Assembly (NCBI GenBank): GCA_005798685.1
Contig: SYIT01000126.1
Coordinates: 1-40,236, forward strand
DNA length: 40,236 nt
Reading direction: 5' to 3'
Origin: Actinomycetota bacterium
GTDB taxonomy: Bacteria > Actinomycetota > Thermoleophilia > Solirubrobacterales > Solirubrobacteraceae
Positions 1 through 40,236 of this stretch are shown here, one piece after another. The first letter of the stretch is position 1, and the number at the start of each line of letters is the position of its first letter. The translations under genes and the position numbers were made by a program. Below the pieces are notes generated by a model that was not told where the DNA came from, searched no databases, and saw only the letters and a program-made list of their open reading frames with translations.

Positions 1-679
1 CACCGACGTTGTCGCCAACGATGTCGGCGATCACCGCAGGGTTGCGAGGGTCATCCTCGGGGATTCCGGCCTCGACCTAGCCGACGAGGTCAGCGCCAAC
101 GTCGGCAGCCGTCGAGAAAATGCCTCCGCCAAGACGGGCGAAGACGGAGATCAGTGAGCCGCCGAAGCCAAGGCCGATCAGCGCGTCAACGGCCTCTTTT
201 GGTGTCTGATCGAAGTGCGAGGTCAGCAGACCGTAGTAGCCGGCCACGCCGAGCAGCGCGAGGCCGACGACGAGCATGCCGGTGATCGCGCCGCCACGAA
301 AGGCGACTTTCAGCGCAGGGCCTATGCCACCTCGGGCCGATTCAGCAACGCGAGCGTTGGACCGAACCGAAACGTTCATGCCGATGTAACCGGCCGCGCC
401 GGAGAGGATTCCACCAATCGCAAAGCCGATCGCGACATAGATGTCCTGAATGAAGAGCAGCGCGATGAAGAGCACTACTCCCACGCCTGCGATTACGAGG
501 TACTGGCGGTTTAAATAAGCTCGGGCACCTTCCTGGACGGCAGCTGAGATGCGCTGCATCTCGGCGTTGCCGGGCGAGAGAGCAAGCAGATGTGTCGTAG
601 TGATAACTCCGTAAGCGACGGCAACTAGGGCGCATACAACAGCAATGATGACCCCATGGTCGGTAAGAAATGCAGACAC
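1..679 (-). pseudogene. hppA: Membrane-bound proton-translocating pyrophosphatase, N-terminal part, interrupted by in-frame amber codon
   Basis: Homologue of the membrane H+-pyrophosphatase, which couples PPi hydrolysis to proton pumping. The GTG start (677-679) is preceded by AAAGGA. About 200 codons encode several membrane segments with family motifs such as [11 protein letters not shown] and [10 protein letters not shown]. The frame then meets TAG at 77-79, exactly where the family has the lysine of GADLVGKVE. Beyond it the same frame stays open to the window edge and still reads VEAGIPEDDPRNPAVIAD, so this is a point nonsense change, not a frameshift. Two other near-invariant positions also differ: IFTKAAD is IFSTAAD (Lys to Thr), and IADNVGDN is IADIVGDN (Asn to Ile). 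Three hits in the PPi/Mg-binding region suggest a decayed or catalytically dead copy, or local sequence error near a contig end. The C-terminal two thirds lie outside the window. The family identity is certain; the functional state is not. Confidence 0.9.
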
Positions 680-689
680 GTTGGTTGAG

Positions 690-695
690 TCCTTT
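690..695 (-). promoter_or_regulatory. Shine-Dalgarno of hppA
   Basis: AAAGGA lies 10 bases before the GTG at 679-677. It fixes the GTG as the start, and it differs from most operon-leading genes in this window, which lack a ribosome binding site. Confidence 0.6.
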
Positions 696-714
696 TGAAG
701 TGATTGAATTGATA

Positions 715-731
715 GCGGCCGATAAGGCCGC
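715..731. other. Perfect 6-bp hairpin in the 143-base gap upstream of hppA
   Basis: GCGGCC-GATAA-GGCCGC forms a perfect inverted repeat between the stop of the DUF1844-like gene and the start of hppA. Read on the minus strand it is not followed by a T-tract, so it is a weak terminator candidate, or a hairpin in the hppA leader. I see nothing else definite in 680-822. Confidence 0.35.
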
Positions 732-822
732 AGGCGCGTTGCGGTAGGGCTATTTGCTGACCCCAGCGCTCATAAGCACGCCAATCTTATCGGTATCAGC
801 GACGAAGGCGCTCTGCGGTGCC

Positions 823-1317
823 CTACGGACCAGGCGTCCAGAGTCCGCCGCCCGGTTTTTGCTCGGCTTCCGCAGAGCCGGCGGCGGCGTCGGGCGATGC
901 CCCGCCGCCATCGGCAGCGTCCTCGGTGCTGTCAGGGCCTGCCTCCACGCCCGTCAGCTTTGTGAAGGCAACCTGAAGCTGCGCCAGCGCATCCTTAATT
1001 GAAGCGGCATTCTCGCCTAGAGCGGGCTCTACCAGCGGCAGCAGGCGTCGAATCCCTTCGATCGCGATCCCAACCTGAACCGGATCGGTCTCGTCCTCAG
1101 TTCCGGGAAGCAGGCCTGCCTTGCGCGCGCCGAGGTTCAGCAGCGAAACGACGGTCTGAGCGACGAGGTCTTCGACGCGCAGGTTCTTCAGCTCGGCCTC
1201 GTAGGCGGCGCGCATCTCTTCCTCGCTCGGCGGCGCCTGCCCTTCGGCGGCTGCGAATTCTTGCTCGGCTGCGATCTCTTCTTCGGGCTGCTTAGGTGTT
1301 GCGGCTTCGTCGGTCAC
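823..1317 (-). CDS. Acidic DUF1844-like hypothetical protein
   Basis: A 164-residue soluble protein of unknown function. The first 35 or so residues are Glu/Ala-rich and probably disordered. Residues about 45-120 form a helical core (EDLVAQTVVSLLNLGARKAG, then VGIAIEGIRRLLPLVEP) that looks like the DUF1844 layout. The tail from about 125 is low-complexity Ala/Gly/Asp. There is no signal peptide or membrane segment. The GTG start shares four bases (GTGA) with the stop of the upstream ligase gene, so translation is probably coupled, and this is the last gene of the tsa-rex run. The DUF1844 match is by pattern only; I do not assign a function. Confidence 0.75.
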   Translation of the reverse strand: MTDEAATPKQPEEEIAAEQEFAAAEGQAPPSEEEMRAAYEAELKNLRVEDLVAQTVVSLLNLGARKAGLLPGTEDETDPVQVGIAIEGIRRLLPLVEPALGENAASIKDALAQLQVAFTKLTGVEAGPDSTEDAADGGGASPDAAAGSAEAEQKPGGGLWTPGP

Positions 1318-2489
1318 GACGCTGATCCCTCCGTAGAACTGATGGGCTGATCGCCCCCGAATGACTGGCTTGTCTGCGCCACTGTAGAAGCGTAGACGTC
1401 AGTGATGCTTTGACCCTCAGCAAAAGCAGCGGCTTGTCGCTCGGCGCCGTTGAGCCGCGGGAAGGTTGGTTCGAGACCGAGCTCGGAGCGGACAGGCGCG
1501 GTCCATTCGAGCAATTGATCAAAGGCGGCCCGCGCGGGCAAACAGACGCCGCGTTCGAGATCGATCAGCTCTCCGGCGGCGCCCCAGCGGATCGCGCGCC
1601 AGAGATTCTCTTCGATCAGCCGCGCAGGCGGTTCAAAGACTTGGCGACCTTCGTCATCGTCGCGAGCCGCCTGAAGCGCACAGGCGACGATCAACTCGAT
1701 CAGCGCATCCGACTCAGCCGCCGTCGACTGGGCATCGCAGATCCGAACCTCGACGGTGCCAAAAGCGAGGTGCGGTCGCACCGACCACCAGACCTGCGTG
1801 TCCTCCTCGATTGAGCCGGTTGCCAGCAGCAGCTCAAGGTATTGGTGGTAGCTGTCCCAAGAACCGTACGCGTCGGGGACGCCGCAGCGTGGAAACGACT
1901 TTGTGAAGCTCTGCGTGCGAACCGACGCCAGCCCGCTGTCGAGCCCCTCGAAGAAGATTGAGTTGGCGCTGAGCGCGAGCAGAGTCGGAAGCAACGCGCG
2001 CAGCCGGTCGCAGACGCGCACGGCGCGATCGGCGTCCTCGATTCCAACGTGAACATGGAGTGAGAAGGTGTTGTTGCGCCTCGCCACATACTGGAGCCCG
2101 TCAACGACGCGCCGATAATGGTCGGATTGAACGTTGGGCTGCTCGCGGTAATCGGCCCAAGGGTGGGTGCCGGTCGAGCCAAGTTCGACGTTCTGGCCTG
2201 CTGCCAGCGCGAAGAGGCGCTGTCGCATCTCACGCTGGCGCGAAAGTGCGTCGCCAATGTCGCTCCCGGCGCCGGAACGGATTTCAATCTCCGAGAGGAT
2301 CAGTTCCGACGAGATTGAAGCCGCTAGATCGAGGTCGCTCTCCCGCGCCTGCTCGCTAAGCTGCTCAAACCGCGGAATAAGATCGAGCGTCTCGGGGTCG
2401 AGAATCGCGAACTCCTCCTCGAGCCCAACCGTGCCGTCGGTCGCTTGCGCGAACGCTTCGCGAGCCTTCTCGAGATCAATCAGACTCAT
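1314..2489 (-). CDS. GCS2-family carboxylate-amine ligase (YbdK-like, glutamate-cysteine ligase type)
   Basis: A 391-residue ATP-dependent ligase of the GCS2 family, which joins the gamma-carboxylate of glutamate to an amine such as cysteine. Visible signatures are GLEEEF near residues 22-27, SELILSEIEI near 60, GTHPWADY near 106, LHVHVGIED near 144, LALSANSIFFEG near 170 and FGTVEVRICDAQST near 243. The length suits the YbdK/EgtA-like group. No glutathione synthetase gene is adjacent, so glutathione is not implied; a gamma-glutamyl-cysteine or other gamma-glutamyl product is possible. Its ATG overlaps the rex stop as ATGA. Position directly behind rex and glutaredoxin suggests a role in low-molecular-weight thiol or redox homeostasis, which is inference. 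The family is secure; the substrate is open. Confidence 0.9.
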   Translation of the reverse strand: MSLIDLEKAREAFAQATDGTVGLEEEFAILDPETLDLIPRFEQLSEQARESDLDLAASISSELILSEIEIRSGAGSDIGDALSRQREMRQRLFALAAGQNVELGSTGTHPWADYREQPNVQSDHYRRVVDGLQYVARRNNTFSLHVHVGIEDADRAVRVCDRLRALLPTLLALSANSIFFEGLDSGLASVRTQSFTKSFPRCGVPDAYGSWDSYHQYLELLLATGSIEEDTQVWWSVRPHLAFGTVEVRICDAQSTAAESDALIELIVACALQAARDDDEGRQVFEPPARLIEENLWRAIRWGAAGELIDLERGVCLPARAAFDQLLEWTAPVRSELGLEPTFPRLNGAERQAAAFAEGQSITDVYASTVAQTSQSFGGDQPISSTEGSAS

Positions 2490-3160
2490 GAGAGGTAGAA
2501 GTAAAGCGCGTGCAGCAGGTCGACCGCCGGGTTTGAAGTGTGAACCGTCACCCCTGCCGGCACATCGAGCAGCGACTCGGAATAGTTGAAGATGATCTTC
2601 ACGCCGGCCGCAACGAGCTTGTCGGCGAGCTCTTGGGCGGCCTCGCCGGGAACAGCCAGCACGGCAACCAGCACGTCCTCGGCGGAGATCACGCTATCGG
2701 CATCGTCAATCGGCCGAACCGACTGACCGCCGACTTTGACGCCGAGCTTCTTCGGGTCGACGTCAAAAACGGCGACGACATGGAAACCGTGGTCGGCAAA
2801 AATATCCGACGAACCGATCGCCTTGCCGAGATGGCCGGCGCCGAAGAGCGCGATGTTTTGCTGGCCTCCGGTTTGGAGAATCTCGCGAATCTCATCTGCG
2901 AGCGCGTCGACGTTGTAACCAACGCCGCGCTTGCCAAACTTTCCAAAGCCTGAGAGGTCGCGACGGATCTGCGTGCTGTTGACTCGGGTGTATTCCGAGA
3001 GCTCCTGCGACGAGAGCGTCTCGCGGCCCGTCTTCTGTGCCTGCGTGAGTACCTGCAGATAGCGCGAGAGTCGCGCTGCCACGCCAAGCGAAAGCCGAGC
3101 CGACCGGACATCGGCGACGATTAGCTCAGCCGGGCCGTTTGTGATCTCGCCGCTTGCCAT
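2486..3160 (-). CDS. rex: Redox-sensing transcriptional repressor Rex
   Basis: A 224-residue NADH/NAD+ sensor and DNA-binding repressor, of normal family length. Residues about 25-95 are the winged helix, with the highly typical recognition segment NSTQIRRDLSGFGKFGKRGVGY. From about 100 comes a Rossmann domain with the glycine motif ALFGAGHLGKAIG, then VVAVFDVDPKKLG. The C-terminal domain-swapped helix ends DLLHALYFYLS. The ATG start has 10 bases between it and the glutaredoxin stop upstream, and its own stop overlaps the ligase start. Rex normally controls respiratory and fermentative genes; I could not find a full Rex operator (TTGTGAA-N6-TTCACAA) in the window, so its targets appear to lie elsewhere. 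Confidence 0.97.
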   Translation of the reverse strand: MASGEITNGPAELIVADVRSARLSLGVAARLSRYLQVLTQAQKTGRETLSSQELSEYTRVNSTQIRRDLSGFGKFGKRGVGYNVDALADEIREILQTGGQQNIALFGAGHLGKAIGSSDIFADHGFHVVAVFDVDPKKLGVKVGGQSVRPIDDADSVISAEDVLVAVLAVPGEAAQELADKLVAAGVKIIFNYSESLLDVPAGVTVHTSNPAVDLLHALYFYLS

Positions 3161-3170
3161 TGCTTCGATG

Positions 3171-3422
3171 CTACCGCGCTGACGCTGCCGACAGACGACT
3201 TTCTAGATCGGGCAGGTCAATCTCGAAGTCGTAGAGCTCGGCGCCGTCCAAACAGATCACTGGAATCCGCTCCACGTAAAGAGCGTGGAGCTCCTCGTCT
3301 GCCTCGATGTCGACCTGCACAAGCTCGAACTGGAAGTCAGCTTGGAGCTGCTCAAGCAGAGTCGCCGCGATCTCACACAGGTGGCATCGATCGCGCTGGT
3401 AAATCGTTATCTGCGGCTTCAT
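3171..3422 (-). CDS. Glutaredoxin-like (DUF836-type) thioredoxin-fold protein
   Basis: A small 83-residue thioredoxin-fold protein. The redox pair is in DRCHLCEIA near residues 11-19 (CxxC), and the family cis-proline is in RIPVICLDG near 53-61. The rest (VQVDIEADEELHALYVERIPV) follows the short glutaredoxin/DUF836 pattern. The ATG overlaps the tsaD stop by four bases. Its place between tsaD and rex, next to a gamma-glutamyl ligase gene, suggests a thiol-disulfide role in the cytoplasm. Its electron donor is unknown. Confidence 0.9.
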   Translation of the reverse strand: MKPQITIYQRDRCHLCEIAATLLEQLQADFQFELVQVDIEADEELHALYVERIPVICLDGAELYDFEIDLPDLESRLSAASAR

Positions 3423-4411
3423 CGCTGCGCGCCACTTGGGTATGCGTCGAGCGTCAGCGCAGCCTGCTGCGAGCAGTCGGGAAGGAAGCGGGCGGCGCTG
3501 GCGATCATCGCCGCGTTGTCGGTGCAGAGCTCGCGCGCGGGAATGTGGCTGGTGATGCCGAGCGCCTCCACGGCCGCGCGCAGGGGACCATTGGCAGCAA
3601 CGCCGCCCCCGATCGCCACGTGGTCGCCGCCGTCGGCTTCGAGCGCGCGGCTAAGCCGGTCGACAAGCGCTTCGACGATTGCTCGCTGATACGACGCCGC
3701 GAGATCTGCTCGCCTGCGTTCGGCCTCCCCTTCTCCAAGGTCGCGGATTGTGTAGAGCAGCGCCGTCTTTACTCCAGCAAAAGAGAAATCGAAGCCTCTG
3801 ACGTTGCGCGCGGTTGGAAAGTCAAACGCTTCGGCGTCACCGCCCGCCGCCAGCGCTTCGAGTGCCGGACCTCCCGGGAATGGCAGCCCTAGCATCCGAG
3901 CTCCTTTGTCGAACGCCTCTCCTGCAGCGTCGTCGAGCGTCTCCCCCAGCGTCGAATAGGAGCTGTGGTCTTCGACGCGGGCCAGCAGCGTGTGGCCGCC
4001 GCTGGCGATCAGGCAGATGAACGGCGGCTCGAACGGTTCCGGCGAGATGAAGTTGGCCGCGATGTGACCCTGCAAATGATCGACGCCGACGAGCGGAAGT
4101 GAGCGCGCCGCCGCAATCGCCTTCGCTTGGCCAACTCCAACTAGTAGCGCGCCGATTAGGCCGGGGCCCTGCGTCACGGCCACGCGCTCAATTTGCTCAA
4201 GGGTTAGCTCGGCCTGCCTGAGCGCGGCGGCGATCGTTGGGGTCAGCAGCTCAAGGTGGTGGCGAGCTGCGATCTCCGGCACCACACCGCCGTACTTGTC
4301 GTGGATCGATTGAGACGAGATCACGTTTGAGAGGATCGAACCGTCGCCCGCGAGCACGGCGGCGCAGCTGTCATCGCAGCTGGTTTCAATCCCGAGCATC
4401 GGCCCGCTCAC
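3419..4411 (-). CDS. tsaD: tRNA N6-adenosine threonylcarbamoyltransferase TsaD
   Basis: The catalytic ASKHA-fold subunit that transfers the threonylcarbamoyl group to A37 of ANN-decoding tRNAs. At 330 residues it is of usual length. Motifs in order are LGIETSCDD at the N-terminus, PEIAARHHLELL near 45-56 with metal-binding histidines, VTQGPGLIGALLVG near 78-91, VDHLQGHIAANF near 108-119 with the second metal-binding pair (HxxxH), LIASGGHT near 132, TLDDAAGEAFDKGARMLG near 155-172, FDFSFAGVKTA near 205 and GGGVAANGPLR near 268. It sits with tsaE, tsaB and rimI in one tightly overlapping operon; its start overlaps the rimI stop by four bases. Nothing looks degraded. Confidence 0.98.
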   Translation of the reverse strand: MSGPMLGIETSCDDSCAAVLAGDGSILSNVISSQSIHDKYGGVVPEIAARHHLELLTPTIAAALRQAELTLEQIERVAVTQGPGLIGALLVGVGQAKAIAAARSLPLVGVDHLQGHIAANFISPEPFEPPFICLIASGGHTLLARVEDHSSYSTLGETLDDAAGEAFDKGARMLGLPFPGGPALEALAAGGDAEAFDFPTARNVRGFDFSFAGVKTALLYTIRDLGEGEAERRRADLAASYQRAIVEALVDRLSRALEADGGDHVAIGGGVAANGPLRAAVEALGITSHIPARELCTDNAAMIASAARFLPDCSQQAALTLDAYPSGAQR

Positions 4412-4914
4412 GGCGCAACGACCGGCCTCGCGCCGGCGGCTGGCACGTCATCGAGCGCACCTCGCAGCGTCGCTTCGGTGCGCCACATGATCACGGCGTC
4501 CTCACCGTTGTCTTGGTAGTAGCGCGGGCGCGTTCCGGCAGCGAGAAAGCCAAAGCGTTCGTAGAGCGCGATCGCTGGAGCGTTGGTCGGCCTCACCTCG
4601 AGCGTGATCTGAGCCCCGTCGCCGACGCGTCCGAGGATCTCGTTGATCAGGGCTGAGGCGATCCCGCGGCGCTGCAGGTCGGGGTCAACAGAGACGTTCA
4701 TGATGTGCCAAACCTGATCGAAGCGTGAGCAGATGATGTAGCCGACCATCTGATCACCGCTAAGCGCAGCGAGGCAGATCCCTTCCGGCTTACTGAGTTC
4801 GAGCACGAACATCGCCAGCGACCAAGGAGTCGGAAAGGCCCGCCGTTCAATCGCCACGACGGTCGGCAGATCGGCGAAAACGAGGCGGCGGATTTCAAGT
4901 TTGGTTTCGGTCAT
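4408..4914 (-). CDS. rimI: Ribosomal protein S18-alanine N-acetyltransferase RimI-like GNAT
   Basis: A 168-residue GNAT acetyltransferase. Residues about 8-30 hold the family opening (DLPTVVAIERRAFPTPWS), about 75-85 the beta-4 strand MNVSVDP, followed by the acetyl-CoA loop QRRGIASALI, and then EVRPTNAPAIALYERFGF with the usual Asn and Tyr. These match RimI closely, and the location between tsaB and tsaD is the classic bacterial arrangement. The C-terminal 15-20 residues (VPAAGARPVVAP) are an unstructured extension. Both ends overlap neighbours by four bases. RimI acetylates the N-terminus of S18 in enteric bacteria; the actinobacterial target is inferred. Confidence 0.93.
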   Translation of the reverse strand: MTETKLEIRRLVFADLPTVVAIERRAFPTPWSLAMFVLELSKPEGICLAALSGDQMVGYIICSRFDQVWHIMNVSVDPDLQRRGIASALINEILGRVGDGAQITLEVRPTNAPAIALYERFGFLAAGTRPRYYQDNGEDAVIMWRTEATLRGALDDVPAAGARPVVAP

Positions 4915-5624
4915 TTGGAGTCTGCGCGGACCTGCCGTGAAAGCTCTGCGTCCGGCTGGCGGACGTAACGGGGAACCAGCGCCGCTGCCTTGACCGGCTC
5001 GCTAGCGTCGGCCACCTGACAGAGCGAAGAACCAACGAGCTGATGCAACAACGAACCGTCATCGGGGACTGTAATCGCCCCGCTTTCCAGCTCCTTTCGA
5101 AAGATTAGCGCGCCTTCACCGACGGCAAACGTCGCTGCCTCTTCTGCAGCTAAAACTGCAGCGAGCTGCGGCGGCGGGCAGGCCTGATCTGCGACGACCT
5201 GGTGGCCGTCGGGAGCCCAGGCGGCGATGTACGCCTCACCCCTGCGTGCGTCTGAAACGGCGGCTATCTGAAGCGCAGGCTGAGCGCCCCGGGCCGGGAG
5301 CGCAAGCGCTTGAAGCGTCGGGACGGCGATCAGCTGTGCAGCGTTGGCCTGAGCTAATCCCTGCGCCGTCGCAACGCCGATCCGAAGCCCGGTGAAGGTT
5401 CCCGGCCCGATGCCAACGCCGATGCGCCCAAGTTCGCCCCATCCGATACCGGCTTCGCCGAGCGCCTGTTCGCAAAGCGCCAGCAGTCGCTCGGCGTGGC
5501 GTGGCCGCCCCGCCGCCGCGGGCCTATCGGCCAGCTCGCAGACCACGTCACCATCAATGCTGAGGCCGACAACGGTTGCTGCTGTCGCCGTGTCAAAGGC
5601 CAGTAATACTCCGCTTACTGGCAT
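4911..5624 (-). CDS. tsaB: tRNA threonylcarbamoyladenosine biosynthesis protein TsaB
   Basis: A 237-residue catalytically inactive ASKHA paralogue that forms the TsaBDE complex with TsaD and TsaE. Family signatures are LLAFDTATAATVVGLS near residues 7-22, RHAERLLALCEQAL near 41-54 and the strongly conserved GVGIGPGTFTGLRIGVATAQGL near 71-90. The C-terminal half is Ala-rich and variable, as usual. The ATG start lies inside the 3' end of tsaE (10-base overlap), and the stop overlaps rimI by four bases, so the complex components are translationally coupled. Confidence 0.96.
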   Translation of the reverse strand: MPVSGVLLAFDTATAATVVGLSIDGDVVCELADRPAAAGRPRHAERLLALCEQALGEAGIGWGELGRIGVGIGPGTFTGLRIGVATAQGLAQANAAQLIAVPTLQALALPARGAQPALQIAAVSDARRGEAYIAAWAPDGHQVVADQACPPPQLAAVLAAEEAATFAVGEGALIFRKELESGAITVPDDGSLLHQLVGSSLCQVADASEPVKAAALVPRYVRQPDAELSRQVRADSK

Positions 5625-6073
5625 CGGGCCGGCTCACGAATAATCTTAATCGAGCGTTGCGACTGGCTTACGTGACCTAGCTCCACTCGGATCGAGGCTG
5701 GAATTTCTGCGAGCGCTCCGACGGCGTCCTCCGATTGCTGCGGCCACTCAATGAAGCTGATCCGGCTAGGGCCAACCTCGTCGTCCAGTAGCCCCGCCTC
5801 CTCACCTCTGGCGCCCTCAAGGCGCTGGCAGTCTAGGTGCGAGATCAAAAGATCGCCTTGCTCATAGCGATTGCAGATCGTGTAGCTAGGGCTTGTCACC
5901 GGCCCGCTAAAGCCGAGCGCGCGGCAGGCTCCGCGGATGAAGGTCGTCTTGCCAGAGCCGATCTCGCCGCAGACGTGGATTACGGCGCCGGCCGCGAGCT
6001 CGCAGGCCAGCTCGGCGGCAATCGCTTCAGTCTCGTCGGCTGAAGCGCTGAGCGCCGCGTCAGCCGCGCTCAT
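5615..6073 (-). CDS. tsaE: tRNA threonylcarbamoyladenosine biosynthesis ATPase TsaE
   Basis: The P-loop ATPase of the t6A complex. Walker A is GEIGSGKTTFIRG near residues 37-49, followed by GPVTSPSYTICNRYE, the HLDCQRLEG segment and FIEWPQQ, all family-typical. The ORF track begins at a TTG (6088); I prefer the ATG at 6073, giving MSAADAAL and 152 residues, with a 14-base overlap on the upstream gene. The TTG adds only MATSP in front. It is the first t6A gene of the operon, directly behind the secreted protein gene. Confidence 0.93.
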   Translation of the reverse strand: MSAADAALSASADETEAIAAELACELAAGAVIHVCGEIGSGKTTFIRGACRALGFSGPVTSPSYTICNRYEQGDLLISHLDCQRLEGARGEEAGLLDDEVGPSRISFIEWPQQSEDAVGALAEIPASIRVELGHVSQSQRSIKIIREPARCQ

Positions 6074-6455
6074 TGGCGATGTCGCCAACCACGAGCGTAA
6101 CGTGCTTTACCGGCACCGCGACAAGCGGGCCAATCCCTGAGAGAGCATTGATGTCGAGCGCCGGGGGCCCGGACGGTGCGCCGGCGGGGGCCTTTGACTT
6201 GCCCTTCGCTTCCTCCGATTCAGTCGCCTCGGTCACCTCGGAGGCGACCTCGACGGCCTCCCCAGTCGCGGAGTAGCCATTTGAGGAACCGTCGGCTGAG
6301 CTCTTCTTCTTCGGGCGATCATTTCCGCCTGAACCGGTAAGCCCGGCAAGTGGATCGACGTACTGATCATCGGACGCTCCATTAGCGAGCGCTGCGGCAG
6401 GCAGCGCGAACGCGCAACAGGCAGCAATGAGAGCCACTTTGCGGATGCTGAACAC
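6060..6455 (-). CDS. Small secreted hypothetical protein, first gene of the tsa operon
   Basis: About 131 residues. The chosen GTG at 6455 gives MFSIRKVALIAACCAFALPAAALANG, a textbook Sec signal peptide with a cleavage site after AxA. The start is supported by a TACACT hexamer six bases upstream; the ORF-track TTG at 6482 would lie upstream of that hexamer. The mature part is low in complexity: Ser/Gly/Lys and Glu/Ala-rich stretches to about residue 95, then ALDINALSGIGPLVAVPVKHVTLVVGD. There is no lipobox and no recognised domain. It overlaps tsaE. Why an exported protein should lead a tRNA-modification operon is unclear; it may simply share the promoter. Confidence 0.65.
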   Translation of the reverse strand: MFSIRKVALIAACCAFALPAAALANGASDDQYVDPLAGLTGSGGNDRPKKKSSADGSSNGYSATGEAVEVASEVTEATESEEAKGKSKAPAGAPSGPPALDINALSGIGPLVAVPVKHVTLVVGDIANERG

Positions 6456-6461
6456 CTTACG

Positions 6462-6467
6462 AGTGTA
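6462..6467 (-). promoter_or_regulatory. -10-like element for the tsa-rex operon
   Basis: TACACT six bases before the GTG at 6455, so transcription would begin at or next to the start codon (leaderless). No clear -35 is seen. Supported by the recurrence of TAnnnT at this distance across the window. Confidence 0.5.
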
Positions 6468-6497
6468 GGGCAGCAGCAACAACTGAGAGTCGGTAGA

Positions 6498-6514
6498 AGC
6501 GGCTGCAAGCCGCT
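6498..6514. other. 7-bp hairpin in the divergent tsa/wzx intergenic region
   Basis: AGCGGCT-GCA-AGCCGCT is a perfect inverted repeat placed between the two divergent -10-like elements. It could be an operator or a cruciform-prone site; no T-tract follows, so termination is unlikely. Confidence 0.35.
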
Positions 6515-6522
6515 CGCTCCGC

Positions 6523-6528
6523 TAGCGT
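6523..6528 (+). promoter_or_regulatory. -10-like element for flippase gene
   Basis: TAGCGT seven bases before the GTG at 6536, consistent with a leaderless transcript. Confidence 0.5.
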
Positions 6529-6535
6529 CAATTGC

Positions 6536-7900
6536 GTGAGTGACTCCTCAGAGCCGCCGCTTGGTGGCCAGACGCGGCGTGATCGAGCCCGCGAGTCACA
6601 CACCGTTCGAGCCGCCGGTGTCGCCTCGGCGCAGATGGCGGCGAACATCTTGGCCCTCGTCACGACCGTCGCGCTTGCCCGCGCTCTGGGCACCGCGGAC
6701 TATGGCGAGCTGGCAAGGATGTTCTCAGTCTTCACGATTTTGATGGTGCCCGCCACAGCTCTTCAAGCCGCGGCGGCGCGCGACATGACGCTTGGAAGGC
6801 TCGGGCTTGGTGGCCGCGCCGCCGCGGCTCTTCAGGGCTGGCTTGGGCGAATTCTGATTATCACTGCCGGCCTACTTGTAATCTGCGTCTTACTCCGTCA
6901 CCAACTCGCCGATCTCCTCCAGGTCTCCCAGCCGTGGGCCGCCGCAGTCGTCCTCCCGTCGGCCGCGCTCTGGAGCGCCCTTGCGCTGCAGCGCGGAGTC
7001 CTGCTCGGGGTGAGCGGTTATCGCCCCGTGGCGATCAGCCTGATCGGTGAGCAGACATTCAGGTTGCTTTTCGGTTTAGCGGCCGCGCTGCTTGGAGCGC
7101 AGGTCGGGCTAATTTTCTTCTGCTCGGTTCCGTTGGCGACTCTGCCAATCATTGCCGCCACAGGTTTACTCGCGCGACGGAGACTAGGGCCGTCGGACCA
7201 CAGCCATGCACGCGTAAGCCTGCGCGAGCTGGCAACGCGAAACCCAGTTCCGGTTGCAGCACTAACGCTATTCGCGGTCCTGCAAAACGCTGACGTCATT
7301 GCCGTTGGGCACTTCTTCAACACGACGATCTCTGGTGCTTATGCACAGGCGTCAGTTGCAGCGAAAGGCGTCGTATGGGTTGCCGTCGGGCTTGGCCTCT
7401 ACCTACTCCCCGAGGCCGCGCGCGAAGGCGCGAAGGGCATCGACCCACGGCACCTGCTTACCCGCACAGCCGGCCTGCTGATGCTGATCGCGATTCCGAT
7501 CTTGGCGCTGTTCAGCTTTGCGCCGGAGCTCGTTCTTTCGCTCGTCTTTGGTGACAAGGCAAAACTTGCAGCTCCGGCGCTGCCTTGGCTGGCAGGCGCG
7601 ATGACATGTCTAAGCATCACCTACCTTGCGCTGCAGTTCCTGCTGGCGCTCGGAAGGCGTTCGTTCCTGCCGGCGCTCGTCGTCGGTGCGGTAGCCGTGC
7701 CGCTCGTAGTTGCGCTGCGTGACAGTTCGCTCGAGTCTGTTGCGATTGGACTGCTGATCCTTGATGCGCTGCTCGCGGCCTTGATGCTCGCCCTTTCGGT
7801 CAGCGCGCGTGGGCCGGGCAAACACGGGCTTAGTGAGCAGGACGCCGAAGACTTTGCGCTCGCGGAGTCGAGCGCGGCTGCAGAAGCGGCGATCCCTTAA
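6536..7900 (+). CDS. Wzx-type polysaccharide flippase (MOP/MATE superfamily)
   Basis: A 454-residue multi-pass membrane protein that I assign to the oligosaccharide flippases, which turn lipid-linked sugar units to the outer leaflet. After a charged cytoplasmic start it shows the family-typical first segment (AAGVASAQMAANILALVTTVALARALGTADYGELARM) and about a dozen further hydrophobic helices with positively charged loops. The GTG start is fixed by an upstream TAGCGT and fits the start of homology. Its stop codon shares the palindrome TTAA (7897-7900) with the stop of the convergent acyltransferase. The window has a second flippase at 17811-19343, so two different export substrates, or a divided role, are possible. 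The substrate is unknown. Confidence 0.85.
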   Translation: MSDSSEPPLGGQTRRDRARESHTVRAAGVASAQMAANILALVTTVALARALGTADYGELARMFSVFTILMVPATALQAAAARDMTLGRLGLGGRAAAALQGWLGRILIITAGLLVICVLLRHQLADLLQVSQPWAAAVVLPSAALWSALALQRGVLLGVSGYRPVAISLIGEQTFRLLFGLAAALLGAQVGLIFFCSVPLATLPIIAATGLLARRRLGPSDHSHARVSLRELATRNPVPVAALTLFAVLQNADVIAVGHFFNTTISGAYAQASVAAKGVVWVAVGLGLYLLPEAAREGAKGIDPRHLLTRTAGLLMLIAIPILALFSFAPELVLSLVFGDKAKLAAPALPWLAGAMTCLSITYLALQFLLALGRRSFLPALVVGAVAVPLVVALRDSSLESVAIGLLILDALLAALMLALSVSARGPGKHGLSEQDAEDFALAESSAAAEAAIP

Positions 7901-9108
7901 GCGGCGCCGCGGCGACGCGCAATCCGCGCCGAGGCAGCCTTCGCCCAGCGTCGTCCGAGCGCGATCCCGGGCGCCTCGATCAGGCGGTAGCTGACCGCCG
8001 CCGCCGCCACAGAGCAGACGAACGACGCTCCGGCCACTGCGACCCAGCCGAGATCGTGCAGCCAGCCAACCTCGTTCAGCTTGACGATGAATGCGAGGTG
8101 GTAGAGGTAGAACGAATACGAAACTAGGCCGAGCAGCATCAGCGGCCGCCAGCCGAGAGCCGCTCTCACTCCCCCGCCGAGCGCGCCGCCGAAGACCGCA
8201 GGCGCGAGTACGCAGACGCCGATCAAACCCTTGATGACATGGCGGAAGAGCCCGGCGTCAGCCCAGCTGGTGCCTAGGCCAACAGCGCCAATCTTGACCC
8301 CGAGCAGCGCGTATAGCGCGAGAGCGGCTAGGACCCAGATCCAAGGCTTCCCCTCAACTAGGCGGAGCGCGCGCGGCCGCTTCGATCCACTGTGGACCGC
8401 GACGCTCACAACCGCCATCGCCATTCCGAGCGCAAACTGGTCAGCGAATGCCGGCAGCGAAATCTGGGCGATCAGATAGCCCTGGTCTCCGGGGAGAAAA
8501 AGCGGCGAGACAACCAGCTGCCAGAGAAACGAGGCGCAGAAAAGAGCGGCGAGCGCCCAGAGCTCGCCGCTGATCATCTGCCGCCGTCCGCTTCGAGGCA
8601 GCATGCGGCGAGCAAAGAAAGCCCAAATCGGCAGGGCGATGTAGAAGCTGACCTCAATGCAGAGCGTCCACGCTTGGCCGATGCCGCCAACCACGGTGCC
8701 GATGTCATAGACCTGAAGGAAGCCGAAGTAAGTGACGATCCCACTCGGCGTGAAGACCGACGCTTCAAGACCGAGAATCAGCGTAACGATGACGAGCGCC
8801 ACCCAATAGGCCGGGACGATGCGAAGAGCGCGACGGATCGAATATGGCTCGATGTCCGGCGCGGGTTCCTGCGCGAAGCGTTTTGCGACGAAAGGCCGGT
8901 AGATCAGGAAACCCGAAACGACGAAGAAGATCGGGACTCCAACGTTGAGGTTGCCGAGGTAGCGCGAGAGCAGATCCGTGTTCAGCAGCCCGAGGTGGAA
9001 AACGACGTGGAAAGCAAAGATTGTCAGCGCCGCGATTGCGCGCACGCTGTCAATCAGCGGGAAGCGCGCGTGGCTCGCAACCACCGGCTCTACGCTGGCG
9101 CCGCTCAT
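7897..9108 (-). CDS. Acyltransferase family 3 (O-acyltransferase) membrane protein
   Basis: About 403 residues, an integral membrane acyltransferase of the AT3/OafA-like family, which O-acetylates or O-acylates envelope sugars. FPLIDSVRAIAALTIFAFHV near the N-terminus contains the family Arg and catalytic His. NVGVPIFFVVSGFLIYRPFV follows, and about ten transmembrane helices are seen, with SFYLYHLAFIV near the end. I chose ATG 9108, which overlaps the stop of the upstream gene as ATGA, in place of the ORF-track start 11 codons earlier. No C-terminal SGNH domain is present. It is the last gene of a three-gene minus-strand operon (GT2, GT-C-like, acyltransferase), so it probably decorates the same glycan. 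Confidence 0.9.
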   Translation of the reverse strand: MSGASVEPVVASHARFPLIDSVRAIAALTIFAFHVVFHLGLLNTDLLSRYLGNLNVGVPIFFVVSGFLIYRPFVAKRFAQEPAPDIEPYSIRRALRIVPAYWVALVIVTLILGLEASVFTPSGIVTYFGFLQVYDIGTVVGGIGQAWTLCIEVSFYIALPIWAFFARRMLPRSGRRQMISGELWALAALFCASFLWQLVVSPLFLPGDQGYLIAQISLPAFADQFALGMAMAVVSVAVHSGSKRPRALRLVEGKPWIWVLAALALYALLGVKIGAVGLGTSWADAGLFRHVIKGLIGVCVLAPAVFGGALGGGVRAALGWRPLMLLGLVSYSFYLYHLAFIVKLNEVGWLHDLGWVAVAGASFVCSVAAAAVSYRLIEAPGIALGRRWAKAASARIARRRGAA

Positions 9109-10721
9109 CGCCAGCCTCCCGCCGGAGGCCGAATTTCCCACACCCGCGCGCAGCCGAACCGCCGCGCTGGGCCAAGCGTGATCGGCGCGAGCTTCGCTTC
9201 AAGGTCGGCCGTCACGCGGCAGGAGGCGTAGACGAAGCGTGCGCCAGCTCGCTCCACCAGCGCCTGATCTTCAGCCGCGCTGCCAACGCCGTCGAAGAAC
9301 GCTGTGAGAGCGAGACCGCGCCACGCGAGGTCGGGAGTCCACGACCCGGCGCCGGCCCAAACCTCGCGGCCTGTATAGGCGGAAACGTATGCGCCGTCGA
9401 CGAGCGTCGCCAAGATTCCACCGGCGCCGGGTTGGCGTTCAAGCCACCTCATCGCGTCTCGCTCGCCAGGCTCTAGGAAGAAAGCCTGTCTTCCAGCTTT
9501 GACAGCTCCCCGAATCTGGTCGGCACGGTAGAGCGTGCCGGGAACGACCATCAGGCCAATCGCCACGATCGTCCAAAGCAACGGGAGAGGCTTGCTCCCC
9601 AGCTGGCCCCTAACCGCGATGACGGACAGAATCGCGAGCGGCAGCGCGAGCCCTTGGAAGGCATGGAACGGGAAGGTACCGACCGGCAGATAGAACACGA
9701 GGAGCCCTGCGACAGGCCAGATCCGCAGCATCCACCCAGCGAAATCAAGCGACCGGGCGCGATAGGCGAAAAGCGCCGGAATCGCAAGCGGCGCGAGCCC
9801 GACGACCGTTACCCAGAGCGGCCAGCGCCCGAAGCTGTTGACCTCGCCAGCCAGACGCCACGACGGGTCGAGTTTTGACAGCAGGAAGTAGTAGACGAGC
9901 GGCAACGCGGTTGCGACCATTACCGGCGCGAGCAACCTGCACGAGGTAAGCAGCGCGGAGCGATCCCGTCGATCTGTCATCAACGACGCGCCAATGAGTA
10001 TCAGGGCGAATGTCGCGCCCTGCCACGGCTGGAACCAAGCGACGACGAGGCCTACTGCAGCTGCCGCGACGAGATACCGCCCGCGCCCGCCGCTGCGGGC
10101 TCGCTCGAATGCGAGCAGACCGAGTGGCATCAGACCTACTGCGACCGCCGTGAAGAGGTAACCCCAGAGATATGTCCCCGTCCAGAGTTCGCCACTGACA
10201 AAGTCGAGATCAAACTTTGTTGCCGAACCCGCTGCGCTGGTCCAGCCGACGACGGCGGCGATCGGCGAGGCGAAGAAGAGGCCTAGGATGATCGCGACGC
10301 GGCGATCGCCGGTCCGCGGCAGGAAACGCGACGAGAAGAAGAGCGCTCCGGCGAAGAGCGCTGCGATCGCGACCGGCTTCCAGACCATGTACGCAAGGAC
10401 GACGCCAAAGCCGAGCCGATATAGCGCTCCCGATATCAGCAGCCCTGGGTGAACAAAACTGTGAGGCCCGGGCGCGAGGTCGTAAAGATTGGCTGCGGCG
10501 CCAAAATCGCCTGACTGCCGAAGCCAGCCCACGTACTGCATCGGGTCAAGCACGAGAAAGCCGTCCGCCCCGGTTATCACTCCCCCCTGGGTCCACACGC
10601 GAACAAGCAGCCCGATGAGCGGAGCGACCGCCATTGCAGCAAAGACCGCCAGCACAACCCAATCGCCGCGCGCCATCCGCAGTCGCCGGTACTGCGCCGA
10701 AGGAGTCTCGACCGTGCTCAC
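9105..10721 (-). CDS. GT-C-like polytopic membrane protein, paralogue A
   Basis: A 538-residue protein with about ten or more membrane helices and a periplasmic-type loop early on carrying DGFLVLDPMQYVGWLRQSG, followed by DLAPGPHSFVHPGLLISG. Further landmarks are FVSGELWTGTYLWGYLF and FQPWQGATFAL. A C-terminal soluble part has TGREVWAGAGSWTPDL and ends with RFGCARVWEIRPP. All of these recur in order in the gene at 14627-16279 on the other strand, so the two are paralogues. The layout (acidic first loop, many helices, extracytoplasmic tail) resembles GT-C glycosyltransferases using polyprenyl-phosphate sugars, but I cannot name a family. Its GTG start overlaps the GT2 stop (GTGA), and that GT2 looks like a polyprenyl-phosphate-sugar synthase, a sensible donor maker for it. 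Confidence 0.8.
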   Translation of the reverse strand: MSTVETPSAQYRRLRMARGDWVVLAVFAAMAVAPLIGLLVRVWTQGGVITGADGFLVLDPMQYVGWLRQSGDFGAAANLYDLAPGPHSFVHPGLLISGALYRLGFGVVLAYMVWKPVAIAALFAGALFFSSRFLPRTGDRRVAIILGLFFASPIAAVVGWTSAAGSATKFDLDFVSGELWTGTYLWGYLFTAVAVGLMPLGLLAFERARSGGRGRYLVAAAAVGLVVAWFQPWQGATFALILIGASLMTDRRDRSALLTSCRLLAPVMVATALPLVYYFLLSKLDPSWRLAGEVNSFGRWPLWVTVVGLAPLAIPALFAYRARSLDFAGWMLRIWPVAGLLVFYLPVGTFPFHAFQGLALPLAILSVIAVRGQLGSKPLPLLWTIVAIGLMVVPGTLYRADQIRGAVKAGRQAFFLEPGERDAMRWLERQPGAGGILATLVDGAYVSAYTGREVWAGAGSWTPDLAWRGLALTAFFDGVGSAAEDQALVERAGARFVYASCRVTADLEAKLAPITLGPARRFGCARVWEIRPPAGGWR

Positions 10722-11464
10722 GCAGACCGCCCGCCGCGCGCGGTAGAGCCGACCTGCTTGGCCACATTTGCCTTAGCAGCGAGCAGCTCTCTGATCACCG
10801 GAATCAGGATCCGCCCCATTTGCAGACGTGAGCCTTCGCGGTCGGTCCAGACGATTCCGGTCTCGCTGACTCGGTAACCAAGCGCGCGGGCCATCGCGAT
10901 CGCTTCAGCGTCATAAGTCCAGCCGTCAAGGCTCAGTCGCTCGAAGACGTCCTCGGCCGCCTCGCCGCGCCAAAGCTTGAAGCCGCAGAACAGGTCACGA
11001 GTTGGTTCGCTGAGAATCGCCCGGCAGCACTGCTGGAAGCCACGGCCCACGAAGCGTCGCGGCAGCGTTTGACGTTGACCGAGCTCAGCGCCGGCGGCAA
11101 GTCGCGAGCCAACGACTAGATCGCTCGCTTCGAGCAGCTCAAGCATCTTTGGCAGCGAGGCCAGTGATGGCGCGCAGTCAGCGTCGCAGTGGAGGCGTAT
11201 CTCCCCCCTTGCCTCGAGCATACCGCGGCGAACTGAGAACCCCTTGCCAAGATTGGCGTCGTTGACGAGCAGGCGAATCTTGTCACCATCCAGCAGCGGC
11301 TCGGCATGAGAGCACGTTGCGTCTGTGCTGGCGTTGTCAACGAGCAGAATCTCGTAGCTCTCGCCACGCGCTTCGAAGTAGTCGCGGATGTCGACAACCG
11401 TTCCGGCAACGGCAAACTGCTCGTTAAAGAGCGGCACGACGACTGAAAACCTCGGCTCGGGCAC
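10718..11464 (-). CDS. GT2 glycosyltransferase, dolichyl/polyprenyl-phosphate glycosyltransferase-like
   Basis: A 248-residue GT-A fold family 2 enzyme. The start FSVVVPLFNEQFAVAGTV, the VDNASTDAT donor-binding motif near 40-48, NDANLGKGFSVRRGM near 66-80 and HCDADCAPSL near 90 (DxD-like) are typical of the Alg5/DPM1 group, which loads a sugar onto a polyprenyl phosphate. There is no C-terminal membrane anchor. GTG at 11464 is the start, with TAGGCT seven bases upstream. It leads the operon GT2, GT-C-like protein, acyltransferase, which suggests a three-step route: make a lipid-phosphate sugar, transfer it outside, acylate the product. The donor sugar cannot be told. Confidence 0.9.
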   Translation of the reverse strand: MPEPRFSVVVPLFNEQFAVAGTVVDIRDYFEARGESYEILLVDNASTDATCSHAEPLLDGDKIRLLVNDANLGKGFSVRRGMLEARGEIRLHCDADCAPSLASLPKMLELLEASDLVVGSRLAAGAELGQRQTLPRRFVGRGFQQCCRAILSEPTRDLFCGFKLWRGEAAEDVFERLSLDGWTYDAEAIAMARALGYRVSETGIVWTDREGSRLQMGRILIPVIRELLAAKANVAKQVGSTARGGRSA

Positions 11465-11471
11465 GGCGGTC

Positions 11472-11477
11472 AGCCTA
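11472..11477 (-). promoter_or_regulatory. -10-like element for the GT2 operon
   Basis: TAGGCT seven bases before the GTG at 11464; same hexamer and spacing as at 19351-19356. Confidence 0.5.
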
Positions 11478-11522
11478 CCGGCGCGGGAGCGCAGGCTTGC
11501 ACGGCCGCGTGGCTACCGGCGT

Positions 11523-11528
11523 TAGGCT
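11523..11528 (+). promoter_or_regulatory. -10-like element for the methyltransferase-GT2 operon
   Basis: TAGGCT nine bases before ATG 11538 and only three before GTG 11532; the spacing favours ATG 11538 as the start. Confidence 0.5.
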
Positions 11529-11537
11529 GTTGTGCCG

Positions 11538-13256
11538 ATGACGACGACTGCCACCTGCGGAATCTGCCAGGGCGTGCTCGAACTGCGTTTCGCAGGTTCC
11601 GGCGAGCCACCCCAAGCTGGAGACTTTGCCCCCACCTGCCACAGGCCACGCGCCTATGGCGATCTCTACCGCTGCCGTGAGTGCGGAACGATCCAGCAGC
11701 CGTCACTGCCGGAAGGGGTTGATCTGGTCGACCTCTACCGCGAGATGGGCGACAGCGACTATCTCGCCGAGGAAGCGGGCCGCCGCCTAACTGCAAACTG
11801 GCTGCTCGATCTCGTCGAACGCCGCCGCGCGCCGGGCCGGATGCTCGAGATCGGCTGCGGACATGGGCTGCTGCTCGATGAAGCCCGCCGCCGAGGCTGG
11901 GAGACGCGCGGCCTTGAGCTCTCCGAACGTTCGGCCCGCCACGGCCGCGAAGAGCTGGCGCTGGATATTCGCGAGGAGCCCTTCGAAGCTCTCGGAAATG
12001 AAGAGAACGGCTGCTGGGACGCGCTTCTGATGGTCGACGTGCTCGAGCACCTCGACCATCCGCGCGAAGCAATCGAGCGCGCGACGAAGCTGCTCGCCCC
12101 GGGCGGCGTGCTCTGCATCGTCACCCCCGACCCCGCGTCGCTGACCGCCCGCATCGCCGGGCCGCGCTGGTGGGGCCTGCTGCCCGCTCATACCTATCTG
12201 ATTGCGCGCCGCACGCTGCGCGAGCTGCTGATCGGCCAAGGCTTGATCCTCAGCGATGACGTGCCCCTGGTGCGCAGTTTCTCTGCGCGCTACTGGGTCG
12301 AAGGCTTCGCAGGCATCGCTGGCCCGGCTACCGCTGCCGTGCGCCGCGCGGCAGCCAAACTGCCGCCGCAGCGCTCGCTGGCGCTCTCGCTCGGTGACGA
12401 ACGCGTAATGCTGGCCGTCAACGAGAAAGTCCAAGAGCCGCAGCAGTGTCTAGCGCGGGAGCGCGGAGGTAACGATGAAGTCCACGTTGTGCTGCCCGCC
12501 TACCACGCCGCGCAAACGATTGAGCGGGTCGCCGCCGATCTGCCGATTGAATCTTTTGACCGTGCACTGCTCGTTGACGACGCCAGCGGTGATGACACGG
12601 TCGCAGTGGCGCTCGCAGCAGGCTTTGAAGTGCTGCGCCACCCAGCCAACCGCGGCTACGGCGCCAACCAGAAGAGCTGTTACAGCCGCGCAATCCTTGA
12701 CGGCGCCGACGTGGTCGTGATGGTCCACGCTGACCATCAGTACGACGCCGCGCTCGTGACCGAGATGGTGCGTCCGATCATCGAAGGGCGCGCCGACGTC
12801 GTGATGGGCTCACGGCTGCTCGAAGACCGGGCGATCGCGGGCGGCATGCCGCGCTGGAAGTGGATCGGCAACCGCGCGCTGACCTGGACCGAAAACCGCG
12901 CCTTCACGAAGGACTTCTCCGAGTACCACACCGGCTACCGTGCCTTCTCGACCGAGTTCCTCCGCTCGATCCCGTTTCTGCGCAACAGCGACGGCTTCGT
13001 TTTTGACCAGGAGATCTTCGCCCAGATCGTTGACCGCAACGCGCGCGTAGTTGAGTTGCCGATCCCAACCCGCTACTTCCTTGAAGCTTCAAGCGTCTCA
13101 TTCCGCGCGTCTGTCCGTTACGGGCTTGAAACGCTGACCGTGCTTGCCCGCTACCGGGCCGACGAGAAGCGCCGCCGCTGGTCGTTGCTGCGCAGGCCAG
13201 CCGTTGATCTTCAGCCGAGCGCCCAGAGCGCGCCAAACAGCGAACCGGTTCCCTGA
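11538..13256 (+). CDS. Fusion: zinc-ribbon class I methyltransferase + GT2 glycosyltransferase
   Basis: A 572-residue two-domain protein. Residues about 7-53 form a zinc ribbon (CGIC near 7-10, CREC near 49-52). About 60-300 is a class I SAM methyltransferase with motif I MLEIGCGHGLLLDEA near 100, LMVDVLEHLDHP near 163 and PGGVLCIVTPDP near 190. From about 313 a complete GT2 domain begins: VHVVLPAYHAAQTIERV, LLVDDASGDDT near 346, NRGYGANQKSC near 375, VMVHADHQYDA near 395 and FVFDQEIFAQ near 485. The two activities are usually separate genes; a single open frame joins them here through a short linker (EKVQEPQQCLARERGG). A GT2 that adds a sugar and a partner that methylates it is a plausible reading. 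It leads a four-gene operon of glycan genes. Confidence 0.92.
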   Translation: MTTTATCGICQGVLELRFAGSGEPPQAGDFAPTCHRPRAYGDLYRCRECGTIQQPSLPEGVDLVDLYREMGDSDYLAEEAGRRLTANWLLDLVERRRAPGRMLEIGCGHGLLLDEARRRGWETRGLELSERSARHGREELALDIREEPFEALGNEENGCWDALLMVDVLEHLDHPREAIERATKLLAPGGVLCIVTPDPASLTARIAGPRWWGLLPAHTYLIARRTLRELLIGQGLILSDDVPLVRSFSARYWVEGFAGIAGPATAAVRRAAAKLPPQRSLALSLGDERVMLAVNEKVQEPQQCLARERGGNDEVHVVLPAYHAAQTIERVAADLPIESFDRALLVDDASGDDTVAVALAAGFEVLRHPANRGYGANQKSCYSRAILDGADVVVMVHADHQYDAALVTEMVRPIIEGRADVVMGSRLLEDRAIAGGMPRWKWIGNRALTWTENRAFTKDFSEYHTGYRAFSTEFLRSIPFLRNSDGFVFDQEIFAQIVDRNARVVELPIPTRYFLEASSVSFRASVRYGLETLTVLARYRADEKRRRWSLLRRPAVDLQPSAQSAPNSEPVP

Positions 13257-13264
13257 GCCCCTCG

Positions 13265-14626
13265 ATGGCGCGCGTGCTCGTTGTCTGCGCTGAGCCGATC
13301 GGCCCGCAGGTCGCCGGTCCGGCAATCCGCGCGCTCGAACTGGCTCGCGTGCTCGCCGCCTCACACGAGGTGACGATCGCCGCGCCCGCGCCAAGCCAAA
13401 CCGGCGATGATCGAATCGCACTGGTCGAAGCAGGCTTTGTTGACTACGACGCGCTCTCCGCCGCCGTCGCAGCGTCCGATTTTGTCGCCGCCCAGTCGCT
13501 ACCGCCGCGGCTACTCTCGAAGCTGCCGTCGATGGGAACGCAGCTGATCGCCGATCTCTACAACCCGACCGTCTTCGAAGTGCTCGAAGCTGGCCGTGAC
13601 AAGCCAACCGCGGCGCGCAGGCGCCAGCAGCGCACCGTGACGCTGGCCTCGATTGCGCAGCTCGCCGCCGCATCGTTCGTGATCTGCGCAAGTGAACAGC
13701 AGCGCGACCTTTGGCTCGGCGTGATGGCGGCCGGAGGCCTTATCCAGATCGAGGACTACTCGCGCGACCCGACGCTGCGCTCGGTGATTGATGTTGTGCC
13801 GTTCGGCCTGCCGAGCGAGCCTCCGCTCGCTCCCCCAGCGCTGCCAATCCGATCAATGTTCCCTGCGATCGCAGCGGGGGACCGCATCGTGCTCTGGGGC
13901 GGCGGCGTTTGGAATTGGCTCGACCCCGAAACGGCGATCGACGCGATCGGCCTAATCGAAGAGCGCCGCAGCAGCGGGCCGCGAACGCACCTTGTGATGA
14001 TGGGACTCGGGCGCCCTGCGAGCGAAGAGCTCGACGCGATGCGCGCCGGCCAGCGGATGCTGGGCCACCTGGTGCGCAGCGGGCTTGAGGGCGAGGTTGT
14101 CCACGTGAACCGTGGCTGGGTTGATTACGACGAGCGTGGCGGCTGGCTGCTCGAAGCCGACCTTGGCGTAAGCACCCACCACGACCATCTCGAGAGCCGC
14201 CTCGCCTTCCGGACTCGAATGCTTGATTACATCTGGGCGGCGTTGCCGATTGTGGCGACCAGCGGTGACACGCTGTCGGCGTTGGTCGAGCGTGACGGGC
14301 TTGGACTTACGGTTCCACCGGCTGACAGCGCTGCGCTGGCGCAGGCGATCTCCGAGCTGCTCGATGACCCCGCGCGGTTAGCTGCGGCGGAGCTATCGCT
14401 GCAGCAGCTTGCGCCGCGGATGACCTGGCAGAACTCGGCTGCGGCGCTGGGCGCGATCTGCGCTGGCGAGATCGCGACAGGGGCGCCGGACCGCGCCGCA
14501 CTTCGCCGCGCGACGCTGGCTCAATATCCACCGCTGCTTGCCGAGACCCACGCCACTCACGGCCTTCGCGGCGCCGCCAGCCGCGCCTGGCGCAACCTGC
14601 GTCGCGCGCTCACGCCGGGGCGCTAG
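13265..14626 (+). CDS. GT4-like (GT-B) glycosyltransferase
   Basis: A 453-residue GT-B fold protein. The N-terminal Rossmann start ARVLVVCAEPIGPQVAGPAIRALELARVLA is typical of GT4 enzymes, with the glycine-rich acceptor loop. The C-terminal half has VLWGGGVWNWLDPETAIDAI near 215 and STHHDHLESRLAFRTRMLDYIWAALPIVAT near 310-340, replacing the usual EGFGL-type Glu-rich motif with a less common variant. Distal residues are Arg-rich. Eight bases separate it from the fusion gene, and the next gene starts directly after its stop. A cytoplasmic transferase acting on lipid-linked intermediates is likely; donor and linkage are unknown. Confidence 0.85.
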   Translation: MARVLVVCAEPIGPQVAGPAIRALELARVLAASHEVTIAAPAPSQTGDDRIALVEAGFVDYDALSAAVAASDFVAAQSLPPRLLSKLPSMGTQLIADLYNPTVFEVLEAGRDKPTAARRRQQRTVTLASIAQLAAASFVICASEQQRDLWLGVMAAGGLIQIEDYSRDPTLRSVIDVVPFGLPSEPPLAPPALPIRSMFPAIAAGDRIVLWGGGVWNWLDPETAIDAIGLIEERRSSGPRTHLVMMGLGRPASEELDAMRAGQRMLGHLVRSGLEGEVVHVNRGWVDYDERGGWLLEADLGVSTHHDHLESRLAFRTRMLDYIWAALPIVATSGDTLSALVERDGLGLTVPPADSAALAQAISELLDDPARLAAAELSLQQLAPRMTWQNSAAALGAICAGEIATGAPDRAALRRATLAQYPPLLAETHATHGLRGAASRAWRNLRRALTPGR

Positions 14627-16279
14627 ATGAGCGACGTTCCTGCGCGCCAAAGCCTGCTGACCCGCGCCTGCGCGAAGCTGCGGCTTGATCCGTTCGAGCT
14701 TGGTTGCCTGATCGTCCTGACCGCGTTTGCGTTTGCGCCGCTGATTGCGCTGGCCAGCAAAGGTCGTGATCTCTCGGGAGCCGACGGCTTCTTCGCGACC
14801 GACCAGATGCAATATCTGGCTTGGATCCGTGAAAGCTCCCAGCACATCTTCATTGGCAACCCTTGGGATTTGGCGCCCGGGGAGAGAAGCTTCCTGCACC
14901 CGATCGTACTTATCAGTGGCGCCGCTCACGGACTGCTTGGAATGTCGATTGGGCTTTCGTACCTTATTTGGAAGCCGGTTGCGATCGGCGTTGTGTTCGT
15001 TGGTGCGCTGCTCTACAGCCGTCGGCTCTTAGCGCACGGAGGGGCTCGCCACGCAGCACTGGCGCTGATTCTCTTCGCCGTCGGGCCGGTCGTCGCGCTT
15101 GTTGCGTGGAGCGGCTGGGGCGGCAAGCCGCGCCAATACACCTTCGACTTCATCTCCGGTGAGATGTGGACGGGTCAGTACCTTTGGGGTTACCTGCCGA
15201 CGGCGATCGCGGTTTTCCTGATTCCGCTCGTGCTACTCGGCCTTGAACGGGCTCGCGAAGGCGGCCGCGGCCGTCTGCTGCTGGCTTCAACGGCTGGAGC
15301 GTTCTTAATCTGCTGGCTGCAACCGTGGCAGGGCGCCGAGCTGGCGCTACTGATCTGGGCGGTAGAGCTATGGCGCTGGCTTCGCGGGCAGAGCCGGCCA
15401 GCTTGGCCGATGCTGGCACTGATCAGCGTCGCAAGTGCTCTACCTGCTGCCTATTACTACTGGCTCTCGAAGACCGACCCGGCCTGGGAGCTTGCCGGCG
15501 CGGCCAACAGCGCCGGAGCGCAAGAGCTCTGGTCGTGGCCGTGGTGGGCGATTCTGCTGACGCTCGTTCCACTCGGTGTGCCCGCCCTTCTTGCTTACCG
15601 CATACCGGCCAAAGACTGGCAGCAAAGCGCGCTGCGCTGGTGGCCTGCCGCCGTGCTGCTCGTCTACCTGCTGCCATTTGGCACCTTCCCCTACCACAGC
15701 TTTCAGGGTCTCCAGATTCCGCTCGCCGTCCTAGCCGTCATTGGCGTTCACTCGCGCTGGCCGCGCTGCTCGGTTCCTGTGGCAGTTGTGCTTGCGCTGG
15801 TGATGATCGTGCCGGGAACAATTCACAAGACCACGGTCTTTGGAAACAGCGTCAAGGTTGGCGGCGATCCGTACTTCGTATTTGATGGCGAAGTCGATGC
15901 TCTGGACGCGCTCGAAGGGGATTCGCGCCAAGGCGGCGTCCTCGCACCAACCTACTCCAGCCTTCTCGTGCCGGGGCGAACCGGCCGCGAAACGTGGGTC
16001 GGGCCATTTTCGTGGACGCCCGACTGGGAGCAGCGCGCAACGGCGGTGAACGACCTTTTTGAGGGCCGGCTGACGACCGCGCAGGCCCGCGCAGTCGTAA
16101 TCAAGTCACGCGCCCGCTGGCTCTTCGCCGACTGCCGCCCGCTCGCGACCGCCGTGGTTGAGCGCCAGTTGGCGCCGCTGCTGGCACGGGCGCCGCAGCG
16201 TTTCGGCTGCGCGACGCTGCTTGAGATCCGCGAACGCCCTGAGATGCTGACCGCCGCGCCCGAAGCTCCCGCCAAATGA
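14627..16279 (+). CDS. GT-C-like polytopic membrane protein, paralogue B
   Basis: A 550-residue multi-pass protein starting at the base after the preceding stop. It shares the order of motifs with the gene at 9105-10721: DGFFATDQMQYLAWIRESS in the first loop, DLAPGERSFLHPIVLISGA, YLIWKPVAIGVVFVGALL, FISGEMWTGQYLWGYLP, LQPWQGAELALL, then TGRETWVGPFSWTPDW and the terminal RFGCATLLEIRE. About ten membrane helices are followed by a soluble tail of roughly 150 residues. The invariant Asp in the first loop and the lipid-exposed layout suggest a GT-C-type transferase, but the family has no name I can give. Its own operon also contains a GT2 domain, mirroring paralogue A. Confidence 0.8.
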   Translation: MSDVPARQSLLTRACAKLRLDPFELGCLIVLTAFAFAPLIALASKGRDLSGADGFFATDQMQYLAWIRESSQHIFIGNPWDLAPGERSFLHPIVLISGAAHGLLGMSIGLSYLIWKPVAIGVVFVGALLYSRRLLAHGGARHAALALILFAVGPVVALVAWSGWGGKPRQYTFDFISGEMWTGQYLWGYLPTAIAVFLIPLVLLGLERAREGGRGRLLLASTAGAFLICWLQPWQGAELALLIWAVELWRWLRGQSRPAWPMLALISVASALPAAYYYWLSKTDPAWELAGAANSAGAQELWSWPWWAILLTLVPLGVPALLAYRIPAKDWQQSALRWWPAAVLLVYLLPFGTFPYHSFQGLQIPLAVLAVIGVHSRWPRCSVPVAVVLALVMIVPGTIHKTTVFGNSVKVGGDPYFVFDGEVDALDALEGDSRQGGVLAPTYSSLLVPGRTGRETWVGPFSWTPDWEQRATAVNDLFEGRLTTAQARAVVIKSRARWLFADCRPLATAVVERQLAPLLARAPQRFGCATLLEIRERPEMLTAAPEAPAK

Positions 16280-17853
16280 GCGGGCAACTGAGAGCCGCGC
16301 TGCCAGCCGCAGCCTTGATGCTCGCCGGGATTGTCGTCTGCTCGCTGACCGCGCTGATTGGAATTCAGGTCAACGACGAGGGCTTGATGCTGCAAGCGGC
16401 GGCGCGGATCGCCGGCGGCGAGGTTCCTTACGCGGACTTCTGGTGGTACTACCCGCCGGGCCAGCCTTACCTGCTCGGCGCGCTTTGGAAGATCTTTGGC
16501 CCCTCACTAATTGAGTGGCGCGCGGTGCGCGTTCTCGCAGATGCCAGCGTCGCCGTGCTCGCCTGGCAGCTGGCGCGTCGCTACGCGAGCCCGAAACTTG
16601 CCCTGCTGGCCTGGGCGGTCGCGCTGCTGGCGATGGCCTACCCCAGCGGCCCGCACCCCTTTCCGATTGCGCTCGCTTTGGCTTTAGGAGCGCTGATCTG
16701 CTTCAACAATCGTCCAGTACTTGCCGGCGTGCTGGCCGGCCTCTGCGCGGCCTGGCGGCTTGAGTTCGCGGCCTATCTGGGACTAGGCATTTTGATTTCA
16801 TACGGCGCAGCGCCGACTCCCTTTCGCCGCGGCGGCGCGGCGGCGCGATTCTTGCTCGCCGCGGCGGCCACAGCCGCCGCGGCGTTCCTGCCCGTCGCAC
16901 TGGCAGCAGGAATTCGCACCAGCTGGGATCTGCTGATCGCCTACCCGCTGAACGACTTCAGCGCCTATCAAGGACTGCCACTCGAGCTGATTTACAGCGG
17001 CCCGCTCAACACCGCATCGCTGAGCGGTTTCTTCAGCGACAGTTTTGAGAACCTGCTGCTCTTCTACCTGCCCGTGGTGGTGCTGCTCGGATTCGCTGGC
17101 GGCGCGCTCGCCCTAGTGCTCACGTTCAGCCGCCGGCACGACTACGCACTATTGGCGCTGCTGACTTTTAGCCTTGGCATGGCGCACTATCTGATCGTCC
17201 GCCCCGACGTCTTTCACACCGCGCCGCTGGCGGTCTGCGTTGCAGTGATCGGCGTCATTGCGATTGCGCGCAGCGCAAAGCGCGCCGCCGAGCTCGCCCG
17301 CGGCAAGGCAATCTTGATTCGGGCCGGAGCGTTGATCGCGGCCGCTTCACTGGCGTACGCGCTGGTTGAGGGGCTTGACCGCCAGTTGCTGGTACTTCGC
17401 GAACCGACGATCGCACTGGCGGCGCCAACCGCAAACGGCGTCCGCGCCGCGCCGGCTGTCGCTATTCCGCTGGCAGCGGCTGTAGCCGATGTCCGAAGTA
17501 GAACTGCGCGGGAAGCGCCGATCTATGTGATCGGCCAGCGCGCCGACATCACGACCTCTGGCGCTCCACTCTTCTACACCCTCGCCGAACGGACGAACCC
17601 AACCCGTTACGACATTGCAGCGCCGGGTGTCGTGACCAGCGCACCCGTGCAGGCTGAAATTGTCGCCGACCTTGAGCGCGCAAAACCGAAGCTGATTGTC
17701 CGCTGGCTTTCACCGTTGACCGCCGCGCCGGAGCCAAACCTTGCGGGCCGCTCGTCCGGTGTGCGCCTGCTCGACCGTTACATCAACGCCAACTACGTCG
17801 AAAGCGGCCGCTACGGCGACTGGGTCGTGCTCGAGGCGCGGGCCGCAAACTGA
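16276..17853 (+). CDS. GT39/PMT-like polytopic glycosyltransferase
   Basis: A 525-residue membrane protein overlapping the previous stop as ATGA. The first extracytoplasmic loop reads VNDEGLMLQAAARIAGGEVPYADF and then WWYYPPGQPYLLGALWKIFG, a pattern typical of GT39/ArnT-like GT-C enzymes with catalytic Asp/Glu and the YPPGQP turn. About ten to twelve helices follow, and a C-terminal soluble domain of some 130 residues contains PIYVIGQRADITTSG and ends at a short basic tail. Such enzymes use polyprenyl-phosphate sugars on the outer face. The last 43 bases overlap the convergent flippase gene. Confidence 0.83.
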   Translation: MSGQLRAALPAAALMLAGIVVCSLTALIGIQVNDEGLMLQAAARIAGGEVPYADFWWYYPPGQPYLLGALWKIFGPSLIEWRAVRVLADASVAVLAWQLARRYASPKLALLAWAVALLAMAYPSGPHPFPIALALALGALICFNNRPVLAGVLAGLCAAWRLEFAAYLGLGILISYGAAPTPFRRGGAAARFLLAAAATAAAAFLPVALAAGIRTSWDLLIAYPLNDFSAYQGLPLELIYSGPLNTASLSGFFSDSFENLLLFYLPVVVLLGFAGGALALVLTFSRRHDYALLALLTFSLGMAHYLIVRPDVFHTAPLAVCVAVIGVIAIARSAKRAAELARGKAILIRAGALIAAASLAYALVEGLDRQLLVLREPTIALAAPTANGVRAAPAVAIPLAAAVADVRSRTAREAPIYVIGQRADITTSGAPLFYTLAERTNPTRYDIAAPGVVTSAPVQAEIVADLERAKPKLIVRWLSPLTAAPEPNLAGRSSGVRLLDRYINANYVESGRYGDWVVLEARAAN

Positions 17854-19343
17854 TCAGCGAACTCGCTGCGCCAGCGCTTGACCCCGGCCGGCGTTGGTCT
17901 GATTGAGAGCGAACAGGCCAGAAAGCCAGCCCAGGCAATCGCCGTGACGGCTAACACAACCGCAAGCGCCCAGCCGACGGGGATTGCACTGGCGGCGAGC
18001 GCCGCGAGCGCCCCACCGACGAGCGCGAATAGAACACCCCAGAGAGCCGCCCTTAAAAACGTGGCGGCGGAGCGCTCTTCAATCTCCGGCGCGTGGTCGC
18101 GGAACTTCCGCGTGAACCATGCAGCTCCAAGCAGGTAAGCGAGCAGCGTGCCGGCCACTACGCCGCCGGCACCGAAGATCAGCGCCAGCGGAACCGTGAA
18201 GGCAAGGTTGAGCGCGATCAAGAGAACTGCGAGCCGTGCTTCGAGCGAGCCACTGCCGCGTGCGCGCAGGTATGCGATCCGCACGCCAAAGAGCAGGTTC
18301 GAGCCGTAGGCAGCGATCAGCATTGCAGCAAAGCCACCCGCTAGGGCGAAGCCGCCGCCAAGCCAGCCCCGAATCACCGATGGGGCGATGGCGACGGCGA
18401 TCAGCGTCGCTCCAGTCGTCGCGGTAACCCAAAGCCGATCGACGCTTACAAACGTCCGCCCTAGCGCGACGTGATCAGCGGGTGATTGGAGAGAGGCAAA
18501 GCGATTGAAAATCGGAACCAGCGGCGCAGCGGCAACAAGCCTCCCCGACTCTGCGAGCTGTGAGGCGATGCCAACCTCAGCAACTACTGCCGGTCGCGCC
18601 ACCAGCGCCGTCACGACGCGGTCACTTTGACCGTTGATGATCAGCGAGGCAACTGAGAGTTGGAGCCTTGCCGAGAGGCCCGCGATCGCGATAGCGTCCT
18701 CGCCGCTGACGAACCCAGGCCGCACGCGCAGGCTGCCGGCCGCAAGGAGCGCGCGGCTAACGAGCAAGACGAGCTGCTGCGCTATCACCGTCCAGCCGAG
18801 CTGCGCGAGCGTGGCGCCGGCAGCGACGAGCCAGATCACGGCGGTCAGGTAGCCAATCGAGCCGAGCGCGGCCGTGACGGCAATCGAGGTGAAGCGGCCC
18901 TGGCCTTGGAGCAGGTTCGCGAGCGCCGCCATCGCCAGCCCGAGCGGTACTGCCAGCCCGACGATTCGAAGCAGCTCGGTCGCCTCCTTTTCAAGCCCGC
19001 CTGGGAAGTCAAAGAGGCCTGCGATCTGCGGCGCGAGCAGCTCAATGATCAGTGCCGCGACAATCCCGATGCTGAGGTAGAACGCGAGCGTAGACCAGAA
19101 CACGCGCGCCGCGCCGGCGTGGTCATCGGCTCCACGGGCAAGAGCGATGTAGCGCTGCACCGCGGGCGCCATCCCCGCCTCAATAATGCCGATGTAGATC
19201 ACGATCGCCATTGAGACTGTCCAGACGCCGTAAGCGGCTTTGCCGACGTGATCGATGATCAGCGGCGTCGCAATTAGGACCGCAACGATGCCGATCAGCG
19301 CAGTGATTACGCTGGCACTGATATTTCGTTGGGCGCCCCTCAC
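17811..19343 (-). CDS. Second Wzx-type flippase (MOP superfamily)
   Basis: About 510 residues. I trimmed the ORF-track start (19517) to GTG 19343, because a TAGGCT lies seven bases upstream and homology-like sequence begins right there (RGAQRNISASVITALIGIVAVLIATPLIIDHVGKAAYG). About fourteen hydrophobic helices follow, with a cytoplasmic basic loop pattern as in Wzx/PST transporters; the end is polar (RWRSEFADQFAARA). The 3' end overlaps the convergent GT39-like gene by 43 bases. It is less similar to the first flippase than the GT-C pair are to one another, so a recent duplication is not evident. The substrate is unknown. Confidence 0.85.
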   Translation of the reverse strand: MRGAQRNISASVITALIGIVAVLIATPLIIDHVGKAAYGVWTVSMAIVIYIGIIEAGMAPAVQRYIALARGADDHAGAARVFWSTLAFYLSIGIVAALIIELLAPQIAGLFDFPGGLEKEATELLRIVGLAVPLGLAMAALANLLQGQGRFTSIAVTAALGSIGYLTAVIWLVAAGATLAQLGWTVIAQQLVLLVSRALLAAGSLRVRPGFVSGEDAIAIAGLSARLQLSVASLIINGQSDRVVTALVARPAVVAEVGIASQLAESGRLVAAAPLVPIFNRFASLQSPADHVALGRTFVSVDRLWVTATTGATLIAVAIAPSVIRGWLGGGFALAGGFAAMLIAAYGSNLLFGVRIAYLRARGSGSLEARLAVLLIALNLAFTVPLALIFGAGGVVAGTLLAYLLGAAWFTRKFRDHAPEIEERSAATFLRAALWGVLFALVGGALAALAASAIPVGWALAVVLAVTAIAWAGFLACSLSIRPTPAGVKRWRSEFADQFAARASSTTQSP

Positions 19344-19350
19344 CGCACCA

Positions 19351-19356
19351 AGCCTA
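19351..19356 (-). promoter_or_regulatory. -10-like element for second flippase
   Basis: TAGGCT exactly seven bases before GTG 19343, identical in hexamer and spacing to the GT2 gene at 11464. Confidence 0.5.
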
Positions 19357-19366
19357 CGCGCGCTGG

Positions 19367-19372
19367 TAGAAC
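19367..19372 (+). promoter_or_regulatory. Weak -10-like element for methyltransferase gene
   Basis: TAGAAC seven bases before ATG 19380. It lacks the final T, so it is the weakest member of the series. The whole divergent gap is only 36 bases. Confidence 0.35.
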
Positions 19373-19379
19373 GAACGCG

Positions 19380-20006
19380 ATGGGAGCCATTCGAAACCGC
19401 GCAGTCGCCCTGCTTCCGCTGCGCCTGCGATGGTGGCTTGGGCAGCGACGCGAGTACGAACTCGCGGCTCGCTACCTCGGCGGACTTAGCGGCGTCGAGA
19501 TTGGCGGCAGCGCCCACAACCGCTTTCCGGTCGACGCAATCAACATTGACCGCTACGCGCAGATGGACACGATTTACAAGGACGAGGAGCGGCGACTCGC
19601 GGGAACCGCACTTGCGGTTGATCTCGTTGCGCCCGGTGACGATCTGCCGCTAGAAGACAACTCGGTTGATTTCGTTCTCGCCTCACACGTGATTGAACAC
19701 TTCCCCGACCCGATCAAGGCACTGCTCGAATGGAAGCGCGTCGCGACCGACTACATCTTTCTCGTCGTCCCCCACCGCGACCGCACCTTTGATTCGGACC
19801 GCGAGCTAACGCCGGTAGACGAGCTGCTCCAACGCCACGCAAGCGGATTTGGATCTGACGAGGACCGGCACTGGTCGGTCTGGAGCTGCGAATCGTTCGT
19901 TGAGCTGTGCCAGCGGATTGGGCTCAACGTCGTTGAAACCGAGGACCCGGACAAGAAGGTCGGCAACGGCTTTGCGGTTGTGATCGCGGTCAGCGCTGAG
20001 CGCTAG
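19380..20006 (+). CDS. Class I SAM-dependent methyltransferase-like protein
   Basis: A 208-residue protein from ATG 19380; the 17 codons before it in the ORF track are antisense to the flippase start. After a basic N-terminus, GVEIGGSAHNRFPVDAINIDRY near 40-62 is a modified motif I, and the middle reads LPLEDNSVDFVLASHVIEHFPDPIKALLEWKRV near 98-130, the classic post-I and motif-II pattern of methyltransferase families 11 and 23. VVPHRDRTFDSDR follows. SAM binding is likely; the acceptor, probably a sugar in this context, is inferred. The tail overlaps the O-antigen ligase stop by 17 bases. Confidence 0.83.
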   Translation: MGAIRNRAVALLPLRLRWWLGQRREYELAARYLGGLSGVEIGGSAHNRFPVDAINIDRYAQMDTIYKDEERRLAGTALAVDLVAPGDDLPLEDNSVDFVLASHVIEHFPDPIKALLEWKRVATDYIFLVVPHRDRTFDSDRELTPVDELLQRHASGFGSDEDRHWSVWSCESFVELCQRIGLNVVETEDPDKKVGNGFAVVIAVSAER

Positions 20007-21432
20007 CCGCGTCAGAGATCTCTTCGTTGGCGGCGACGAGCGCTCCAGCAATCAGCAACCCGACAAGAGCGACCGCCGGCATCTCCCAGTCCCAGTCGAG
20101 CCCAGCGTGGACTGCGAGCGCAGCGAGTGCGGCCACCGCGCCGCTCGCCTCAGCGCGGCGGACGTAGACGACGCTGCTGGCGCTCCAGGCAACGCCGCCG
20201 ATGAAGAGAGCAAGTGCCAGCAGCCCGAGCAACCCCAATTCGGCCGCCGTTTCGATGTAAAGCGAGTGGGCGTCGAGCGCGGGGTCAAGGATCGTCCGCT
20301 CGCGCCGCCAAACCACGCGGAACGCTCCGGCGCCATCGCCAAGTACCGGAGCGGCGACGAACATTCCGCCAGCGACCTTCCAATATGAATAGCGATTGCT
20401 TTCGAACGAAGCGAGGCGCCGACTGTCGGCGCCAAGCCGCGGCTGGCCGGCGCTACTACCGTTGCCGGCCGCTGCGGCGACGAAGCCCAGCACGATCACG
20501 GCCAGAACGCTTGCCACAAGCACGCGCGAGGAGGAGAGCGGCCGCTCGCTTGCACTGCCGGCCCAGCGCCGGCCAACGAAGAGAACCGCGGCGATCACGA
20601 TCGCGATTCCCGCCAGCAGAACCAGCCCCTCACGCTCGCGCGTGGCGAGCGAACCTTGCAGCGTGCGCGCGGCCGGCAGCAGCGCGGCCAAGATCGATGC
20701 GGCGACCGCGCCGCCGATTCCAACAGTGATCACCCTCATCTGACGGCGCTCGCGGGAAAAGACACTCAGCAAGAGTGCGCCGACCGCAACGGCGACGAGG
20801 GCCCCGCGCGAGAAGGTCAGGTAAACGCCAACGCCGAGTGGTACAGCGGCGCCGAGCGCAAAGTCGCGTAGCCTGCCCGCGCGGCTCGGATCGGCCGCCA
20901 CGCGCAGCATCAGGATTAAACCAACGGCGGCCACTATTCCGCTCGCGTTCCAATAGGTGAGCGGCTGTTCAAGCCGTCCGGCTGCCGATTGGGTCGCCGC
21001 TTCGTTGACGACACCAGGCAGAACGCGCGCCGCGAGCGCGTAAAGCGTTACCAGCAGCGCTCCCGCTCCAAGCGCCGGTTCGACGATCGTCAGGCCCGCG
21101 CGGCCACGCAGCAAGGCAACGGCAACGAGGAACGCACCGAGATAGAGAAGCAGCCGCTGAAGATCAGCTTGGGCAACGCTGCGAAGCGGCGCCCAGAGGA
21201 TTGACAGCCCGACCAGCAGCGTCAGCATAAGCAGGCCAATCAGCGCCCACTGCCCTGGTCGCTGCCGTAGCCAGGGTTGCGGCACGAGCCACGCAGCCGC
21301 GATCATTAAGGCCCAGATGAGCGCCCCGGCGACCAGCCGCGGCCCCGCGAAGTAGCCGCCCGAGAAGAAGGCCAGCACGGTCGGGGCGGCCAGCAGCAGG
21401 GCGCCAGCGGATAAGCGGAGTGCTCCAGCCAT
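19990..21432 (-). CDS. O-antigen ligase / Wzy-like polymerase family membrane protein
   Basis: A 480-residue protein with about twelve membrane segments. The large extracytoplasmic loop near residues 330-400 contains ESNRYSYWKVAGGMFVAAPVLGDGAGAFRVVW and then ALDAHSLYIETAAELGLLGL, which is the diagnostic Wzy_C/WaaL pattern including the conserved Arg and the HxxYxxxxxExG segment. Such proteins join or polymerise lipid-linked glycan units outside the membrane. ATG 21432 is preceded by TACGCT eight bases upstream. A gene for a TPR protein reads divergently next to it. The window lacks a chain-length (Wzz) gene, and polymerase versus ligase cannot be told apart. Confidence 0.92.
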   Translation of the reverse strand: MAGALRLSAGALLLAAPTVLAFFSGGYFAGPRLVAGALIWALMIAAAWLVPQPWLRQRPGQWALIGLLMLTLLVGLSILWAPLRSVAQADLQRLLLYLGAFLVAVALLRGRAGLTIVEPALGAGALLVTLYALAARVLPGVVNEAATQSAAGRLEQPLTYWNASGIVAAVGLILMLRVAADPSRAGRLRDFALGAAVPLGVGVYLTFSRGALVAVAVGALLLSVFSRERRQMRVITVGIGGAVAASILAALLPAARTLQGSLATREREGLVLLAGIAIVIAAVLFVGRRWAGSASERPLSSSRVLVASVLAVIVLGFVAAAAGNGSSAGQPRLGADSRRLASFESNRYSYWKVAGGMFVAAPVLGDGAGAFRVVWRRERTILDPALDAHSLYIETAAELGLLGLLALALFIGGVAWSASSVVYVRRAEASGAVAALAALAVHAGLDWDWEMPAVALVGLLIAGALVAANEEISDAASAQR

Positions 21433-21440
21433 CGGCCGCG

Positions 21441-21446
21441 AGCGTA
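21441..21446 (-). promoter_or_regulatory. -10-like element for O-antigen ligase gene
   Basis: TACGCT eight bases before ATG 21432. Confidence 0.45.
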
Positions 21447-21478
21447 GTGAAAGCTGCGGCTCCCGTGCGGTAATCGCC

Positions 21479-21484
21479 TACCAT
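21479..21484 (+). promoter_or_regulatory. -10-like element for TPR protein gene
   Basis: TACCAT six bases before GTG 21491. The divergent gap is 58 bases in all. Confidence 0.5.
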
Positions 21485-21490
21485 CGCGCC

Positions 21491-21910
21491 GTGGCGATCA
21501 ATTCAACACCGGCGGCGCGCAGCGCAAGGATCTTGCTCTCATTGCTGGCGGCCGCAATCATCGCTTGGCTTGTCATCAGTTGGAACGATGACCGTCTCCA
21601 AACTCAGGGAATTGTGCTGCTAGAGCGCCAGCCGCCGCAGACGGCTGAGGCTCTGGAACGCTTCCGTTCAGCGAAACTCCTAAACGCGAGCCTGCAGCCG
21701 GGCGCGTTCGAGGCTTCCGTGCTGCTGCTAACCGGTGAGCGCGCGCGCGCGATCGCTCAGCTCGAAGAGCTTTTGCGCAGCGAGCCGGAGAACCGCACAG
21801 GCTGGCTGCTGCTTGGGAATTGGCTCAGCAGCGAGGATCCTGCCGGAGCTGCGCGCGCCTTCGAGCGCGCGGCTGCGCTCGACGGCGTCAAGCAGCCCGC
21901 GAAGCCCTAG
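21491..21910 (+). CDS. Membrane-anchored small TPR protein
   Basis: A 139-residue protein with one N-terminal membrane segment (ARILLSLLAAAIIAWLVISW, about residues 12-31) and two or so TPR-like helical hairpins: LLERQPPQTAEALERFRSAKLLN, then ARAIAQLEELLRSEPENRTGWLLLGNWL and PAGAARAFERAAAL. The TPR part would be extracytoplasmic if the N-terminus is inside. It stands divergent to the O-antigen ligase gene; Wzy_C proteins are often paired with or fused to TPR modules, so a partnership is plausible. Three bases separate its stop from that of the convergent GT4 gene. Confidence 0.72.
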   Translation: MAINSTPAARSARILLSLLAAAIIAWLVISWNDDRLQTQGIVLLERQPPQTAEALERFRSAKLLNASLQPGAFEASVLLLTGERARAIAQLEELLRSEPENRTGWLLLGNWLSSEDPAGAARAFERAAALDGVKQPAKP

Positions 21911-21912
21911 CG

Positions 21913-23109
21913 CTAGGAGCGCAGGCGGCTTTGGCGAGCCAAGCCACGGCCGCGCACGCGCCTCGCAGGCGCGGAACGAGGTGAGACGGCCGGGCGTGTC
22001 GGCCCGTCACTGAGCGTCCTCTCGACCACGGCCGAAAACTCTTGGCTGAACCGTTCAGGGCTGAAACGCTGCGCCTGGGCGACGCAGTCCCCGGTTGCGA
22101 AATCGGCGGCGTCGAACTGCTCGAGCACGGCGCAGAGCGCGGCCGGATCAGGCCGCTCAAAGAAAAGGCCGGTCTTCCCTTCAGCAACGGTTTCAACGAG
22201 CCCACCGGCGCGCAATGCGATCACCGGCCGCCCGGAGGCTTGAGCTTCCACTGCAGCGATCCCGAACTCTTCCGTCGCGGCAACGACCATCGACTGCGCA
22301 CCGCGGAGCAAGCGCTCTGCTTGATAGTCGCTAACGCGGCCCGCGAAGCTAATTGAGGGCCCGGCGAGGCGCTGGAGCCGTCGCGCGTCGGGGCCATCAC
22401 CGGCCACAACCAGAGGAAGCCCAAGGCGACTGAAGGCGCGCACAACAACCTCGATCCGCTTGTGAGCAATCAGCTCCGACAACACGAGGTGGTAATCCTC
22501 GACCGGCCCCGGCGAAAAGCGCTCAATCTCGACCGGTGGGTAGATCACTGTCGAGTTACGCGAGAAATAGCGTTCGATCCGCTGCTGCGTCGTCTTTGAA
22601 TTGGCAACATAGGCGTCGACTCGCTGGGCGGCAATGAAATCCCACTGGCGCCAGCGGTGCATCACTTGAGCCAAAGCTGGCCGCACCAACACGTTGCGCG
22701 CGCTGAGCGTTGCCTCGCGCTCCGTCCACGCGTAGCGGAATGGGTTGTGGCAGTAGCTGACGTGCACCGCATTCTCATCGGGAATCACGCCGTGCGCCCA
22801 GGCCGATGAGCTGGAGACGACGAGGTCGTAGCCACTGAGATCGAGCGATTCGATCGCGGCCGGATAGAACGGCAGCAGCGGGCGGAAGTTGCGCGCCGTT
22901 GGCCGCAGCTTCTGCAGCCCGGAAGTGATCACGTTGCGATCCTCGAAGCGGCCCTGCGTACCTACCGGGTCGTAGACGGCAGTGAAGATGTCGGCCCCGG
23001 GAAACATGCCGCAGAGCTGCAGAAAGACGCGCTCGGCGCCGCGCAGGTCAAGCAGGAAGTCGTGAACCAGCGCCACGCGGGGGTTCTCTGTTGCGGGAGT
23101 TACATACAT
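21913..23109 (-). CDS. GT4 glycosyltransferase
   Basis: A 398-residue GT-B enzyme. The N-terminal domain opens with VALVHDFLLDLRGAERVFLQL near 13-33 and holds the acceptor-side SYCHNPFRYAWT near 123. The C-terminal nucleotide-sugar domain has VYPPVEIERFSPGP near 189, LVVAGDGPDARRL near 233 and the donor motif EEFGIAAVEAQASGRPVIALRAGG near 280-303 (Glu-x7-Glu), typical of mannosyltransferase-like GT4 proteins. The C-terminus is Arg-rich. Its ATG has TAGTGT 11 bases upstream. It is divergent from another GT4 gene, with an 81-base gap. Confidence 0.93.
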   Translation of the reverse strand: MYVTPATENPRVALVHDFLLDLRGAERVFLQLCGMFPGADIFTAVYDPVGTQGRFEDRNVITSGLQKLRPTARNFRPLLPFYPAAIESLDLSGYDLVVSSSSAWAHGVIPDENAVHVSYCHNPFRYAWTEREATLSARNVLVRPALAQVMHRWRQWDFIAAQRVDAYVANSKTTQQRIERYFSRNSTVIYPPVEIERFSPGPVEDYHLVLSELIAHKRIEVVVRAFSRLGLPLVVAGDGPDARRLQRLAGPSISFAGRVSDYQAERLLRGAQSMVVAATEEFGIAAVEAQASGRPVIALRAGGLVETVAEGKTGLFFERPDPAALCAVLEQFDAADFATGDCVAQAQRFSPERFSQEFSAVVERTLSDGPTRPAVSPRSAPARRVRGRGLARQSRLRS

Positions 23110-23120
23110 CGCTTCTGTTC

Positions 23121-23126
23121 ACACTA
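23121..23126 (-). promoter_or_regulatory. -10-like element for minus-strand GT4 gene
   Basis: TAGTGT 11 bases before ATG 23109, which predicts a leader of only a few bases. Confidence 0.4.
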
Positions 23127-23175
23127 CATTGCCCCGCCGCTCAAGGTGGAATGCGGCCGCCCGCATCAGATCATC

Positions 23176-23181
23176 TAACTT
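23176..23181 (+). promoter_or_regulatory. -10-like element for plus-strand GT4 gene
   Basis: TAACTT nine bases before ATG 23191 (six before the in-frame TTG 23188). Confidence 0.45.
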
Positions 23182-23190
23182 GCTCTCTTG

Positions 23191-24270
23191 ATGCGAGTGG
23201 CTATTGACGCGCGACACCTCGGCCAAGGTCGCGGAATTGCGCGATACCTAGAAGAGATGCTCGCCGCGCTGGCGGTCGGCTTCCCTGACGATCAGTGGGT
23301 CGCAGTCGTACCCGGCGACCGCCAGATTGCGCCACCTAGCGGCGTCGAGCTGCGTCGCGCCCGCATAGCCTCAAAACCGCTCTTCGCGGCCGCAGCGCTG
23401 GCTGGCAGGCCGCGGCTTGAGAAGCTCGCCGGTGGTGCCGACGTCAGTTGGCTCCCCGCCCCAGCCCCGGTCGCCTGCGGGCGGCGAACGCCGTACGTGC
23501 TGACGATCCACGACCTCTCTTTCGAACTGCGCCGCGACGACTTCACCGCCTATGAGCAGTGCTGGTTGAAGGCAGCCCGCCCGCGCCGACTGGCCCAGCG
23601 TGCAGCTCGGATCGTCGTCGACAGCGAAGCAACGGCGGGCGATCTAATCGAAGCTGGGTGGGTGGCCGACGCCGCGAAGCTAACCGTCGTCCGGCCCGCG
23701 CCGTCAGCGTCGCTGCTCAGAGCCACCGACCAAAGTGCTGAAAGCGCCCGCGGCTACCTGCTCTACGTTGGCGCGCTTGAGCCGCGCAAAGGCCTCGACA
23801 CTCTGGCTCAGGCGGTTGGGATTGCACGGCGGTCGGGACTAACCGCACCGCTGCTGATCGTCGGCGAAGGCCGGCTAGCGAGCGAACTGGAAACGGCGCC
23901 CGGGATCCGCCTGCTTGGCCGTCAGAGCGACGAGCAGCTAGCGCGGCTTTACGCTGGCGCGCTGGCTCTCGTCATGCCTTCGCGCCTTGAAGGGTTTGGC
24001 TTCCCACCGGTCGAGGCCGCTGCGCACGGCGTACCGAGCGTAATAAGTGATCTGCCGGTCTTTCGCGAAACGCTCGGCGACGCCGCATTGACCTTTCCCG
24101 TTGGCGATGCTGAAGCGCTGGCAAAGGCGCTTGTGCTGGTCGGCGGCGATTCGGCGCTGCGCGCCCGTGTAGGCGAAGAGGCACAACTTGCTGTCGCCAG
24201 CCTGAGCTGGGCGAGCGCGGCGGCATCGCTTCGCGCCGTTCTCTCCGAGGCTTCCGGGGAAGCGCAATGA
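23191..24270 (+). CDS. GT4 glycosyltransferase
   Basis: A 359-residue GT-B enzyme starting at ATG 23191; the ORF-track TTG is one codon earlier. The N-terminus MRVAIDARHLGQGRGIARYLEEML is the common GT4 opening (acceptor loop with Gly-rich turn). VLTIHDLSFELRRDDF near 109 follows. The donor domain has LLYVGALEPRKGLDTLAQAV near 190, LLIVGEGRLASELE near 218 and SRLEGFGFPPVEAAAHGVPSVISD near 264-287, with the Glu-x7-Glu pair. It is of normal length, and its stop overlaps the next GT2 gene as ATGA, so the two enzymes probably act in sequence on the same glycan. Confidence 0.93.
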   Translation: MRVAIDARHLGQGRGIARYLEEMLAALAVGFPDDQWVAVVPGDRQIAPPSGVELRRARIASKPLFAAAALAGRPRLEKLAGGADVSWLPAPAPVACGRRTPYVLTIHDLSFELRRDDFTAYEQCWLKAARPRRLAQRAARIVVDSEATAGDLIEAGWVADAAKLTVVRPAPSASLLRATDQSAESARGYLLYVGALEPRKGLDTLAQAVGIARRSGLTAPLLIVGEGRLASELETAPGIRLLGRQSDEQLARLYAGALALVMPSRLEGFGFPPVEAAAHGVPSVISDLPVFRETLGDAALTFPVGDAEALAKALVLVGGDSALRARVGEEAQLAVASLSWASAAASLRAVLSEASGEAQ

Positions 24271-25142
24271 GCTTCGCCGCAGCGATTGTGCTCCACAACT
24301 CGGCGCGCGAACTGACGGCGCTTCTGGAGTCGATTGACGCTCATTTAGCGGCACGCCCGCAGGTGATATGTGCCGACAGCGGATCAAGCGACGACGGCGC
24401 GGCTGTGGCGCGCAAATGGGGCGCCGAAGTCCTCGTAATGGACGGAAACCTTGGCTACGGCGCAGCCAACAACGCTGCACTTGAGCGGGTGCGCGAAGAA
24501 GTGACGGTGCTCCTCAACCCCGATTCGCTCTTGATCGATGGCGGCATCGTCCGCCTGGTCGAAACTGCCCGTGCAAGCAGGGCGCTAGTCGCACCAAGGT
24601 TGCTCAACGATGACCGCAACGTCCAAGACAGCGCCCATCCGCTTCCGGGCGGCCGGGACGGCTATCTCGCCGCGCTAACCGTTCCTCGCCTGCTCCCGAC
24701 GAAGTTACGCAATCGCCTGCAACCGTTTCGCTCGACGACGCGGACCGAGGTCGGTTGGGCTATCGGCGCCTGCTTGGCTGCGAAGACAGAGCTGCTGCGT
24801 CAGCTAGGGCCGTTCGATCCCGCCGACTTCCTGTTCGCCGAGGATCTTGATCTCTGCCTTCGAGCACGTGCCCTCGGCATCCCGACGATCTTCGACCCGG
24901 CGGTCTCTTTGGTTCACAGCGGCGCGCACACCAGCCGAGGGGAACTGAAGCAGGAACGCTTCGACCTTCAGGCGCGCCGCCGCCGCGATGTGATTCTTCA
25001 GCAGCTCGGAGAGGGCGCGCTGCGCCGCGATGATCGCACACAGGCCCTTACCTTCAAAGCCAGAGCAGCGCTCGGGCGCGACCAGTCCCGCAACAAGATG
25101 TTGCTCGCGGCGCTGCGCAGCGCTCAGAACAGATCTAGCTGA
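24267..25142 (+). CDS. GT2 glycosyltransferase (rhamnosyltransferase-like)
   Basis: A 291-residue GT-A enzyme. It begins SFAAAIVLHNSARELTALLES, followed by CADSGSSDDGAAVA near 32, MDGNLGYGAANNAAL near 55, LLNPDSLLIDGG near 76 (replacing the DxD with NPD, as in rhamnosyltransferase-type GT2s), EVGWAIGACLAAKTELLRQLGPFDPADFLFAEDLDLCLRARALG near 155-198 and a histidine at SLVHSGAHTS. These are the marks of the WcaE/RfbF-like GT2 group. It is translationally coupled to the GT4 gene. The last 19 bases overlap the convergent uracil-DNA glycosylase gene. Confidence 0.9.
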   Translation: MSFAAAIVLHNSARELTALLESIDAHLAARPQVICADSGSSDDGAAVARKWGAEVLVMDGNLGYGAANNAALERVREEVTVLLNPDSLLIDGGIVRLVETARASRALVAPRLLNDDRNVQDSAHPLPGGRDGYLAALTVPRLLPTKLRNRLQPFRSTTRTEVGWAIGACLAAKTELLRQLGPFDPADFLFAEDLDLCLRARALGIPTIFDPAVSLVHSGAHTSRGELKQERFDLQARRRRDVILQQLGEGALRRDDRTQALTFKARAALGRDQSRNKMLLAALRSAQNRSS

Positions 25143-25846
25143 GGCCGCGCGTCTGGCTTTGGCCCCGGCGGCTTGGCGGCGCCGCGGCCTTCGGTTTGCT
25201 CGGCAACGTTGCGGGCTGGCACCGCTTCAGCTTCGCGCTGCGATTCGACCGCAGCCTGATCGGGTGAACCGTCGGCGAGCATCTGCGGCAGTCGTGAGAA
25301 GTCTTCGCGCAGCAGCTCCAAGTTCGGCCTGCGGTAAAGCGCGGCGGCCGGGTGAAAGACGGGATAGAGCCTGACGGTCCTTCCACCAAGTGAGCGTAGC
25401 TCTGCTTGGCCATGGATCACTGTAATTCCCGCATCATCCTGGCGCAGCAACTTGGTCGCGAAGTTACCGAGCGTGACTACAACGATCGGCTCAACCAATC
25501 TGATCTGCCCGATCAGAAACGGTGAGCAGTTCGCAATCTCATCGCTGCGGGGGTCGCGGTTCTCCGGCGGCCTGCACTTAAGAACGTTGGCTATGTACAC
25601 ATCGTCGCGGGTCATCCCGATTCCTGCCAGCAGTTCGCCAAGTAGCTTGCCCGACGCGCCAACGAACGGAACGCCCTCGCGATCCTCACCCGCGCCGGGC
25701 GCCTCACCAACAAACATCAGATCCGCATCGCCGTCCCCAGCCCCAAACACGACCTGGCTACGACTGGCAACAAGCTGAGGGCACTTCTCGCAAGCCTCAG
25801 CCGACGCCCGCAGCTCACGTTCAGCCGAGCGCCCGTCAGCCGCCAT
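25124..25846 (-). CDS. Type 4 uracil-DNA glycosylase (Fe-S)
   Basis: About 240 residues from ATG 25846, overlapping the upstream gene by 11 bases; the ORF-track start lies eight codons earlier. It removes uracil from DNA. Motifs are ACEKCPQLVASR near the N-terminus (first two cluster cysteines), MFVGEAPGAGEDREGVPFVGASGKLL near 42-67 (the catalytic GEAPG loop), IANVLKCRPPENRDPRSDEIANC near 85-107 (the other two cysteines), VTLGNFATK near 123 and YPVFHPAAAL near 160 (the DNA-intercalating HPAA loop). The C-terminal 40-50 residues are a Pro/Ala-rich extension beyond the family core. A DNA repair gene at the end of a glycan operon has no obvious functional link. Confidence 0.94.
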   Translation of the reverse strand: MAADGRSAERELRASAEACEKCPQLVASRSQVVFGAGDGDADLMFVGEAPGAGEDREGVPFVGASGKLLGELLAGIGMTRDDVYIANVLKCRPPENRDPRSDEIANCSPFLIGQIRLVEPIVVVTLGNFATKLLRQDDAGITVIHGQAELRSLGGRTVRLYPVFHPAAALYRRPNLELLREDFSRLPQMLADGSPDQAAVESQREAEAVPARNVAEQTEGRGAAKPPGPKPDARPQLDLF

Positions 25847-28800
25847 CCGCGCTCCTGCGGCGGCGCGCAAGAATATCTGCAGCGGCGCCAGTAATCAGGC
25901 CGATCATCGCCGCAAGAGCAAGCCAATGCTCGACGACGTGGTCGAGCGGATAGTCGAAATTAATCCCCTGCGCTGCCGCTGGTCTAATCACGTAGAGAAG
26001 ACCGACGACGGCAACGCACATCGCGGAAGCAGCGAAAAGCCAGGCCGACAGGCGCGGCCCACGGCTCTCCTGCATAGCTGGCACAGAAGATTCCGGGCGC
26101 GGCGCCACCCTTAGTTCAACTCCTGTGGCCGTATTCAGATCAACTGCCCTCTTGCCAGAGTGCTGCCGGCCCAAGTCCGCGTTCCGTGTTGCTCCACGGC
26201 GGCGCCACAAGCCTGTGAGAATGCAGGCCAGCAGCCCGAGGCCTGCAAGTCCGGAGATCCAGTAGCCAAGGTCCGCGAATCGCTGCGGGCCAAACTCGAA
26301 GCGAGCCGAGACACAGCCTGAACCGTTGATCCTCCAGCCGTTGGCGAAGCCGTCGATCTGCCGAGGCGCGCCGAGCTCGCGTTCGCGGCCCGATCTGTCG
26401 CTACACCAAGCGCGCCAGCCCGGCGAGAAACTCTCCCCGAGGACGAGCCAACCCTCGCCAACTAGGTTGACCTTGCCGTCTGTGCCGATCATCGCCGTAG
26501 GCGTACTTCGCGCAGGCGCAACCACTGGCGCTGCCCCGCGAAGCAGCAGCGAATCGACCGAAAAAACTCTGCCCGGCTTGGCAACCACCAGGTTTGAGCC
26601 GCGCGCAAGCAAGAGCCGCGCGCTGCTGTTGCAGCCGACAAAGCGGAGCGCCTCGCCGGCGTCCATTGCGGACAGATCTCCCGAAAATCGGAGCGCGACT
26701 GATCTGCCATTGGAGCGCACAGTTGCAGCGCCACAGGCCGTCGTGAACTCTCCCTTTCGCCTCGGTTTGGCGGCGGGCAGCCCTGGCACCTGAATCTCAG
26801 CGAGAGCTACGGAGCGTGGCACGCGTGCCCCCCGGGCAACACGCCGCAGCCGCTTGACCGAGAGGACTGTGACCTTCAGTTCGCTCGCCACCACGGTCCT
26901 CGGGAGTAAGACCTCGCCGCCCGCCGATACGGGTAGATCGAACCCCCCGTAAGGAGTTGCAACCGATACTCGGGTTGGCTTGAGATAGCGGCCCGGGAGC
27001 CTCTTGAGAATGATCCTTCTAACCGCGACCGCCTGCTCGCCTCGCCATCGGATCCAGGGTGGACTCTTCGGGTCGTACTCTGAGACCCACGCAGTCCGCG
27101 GATCATCGTCAAATGCCGATGACGCTCGGTTAAGCGGCACTCCTTCGAAACGCGTGGAGCTTTCGTACAAGTTTGCGCTTGGGACGCCGGCTAGGCGGTC
27201 GAGCGACGAGTCCGAGGCAGATGGCGCGATGCTGCCCCAGCCCGATGGATTGAAGGCTCGTGCGACGGGCAAGTTGACAATCCGCCGCAGGTCAGGCTCC
27301 GCGTCAGACATGTCCAGAGTGTTAAATGAGATCAAACCGCTGACCGGCGTCCCAGACTTGCGCGGGAAATCCGCAGTTAACCGCTCAAGAACAACGTTCA
27401 TACCCGAGCCCGACAGATCTTGCCCGGCGGCAAGGTCAGCAAGCCGTGTTGGAAGGCGCAGGGCCTCTGTCACTCGCAACCCGGGGATTTCGACTTCGTC
27501 AAGGCCGCCCAAGGACACGCCATAGATGGTTTCGCGCGCGGGGATCCGGATGCGAAGACTCTTGGTCATAGCCTCATTGAGTGGAACGTCGTTCCAGCCG
27601 GGACTAAGGCTGATGCGCCGCTCGACGCCGCCGTTGATGCTCAGGAACACCTCGGAAGTAATCGAGCCACTATCTCGATGAGGGCGAATCCGGATCTCCT
27701 TCAGGGGCATCGACCGCTTGAGGTTGATCTCAAGGAACCGCCGCGCGGGATCCGTCTCGCGCGTCATCCAGGCTGTGTCATTACGGCCGTCGAGGGCTGC
27801 AAATGGACGATGTTCGGGGAACAGAGAGAACCCAGGAGTAAAAGGCGAGAAGAGTGCTTCGAGTCCGCTGTAGACAGCGACCGTTCGCGATCCACTGCCG
27901 ACGCGCCTAAATGGATCGTAGTCGGGAAATTCGCGAGCGAGCGGGTCGTTCACCCCAAGGGGGGCTGACGTGTTGGCGACTACCTTTGAGACAAGTAGCC
28001 CGCGTCGTCTATTCGAATCAGTGAATGTCAGCGTCGGTTTGTCTGCGAGGAGATTCTCGAACGATGGCCTCGAAAGGTCTCCCGCGTAGAAGCTGGTTCG
28101 GGTCGGGTCAAGCGCACCGACACCAGCCATCGCGACAATGCCTTCGGCGTCGCCGTCGACGACGGCGGCTCCTGCGGCGTTGTAAACACGAGTAACGCGG
28201 GGGATCGCTGGCCGAGGTGCGGCATAGGCGCGAACCTCAGGAAGCCGGAAGGCAGGGCCTCCCCGGTCCGGCGGCGGGCTGAAGCGCTTTTCAGCTCCGA
28301 AAGTTGCGGCGGCCCTAGCAAAGCCAGGCTGTTGCAAGAGTTCCTCTTCCACCCTGGCCGGATCGAGGGATTCGCTCCGACGAGGAGATGAGTCGGTACC
28401 GACGAGGACGCGCCCGACGCCCATCAGCTGAAGCAACGGAGGTAGTTGACCCGGAGTCAAACGGCCCTGCTGGACGCGCGCGTCAACACTGTCGAGAAGC
28501 TGAGCTGCCTGCTCGCTCGCTGATCTCACAATCTGTCGCACAAGGACCGGCTTTTCTGAGAGCCCCGGCGCAACTGAGTTCTGGGTGCCGCCCCACGTGT
28601 ACCAGCCGAAGAGGTCTCCTGGCAAAACCATTATTCGCGTGTCGGTGGGTGTTGAGCGTTGCGCCTCGTCTACGGCCGCAACCCACGGCGACGGAACTTC
28701 CGCGAAGAACAATCGTGCGTCAACTGCGTTGCCGGCCCAAAGCGGGCGACCCCAAAAGAGCATCATCACAGCGATCAGCATCACCAGCACCGCTGAAGCA

Positions 28801-30041
28801 GGCCACACGGCGCGTACGACGCCGTTCACGTTGAGTCGGAGCGAGCGCAGCCAGTCGAACGCGCTACCAAGGCCAACCCCGGCCAAACATGCCAGCGCCA
28901 ACGCTGCCAGCGGCGCGGCCTTGTAAGTCGTCCGCATGAACTGAAGTGGGCCAGCGCTGTAATAAGCATCGGTGACGACGCGACCGATGGCGCTCTGCTG
29001 GGGGAACCCGGTTGACATCGCGAGCACCGACAACCCCAGCAGGAGGCCAAAGAAGGCTCCGTAGCGCCACCGCCGGAGGAATACTAGGCTCCCGATCGCA
29101 ATCATCGGTACTGCAAAGGTGGCGAGGATCGTCGGTGCGCTGAGCAGATACCCGCCGATTGCCGGCAGCTGCGGGTCGAGGTCAGGGTAGCCGTTGACGT
29201 AGGCGACCCAGTACCCCATAAGCCGCAGCGATTCCGATGCACTCGGGGTGTGCAAAATGGCTTCGGCATGCTCGGTGAAGGTCAGGTAGTTAGCCCCAAA
29301 TCTGGCCTGGATTATGACCGGAATTACCCACCACAGCGACGTTAGGAAGCAGAGAACTACGGCGCGCCAAGTGAACGCCACGACGGTTCGCAGGCCGGCT
29401 GGCCCGACGGCCTCAAAGAGTCCGAAAAGAGCGACCGCTGCCACCAGCCAGACCAGGACTGCGGCATTCAAGCCGCCGCCCGCCGCCGCTAGGAGCAGCG
29501 CTACGACCGACGGCGCTACCCAGCCGCGCGGGTTGGCGATGCCTTTGCTGACCCAAAGCAGTAGCCAAGGCAAGAGCGACGCAGCTAGCAGCCAGGAGGT
29601 GCCTCGGTTGAGCCCGATTGTGATGAAGGGGCCGGTAATGAAGATCAAGCCGGCGACGAAACCCGCGCTCTGCGACTGCGAAGGAAAGAGACGCTCGACG
29701 AGGCGTACTACGCCCCATGCGCCGAGCGCCAAGATTCCTGCGATCCAGAAGCGTTGAACGATCCAAACCGGGATGCTGGCAGCGTCGCCAAGAGCGAAGA
29801 ACGAACCCATCGGGAAGAGGTAGCCGACAAACTGGCTTGTCTGGATGTGCCCCAGATCGATCGTCGACGACCAGACGTCCCCGACCTGAGAGAGAAACCG
29901 CCCCGGCGCCGTGATCAGCTCGATCCGCTGATCGGTATATCGCATGTGCGGTCGTTGCCAGAACGAGATCGCAGCCGCAATGACCGTCAAGGCTAAGGGC
30001 GCAAAGAGTCCCCGCTGTGATATTTCGCGCCTCAAACTCAT
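25836..30041 (-). CDS. AftD-like arabinofuranosyltransferase homologue (GT-C, DUF3367 type)
   Basis: A giant envelope protein of about 1401 residues (1410 from the ORF-track TTG). I prefer ATG 30041, since TATCAT lies 11 bases upstream, inside the longer reading. The first loop after helix 1 reads RYTDQRIELITAPGRFLSQ, matching the AftD loop with the catalytic-type Asp (about residue 37), then QFVGYLFPMGSFFALG. Some 12 helices follow, to about residue 425. The extracytoplasmic part begins with MVLPGDLFGWYTWGGTQNSV, has two F5/8-type-C/carbohydrate-binding modules (DGRNDTAWMTRE near 750; DDDPRTAWVSEY near 980) and a further domain to about 1250, and ends in about three C-terminal helices. This is the architecture of mycobacterial AftD, an alpha-(1,3)-arabinosyltransferase. 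Whether this organism makes arabinan is unknown, so the sugar is open. Confidence 0.88.
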   Translation of the reverse strand: MSLRREISQRGLFAPLALTVIAAAISFWQRPHMRYTDQRIELITAPGRFLSQVGDVWSSTIDLGHIQTSQFVGYLFPMGSFFALGDAASIPVWIVQRFWIAGILALGAWGVVRLVERLFPSQSQSAGFVAGLIFITGPFITIGLNRGTSWLLAASLLPWLLLWVSKGIANPRGWVAPSVVALLLAAAGGGLNAAVLVWLVAAVALFGLFEAVGPAGLRTVVAFTWRAVVLCFLTSLWWVIPVIIQARFGANYLTFTEHAEAILHTPSASESLRLMGYWVAYVNGYPDLDPQLPAIGGYLLSAPTILATFAVPMIAIGSLVFLRRWRYGAFFGLLLGLSVLAMSTGFPQQSAIGRVVTDAYYSAGPLQFMRTTYKAAPLAALALACLAGVGLGSAFDWLRSLRLNVNGVVRAVWPASAVLVMLIAVMMLFWGRPLWAGNAVDARLFFAEVPSPWVAAVDEAQRSTPTDTRIMVLPGDLFGWYTWGGTQNSVAPGLSEKPVLVRQIVRSASEQAAQLLDSVDARVQQGRLTPGQLPPLLQLMGVGRVLVGTDSSPRRSESLDPARVEEELLQQPGFARAAATFGAEKRFSPPPDRGGPAFRLPEVRAYAAPRPAIPRVTRVYNAAGAAVVDGDAEGIVAMAGVGALDPTRTSFYAGDLSRPSFENLLADKPTLTFTDSNRRRGLLVSKVVANTSAPLGVNDPLAREFPDYDPFRRVGSGSRTVAVYSGLEALFSPFTPGFSLFPEHRPFAALDGRNDTAWMTRETDPARRFLEINLKRSMPLKEIRIRPHRDSGSITSEVFLSINGGVERRISLSPGWNDVPLNEAMTKSLRIRIPARETIYGVSLGGLDEVEIPGLRVTEALRLPTRLADLAAGQDLSGSGMNVVLERLTADFPRKSGTPVSGLISFNTLDMSDAEPDLRRIVNLPVARAFNPSGWGSIAPSASDSSLDRLAGVPSANLYESSTRFEGVPLNRASSAFDDDPRTAWVSEYDPKSPPWIRWRGEQAVAVRRIILKRLPGRYLKPTRVSVATPYGGFDLPVSAGGEVLLPRTVVASELKVTVLSVKRLRRVARGARVPRSVALAEIQVPGLPAAKPRRKGEFTTACGAATVRSNGRSVALRFSGDLSAMDAGEALRFVGCNSSARLLLARGSNLVVAKPGRVFSVDSLLLRGAAPVVAPARSTPTAMIGTDGKVNLVGEGWLVLGESFSPGWRAWCSDRSGRERELGAPRQIDGFANGWRINGSGCVSARFEFGPQRFADLGYWISGLAGLGLLACILTGLWRRRGATRNADLGRQHSGKRAVDLNTATGVELRVAPRPESSVPAMQESRGPRLSAWLFAASAMCVAVVGLLYVIRPAAAQGINFDYPLDHVVEHWLALAAMIGLITGAAADILARRRRSADGG

Positions 30042-30052
30042 CAAGAGCAGCG

Positions 30053-30058
30053 ATGATA
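30053..30058 (-). promoter_or_regulatory. -10-like element for the aftD-like gene
   Basis: TATCAT 11 bases before ATG 30041, the best match to TATAAT in the series. It lies in the 151- to 178-base gap behind the methyltransferase gene, in which I see nothing else definite. An internal promoter here would let the giant gene be expressed separately. Confidence 0.45.
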
Positions 30059-30219
30059 CGCGAAGCAAAGTCGCTCACTGACACGGCGGCCGGTTCCACT
30101 TAAAGCGCTGGAGCCGAGGTCAATTGAGCCTATTCGCAGCATGCCACCACTCGTGAGTCCCAAAGCTCGATTCCGGGAAGGCCAGATTCTCCCGCACGAC
30201 GAACTGATTGGGGCTGAAC

Positions 30220-30969
30220 CTAACGTTTGCGAACCCAGATCACGCAGTTCCAAGCGAGCACTTCGCGTACCCCGGCGATCCGCATAATCACGCGCAGTCG
30301 CGGCCAGTATCGGGGCTCGACGCGAACGACCGTCAAGCTCGAATCGGCACGAAGCTGCCGCAATGTCGAACCAATATGGACCGCCCAGAGTCCGTCGCCA
30401 TATGCATTCTTATACGGAGGGCCGCCGTGGCGCCGCTCGTAGAGCGCCGGGCCGAGCCGAGTCCCAAAGTAGTGCCACGGTGAGATTGCGTGCCCGCCCC
30501 ATGGTGAATACCAGTTGGTCCAAGAGATATAGGCCCACCCACCAGGCTTCAGAATCCGTGAAATCTCATCAAGTACTTTCGGCGCATGAGGTGTATGCTC
30601 CAAGAGGTTCGAGCAGTAGACGCCATCAAAGTCACCTGTCGGAAACGGGAGGTTCCCGGCGTCCGCTAGGACGAAGCCCGGCGGGGGGTCGCCTTGCAGC
30701 GATGCTTCGTCGATCGAATTGTCGACCGGCACCACCTCCGCTCCCGCACCTCTTAGACTGCTTGTGAAGAAGCCTGGTCCGCAGCCGAGGTCTGCGATTC
30801 GTTGGCCCGCAAGAAAGCCTACCTCGCGCTCTAGGTCCTCGATCGCTTCTCGCGCCATCAGATCGTAGAACGGCACAGGGTCGTCCGGTTCGTTTCGCCA
30901 GAGCCGAAAGAGCTGGTGCGCACGCGCCACGCCTTTTCGTCGTTGCGGCCCGGTCGACGACTGCGTCAT
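30220..30969 (-). CDS. Class I SAM-dependent methyltransferase (Rv0224c-like)
   Basis: A 249-residue methyltransferase. Motif I is IADLGCGPGFFTSSLRGAGAEVVPVDNS near 58-85, followed by FPTGDFDGVYCSNLLEHTPHAPKVLDEISRILKPGGWAYISW near 113-154, which covers motifs II and III. The C-terminal segment YERRHGGPPYKNAYGDGLWAVHIG and the layout with FGTRLGPALYER resemble, from memory, the essential M. tuberculosis protein Rv0224c more than general UbiG-type enzymes. There is no membrane segment. ATG 30969 overlaps the upstream methyltransferase stop. Location just upstream of the AftD-like gene suggests envelope glycan or lipid methylation; the acceptor is unknown. Confidence 0.88.
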   Translation of the reverse strand: MTQSSTGPQRRKGVARAHQLFRLWRNEPDDPVPFYDLMAREAIEDLEREVGFLAGQRIADLGCGPGFFTSSLRGAGAEVVPVDNSIDEASLQGDPPPGFVLADAGNLPFPTGDFDGVYCSNLLEHTPHAPKVLDEISRILKPGGWAYISWTNWYSPWGGHAISPWHYFGTRLGPALYERRHGGPPYKNAYGDGLWAVHIGSTLRQLRADSSLTVVRVEPRYWPRLRVIMRIAGVREVLAWNCVIWVRKR

Positions 30970-31550
30970 GCAGCCGCCTTCATCACTCGGAGCCGAAAGC
31001 GGATTTCTTCCGGGGTTAGGAGCGTTGCGAAGAAACGCTCGAAGATCACTGGCTCGACGTTGATCAGATGATCGAGCCAGCTGAGAACCGCGAAGTTGGA
31101 GAAATGGAACCTCTTTGATTCAACGACGAATCGCGCCGGGCTCTGATAGTTCGTACGCCCTGACAACTTCCAGCGCTCATAGAACTTCAAGTTGCGATCA
31201 CCTAGAAACTCGTAGTTGTCGAAACTGCGAATCCCAAACGGAATGCGATGGTCGGGCTCGGAGTAGAACTTGGTTGATAGGAAGAACGGAACAGCCACGT
31301 CGATCAGCGCGTCGGGTTCACAGATCCGCCATAGCTCGGTGACGACTGCGTTGAAATTGTCGAGGTGCTCGAGCACGTGCGAGGCGCTCACTTCGGCGAC
31401 GCTGTTGTCCTCGAACGGCCACGGATAGCTGTTGAGGTCGATGATTTCATTACCGCCGTAGTCGGCGATGTCGACGTTCACCCATCCGGAGCGCACGTCG
31501 GCGTTGCAGCCGAGGTTCAACCTCAGCGGGCCGCCAGCGCGATCAGCCAC
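30966..31550 (-). CDS. Small class I methyltransferase-like protein
   Basis: A 194-residue protein with LRLNLGCNADVRSGWVNVDI near 10-29 (motif I, with Asn following the GC), then IIDLNSYPWPFEDNSVAEVSASHVLEHLDN near 36-65 and a conserved-looking tail (FSEPDHRIPFGIRSFDNYEF type). This pattern is common among putative glycan methyltransferases in polysaccharide clusters. The GTG start overlaps the gmhB stop by eight bases, and the stop overlaps the next methyltransferase. Substrate unknown; heptose or a later glycan residue is an inference from the neighbours. Confidence 0.83.
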   Translation of the reverse strand: MADRAGGPLRLNLGCNADVRSGWVNVDIADYGGNEIIDLNSYPWPFEDNSVAEVSASHVLEHLDNFNAVVTELWRICEPDALIDVAVPFFLSTKFYSEPDHRIPFGIRSFDNYEFLGDRNLKFYERWKLSGRTNYQSPARFVVESKRFHFSNFAVLSWLDHLINVEPVIFERFFATLLTPEEIRFRLRVMKAAA

Positions 31551-32088
31551 GACGGATCCCCGTAAGTAATGCGACGGCCTCGGTGAGTCCCGCGACGGTC
31601 GCTGCGTTCACCGCGTTTGTCGAAGCTTCCGGACGGTCGGTCACGAGAATCGCGAGCGCGCCGATCTGATTGGCGGCCTCAATGTCGCTGCTTGAATCAC
31701 CAACCACCGCTGAATGCTTGTATTCGATCTGCGGGTCAAACTCAAGCGCCTGCTCAAAGAGACCCACCGCCGGCTTGCGGCACTGACAGCTGCCCGCAAG
31801 GTGAGGGCAAACCAAAATCTGGTCAATCTTACCGCCGGCCGACTCAACGGTCGCTCGCAGCCCGGAGTGGATTTGCTCAACGGCCTCCGGATCAGTTACG
31901 CCCTTCGCCAGCCCCTGCTGATTGGTCACGACGATCACTTTCATGCCCGCCCGCGTCAACTCGACGAGCGCGTCGACGGCGCCGGGCAGCAGCTCGAAGT
32001 CGTCGACTGAGTTGACGTATTCACCTTCGGACATCTTTCGGTTGATCACACCGTCGCGATCAACGAACACGGTCGTTATCGAGCTCAC
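31543..32088 (-). CDS. gmhB: D-glycero-D-manno-heptose 1,7-bisphosphate 7-phosphatase GmhB
   Basis: A 181-residue HAD-superfamily phosphatase. Motif I is VFVDRDGVINRK near 7-18 (nucleophile Asp and DxD), motif II VIVVTNQQGLAKG near 51-63, the zinc loop CPHLAGSCQCRKP near 94-106 with the Cys-His-Cys-Cys set, and VVGDSSSDIEAANQIGA near 125-141. These match GmhB and its HisB-N relatives; the adjacent gmhA and hddA genes settle it as the heptose enzyme. It takes the 7-phosphate off heptose 1,7-bisphosphate to give heptose 1-phosphate. The GTG start overlaps the gmhA stop (GTGA). Confidence 0.93.
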   Translation of the reverse strand: MSSITTVFVDRDGVINRKMSEGEYVNSVDDFELLPGAVDALVELTRAGMKVIVVTNQQGLAKGVTDPEAVEQIHSGLRATVESAGGKIDQILVCPHLAGSCQCRKPAVGLFEQALEFDPQIEYKHSAVVGDSSSDIEAANQIGALAILVTDRPEASTNAVNAATVAGLTEAVALLTGIRRG

Positions 32089-32699
32089 AAGTCAAAGCCC
32101 ATCCGTTGCTCGACGATCTCGCAGATCACGTGGCCAACGACACAATGAATCTCCTGCACTAAAGCCGTCTCCGACGATTCGACAAGGATCAACGAGTCGG
32201 CCAATAGATCGAGCTCGTGACCAAGCCCCGTCAGCGCGACCGTCGAAATCCCCATTGAACGCGCTTGGGCGAGAGCGGCGAGTACGTTCGGTGAACGCCC
32301 GCTGGTTGATATCGCGATCGCAACGTCACCCGGCTGCGCAAGAGCCTCCAATTCGCGTGCGAACGCCTGATCGTAGGAAAAATCATTCGCGAGAGCGGAA
32401 GCAACGGCGGAATTCGCTCCGAGTGAGAGCGCTGCCAGCGGGCGACGATCGGCGCGAAAGCGACCCACGAACTCGGCGGCAATGTGTTCAGCGTCGGCGG
32501 CGCTTCCGCCATTGCCGAAGAAGATCGCTTTCCCTCCGGATTCGATACTCGCTGCGATCATCTCAGCAGACCGTTCGATCGCTCCAACACTGCCTGCCGT
32601 CAAAAGCGCGCTCAGCAGACCGTCGTGTGCGACACGCCGCTGCTGGAGCGCCTCGGCGGCCGCCATCCCCCCGCCATCCTGCCCAGTATTGTCATGCAC
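32085..32699 (-). CDS. gmhA: Sedoheptulose 7-phosphate isomerase GmhA
   Basis: Converts sedoheptulose 7-phosphate to D-glycero-D-manno-heptose 7-phosphate in the cytoplasm. The SIS-domain core AIFFGNGGSAADAEHIAAEFVGRFR contains the Ser loop and the zinc-site His and Glu. AIAISTSGRSPNVLAAL is the second phosphate loop, and ALVQEIHCVVGHVICEIVE carries the C-terminal Gln and His ligands. The ORF track runs to 32849, but that part lies over hddA. I use GTG 32699, giving about 204 residues and an eight-base overlap with the hddA stop; ATG 32666 (193 residues, close to the E. coli length) is the alternative. Confidence 0.94.
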   Translation of the reverse strand: MHDNTGQDGGGMAAAEALQQRRVAHDGLLSALLTAGSVGAIERSAEMIAASIESGGKAIFFGNGGSAADAEHIAAEFVGRFRADRRPLAALSLGANSAVASALANDFSYDQAFARELEALAQPGDVAIAISTSGRSPNVLAALAQARSMGISTVALTGLGHELDLLADSLILVESSETALVQEIHCVVGHVICEIVEQRMGFDL

Positions 32700-33759
32700 C
32701 TGTCCACGACTCCAAGCCGACGTCGTCAAAGTAAACGTTAAGGACACTGAAGCCATCCTCAGCAAGAGCTTGCGCGACCTCGAAGCGGCAATCAAACGGC
32801 GCGTAGAAGAGCATGTAACCGCCGCCTCCGGCTCCGGTGATCTTTCCACCCAGCGCGCCGGCGTCGAGCGCGATTCGGTGGGCAGCCACCGCGGCCTCGG
32901 TCGAGATTAGGGGGGAGAGCTCTTGCTTCGCTAGCCAAGCCTCATTGAGCAGGTAGCCAAAATCGTCGAGCCGTCCCGCGAGCAGGGTTTGCGTCATCTC
33001 CAACGCTAGCTCCTTCTGACGGGCAAGCGCAGCACCCGTTGTACCATCATCATTGTTGTAACGCTCGCTCTGATCGTCGATGATGGTGGCCGATTCACGC
33101 GACGCCCCGAGATGACAAAGAAGCAGATTGTGTTCAAGCGTTGCGATCGTCGCGGAAGGCAGCCTCAGCTGATTGACCGTTACATCGTCGGCGTTGAACT
33201 CAAGAAAATTGACGCCTCCGAACGCGGCCGCGTAGTGATCCTGAGTCCCCCCGGCCAGACCGAGATCTTGACGCTCGATCTCAACCGCTGCTCGAGCTAT
33301 CTCATCTGCCGACCCACTGCGACCGTATGCAGCAAGCAACGCGCCCACGACCGCGACGACAATGGTTGACGATGCGCCAAGGCCTGAGCCTGGAGGAGCC
33401 TGCGATTGGACTCGCAACTCGACGCCGCGGCCATCTGAGGCCAAGCTGCTGATCGGTCCGCTCAGGAGGTGAAGACGCTGATCGAGCTGGCTTAGCTCGC
33501 CAATCCGTCCTTCTGAGGTCAGCCCAAGGTCAAGGCTACGGATGACAAGTTGATCATCTTCACGAATCCGCGCCGAAGCGTAGGCGTAACGCCTAATCGC
33601 AGCGCTCAAGACCGCGCCGCCCTCCCGCTCTGGATAAGGCGAAACATCGGTCCCGCCTCCAGCGAAACTGATGCGCATCGGGGCTCTGGCAAACGCGCGC
33701 GCGTCGGATTGCACAGCAATGTTTCCAAGGCGCGACCGACTTCTGGCAAGAGACCCCAT
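32692..33759 (-). CDS. hddA: D-glycero-alpha-D-manno-heptose 7-phosphate kinase HddA (GHMP kinase)
   Basis: A 355-residue GHMP-family kinase. ARAPMRISFAGGGTDVSPYPEREGG near 25-49 is the HddA/fucokinase-like substrate motif, QAPPGSGLGASSTIVVAVVGALL near 118-140 the ATP loop, and KITGAGGGGYMLFYAP near 308-323 motif 3. It would phosphorylate heptose 7-phosphate at C1 to the alpha-1,7-bisphosphate, which GmhB then dephosphorylates. Together with gmhA and gmhB this is the GDP-D-alpha-D-heptose branch; the bifunctional HldE of the ADP-beta branch is absent. ATG 33759 has TAGCTT eight bases upstream and leads the long minus-strand operon down to the AftD-like gene. Confidence 0.92.
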   Translation of the reverse strand: MGSLARSRSRLGNIAVQSDARAFARAPMRISFAGGGTDVSPYPEREGGAVLSAAIRRYAYASARIREDDQLVIRSLDLGLTSEGRIGELSQLDQRLHLLSGPISSLASDGRGVELRVQSQAPPGSGLGASSTIVVAVVGALLAAYGRSGSADEIARAAVEIERQDLGLAGGTQDHYAAAFGGVNFLEFNADDVTVNQLRLPSATIATLEHNLLLCHLGASRESATIIDDQSERYNNDDGTTGAALARQKELALEMTQTLLAGRLDDFGYLLNEAWLAKQELSPLISTEAAVAAHRIALDAGALGGKITGAGGGGYMLFYAPFDCRFEVAQALAEDGFSVLNVYFDDVGLESWTGA

Positions 33760-33767
33760 AAATCGAG

Positions 33768-33773
33768 AAGCTA
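33768..33773 (-). promoter_or_regulatory. -10-like element for the heptose operon
   Basis: TAGCTT eight bases before ATG 33759; no ribosome binding site is seen in front of the ATG. Confidence 0.5.
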
Positions 33774-33787
33774 CAACACTGGGGGAA

Positions 33788-33814
33788 CCGGTCTCGCAAG
33801 TTGACGGCCGGTCT
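33788..33814. repeat. CCGGTCT direct repeat overlapping a promoter
   Basis: CCGGTCT occurs at 33788-33794 and 33808-33814, 20 bases apart (about two helical turns). The copies straddle the -35 of the plus-strand promoter. A regulator site is possible, but the repeat is short. Confidence 0.3.
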
Positions 33815-33829
33815 TAAAACTGGCATACT
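33801..33829 (+). promoter_or_regulatory. Full -35/-10 promoter for GT4 gene
   Basis: TTGACG (33801-33806), a 17-base spacer and CATACT (33824-33829) make a good housekeeping-type promoter. It predicts a leader of roughly 50 bases before ATG 33890, an exception to the leaderless pattern elsewhere. Confidence 0.55.
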
Positions 33830-33889
33830 GGCGCTGGCATTGGATCGAAGAAATCGTCAATGTCGACGAAAAAACTTCCGTAGATCCGA

Positions 33890-35041
33890 ATGCACATACT
33901 GATCCTGACAGACCGTGACTGGGACCACCCCGATGCTGGGGGTACAGGGGTTCACTTGACCGGCCAGATTGGCCATTGGGTGCGCTGGGGTCAGAGCGTG
34001 ACTGTGATCGCCGGCGGTTATGAAGGGGCTACTACGGTCGAGCATCGGGATCGGCTGACGGTCTACCGCGTTGGCTCGCGAGTCTCCGTTTTCCCAAGGA
34101 CCATCATTCGCGGCATCGTCGGCCGGATCCCCAAAGCCGATGTCACGCTGGAAATCATCAACGGAATCTGTTGGATGACGCCGCTCTGGTTGAAGGGTCC
34201 TCGTGTTTCGCTGATCCACCACGTCCACCGCTCGATGTACGTCGACGAGATGGGCCAGAAGGGGCGGCTTGCTGCGCTGGCACTGGAGACGCTGCCACTG
34301 CGCACTCTCTACCGTCGCTCGCACTTCTTGGTGGTCTCCGAGGCAACGAAGGGTGAGGTCGAGCGAACTCACGCGATTCCCAGCGCTTCGATCGACGTTG
34401 TATACCCAGGAGTCGACGGCGAGTTTTTCCAGCCTGGGCCAAAGAGCGAGCTGCCGACGATGATCTTCCTCGGCCGGCTCAAGGCCTACAAGCGCGTTGA
34501 AACCCTTCTCGACGTAGTCAGCGCAATCGACGGGCTGACACTCGACCTAGTCGGCGACGGCGATCATGGGCCGGCGCTGCGGGCAGAAGTTGCCGCACGC
34601 GGGTTGGCGGATCGGGTTCGCTTCCATGGCCACGTCAACGACGAGAAGAAGAAGCTCTTGCTCAGTCGCTCCTGGCTAGCGGCTACGGCCTCGGCGGCGG
34701 AGGGCTGGTCGTCGGCGACGTTGGAGGCCGCGGCAAGCGGCACGCCGACCGTGGCCCACCCTGTGGGCGGTCTTCGGGAGTCAATCGTGGATGGCCAAAC
34801 GGGGTTCCACGGCGAGACGCTTGGCGATCTTGTCGCCGCTGCCCAGCGACTTGTCGATGACGAACCGCTACGAACGCGACTGAGCGTGCAGGCTCGCGCG
34901 CGCGCCGAGGTGCTCAGCTGGGAGCGTTCCGCGCGCGGCACTCTGGGGGTACTTCAGGGTGCTGCCGACCAGGGGTTAGCGGCACCCCCCGCTGATATGG
35001 AACCCCAAAACGCCGCCACCGTGGGACGACAGACGCGTTGA
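33890..35041 (+). CDS. GT4 glycosyltransferase
   Basis: A 383-residue GT-B enzyme. It opens MHILILTDRDWDHPDAGGTGVHLTGQI, the GT4 acceptor-loop pattern, then VSLIHHVHRSMYVDEMG near 104. VVYPGVDGEFFQPGP near 166, MIFLGRLKAYKRVETLLDVV near 188, LDLVGDGDHGPALRAEV near 215 and SAAEGWSSATLEAAASGTPTVAHPVGGL near 263-290 give the donor domain with Glu-x7-Glu. It reads divergently from the heptose operon, so it may use the heptose nucleotide sugar; that is inference. The C-terminus (PPADMEPQNAATVG) is a non-conserved tail. Confidence 0.92.
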   Translation: MHILILTDRDWDHPDAGGTGVHLTGQIGHWVRWGQSVTVIAGGYEGATTVEHRDRLTVYRVGSRVSVFPRTIIRGIVGRIPKADVTLEIINGICWMTPLWLKGPRVSLIHHVHRSMYVDEMGQKGRLAALALETLPLRTLYRRSHFLVVSEATKGEVERTHAIPSASIDVVYPGVDGEFFQPGPKSELPTMIFLGRLKAYKRVETLLDVVSAIDGLTLDLVGDGDHGPALRAEVAARGLADRVRFHGHVNDEKKKLLLSRSWLAATASAAEGWSSATLEAAASGTPTVAHPVGGLRESIVDGQTGFHGETLGDLVAAAQRLVDDEPLRTRLSVQARARAEVLSWERSARGTLGVLQGAADQGLAAPPADMEPQNAATVGRQTR

Positions 35042-35058
35042 CGCCAGATTCCGTAGGG

Positions 35059-35088
35059 ACGGCTGCTACCTTTCTGAAGGTTGGCCGT
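35059..35088. other. Two-tier hairpin between the GT4 gene and panC
   Basis: Outer arms ACGGC/GCCGT and inner arms ACCTT/AAGGT around a TCTG loop can fold into an imperfect stem. No T-tract follows, so a rho-independent terminator is doubtful; it could be a structured leader of panC. Confidence 0.3.
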
Positions 35089-35183
35089 AACCCTCGGGTG
35101 CGAACCGTGTACAGCAGTTAGAAGTTGGTTGGCGGAGCACCACTCAATGCGCGACCGGTATCTCGTAAGGGAACTGGACCGAA

Positions 35184-36077
35184 ATGACAGAACGCATCGT
35201 TCAAACGATCCGAACAGTCCCCGAACTGAGGGATGCGATTGTTGCGCGCCGCGCCGACGGGGCGACGGTTGGTTTCGTTCCGACGATGGGCGCGCTGCAC
35301 AGCGGCCACTGCGCACTGATAGAGCGCGCCGCTAGTGAGCACGACGTTGCCGTCGTCTCGATCTTCGTCAACCCAACGCCGTTCAATCAGGCCTCCGACC
35401 TTGAGCAGTATCCACGTGACGAGGCGGCCGACGTCAAGGCCGCCGCCGCGGCCGGAGCGACGATCTGCTTTACACCAAGCGTTGAAGAGATTTATCCAGC
35501 CGGCTTTTCCACCCGCGTGCAGGTTCGCGGGCCGCTAACCGAAACGCTTGAAGGCCAAGAGCGCGGCGTCGGCCACTTCGACGGAATGGCAACCGTCGTT
35601 GCGATCCTGCTCAATGCGGTGGGACCCGACGTCGCCTACTTCGGCGCAAAGGACGCACAGCAAGCGCTGGTCGTCCGCCGTTTCGTCACCGATCTGCGGA
35701 TTCCAACCGAAATCGTCACCGCGGTGACGGTCCGCGACCGCGATGGCCTAGCCCTCTCTAGCCGCAACGCAAGGCTCTCCGCCGCCGGCCGCGAGCAGGC
35801 CTTGGCGATCTCGGCCGCACTGCAGGCCGCGGCCAACGCGATCAGCGATGGCAGCGCCACATCACCCGAAGCCGCCAGCGCGGCCGGCGTCGAGCGCCTA
35901 CGGGCGGCGGGAATTACGCCCGAGTACTTCGCTGTCACCGACCCGGCAACGCTTGAGCCTGCAAGCCAGCTCAGCGGCAGGCTGCTGATCTCCTGCGCAG
36001 CCACCGTTGACGGCGTCCGCCTGATCGACAACTTGACCGTCAGTGCCAATCGAGAGGCGGCGACCGCCAACGTTTAG
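35184..36077 (+). CDS. panC: Pantothenate synthetase PanC
   Basis: A 297-residue ligase that condenses pantoate and beta-alanine using ATP. Motifs are FVPTMGALHSGH near 31-42 (the HIGH-like ATP site), VSIFVNPTPFN near 58-68, TPSVEEIYP near 98, GHFDGMATVV, VAYFGAKDAQQALVVRRF near 152-169 and DRDGLALSSRNARLS near 185-200. The length is normal. One oddity: the family has Gln in NP(M/L/T)QF, which contacts pantoate, and here it is Pro66 (CCG at 35379-35381; CAG would give Gln). A weak AAGGGA lies 11 bases before ATG 35184. panB follows after 31 bases. Confidence 0.95.
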   Translation: MTERIVQTIRTVPELRDAIVARRADGATVGFVPTMGALHSGHCALIERAASEHDVAVVSIFVNPTPFNQASDLEQYPRDEAADVKAAAAAGATICFTPSVEEIYPAGFSTRVQVRGPLTETLEGQERGVGHFDGMATVVAILLNAVGPDVAYFGAKDAQQALVVRRFVTDLRIPTEIVTAVTVRDRDGLALSSRNARLSAAGREQALAISAALQAAANAISDGSATSPEAASAAGVERLRAAGITPEYFAVTDPATLEPASQLSGRLLISCAATVDGVRLIDNLTVSANREAATANV

Positions 36078-36094
36078 GCGGCGTCGACCGTTAG

Positions 36095-36102
36095 AGAAGG
36101 AG
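36095..36102 (+). promoter_or_regulatory. Strong Shine-Dalgarno of panB
   Basis: AGAAGGAG six bases before ATG 36109. It decides the start against the longer ORF-track reading from 36043. Confidence 0.8.
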
Positions 36103-36108
36103 CAGACG

Positions 36109-37029
36109 ATGTCCACGATGCCCAACCAGATCGAGATCCCGGCCGACGCTTCGCGCCTGCCGATGACGCTGCCGCGGCTCGCCCAGATGAAGCGGCTTGG
36201 CGAGCCAATTGTGATGGTCACCGCCTACGACTATCCAAGCGCGCTCGCGGCCGAGAAGGCTGGTGTTGACATGGTTCTCGTCGGTGATTCGGGCGCAATG
36301 ACCGTGCTCGGTTACGACTCCACCGTTCCGGTGGAGCTAGATGAGATCCTGATGCTCGCGAAGGCTGCCCGCCGCGGCCTTCAATCGCCATTCCTGATCG
36401 GTGACCTCCCATTCGGTTCATACGAAGTCAGCGACGAGCAGGCGGTGACGACTGCGCTCCGCTTCGTCAAAGAGGCCGGTTGCGCTGCCGCCAAGCTCGA
36501 GGGCGGCGGCCCAACCTCGGTTGCCCGCGCCCGCGCGATCAGCAGCGCCGGCATCCCCGTAATGGGCCATGTTGGGCTAACCCCGCAAACGTCGACCGCG
36601 CTCGGCGGCTACCGCGCTCAAGGGAAGACGGCAGAGCAGGCGCTGCTAATCCGCGATCAAGCGATTGCGCTCGATCAGGCCGGTTGCTTCTCAATCGTCT
36701 TCGAAGCGATCCCATCCGAGCTTGCGGCCGAGATCATGCCGCAGATCTCAGTTCCCGTGATCGGCATTGGCGCCGGCGGCGGCGTTGACGGCCAGGTGCT
36801 CGTCTTCCATGACCTGCTCGGCATCCGCGAGGGGCTTGGCGCTCGCTTCGTCAAGCGCTACGCCAACATCCTCGACGAGATGGTTGACGGTGTCAGCGCC
36901 TTTGCCGAAGATGTCCGCAGCCGCTCTTTCCCGGGCCCTGAACACGGGTACTCGATCGACCACGACGAGCTGACCGCCTTTCGTGGCGACAGTTCTGCGC
37001 AAACGCGCTCAGAGCAATCTAGGGACTGA
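36109..37029 (+). CDS. panB: 3-methyl-2-oxobutanoate hydroxymethyltransferase PanB
   Basis: A 306-residue TIM-barrel enzyme making ketopantoate from ketoisovalerate and methylene-tetrahydrofolate. Motifs are MVTAYDYPSALAAEKAGVDMVLVGDSGAM near 36-64 (metal-binding Asp), VLGYDSTVPV, GDLPFGSYEVSDEQA near 98, AAKLEGGGP near 124 (the Lys/Glu pair), GHVGLTPQT near 148, FEAIPSELAAEIM near 192 (catalytic Glu) and PVIGIGAGGGVDGQVLVFHDLLGI near 211-234. All catalytic positions I know appear intact. The ATG is fixed by the strong upstream Shine-Dalgarno. The last 11 bases overlap the convergent membrane protein gene. Confidence 0.97.
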   Translation: MSTMPNQIEIPADASRLPMTLPRLAQMKRLGEPIVMVTAYDYPSALAAEKAGVDMVLVGDSGAMTVLGYDSTVPVELDEILMLAKAARRGLQSPFLIGDLPFGSYEVSDEQAVTTALRFVKEAGCAAAKLEGGGPTSVARARAISSAGIPVMGHVGLTPQTSTALGGYRAQGKTAEQALLIRDQAIALDQAGCFSIVFEAIPSELAAEIMPQISVPVIGIGAGGGVDGQVLVFHDLLGIREGLGARFVKRYANILDEMVDGVSAFAEDVRSRSFPGPEHGYSIDHDELTAFRGDSSAQTRSEQSRD

Positions 37030-38917
37030 GTACCTCCGCGGCCTTGACCTTGATGCACCCTCCCCCTCCGCCCCAGAAGCCGATCGTCACTGAGCTGCTG
37101 AGAGCTGGGATTACAGCGCGAAACCCACTCGGATAGCTAGCGATCTCATAGACGTAGAGCGGGAGGGGCTCGGTAGAAGATGTCAAAGCGATGACTCCTC
37201 TGGAACTTGAATTCTCTAGCTCAACGCTAACCATTATCGTCTTCATCGAGTTCAGAATTGGCGCCGCCATCGGGAACTGAGCAGCGTAGGAACCGGGACC
37301 GAGCCAGCTCGACTGCGCGGCCGAGCGCCCGCATGGTCGACCGGTGCTCGACAGCTGACGCTGCGGTCCGATCCGCACCGGCCGCAGTGCACCGGTGCCG
37401 TCGGCTTGCCAAAGCGTTCCGCTGGGGAGATTGACCTCTGGCAGCTTCGCGTTTGGCGAGATTACGCGCGCCGCCTTCTCAATCCGGTTGTAGCCTGCGG
37501 TCGTTGGGACCTGAAACACGACGAAGCCGGGAAGATGCCCGTCAAGGACCGTCAAACTGGATCGATTTCGCGATAGTTCGCTGATCGAGTTGCGAAGGTT
37601 AGCCGAGTACGAAGCAACCGCGATGATTCGAGCCTGAGTACCTTGAACGCTGCTGCGCAGGTTGGCCAGCCACACCACAGCGAACACGGCGGCCAACCCG
37701 GCCAGCAGGCCGAGCGCCCATCTTCGTCGCGGCAAAGGTCGACCCGATGCGGCCCACGCCGTCGGGATGAGGAGCACGCCAAAGAGAAGGCTCAGATCTT
37801 GATATCGAGAGATCGCAGCGATGCCCTCAACCCCAAGAACCTCCAGCCGTCCGGCAGCGATCTGAAGGCCGCTGATTGTCGTGAGCAGAATGAACGCGAG
37901 CCAGATCATCGCCGACGACCTGTTCCTAACAGTTCCAATCAGCAGCGCGCCAATCAACAACAAGCCTCCGGCAAGAGAGAAGCCCCACTGCGGCTTGATG
38001 CCGACGAGATCTTGCCCTTCCGTCGGGCCCGAGAAGTCATTGATGACCGTCGCCGAGACGCCACGGCCCCACCAGTTGAGCGCCACCTCGACCCAGGTGC
38101 CCACCGGGGCATTGGCAAAATAGGAGAGCCCGCCACTGGTATTGGCCTTCGCCAACAGTACCGTGAGTACGACTTGGCTGATGGCGATTGCGAAAAGACC
38201 GGCTAAGAGCGGGAGTGCCGAACGCGTGCGGTCGAGGAGTCTTCTTACGGTCGGGGCGTCTGAGCTGGGCGGAAGGACGAGCAGCACCCACACCAGCAAG
38301 GGGATTATCACGGCGCGGTCGGAGAATGCGCATGCGAGCAGCTGTAAGAGCCAGCTGAGGACAAGCCACTTGGTGGCGCGACTGCGCCTCCACCGCAGCG
38401 CGAAAAGAATTGTTGCTAGCGCTGCAGCAACCATCGTCAGGCCGGATGACGCGGTGGTCCACCAACCTGCCGTCGACACAACTACGGACGAAGTTCCAAG
38501 CATCGAAGCAGCACCCAATGCAACGATCGGGGAATCGGTGAGTTCCCTGACCACCAAAGCTCCGAGGACGACGATCAGGCCGACGCAAAGCGCCGCAAAC
38601 CATTGGGCCATCCACCACTCCGGGCCGAGCGCTCCGATCAGCCAGGAGAGGCCGCCAGCAGCCGGGTTGAGGTGGTCACGCAGTTCAGGCGTTCCAAAGA
38701 AGGTCGTCATCCCGAGGCCGGCGTCTTGGCGCAGGCCGATATTCACGAAGTCGTCGTCGCGAAAGGCACCCGCTCTGAGCGCGCGCGCCGTGATCAGCGC
38801 GCAAACAATGGCGAGGGCGAATGCCAACCAAACGAACCGGGTTCGGGCGAGGCGCCGCCCCTCCCCAAGCCAGTCCCGTTGAGAGCCTTCAGACCCGCCA
38901 GCGATTCGTTCAGACAC
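37019..38917 (-). CDS. Large polytopic membrane protein, GT-C-like, unidentified
   Basis: A 632-residue protein. Helix 1 (about residues 25-48) is followed by a loop with FRDDDFVNIGLRQDAGLGMTTFFGTPELRDHLNPAAGGLSW, an acidic first loop as in GT-C glycosyltransferases. About ten more helices run to roughly residue 420. The C-terminal 210 residues are soluble, with LTVLDGHLPGFVVFQVPTTAGY near 460 and a beta-rich end containing the odd Gly/Cys stretch GFWGGGGGCIKVKAAEVL. GTG 38917 has TAGAGT eight bases upstream. By eye its base composition is less GC-rich than panB or uvrA. I do not recognise the family; a glycosyltransferase role is a guess from layout only. Confidence 0.75.
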   Translation of the reverse strand: MSERIAGGSEGSQRDWLGEGRRLARTRFVWLAFALAIVCALITARALRAGAFRDDDFVNIGLRQDAGLGMTTFFGTPELRDHLNPAAGGLSWLIGALGPEWWMAQWFAALCVGLIVVLGALVVRELTDSPIVALGAASMLGTSSVVVSTAGWWTTASSGLTMVAAALATILFALRWRRSRATKWLVLSWLLQLLACAFSDRAVIIPLLVWVLLVLPPSSDAPTVRRLLDRTRSALPLLAGLFAIAISQVVLTVLLAKANTSGGLSYFANAPVGTWVEVALNWWGRGVSATVINDFSGPTEGQDLVGIKPQWGFSLAGGLLLIGALLIGTVRNRSSAMIWLAFILLTTISGLQIAAGRLEVLGVEGIAAISRYQDLSLLFGVLLIPTAWAASGRPLPRRRWALGLLAGLAAVFAVVWLANLRSSVQGTQARIIAVASYSANLRNSISELSRNRSSLTVLDGHLPGFVVFQVPTTAGYNRIEKAARVISPNAKLPEVNLPSGTLWQADGTGALRPVRIGPQRQLSSTGRPCGRSAAQSSWLGPGSYAAQFPMAAPILNSMKTIMVSVELENSSSRGVIALTSSTEPLPLYVYEIASYPSGFRAVIPALSSSVTIGFWGGGGGCIKVKAAEVLSP

Positions 38918-38925
38918 TTGGCTGG

Positions 38926-38931
38926 ACTCTA
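38926..38931 (-). promoter_or_regulatory. -10-like element for the 632-residue membrane protein gene
   Basis: TAGAGT eight bases before GTG 38917, in a 56-base gap behind the acyltransferase gene. Confidence 0.5.
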
Positions 38932-38973
38932 CAGTCGTCTTCGCGTTACTGCGCGAGCCGGCACTCGGCGTAT

Positions 38974-39576
38974 CTACACGCCGTCGAACTCAATCTCGCG
39001 CAGCACCCGCGCCGGGGCGCCGGCGGCGATCACGCCGGCCGGGATGTCGCTGGTGACAACGCTGCCTGCACCGATCACCGTTCGCTCGCCGATAGTCACG
39101 CCGCCGGTGACGACCGAGTTGGCTCCGAGCCAGACGTTGTGCCCGACGACGGTGGCGCCTTTGTTCGTGAAACCTTGGTGCGTAATTGGCCGCGTCGGAT
39201 GATCGAAACGGTGGTCGGCGTCGGTGACCATGCAGCCGTTTGCGGCCATACAGTGGTCGCCAATCGTTACCGATTCGATCGCCGCGACCATCACGATCTG
39301 GTTGAGAAATACGCCCTTGCCGATCGTGATCCGCCCAGCCTCGCCGCCGGTCAGCCAAACGCCAGGCTCAAACAGCGTTCCCTCCCCCACCTGAAGCCTT
39401 CCCTGACGAAACATCTCGAGCGGCTCTCCTTGAAGCGGCCAGCGCGCGAAGGCTCCTCGCTTTGCCAGCTCGCGGTGAATTAGGTAGCGCCGCCAAGGAA
39501 GTGAGTCGCGCTCATACCAGCGCCACTTGACGGCCCAGAGGCGCGCCATCTCGGCTGTCAGTCTCTGGGCAGCCAT
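38974..39576 (-). CDS. Hexapeptide-repeat (LbH) acyltransferase, maltose/galactoside O-acetyltransferase-like
   Basis: A 200-residue left-handed beta-helix acyltransferase. Repeats of the I/V-G-x-x type run from about residue 60 (VGEGTLFEPGVWLTGG, RITIGKGVFLNQIVMVAA, VTIGDHCMAANGCMVTDADHRFD) to about 185 (VVGHNVWLGANSVVTGGVTIGERTVIGAGSVVTSDIPAGVIAAGAPARVL). The catalytic-type His is in DADHRFDHP, and a short loop excursion (TRPITHQGFTNKGA) interrupts the helix as in the Maa/LacA group. It likely O-acetylates a sugar with acetyl-CoA in the cytoplasm. ATG 39576 follows the uvrA stop by nine bases, so it is probably co-transcribed with uvrA. Confidence 0.92.
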   Translation of the reverse strand: MAAQRLTAEMARLWAVKWRWYERDSLPWRRYLIHRELAKRGAFARWPLQGEPLEMFRQGRLQVGEGTLFEPGVWLTGGEAGRITIGKGVFLNQIVMVAAIESVTIGDHCMAANGCMVTDADHRFDHPTRPITHQGFTNKGATVVGHNVWLGANSVVTGGVTIGERTVIGAGSVVTSDIPAGVIAAGAPARVLREIEFDGV

Positions 39577-39585
39577 CGCCCCGCG

Positions 39586-40236
39586 CTAGGCCGCGGCCTT
39601 CGCCGGCCGCTCACTGGCTTTACGCCGCGGCGCGGCGGGCTTGCGCCCCGGCTTCGCTTTGGCCGCCGGCTTCGCCGCGACGACAAGCTCAGCAAGGAAC
39701 TCGCCGGTGTGCGAGCCAGCCGTACCGGCAACCTGCTCAGGTGTTCCCTCAGCAACAACCAGCCCGCCCTCGTCTCCGCCCTCGGGGCCCATGTCAATGA
39801 TCCGGTCTGCCGTTTTAATCACTTCAAGGTTGTGTTCGATCACGACGACCGAGTTGCCTGAATCGACCAGCCGGTGGAGCACCTCAAGCAGCCGCTGGAC
39901 GTCGGCGAAGTGAAGCCCGGTCGTTGGCTCGTCGAGAATGTAAAGCGTCTTGCCGGTTGCGATCTTCGAGAGCTCGGTCGCCAGCTTTACCCGTTGGGCC
40001 TCGCCGCCGGAGAGCGTCGTAGCCGGCTGCCCGAGCCGCAGGTAGCCGAGCCCCACGTCGCTGAGCGTCTGAAGCCGGCGGTGAATTTTGGGAATGTGGA
40101 CGAAGAACTCCAGCGCCTGCTCAACCGGCATGTCGAGCACGTCGGCGATTGTCCGCCCCTTGAAGCGAACCTCAAGCGTCTCCTTGTTGTAACGCTTGCC
40201 GTGGCACTGCTCGCAGGGCACGTACACGTCGGGCAG
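39586..40236 (-). CDS. uvrA: Excinuclease ABC subunit UvrA, C-terminal part (cut by window edge)
   Basis: The reading frame enters from the window's right edge ([17 protein letters not shown]) and ends at TAG 39586-39588, so the ORF-track Met is internal. CEQC is one half of the C-terminal zinc finger. Further on are [18 protein letters not shown] (ABC signature), [16 protein letters not shown] (Walker B and D-loop) and [24 protein letters not shown] (H-loop). UvrA recognises DNA damage in nucleotide excision repair. After the usual GTPEQVA end comes a Lys/Ala/Pro-rich tail of about 30 residues, a basic extension not part of the core enzyme. The N-terminal three quarters are outside the window. 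Confidence 0.97.

What the first reader, a model, noticed from the sequence alone, without database searches (positions are those of the whole stretch)
9105..16279. Mirrored paralogues of an unnamed GT-C-like family in divergent operons
The proteins at 9105-10721 (minus) and 14627-16279 (plus) share an ordered set of motifs (DGF..D.MQY..W.R; SGE.WTG.YLWGYL; QPWQGA; TGRE.W; RFGCA) over their whole length. Each sits in an operon with a GT2 domain, on either side of one divergent promoter region. It looks like duplication with each copy paired to its own donor enzyme.
Basis: partly seen in the sequence, partly recalled or inferred. Interest (0 to 1): 0.5.

Follow-up and report, generated by a model that had tools for sequence, protein, structure and literature searches.

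The report
Ancient pair of unnamed membrane glycosyltransferases
Two related membrane proteins, each encoded near a different enzyme that probably loads sugars onto a lipid carrier, look like an old pair of outward-facing sugar-transferring enzymes of a familiar fold but an unnamed family, found almost only in one order of actinobacteria.

Summary
The proteins at 9105-10721 (-) (GA) and 14627-16279 (+) (GB) are full-length paralogues: 44% identity over 527 aa, E 8e-136. All five quoted motifs are present. Neither matches Pfam, NCBIfam, PHROGs or PDB by sequence. AlphaFold models (pTM 0.87 and 0.89) match GT-C glycosyltransferases only: 24 of 24 and 27 of 27 PDB hits at E<=1e-3. GT-C is therefore well supported as a fold; activity is inferred.

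The duplication story needs correcting. GA and GB form separate, strongly supported clades spanning several genera, so the split predates those genera. They belong to a larger family with up to seven copies per genome, seen almost only in the window's order (Solirubrobacterales). The neighbouring GT2 domains were not duplicated with them (26% identity, different subfamilies). Gene order ties GA to one GT2 and GB to a methyltransferase-GT2 fusion, but in one genus GA has left its GT2. The plus operon also holds another GT-C (PMT_2-like).

Best reading: outer-leaflet, polyprenyl-phosphate-sugar-dependent transferases decorating a surface glycan. New member of a known kind.

The parts
9105..10721 (-). 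GA: 538-aa GT-C-fold membrane protein, paralogue A; candidate catalytic Asp59; invariant Cys501/Cys524 in the C-terminal domain
   Evidence: 44% to GB; AF2 pTM 0.89; PDB fold hits all GT-C; conservation
14627..16279 (+). GB: 550-aa GT-C-fold membrane protein, paralogue B; candidate catalytic Asp59; invariant Cys503/Cys528
   Evidence: AF2 pTM 0.87; PDB fold hits all GT-C; conservation
10718..11464 (-). GT2a: 248-aa GT2, likely polyprenyl-phosphate-sugar synthase; 4-bp overlap with GA start
   Evidence: PF00535 1.4e-20; PDB dolichol-P-mannose synthase 5mlz 7e-11 and ArnC 9e-7; overlap from coordinates
7897..9108 (-). Acyltransferase-3 membrane protein, last gene of the minus operon; ATG at 9108 overlaps the GA stop by 4 bp (the longer ORF begins at 9141)
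   Evidence: PF01757 2.8e-20; adjacent to GA also in genera g11 and g19
11532..13256 (+). MTGT2: methyltransferase fused to a GT2 domain (residues about 317-515), likely a second polyprenyl-phosphate-sugar synthase
   Evidence: PF13489 2e-23 and PF00535 2.5e-14; AglJ 1.6e-26, PpgS 8.3e-23, both below the curated cut-offs; N-terminal half matches sugar 3-C-methyltransferases of the TcaB9 type
13265..14626 (+). GT4 glycosyltransferase between MTGT2 and GB
   Evidence: PF13692 2.4e-9
16276..17853 (+). Third GT-C in the locus, PMT_2-like (NDE...YYPPGQP motif); 4-bp ATGA overlap with GB; fused in frame to the GB homologue in L005
   Evidence: hhalign PMT_2 family vs its homologues 95.4%, 1.9e-8; fusion ORF of 1060 aa
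11465..11531 (.). Divergent intergenic gap, 67 bp, with opposed TAGGCT boxes (minus 11477-11472, plus 11524-11529) and TTGCAC between them (11497-11502), largely conserved in the genus
   Evidence: sequence; alignment of relatives; no sigma-70 consensus found
6536..7900 (+). Flippase-like protein (Polysacc_synt, below gathering score), candidate for moving lipid-linked sugars
   Evidence: PF01943 5e-4; next to the cassette in g1
17811..19517 (-). MATE-type flippase-like protein at the other end of the cassette
   Evidence: PF01554 1.8e-10

Best explanation
GA and GB are GT-C-fold glycosyltransferases with the active site facing out of the membrane. A cytoplasmic GT2 enzyme (GT2a, or the GT2 domain of MTGT2) loads a sugar onto polyprenyl phosphate. 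A flippase, possibly 6536-7900 or 17811-19517, turns it over. GA or GB then transfers the sugar onto a surface glycan outside, with Asp59 in the first external loop as the base. The two copies come from an old duplication and were kept near different donor enzymes, so they most likely add different sugars or act at different positions. Shown by computation: paralogy, predicted fold, conservation, conserved gene order, age relative to genera. Inferred: catalysis, donor type, orientation, acceptor, and which GT2 feeds which GT-C.
For: 44% identity end to end. GB and GA models of good quality match only GT-C enzymes at E<=1e-3: OST STT3/AglB/PglB, DPY19, AftA, ArnT, ALG12, EmbB; other membrane proteins start only at E about 0.04-0.06. 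Asp59 in 60/60 rows with a letter, right after the first TM helix (GB 22-43, then helix 57-72); His357 60/61, Asp/Glu179 58/61, Asp/Glu284 58/61. In the GT-C enzyme PimE the catalytic base is D58 and no DxD motif is present (PMC12041525); GB has no DxD either. GT2a resembles dolichol-P-mannose synthase and ArnC; the MTGT2 GT2 domain resembles AglJ and PpgS. GT2 + flippase + GT-C is the known three-component layout (PMC8035078; PMC11127046). GB occurs with MTGT2 in 17/17 genomes and GA with GT2a in 14/14; 23 of 42 genomes lack all four. In G040, which lacks GA and GB proper, the GT2a homologue follows a YfhO-type GT-C gene. GA and GB clades 100/100 in the reduced tree.
Against: No sequence-level link to any named GT-C family: Pfam, NCBIfam, PDB and hhalign against PMT_2 and YfhO all negative. 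TM-scores are mostly 0.39-0.53, so the fold assignment is to a superfamily. The GA-GT2a pairing is broken in genus g11. Co-occurrence is not corrected for relatedness and links GB to GT2a as well as to MTGT2. No experiment.
Confidence: 0.72

Rival explanations
1. GA and GB are oligosaccharyltransferase- or ligase-like: they move whole glycan chains from a polyprenyl-diphosphate carrier onto protein or polymer.
For: The closest structural matches by E-value are oligosaccharyltransferase catalytic subunits STT3 and AglB, with PglB further down. The neighbourhood holds flippase-like proteins and a Wzy/ligase-type protein, so diphosphate-linked chains are likely made here.
Against: No WWDxG motif in any of 61 family members. 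The neighbouring GT2 enzymes resemble monophosphate-sugar synthases. ArnT, AftA, DPY19 and ALG12, which use monophosphate donors (general knowledge), match about as well.
Confidence: 0.13
2. Only one copy is a working transferase; the other is a non-catalytic partner or regulatory subunit keeping the GT-C fold, and the two may work as a heterodimer.
For: GA and GB occur together in 13 genomes. Catalytically silent GT-C-fold proteins exist (PIGU; PMC12041525).
Against: The candidate catalytic Asp59, His357 and acidic 179 are kept in both copies, so neither shows the decay expected of a dead copy. In genus g11 the GA and GB genes have moved apart.
Confidence: 0.1
3. The pair is a recent local inverted duplication of a GT2 + GT-C unit.
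For: Mirror-image placement around one divergent gap in the window.
Against: Each copy's orthologues form a strongly supported clade across genera. The two GT2 domains are only 26% identical. The sister status of the two clades within the family is weakly supported (84/55).
Confidence: 0.03

Closest known systems
GT-C(A) glycosyltransferases: STT3/AglB/PglB, AftA, ArnT, DPY19, ALG12 (superfamily of membrane transferases using lipid-linked sugars)
   Same: Predicted fold matches these and nothing else at E<=1e-3; conserved Asp after the first TM helix.
   Different: No sequence or profile similarity found; no WWDxG motif of oligosaccharyltransferases; own small C-terminal alpha/beta domain with two invariant cysteines.
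Three-component (multi-component) transmembrane glycosylation systems (GtrA/GtrB/Gtr; CsbB/GtcA/YfhO; GT136 systems)
   Same: A polyprenyl-phosphate-sugar-type GT2, flippase-like proteins and a GT-C protein in one locus (PMC8035078, PMC11127046).
   Different: Two GT-C paralogues of an unnamed family plus a PMT_2-like one; one GT2 is fused to a sugar-methyltransferase-like domain; no GtrA-type flippase was identified.
YfhO family (PF09586)
   Same: Large GT-C-type membrane protein found beside a GT2a homologue in G040.
   Different: GA and GB do not match the profile (best member E 4.2; hhalign 0.4%) and are shorter.
PMT_2 / ArnT-like family (PF13231)
   Same: The neighbour at 16276-17853 belongs near this family (hhalign 95.4%).
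   Different: GA and GB do not (hhalign 1.6%).

Membership tests
GT-C glycosyltransferase superfamily | GT-C fold: multi-helix membrane core with a loop and helix after TM1 | tested here: met
   Two AF2 models; all PDB matches at E<=1e-3 are GT-C. Predicted, not solved.
GT-C glycosyltransferase superfamily | Conserved acidic residue in the first external loop | tested here: met
   Asp59 in 60 of 60 rows with a letter. External side inferred from the fold match, not shown.
GT-C glycosyltransferase superfamily | Sugar transfer from a lipid-linked donor | not testable with these tools
   Only gene context (GT2 neighbours) speaks for it.
GT66 oligosaccharyltransferases (STT3/AglB/PglB) | WWDxG motif | tested here: not met
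   0 of 61 family members.
PMT_2 (PF13231) and YfhO (PF09586) | Match to the family profile | tested here: not met
   No Pfam match of note in 17 members; hhalign 1.6% and 0.4%.
Three-component glycosylation system | Polyprenyl-phosphate-sugar synthase (GT2) in the locus | tested here: met
   GT2a matches dolichol-P-mannose synthase and ArnC; MTGT2 matches AglJ/PpgS below cut-off. Similarity, not activity.
Three-component glycosylation system | Dedicated flippase for the lipid-linked sugar | tested here: inconclusive
   Two flippase-like proteins flank the cassette; they may serve the glycan chain instead.
Recent mirrored duplication | Both GT2 and GT-C duplicated, copies diverging within the window's own lineage | tested here: not met
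   GT2 domains 26% identical; GA and GB clades each span genera.

The most novel reading that the evidence does not exclude
The family found here would found a new GT-C sequence family limited to Solirubrobacterales, in which an old duplication put two paralogues under different donor enzymes, one of which supplies a methylated sugar through a fused methyltransferase-polyprenyl-phosphate-sugar synthase. It would be a natural experiment in how GT-C enzymes change donor.
Probability: 0.35. Interest if true: 0.55.

Novelty: new member of a known kind. Interest (0 to 1): 0.36.

Why it matters
It adds a GT-C family that current profile libraries do not name, with a clear set of invariant residues to test. 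The conserved cassette gives two paralogous transferases with different candidate donor enzymes, useful for learning what sets donor choice. The surface glycans of this actinobacterial order seem little studied: one full-text search for their glycosyltransferases and cell wall found nothing on point.

Tried and rejected
Sequence routes to a named family failed: Pfam, NCBIfam, PHROGs, phmmer and hmmsearch against the PDB. hhalign against PMT_2, YfhO and the neighbouring GT-C gave nothing, with flippase, ligase and acyltransferase profiles as controls; STT3 could not be tried this way because too few bacterial sequences were found. A recent local duplication was rejected by the trees. A mirrored duplication of the GT2s was rejected. 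Co-occurrence was tried as a way to assign donors and cannot separate them. The weak hit outside the order (G727, E 4.5e-10) is a protein with a GGDQY...YPPGFH pattern, possibly another GT-C; it has no Pfam match and was not followed further. Four-fold sites are near saturation between species and did not help. No plasmid record matched GB.

Full report
Observation. The two ORFs lie where stated. GA (9105-10721, minus, 538 aa) and GB (14627-16279, plus, 550 aa) align over 527 residues with 44% identity and E 8e-136. Every motif quoted is in both. Chance is excluded. The assembly (1.77 Mb, 78% complete) holds just these two members.

Locus. On the minus strand run GT2a (10718-11464), GA and an acyltransferase-3 (to 7897). 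On the plus strand run MTGT2 (methyltransferase fused to GT2, 11532-13256), a GT4, GB and a further membrane protein (16276-17853). GT2a-GA, GA-acyltransferase (from the ATG at 9108) and GB-16276 overlap by 4 bases each, and GT4-GB abut, so both sides look like tightly coupled operons (and coordinates). The gap between the operons is 67 bases. It carries opposed TAGGCT boxes, largely conserved in the genus alignment, but the sigma-70 scan found nothing, so promoters are only suggested.

Family. Neither protein matches Pfam, NCBIfam or PHROGs, or any PDB sequence to a useful degree. Among 201 genomes of the order, 32 carry members, up to seven each. A profile search of 299 genomes of the class and 397 of the phylum found members only in the order, apart from one weak partial hit. 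These are samples of larger groups. Public relatives are Solirubrobacterales or related actinobacterial MAGs.

Fold. AlphaFold2 gave good models: GB pLDDT 85, pTM 0.87; GA pLDDT 86.5, pTM 0.89. Against the PDB, every match at E<=1e-3 was a GT-C enzyme, 24 for GB and 27 for GA. TM-scores normalised by the query are 0.39-0.53, apart from 0.35 for one EmbB entry, so this places the superfamily, not a family. Unrelated membrane proteins appear only from E about 0.04 upwards, which serves as an internal control. Profile comparison did not link the family to PMT_2 or YfhO, while it did link the neighbour 16276-17853 to PMT_2 at 95.4%. So the locus holds three GT-C-type proteins.

Residues. Across 61 members, Asp59 is invariant where a letter is present, and it starts the helix after TM1 in the GB model. 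In PimE the catalytic Asp58 is in the comparable place, and that enzyme works without a DxD motif (PMC12041525). His357 and two acidic positions (179, 284) are nearly invariant. Cys503 and Cys528 (GA 501 and 524) are in all 61 rows and lie next to strands of the C-terminal domain, so a disulphide outside the cell is likely, by inference.

Age and partners. In the 61-row tree GA orthologues form one clade (12 rows, 100/100) and GB orthologues another (21 rows, 100/98). GA comes from genera g1, g11, g16 and g19; GB from these and from G037 of another family of the order. A 29-row tree separates them at 100/100. The duplication therefore predates those genera, unless the cassette has moved between them. 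Whether the two clades are each other's nearest relatives is weakly supported (84/55). The gene order GT2a-GA-acyltransferase facing MTGT2...GB is kept in g1 and g19, and in g16 with the acyltransferase elsewhere in the cluster. In g11 MTGT2 is followed by up to three tandem GB-like genes, GT2a stays facing it, and GA with its acyltransferase lies on another contig or, in G057, some 30 kb away. In G037 the GB homologue and the 16276 homologue are one 1060-aa ORF; this rests on one contig.

Donors. GT2a matches dolichol-phosphate mannose synthase (7e-11) and ArnC. The MTGT2 GT2 domain matches AglJ and PpgS below their cut-offs, and its first half matches sugar 3-C-methyltransferases. The two GT2 domains are only 26% identical to each other. 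So the GT-C gene was duplicated and its donor enzyme was not, and each copy is now found near a different one. In 42 chosen genomes GB occurs with MTGT2 in 17 of 17 and GA with GT2a in 14 of 14. I assigned presence by hand from those tables, contig ends explain some gaps, and the Fisher values ignore relatedness. Co-occurrence fits GB with GT2a equally well, so gene order is the better guide, and it is not absolute.

Possible exchange of GB. Between the window and the relative G144, GA is 81% identical and MTGT2 93%, but GB only 67% and 16276 only 60%. In the GB tree the window lineage falls outside G013, against the other cassette genes; holding the expected group together is rejected at p 0.02. 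The test was named after seeing the tree, so this is a lead, not a result.

Verdict. A real, old pair of GT-C-fold proteins of an unnamed family, probably outer-leaflet sugar transferases fed by two different polyprenyl-phosphate-sugar synthases. The kind of system is known; the family and its pairing are new details.

Noticed in passing
window 25836-30068 (-): 1410-aa protein with an AftD-type GT-C domain (PF11847, 1.1e-88) and an AftD carbohydrate-binding module, the arabinofuranosyltransferase family known from mycobacteria, in a Solirubrobacterales genome.
   Followed up: no
window 31543-33759 (-): Heptose cassette: GmhB-like phosphatase, GmhA-like isomerase and HddA-like kinase, best NCBIfam matches but below the equivalog cut-offs; suggests a heptose-containing surface glycan.
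   Followed up: partly
L005:1342-4446: GB homologue and PMT_2-like GT-C homologue in one 1060-aa reading frame; single contig, could be an assembly error.
   Followed up: partly
L054 and L055 (G045, G057): Three tandem GB-like genes after MTGT2, with a further diverged copy next to the PMT_2-like gene.
   Followed up: partly
window 14627-17853: GB and the next gene are far more diverged from same-genus relatives than the rest of the cassette, and the GB tree conflicts with it: possible allele exchange.
   Followed up: partly
window 11465-11531: Opposed TAGGCT boxes around a TTGCAC in the divergent gap, largely conserved in eight same-genus loci.
   Followed up: partly
family-wide; GB Cys503 and Cys528 (window 14627-16279): Two cysteines in the C-terminal domain invariant in 61 of 61 members, likely a disulphide.
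   Followed up: partly
L111 (G040): A GT2a homologue directly after a YfhO-type GT-C gene, in a genome without GA or GB proper.
   Followed up: partly

What the first reader, a model, noticed from the sequence alone, without database searches (positions are those of the whole stretch)
25836..33759. AftD-like arabinosyltransferase homologue linked to heptose synthesis and an Rv0224c-like methyltransferase
One minus-strand run combines hddA-gmhA-gmhB, two methyltransferases and a giant AftD-type GT-C enzyme with carbohydrate-binding modules. From memory, M. tuberculosis has aftD (Rv0236c) and the methyltransferase Rv0224c in one neighbourhood, and gmhA-gmhB-hddA (Rv0113-Rv0115) in another; here the parts stand together. 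This may be a simpler or ancestral envelope-glycan system in a lineage not known to make arabinogalactan, and is the best candidate for an undescribed system in this window.
Basis: partly seen in the sequence, partly recalled or inferred. Interest (0 to 1): 0.65.

Follow-up and report, generated by a model that had tools for sequence, protein, structure and literature searches.

The report
AftD-type envelope glycan locus with heptose genes
A lake bacterium of the Solirubrobacterales carries the three-gene core of a cell-envelope sugar locus known from the tuberculosis bacterium, next to heptose-making genes; this core turns out to be inherited as a unit across the whole actinobacterial phylum, including lineages that seem unable to make the sugar (arabinose) the enzyme is named for.

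Summary
25836-30041(-) encodes a full-length AftD-family GT-C glycosyltransferase (Pfam 1e-88; predicted fold best matches cryo-EM AftD). It lies beside an MtrP/Rv0224c-type methyltransferase, a second methyltransferase and gmhB-gmhA-hddA, with an Rv0225-type GT4 just beyond. The window is a Solirubrobacterales (Thermoleophilia) lake MAG.

New result: in 297 Actinomycetota genomes the Rv0225-type GT4 occurs in 46 of 47 AftD genomes and 4 of 250 others, within 25 kb in 42 of 43 same-contig pairs; MtrP occurs in 27 genomes, 26 with AftD. AftD-GT4-MtrP is therefore a phylum-wide module, not peculiar to mycolate makers, where it was described. The heptose genes are a later addition: conserved in the window's genus, and beside the same module in one unrelated family.

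The reading "arabinosyltransferase" is not supported here. Emb is absent from 61 relatives; the decaprenyl-phosphoryl-ribose synthase is absent from this genome and most AftD-bearing congeners and does not track AftD in the order; AftD-bearing Solirubrobacter deserti has no reported arabinose. Most likely the enzyme transfers another lipid-linked sugar onto a heptose-containing surface polysaccharide. Donor and acceptor are inferred, not shown.

The parts
25836..30041 (-). AftD-family GT-C glycosyltransferase, about 1401 aa: multi-pass N-terminal GT-C domain, beta-sandwich carbohydrate-binding modules, C-terminal membrane helices
   Evidence: PF11847 1e-88, PF24607 3e-8; PDB 6w98/6wbx 1e-36; AF2 model of residues 10-741 pLDDT 85, best PDB fold match 6w98 E=4e-23; C-terminal model matches 6w98 2e-28 and CBM32 domains; putative catalytic Asp46 is D in 39/40, E in 1/40
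30220..30969 (-). MT1: MtrP/Rv0224c-family SAM-dependent methyltransferase
   Evidence: Methyltransf_11 4e-19; 35% over full length to the mycobacterial neighbour of the Rv0225-type GT4; family-specific motifs TNWxSPWGGHxxxPWHYLG and PRYxP...REfxxWN
30966..31550 (-). MT2: short class I methyltransferase-like protein, conserved in congeners (77-83%)
   Evidence: Methyltransf_11 9e-5, just over the curated cut-off; synteny
31543..32088 (-). gmhB: heptose-1,7-bisphosphate 7-phosphatase
   Evidence: NCBIfam NF006506 5e-42, below its equivalog cut-off
32085..32699 (-). gmhA: sedoheptulose-7-phosphate isomerase (GTG start overlapping the hddA stop)
   Evidence: TIGR00441 2e-45; PDB phosphoheptose isomerases 4e-42; start region read
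32692..33759 (-). [quoted passage not shown]
   Evidence: NF049969 9e-58; PDB 4usm/3k85/4n3o 1e-56 to 1e-48
33890..35041 (+). GT4d: Rv0225-type GT4 glycosyltransferase, divergent partner of the heptose operon and constant companion of AftD
   Evidence: Glycos_transf_1 1e-27; 32% full length to the mycobacterial GT4 next to MtrP; co-occurs with AftD in 46/47 genomes
25124..25870 (-). family 4 uracil-DNA glycosylase, overlapping the end of the AftD gene; probably a syntenic passenger
   Evidence: TIGR00758 3e-55; same neighbour in congeners and in two Acidimicrobiales loci
23188..25142 (+). GT4a (23188-24270) and GT2b (24267-25142), convergent glycosyltransferases conserved beside AftD in the genus
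19990..21432 (-). Wzy_C / O-antigen-ligase-type membrane protein; next to AftD in family-level relatives
   Evidence: PF04932 1e-13
7897..9141 (-). Acyl_transf_3 membrane acyltransferase (TmaT superfamily, about 30% to the mycobacterial TmaT position); lies beside AftD or hddA in several relatives
   Evidence: PF01757 3e-20. AT3 proteins are common, so this link is weak

Best explanation
The locus is a Solirubrobacterales version of an ancient actinobacterial envelope-glycan module whose fixed core is an AftD-family GT-C glycosyltransferase, an Rv0225-type GT4 and (usually) an MtrP-type methyltransferase. The GT4 and methyltransferase act in the cytoplasm on a lipid-linked glycan or glycolipid precursor. 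After export, the AftD-like enzyme, anchored by its GT-C domain and held to the polymer by its beta-sandwich modules, transfers a sugar from a polyprenyl-phosphate donor to the polysaccharide, with Asp46 as catalytic base. In this genus an overlapping hddA-gmhA-gmhB operon supplies activated D-glycero-D-manno-heptose for the same surface polysaccharide, which the neighbouring Wzy/MatE/GT cluster (6.5-25 kb) builds. The donor is probably not decaprenyl-phosphoryl-arabinose. Shown: gene identities, fold, conserved catalytic-site residues, phylum-wide co-inheritance and linkage, genus-level conservation of the heptose block, lack of Emb and mostly of the arabinose donor pathway. Inferred: that the products act in one pathway, the nature of acceptor and donor, and the role of heptose.
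For: AftD identity and fold. Co-occurrence in 297 genomes: AftD/GT4 46-1-4-246 (Fisher 4e-48), AftD/MtrP 26-21-1-249 (2e-23); GT4 within 25 kb of AftD in 42/43 and MtrP in 24/24 same-contig pairs; the association repeats inside families, e.g. 3 AftD+ genomes of genus g75 (family f27) have the GT4 while 5 AftD- ones do not, likewise in f1, f52, f47. GT4 and MtrP genes overlap by 4 bp just upstream of AftD in Streptomyces canus (L161), and AftD, MtrP and GT4 are contiguous in G254, G313 and Acidimicrobiia. hddA found in 7 of 10 AftD+ congeners and 0 of 7 AftD- congeners (p=0.01). Complete hddA-gmhA-gmhB beside TmaT-like/AftD/MtrP/GT4/MmpA/PgfA genes in an unrelated family, G313. Emb 0/61, Glf 0/17 in the genus. 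DPPR synthase in 6/21 AftD+ and 14/40 AftD- relatives (p=0.78); chance that 8 congeners all miss it merely through incompleteness about 1e-6. Three named AftD-bearing isolates of the order have no DPPR synthase, and Solirubrobacter deserti hydrolysate sugars are galactose, xylose, rhamnose and ribose (PMC10722151).
Against: Two AftD-bearing congeners (G011, G016) carry a DPPR synthase with an adjacent DprE1-like gene; in G011 the full synthase-DprE1-DprE2 cassette was checked. Across the phylum AftD does associate with DPPR synthase (34/47 vs 52/250), and in several genomes of family f30 the two are within about 30 kb, so a pentofuranose donor is the norm elsewhere. The window's MAG is only 78% complete. 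MT1 is missing from several congeners and replaced by an unrelated methyltransferase-like ORF, so MtrP is not essential to the module. No HddC nucleotidyltransferase was identified in the window. Fisher values ignore phylogenetic dependence; the within-family contrasts are the safer evidence.
Confidence: 0.6

Rival explanations
1. A genuine arabinofuranosyltransferase: the enzyme adds D-arabinofuranose from decaprenyl-phosphoryl-arabinose to a non-galactan polymer, and the donor genes lie in the unsequenced 22% of this genome.
For: Same family, fold and active-site residues as mycobacterial AftD; congener G011 has DPPR synthase, DprE1 (5e-144) and DprE2 (8e-77) side by side; phylum-wide AftD/DPPR association.
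Against: DPPR synthase absent from 8 of 10 AftD+ congeners and from the isolates Paraconexibacter antarcticus, S. phytolaccae and S. deserti; no arabinose in S. deserti hydrolysates; no association within the order; window enzyme falls in a clade separate from mycobacterial AftD.
Confidence: 0.2
2. The AftD-like enzyme transfers heptose itself from polyprenyl-phosphate-heptose, made from GDP-heptose by one of the neighbouring GT2 enzymes: a donor swap from pentofuranose to heptose.
For: hddA-gmhA-gmhB directly next to the AftD module in two unrelated lineages (window genus, G313), both without DPPR synthase.
Against: GT2b shows no clear kinship to polyprenyl-phosphate sugar synthases; many DPPR-lacking AftD loci have no heptose genes; heptose can equally be a backbone sugar added in the cytoplasm.
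Confidence: 0.1
3. Passive neighbourhood: heptose operon, AftD and other glycan genes only share a polysaccharide-gene island and act on different polymers.
For: The window is a long, mixed glycan cluster; MT1 and hddA come and go between congeners; a DNA-repair gene (UDG) is embedded in the same row.
Against: AftD-GT4-MtrP linkage is phylum-wide and repeats within families; heptose genes track AftD in the genus (p=0.01) and recur in G313.
Confidence: 0.1

Closest known systems
Mycobacterial AftD (Rv0236c; PDB 6w98, 6wbx, 6wby)
   Same: Pfam family, GT-C fold, size, carbohydrate-binding modules, conserved catalytic-site residues, genomic company of MtrP and the Rv0225 GT4
   Different: 23-25% identity, separate clade, no Emb and usually no decaprenyl-phosphoryl-arabinose pathway in the genome
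tmaT-mmpA-mtrP-aftD locus of Corynebacterineae (Rv0224c-Rv0228, Rv0236c; cg3161-cg3168)
   Same: AftD, MtrP-type methyltransferase and Rv0225-type GT4; an acyltransferase-3 gene in the wider cluster
   Different: No PgfA/Rv0227c or MmpA/Rv0226c gene found in the window; no mycolic acids expected; heptose operon inserted. Described in the papers found as a locus of mycobacteria and corynebacteria (PMC8698533, PMC7775120)
gmhA-gmhB-hddA heptose genes, M. tuberculosis Rv0113-Rv0115
   Different: Here an overlapping operon facing AftD; no nucleotidyltransferase (HddC) identified nearby
Three-component pentofuranose systems with GT136 GT-C enzymes (PMC11127046)
   Same: Logic of GT-C enzyme plus CBM acting on a finished polysaccharide with a polyprenyl-phosphate donor
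   Different: Different GT-C family; no phosphoribosyl donor synthase in the window

Membership tests
AftD family (Pfam PF11847 GT-C_AftD) | Profile match over the whole GT-C domain | tested here: met
   E=1e-88, profile positions 2-654 of 661
AftD family (Pfam PF11847 GT-C_AftD) | GT-C fold with C-terminal beta-sandwich carbohydrate-binding modules | tested here: met
   AF2 models best match 6w98 (E=4e-23 and 2e-28); CBM_AftD 3e-8
AftD family (Pfam PF11847 GT-C_AftD) | Catalytic-site Asp after the first helix and conserved E/R/W residues | tested here: met
   Asp46 in 39/40 (Glu in one), Glu266, Arg282, Trp287, Arg379 invariant in 40 sequences
Arabinofuranosyltransferase (AftD function) | Genome makes decaprenyl-phosphoryl-arabinose (DPPR synthase, DprE1/2) | tested here: inconclusive
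   Absent from this 78% complete genome and most AftD+ congeners; present in G011 and G016
Arabinofuranosyltransferase (AftD function) | Arabinogalactan machinery (Emb, Glf) | tested here: not met
   Emb 0/61 relatives; Glf 0/17 in genus
Arabinofuranosyltransferase (AftD function) | Arabinofuranose transfer activity | not testable with these tools
   No assay; a related AftD-bearing isolate reports no arabinose in whole-cell sugars
MtrP/Rv0224c methyltransferase family | Full-length similarity and family motifs outside the SAM-binding core | tested here: met
   35% over residues 10-247, alignment A3 with motifs to the C-terminus
tmaT-mmpA-mtrP-aftD locus | AftD, MtrP and Rv0225-type GT4 linked | tested here: met
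   All within 10 kb in the window; phylum-wide linkage
tmaT-mmpA-mtrP-aftD locus | PgfA/Rv0227c and MmpA/Rv0226c present | tested here: not met
   No Pfam PorA match in the proteins scanned; blastp of the mycobacterial MmpA against window proteins gives only a weak AftD hit (E=0.002)
D-glycero-D-manno-heptose nucleotide synthesis | GmhA, HddA, GmhB | tested here: met
   below strict equivalog cut-offs
D-glycero-D-manno-heptose nucleotide synthesis | HddC (GDP) or HldE (ADP) nucleotidyltransferase | tested here: inconclusive
   None seen among Pfam-scanned window ORFs; whole genome not searched for it

The most novel reading that the evidence does not exclude
AftD-GT4-MtrP is a phylum-wide glycan-modifying module older than mycolic acids and arabinogalactan, and in two unrelated lineages (the window's genus and G313) the AftD-type enzyme has changed its donor from a pentofuranose to heptose, supplied by the adjoining hddA-gmhA-gmhB operon.
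Probability: 0.1. Interest if true: 0.8.

Novelty: new variant of a known kind. Interest (0 to 1): 0.55.

Why it matters
In mycobacteria and corynebacteria MtrP, MmpA and TmaT are studied as helpers of mycolate transport, MtrP's chemistry is unknown, and the only paper found naming Rv0225 is a survey of hypothetical proteins. Finding AftD, the Rv0225-type GT4 and MtrP inherited together in actinobacteria that are not known to make mycolates (Streptomyces, Acidimicrobiia, Solirubrobacterales) suggests that their original job is to build or decorate an envelope glycan and that the mycolate phenotype may be indirect. It offers harmless, genetically tractable hosts such as Streptomyces, where the three genes sit together, for finding out what these proteins do. 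It also warns that 'arabinofuranosyltransferase' as an automatic name for AftD homologues is unsafe in lineages without the arabinose donor.

Tried and rejected
Heptose block as a recent horizontal insert: G+C is only slightly lower in hddA/MT2 and not consistently so in congeners; not claimed. GT2b as polyprenyl-phosphate-sugar synthase: no PDB match and only weak generic family hits. The ~250-residue ORF often seen beside AftD in L151-like loci: antisense of the methyltransferase gene, discarded. ALO (PF04030) as a DprE1 marker: most strong hits are other oxidases; only the weak hits adjacent to DPPR synthase were read as DprE1, confirmed by NCBIfam in G011. TmaT relation of the acyltransferase: about 30% identity inside a very large family, kept as weak. 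MAG chimerism as source of the gene order: rejected, since the order recurs in independent MAGs. The first structure search by sequence gave only AftD as strong relative, so the C-terminal half was modelled separately. Literature searches for DUF3367 or for AftD in non-mycolate actinobacteria found nothing relevant, but the library lacks most subscription papers.
Full report
WHAT IS THERE. The 25836-30041 gene matches the Pfam AftD GT-C domain end to end (E=1e-88) and the AftD carbohydrate-binding module (3e-8). By sequence its only strong relatives in the PDB are the mycobacterial AftD structures. An AlphaFold2 model of residues 10-741 (pLDDT 85, pTM 0.88) has 6w98 as its best fold match (E=4e-23), followed by other GT-C enzymes (OST, AftA, PglB, ArnT). 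The C-terminal model (pLDDT 78) again matches AftD (2e-28) and CBM32 domains. The presumed catalytic aspartate, Asp46, is Asp in 39 of 40 diverse homologues (Glu in one); Glu266, Arg282, Trp287 and Arg379 are invariant. hddA, gmhA and gmhB are identified by NCBIfam and, for hddA and gmhA, by PDB relatives, though below the strict equivalog cut-offs. The genes hddA>gmhA>gmhB>MT2>MT1 overlap one another by a few bases; about 180 bp separate MT1 from AftD.

WHERE IT COMES FROM. The window lies in a 1.77 Mb, 78% complete genome. The nearest named records are Solirubrobacterales/Solirubrobacteraceae MAGs, and related loci occur in Solirubrobacter and Paraconexibacter isolates. On a tree of the GT-C domain the window enzyme sits in a fully supported Solirubrobacterales clade next to an Acidimicrobiales clade, and apart from the clade holding mycobacterial, Amycolatopsis, Micromonospora and Streptomyces AftD.

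CONSERVATION IN THE GENUS. In congeners with enough sequence the order HddA-GmhA-GmhB-MT2-(MT1)-AftD-UDG-GT2b/GT4a-GT4b is kept in whole or in large part, with GT4d-PanC-PanB beyond. MT1 is replaced by an unrelated methyltransferase-like ORF in several congeners. hddA occurs in 7 of 10 AftD-bearing congeners and in none of 7 without AftD (Fisher p=0.01); elsewhere in the order it is absent or very divergent.

THE ANCIENT CORE. A mycobacterial genome (its AftD scores 1881 bits against 6w98) has the familiar order MtrP, GT4, MmpA, PgfA-type, TmaT ... AftD. MT1 is a full-length homologue of that MtrP (35%), and the GT4 at 33890-35041 of its neighbour, Rv0225 (32%). The alignment of MT1 relatives shows motifs beyond the SAM-binding core that mark a specific family. 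Profiles of both were searched in the same 297 Actinomycetota genomes as AftD. AftD is found in 47, the GT4 in 50, both in 46; MtrP in 27, of which 26 have AftD. The GT4 lies within 25 kb of AftD in 42 of 43 cases on one contig, MtrP in 24 of 24. The association holds inside families that differ in AftD content: three AftD-bearing genomes of one genus (g75, family f27) have the GT4 and five AftD-less ones lack it, with similar contrasts in f1, f52 and f47. In Streptomyces canus GT4 and MtrP genes overlap by 4 bp directly upstream of AftD. MmpA-like genes at about 39% lie near AftD in Amycolatopsis, Micromonospora and Virgisporangium, and PgfA-family (Pfam PorA) genes also in Streptomyces. The papers found describe this locus in mycobacteria and corynebacteria and report no similarity of MmpA to characterised proteins, or to proteins outside the group (PMC8698533; PMC7775120). 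The wider distribution therefore appears to be unreported in the literature I could search.

THE HEPTOSE LINK. The heptose genes are an addition to this core, but not unique: in G313, of a different family, hddA (45%), gmhA (46%) and gmhB (36%) stand in the same order beside an acyltransferase-3 gene, AftD, MtrP, GT4, an MmpA homologue and a PgfA-family gene. The association of heptose supply with the module has thus been seen in two distant lineages; whether by common origin or twice is open.

DOES IT MAKE ARABINAN? Emb is absent from all 61 relatives, UDP-galactopyranose mutase from all 17 genomes of the genus. DPPR synthase, the first step to the arabinose donor, is missing from this genome and from 8 of 10 AftD-bearing genomes of the genus (window included); if all carried it, the chance of missing it in those eight from incompleteness is about 1e-6. 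In the order it does not track AftD (6/21 vs 14/40, p=0.78), although across the phylum it does (34/47 vs 52/250). S. deserti, S. phytolaccae and P. antarcticus have the AftD homologue and no DPPR synthase; whole-cell sugars of S. deserti are galactose, xylose, rhamnose and ribose (PMC10722151). Against this, congener G011 has DPPR synthase, DprE1 and DprE2 in a row. The most economical reading is that many enzymes of this clade use another lipid-linked sugar. This is inference.

MODEL. The neighbouring GT, MatE and Wzy genes build and export a surface polysaccharide; the heptose operon supplies one of its sugars; GT4 and MtrP act on a precursor; the AftD-like enzyme adds a sugar outside the membrane. 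Gene identities and linkage are shown; the shared pathway, donor and acceptor are not.

VERDICT. The enzyme is a new, divergent member of a known family; the combination with heptose genes is a variant; the useful new fact is the phylum-wide inheritance of AftD with the Rv0225-type GT4 and MtrP.

Noticed in passing
L090, L092, L102 (records CAMCVN010000012, CAMDBT010000002, CAMDSG010000059): Public lake-MAG records titled 'Bifidobacterium breve' carry sequence of the window's genus (L090 = G012:C12, L092 = G004:C2) or of other, apparently non-bifidobacterial actinobacteria; the organism names look wrong.
   Followed up: partly
L031, L040, L041, L044 (between AftD and MT2): In several congeners the MtrP-type gene is gone and an opposite-strand, methyltransferase-like ORF of about 265-280 aa stands in its place; L033 keeps MtrP and has a different Methyltransf_24 gene there, also found beside AftD in Amycolatopsis.
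   Followed up: partly
25124-25870; L109, L110: A family 4 uracil-DNA glycosylase gene abuts AftD in this genus and is also found within AftD loci of two Acidimicrobiales, an odd neighbour for glycan genes.
   Followed up: no
L036, L037, L038: In family-level relatives the AftD-GT4 locus sits next to tsaE/tsaB/rimI/tsaD; in the window the same tRNA-modification genes lie at 3.4-6.1 kb, about 20 kb away, with polysaccharide genes in between.
   Followed up: no
L182:11281-13325: In G313 a PgfA-family gene (NF053601, 3e-76) and a sugar-nucleotide epimerase-like gene lie directly beside gmhB, so the mycobacterial polar-growth factor family is physically tied to heptose genes there.
   Followed up: partly
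L072, L067, L079, G148: Several actinobacteria have two AftD-family genes close together, in G313 in different clades of the AftD tree (G313a/G313b), suggesting paired enzymes with different roles.
   Followed up: no
window 9105-10721, 14627-16279, 16276-17853, 37019-38917: Four large ORFs of 525-632 aa in or near the glycan cluster with no significant Pfam match; 37019-38917 is only 30-40% conserved among congeners in otherwise well conserved surroundings.
   Followed up: no
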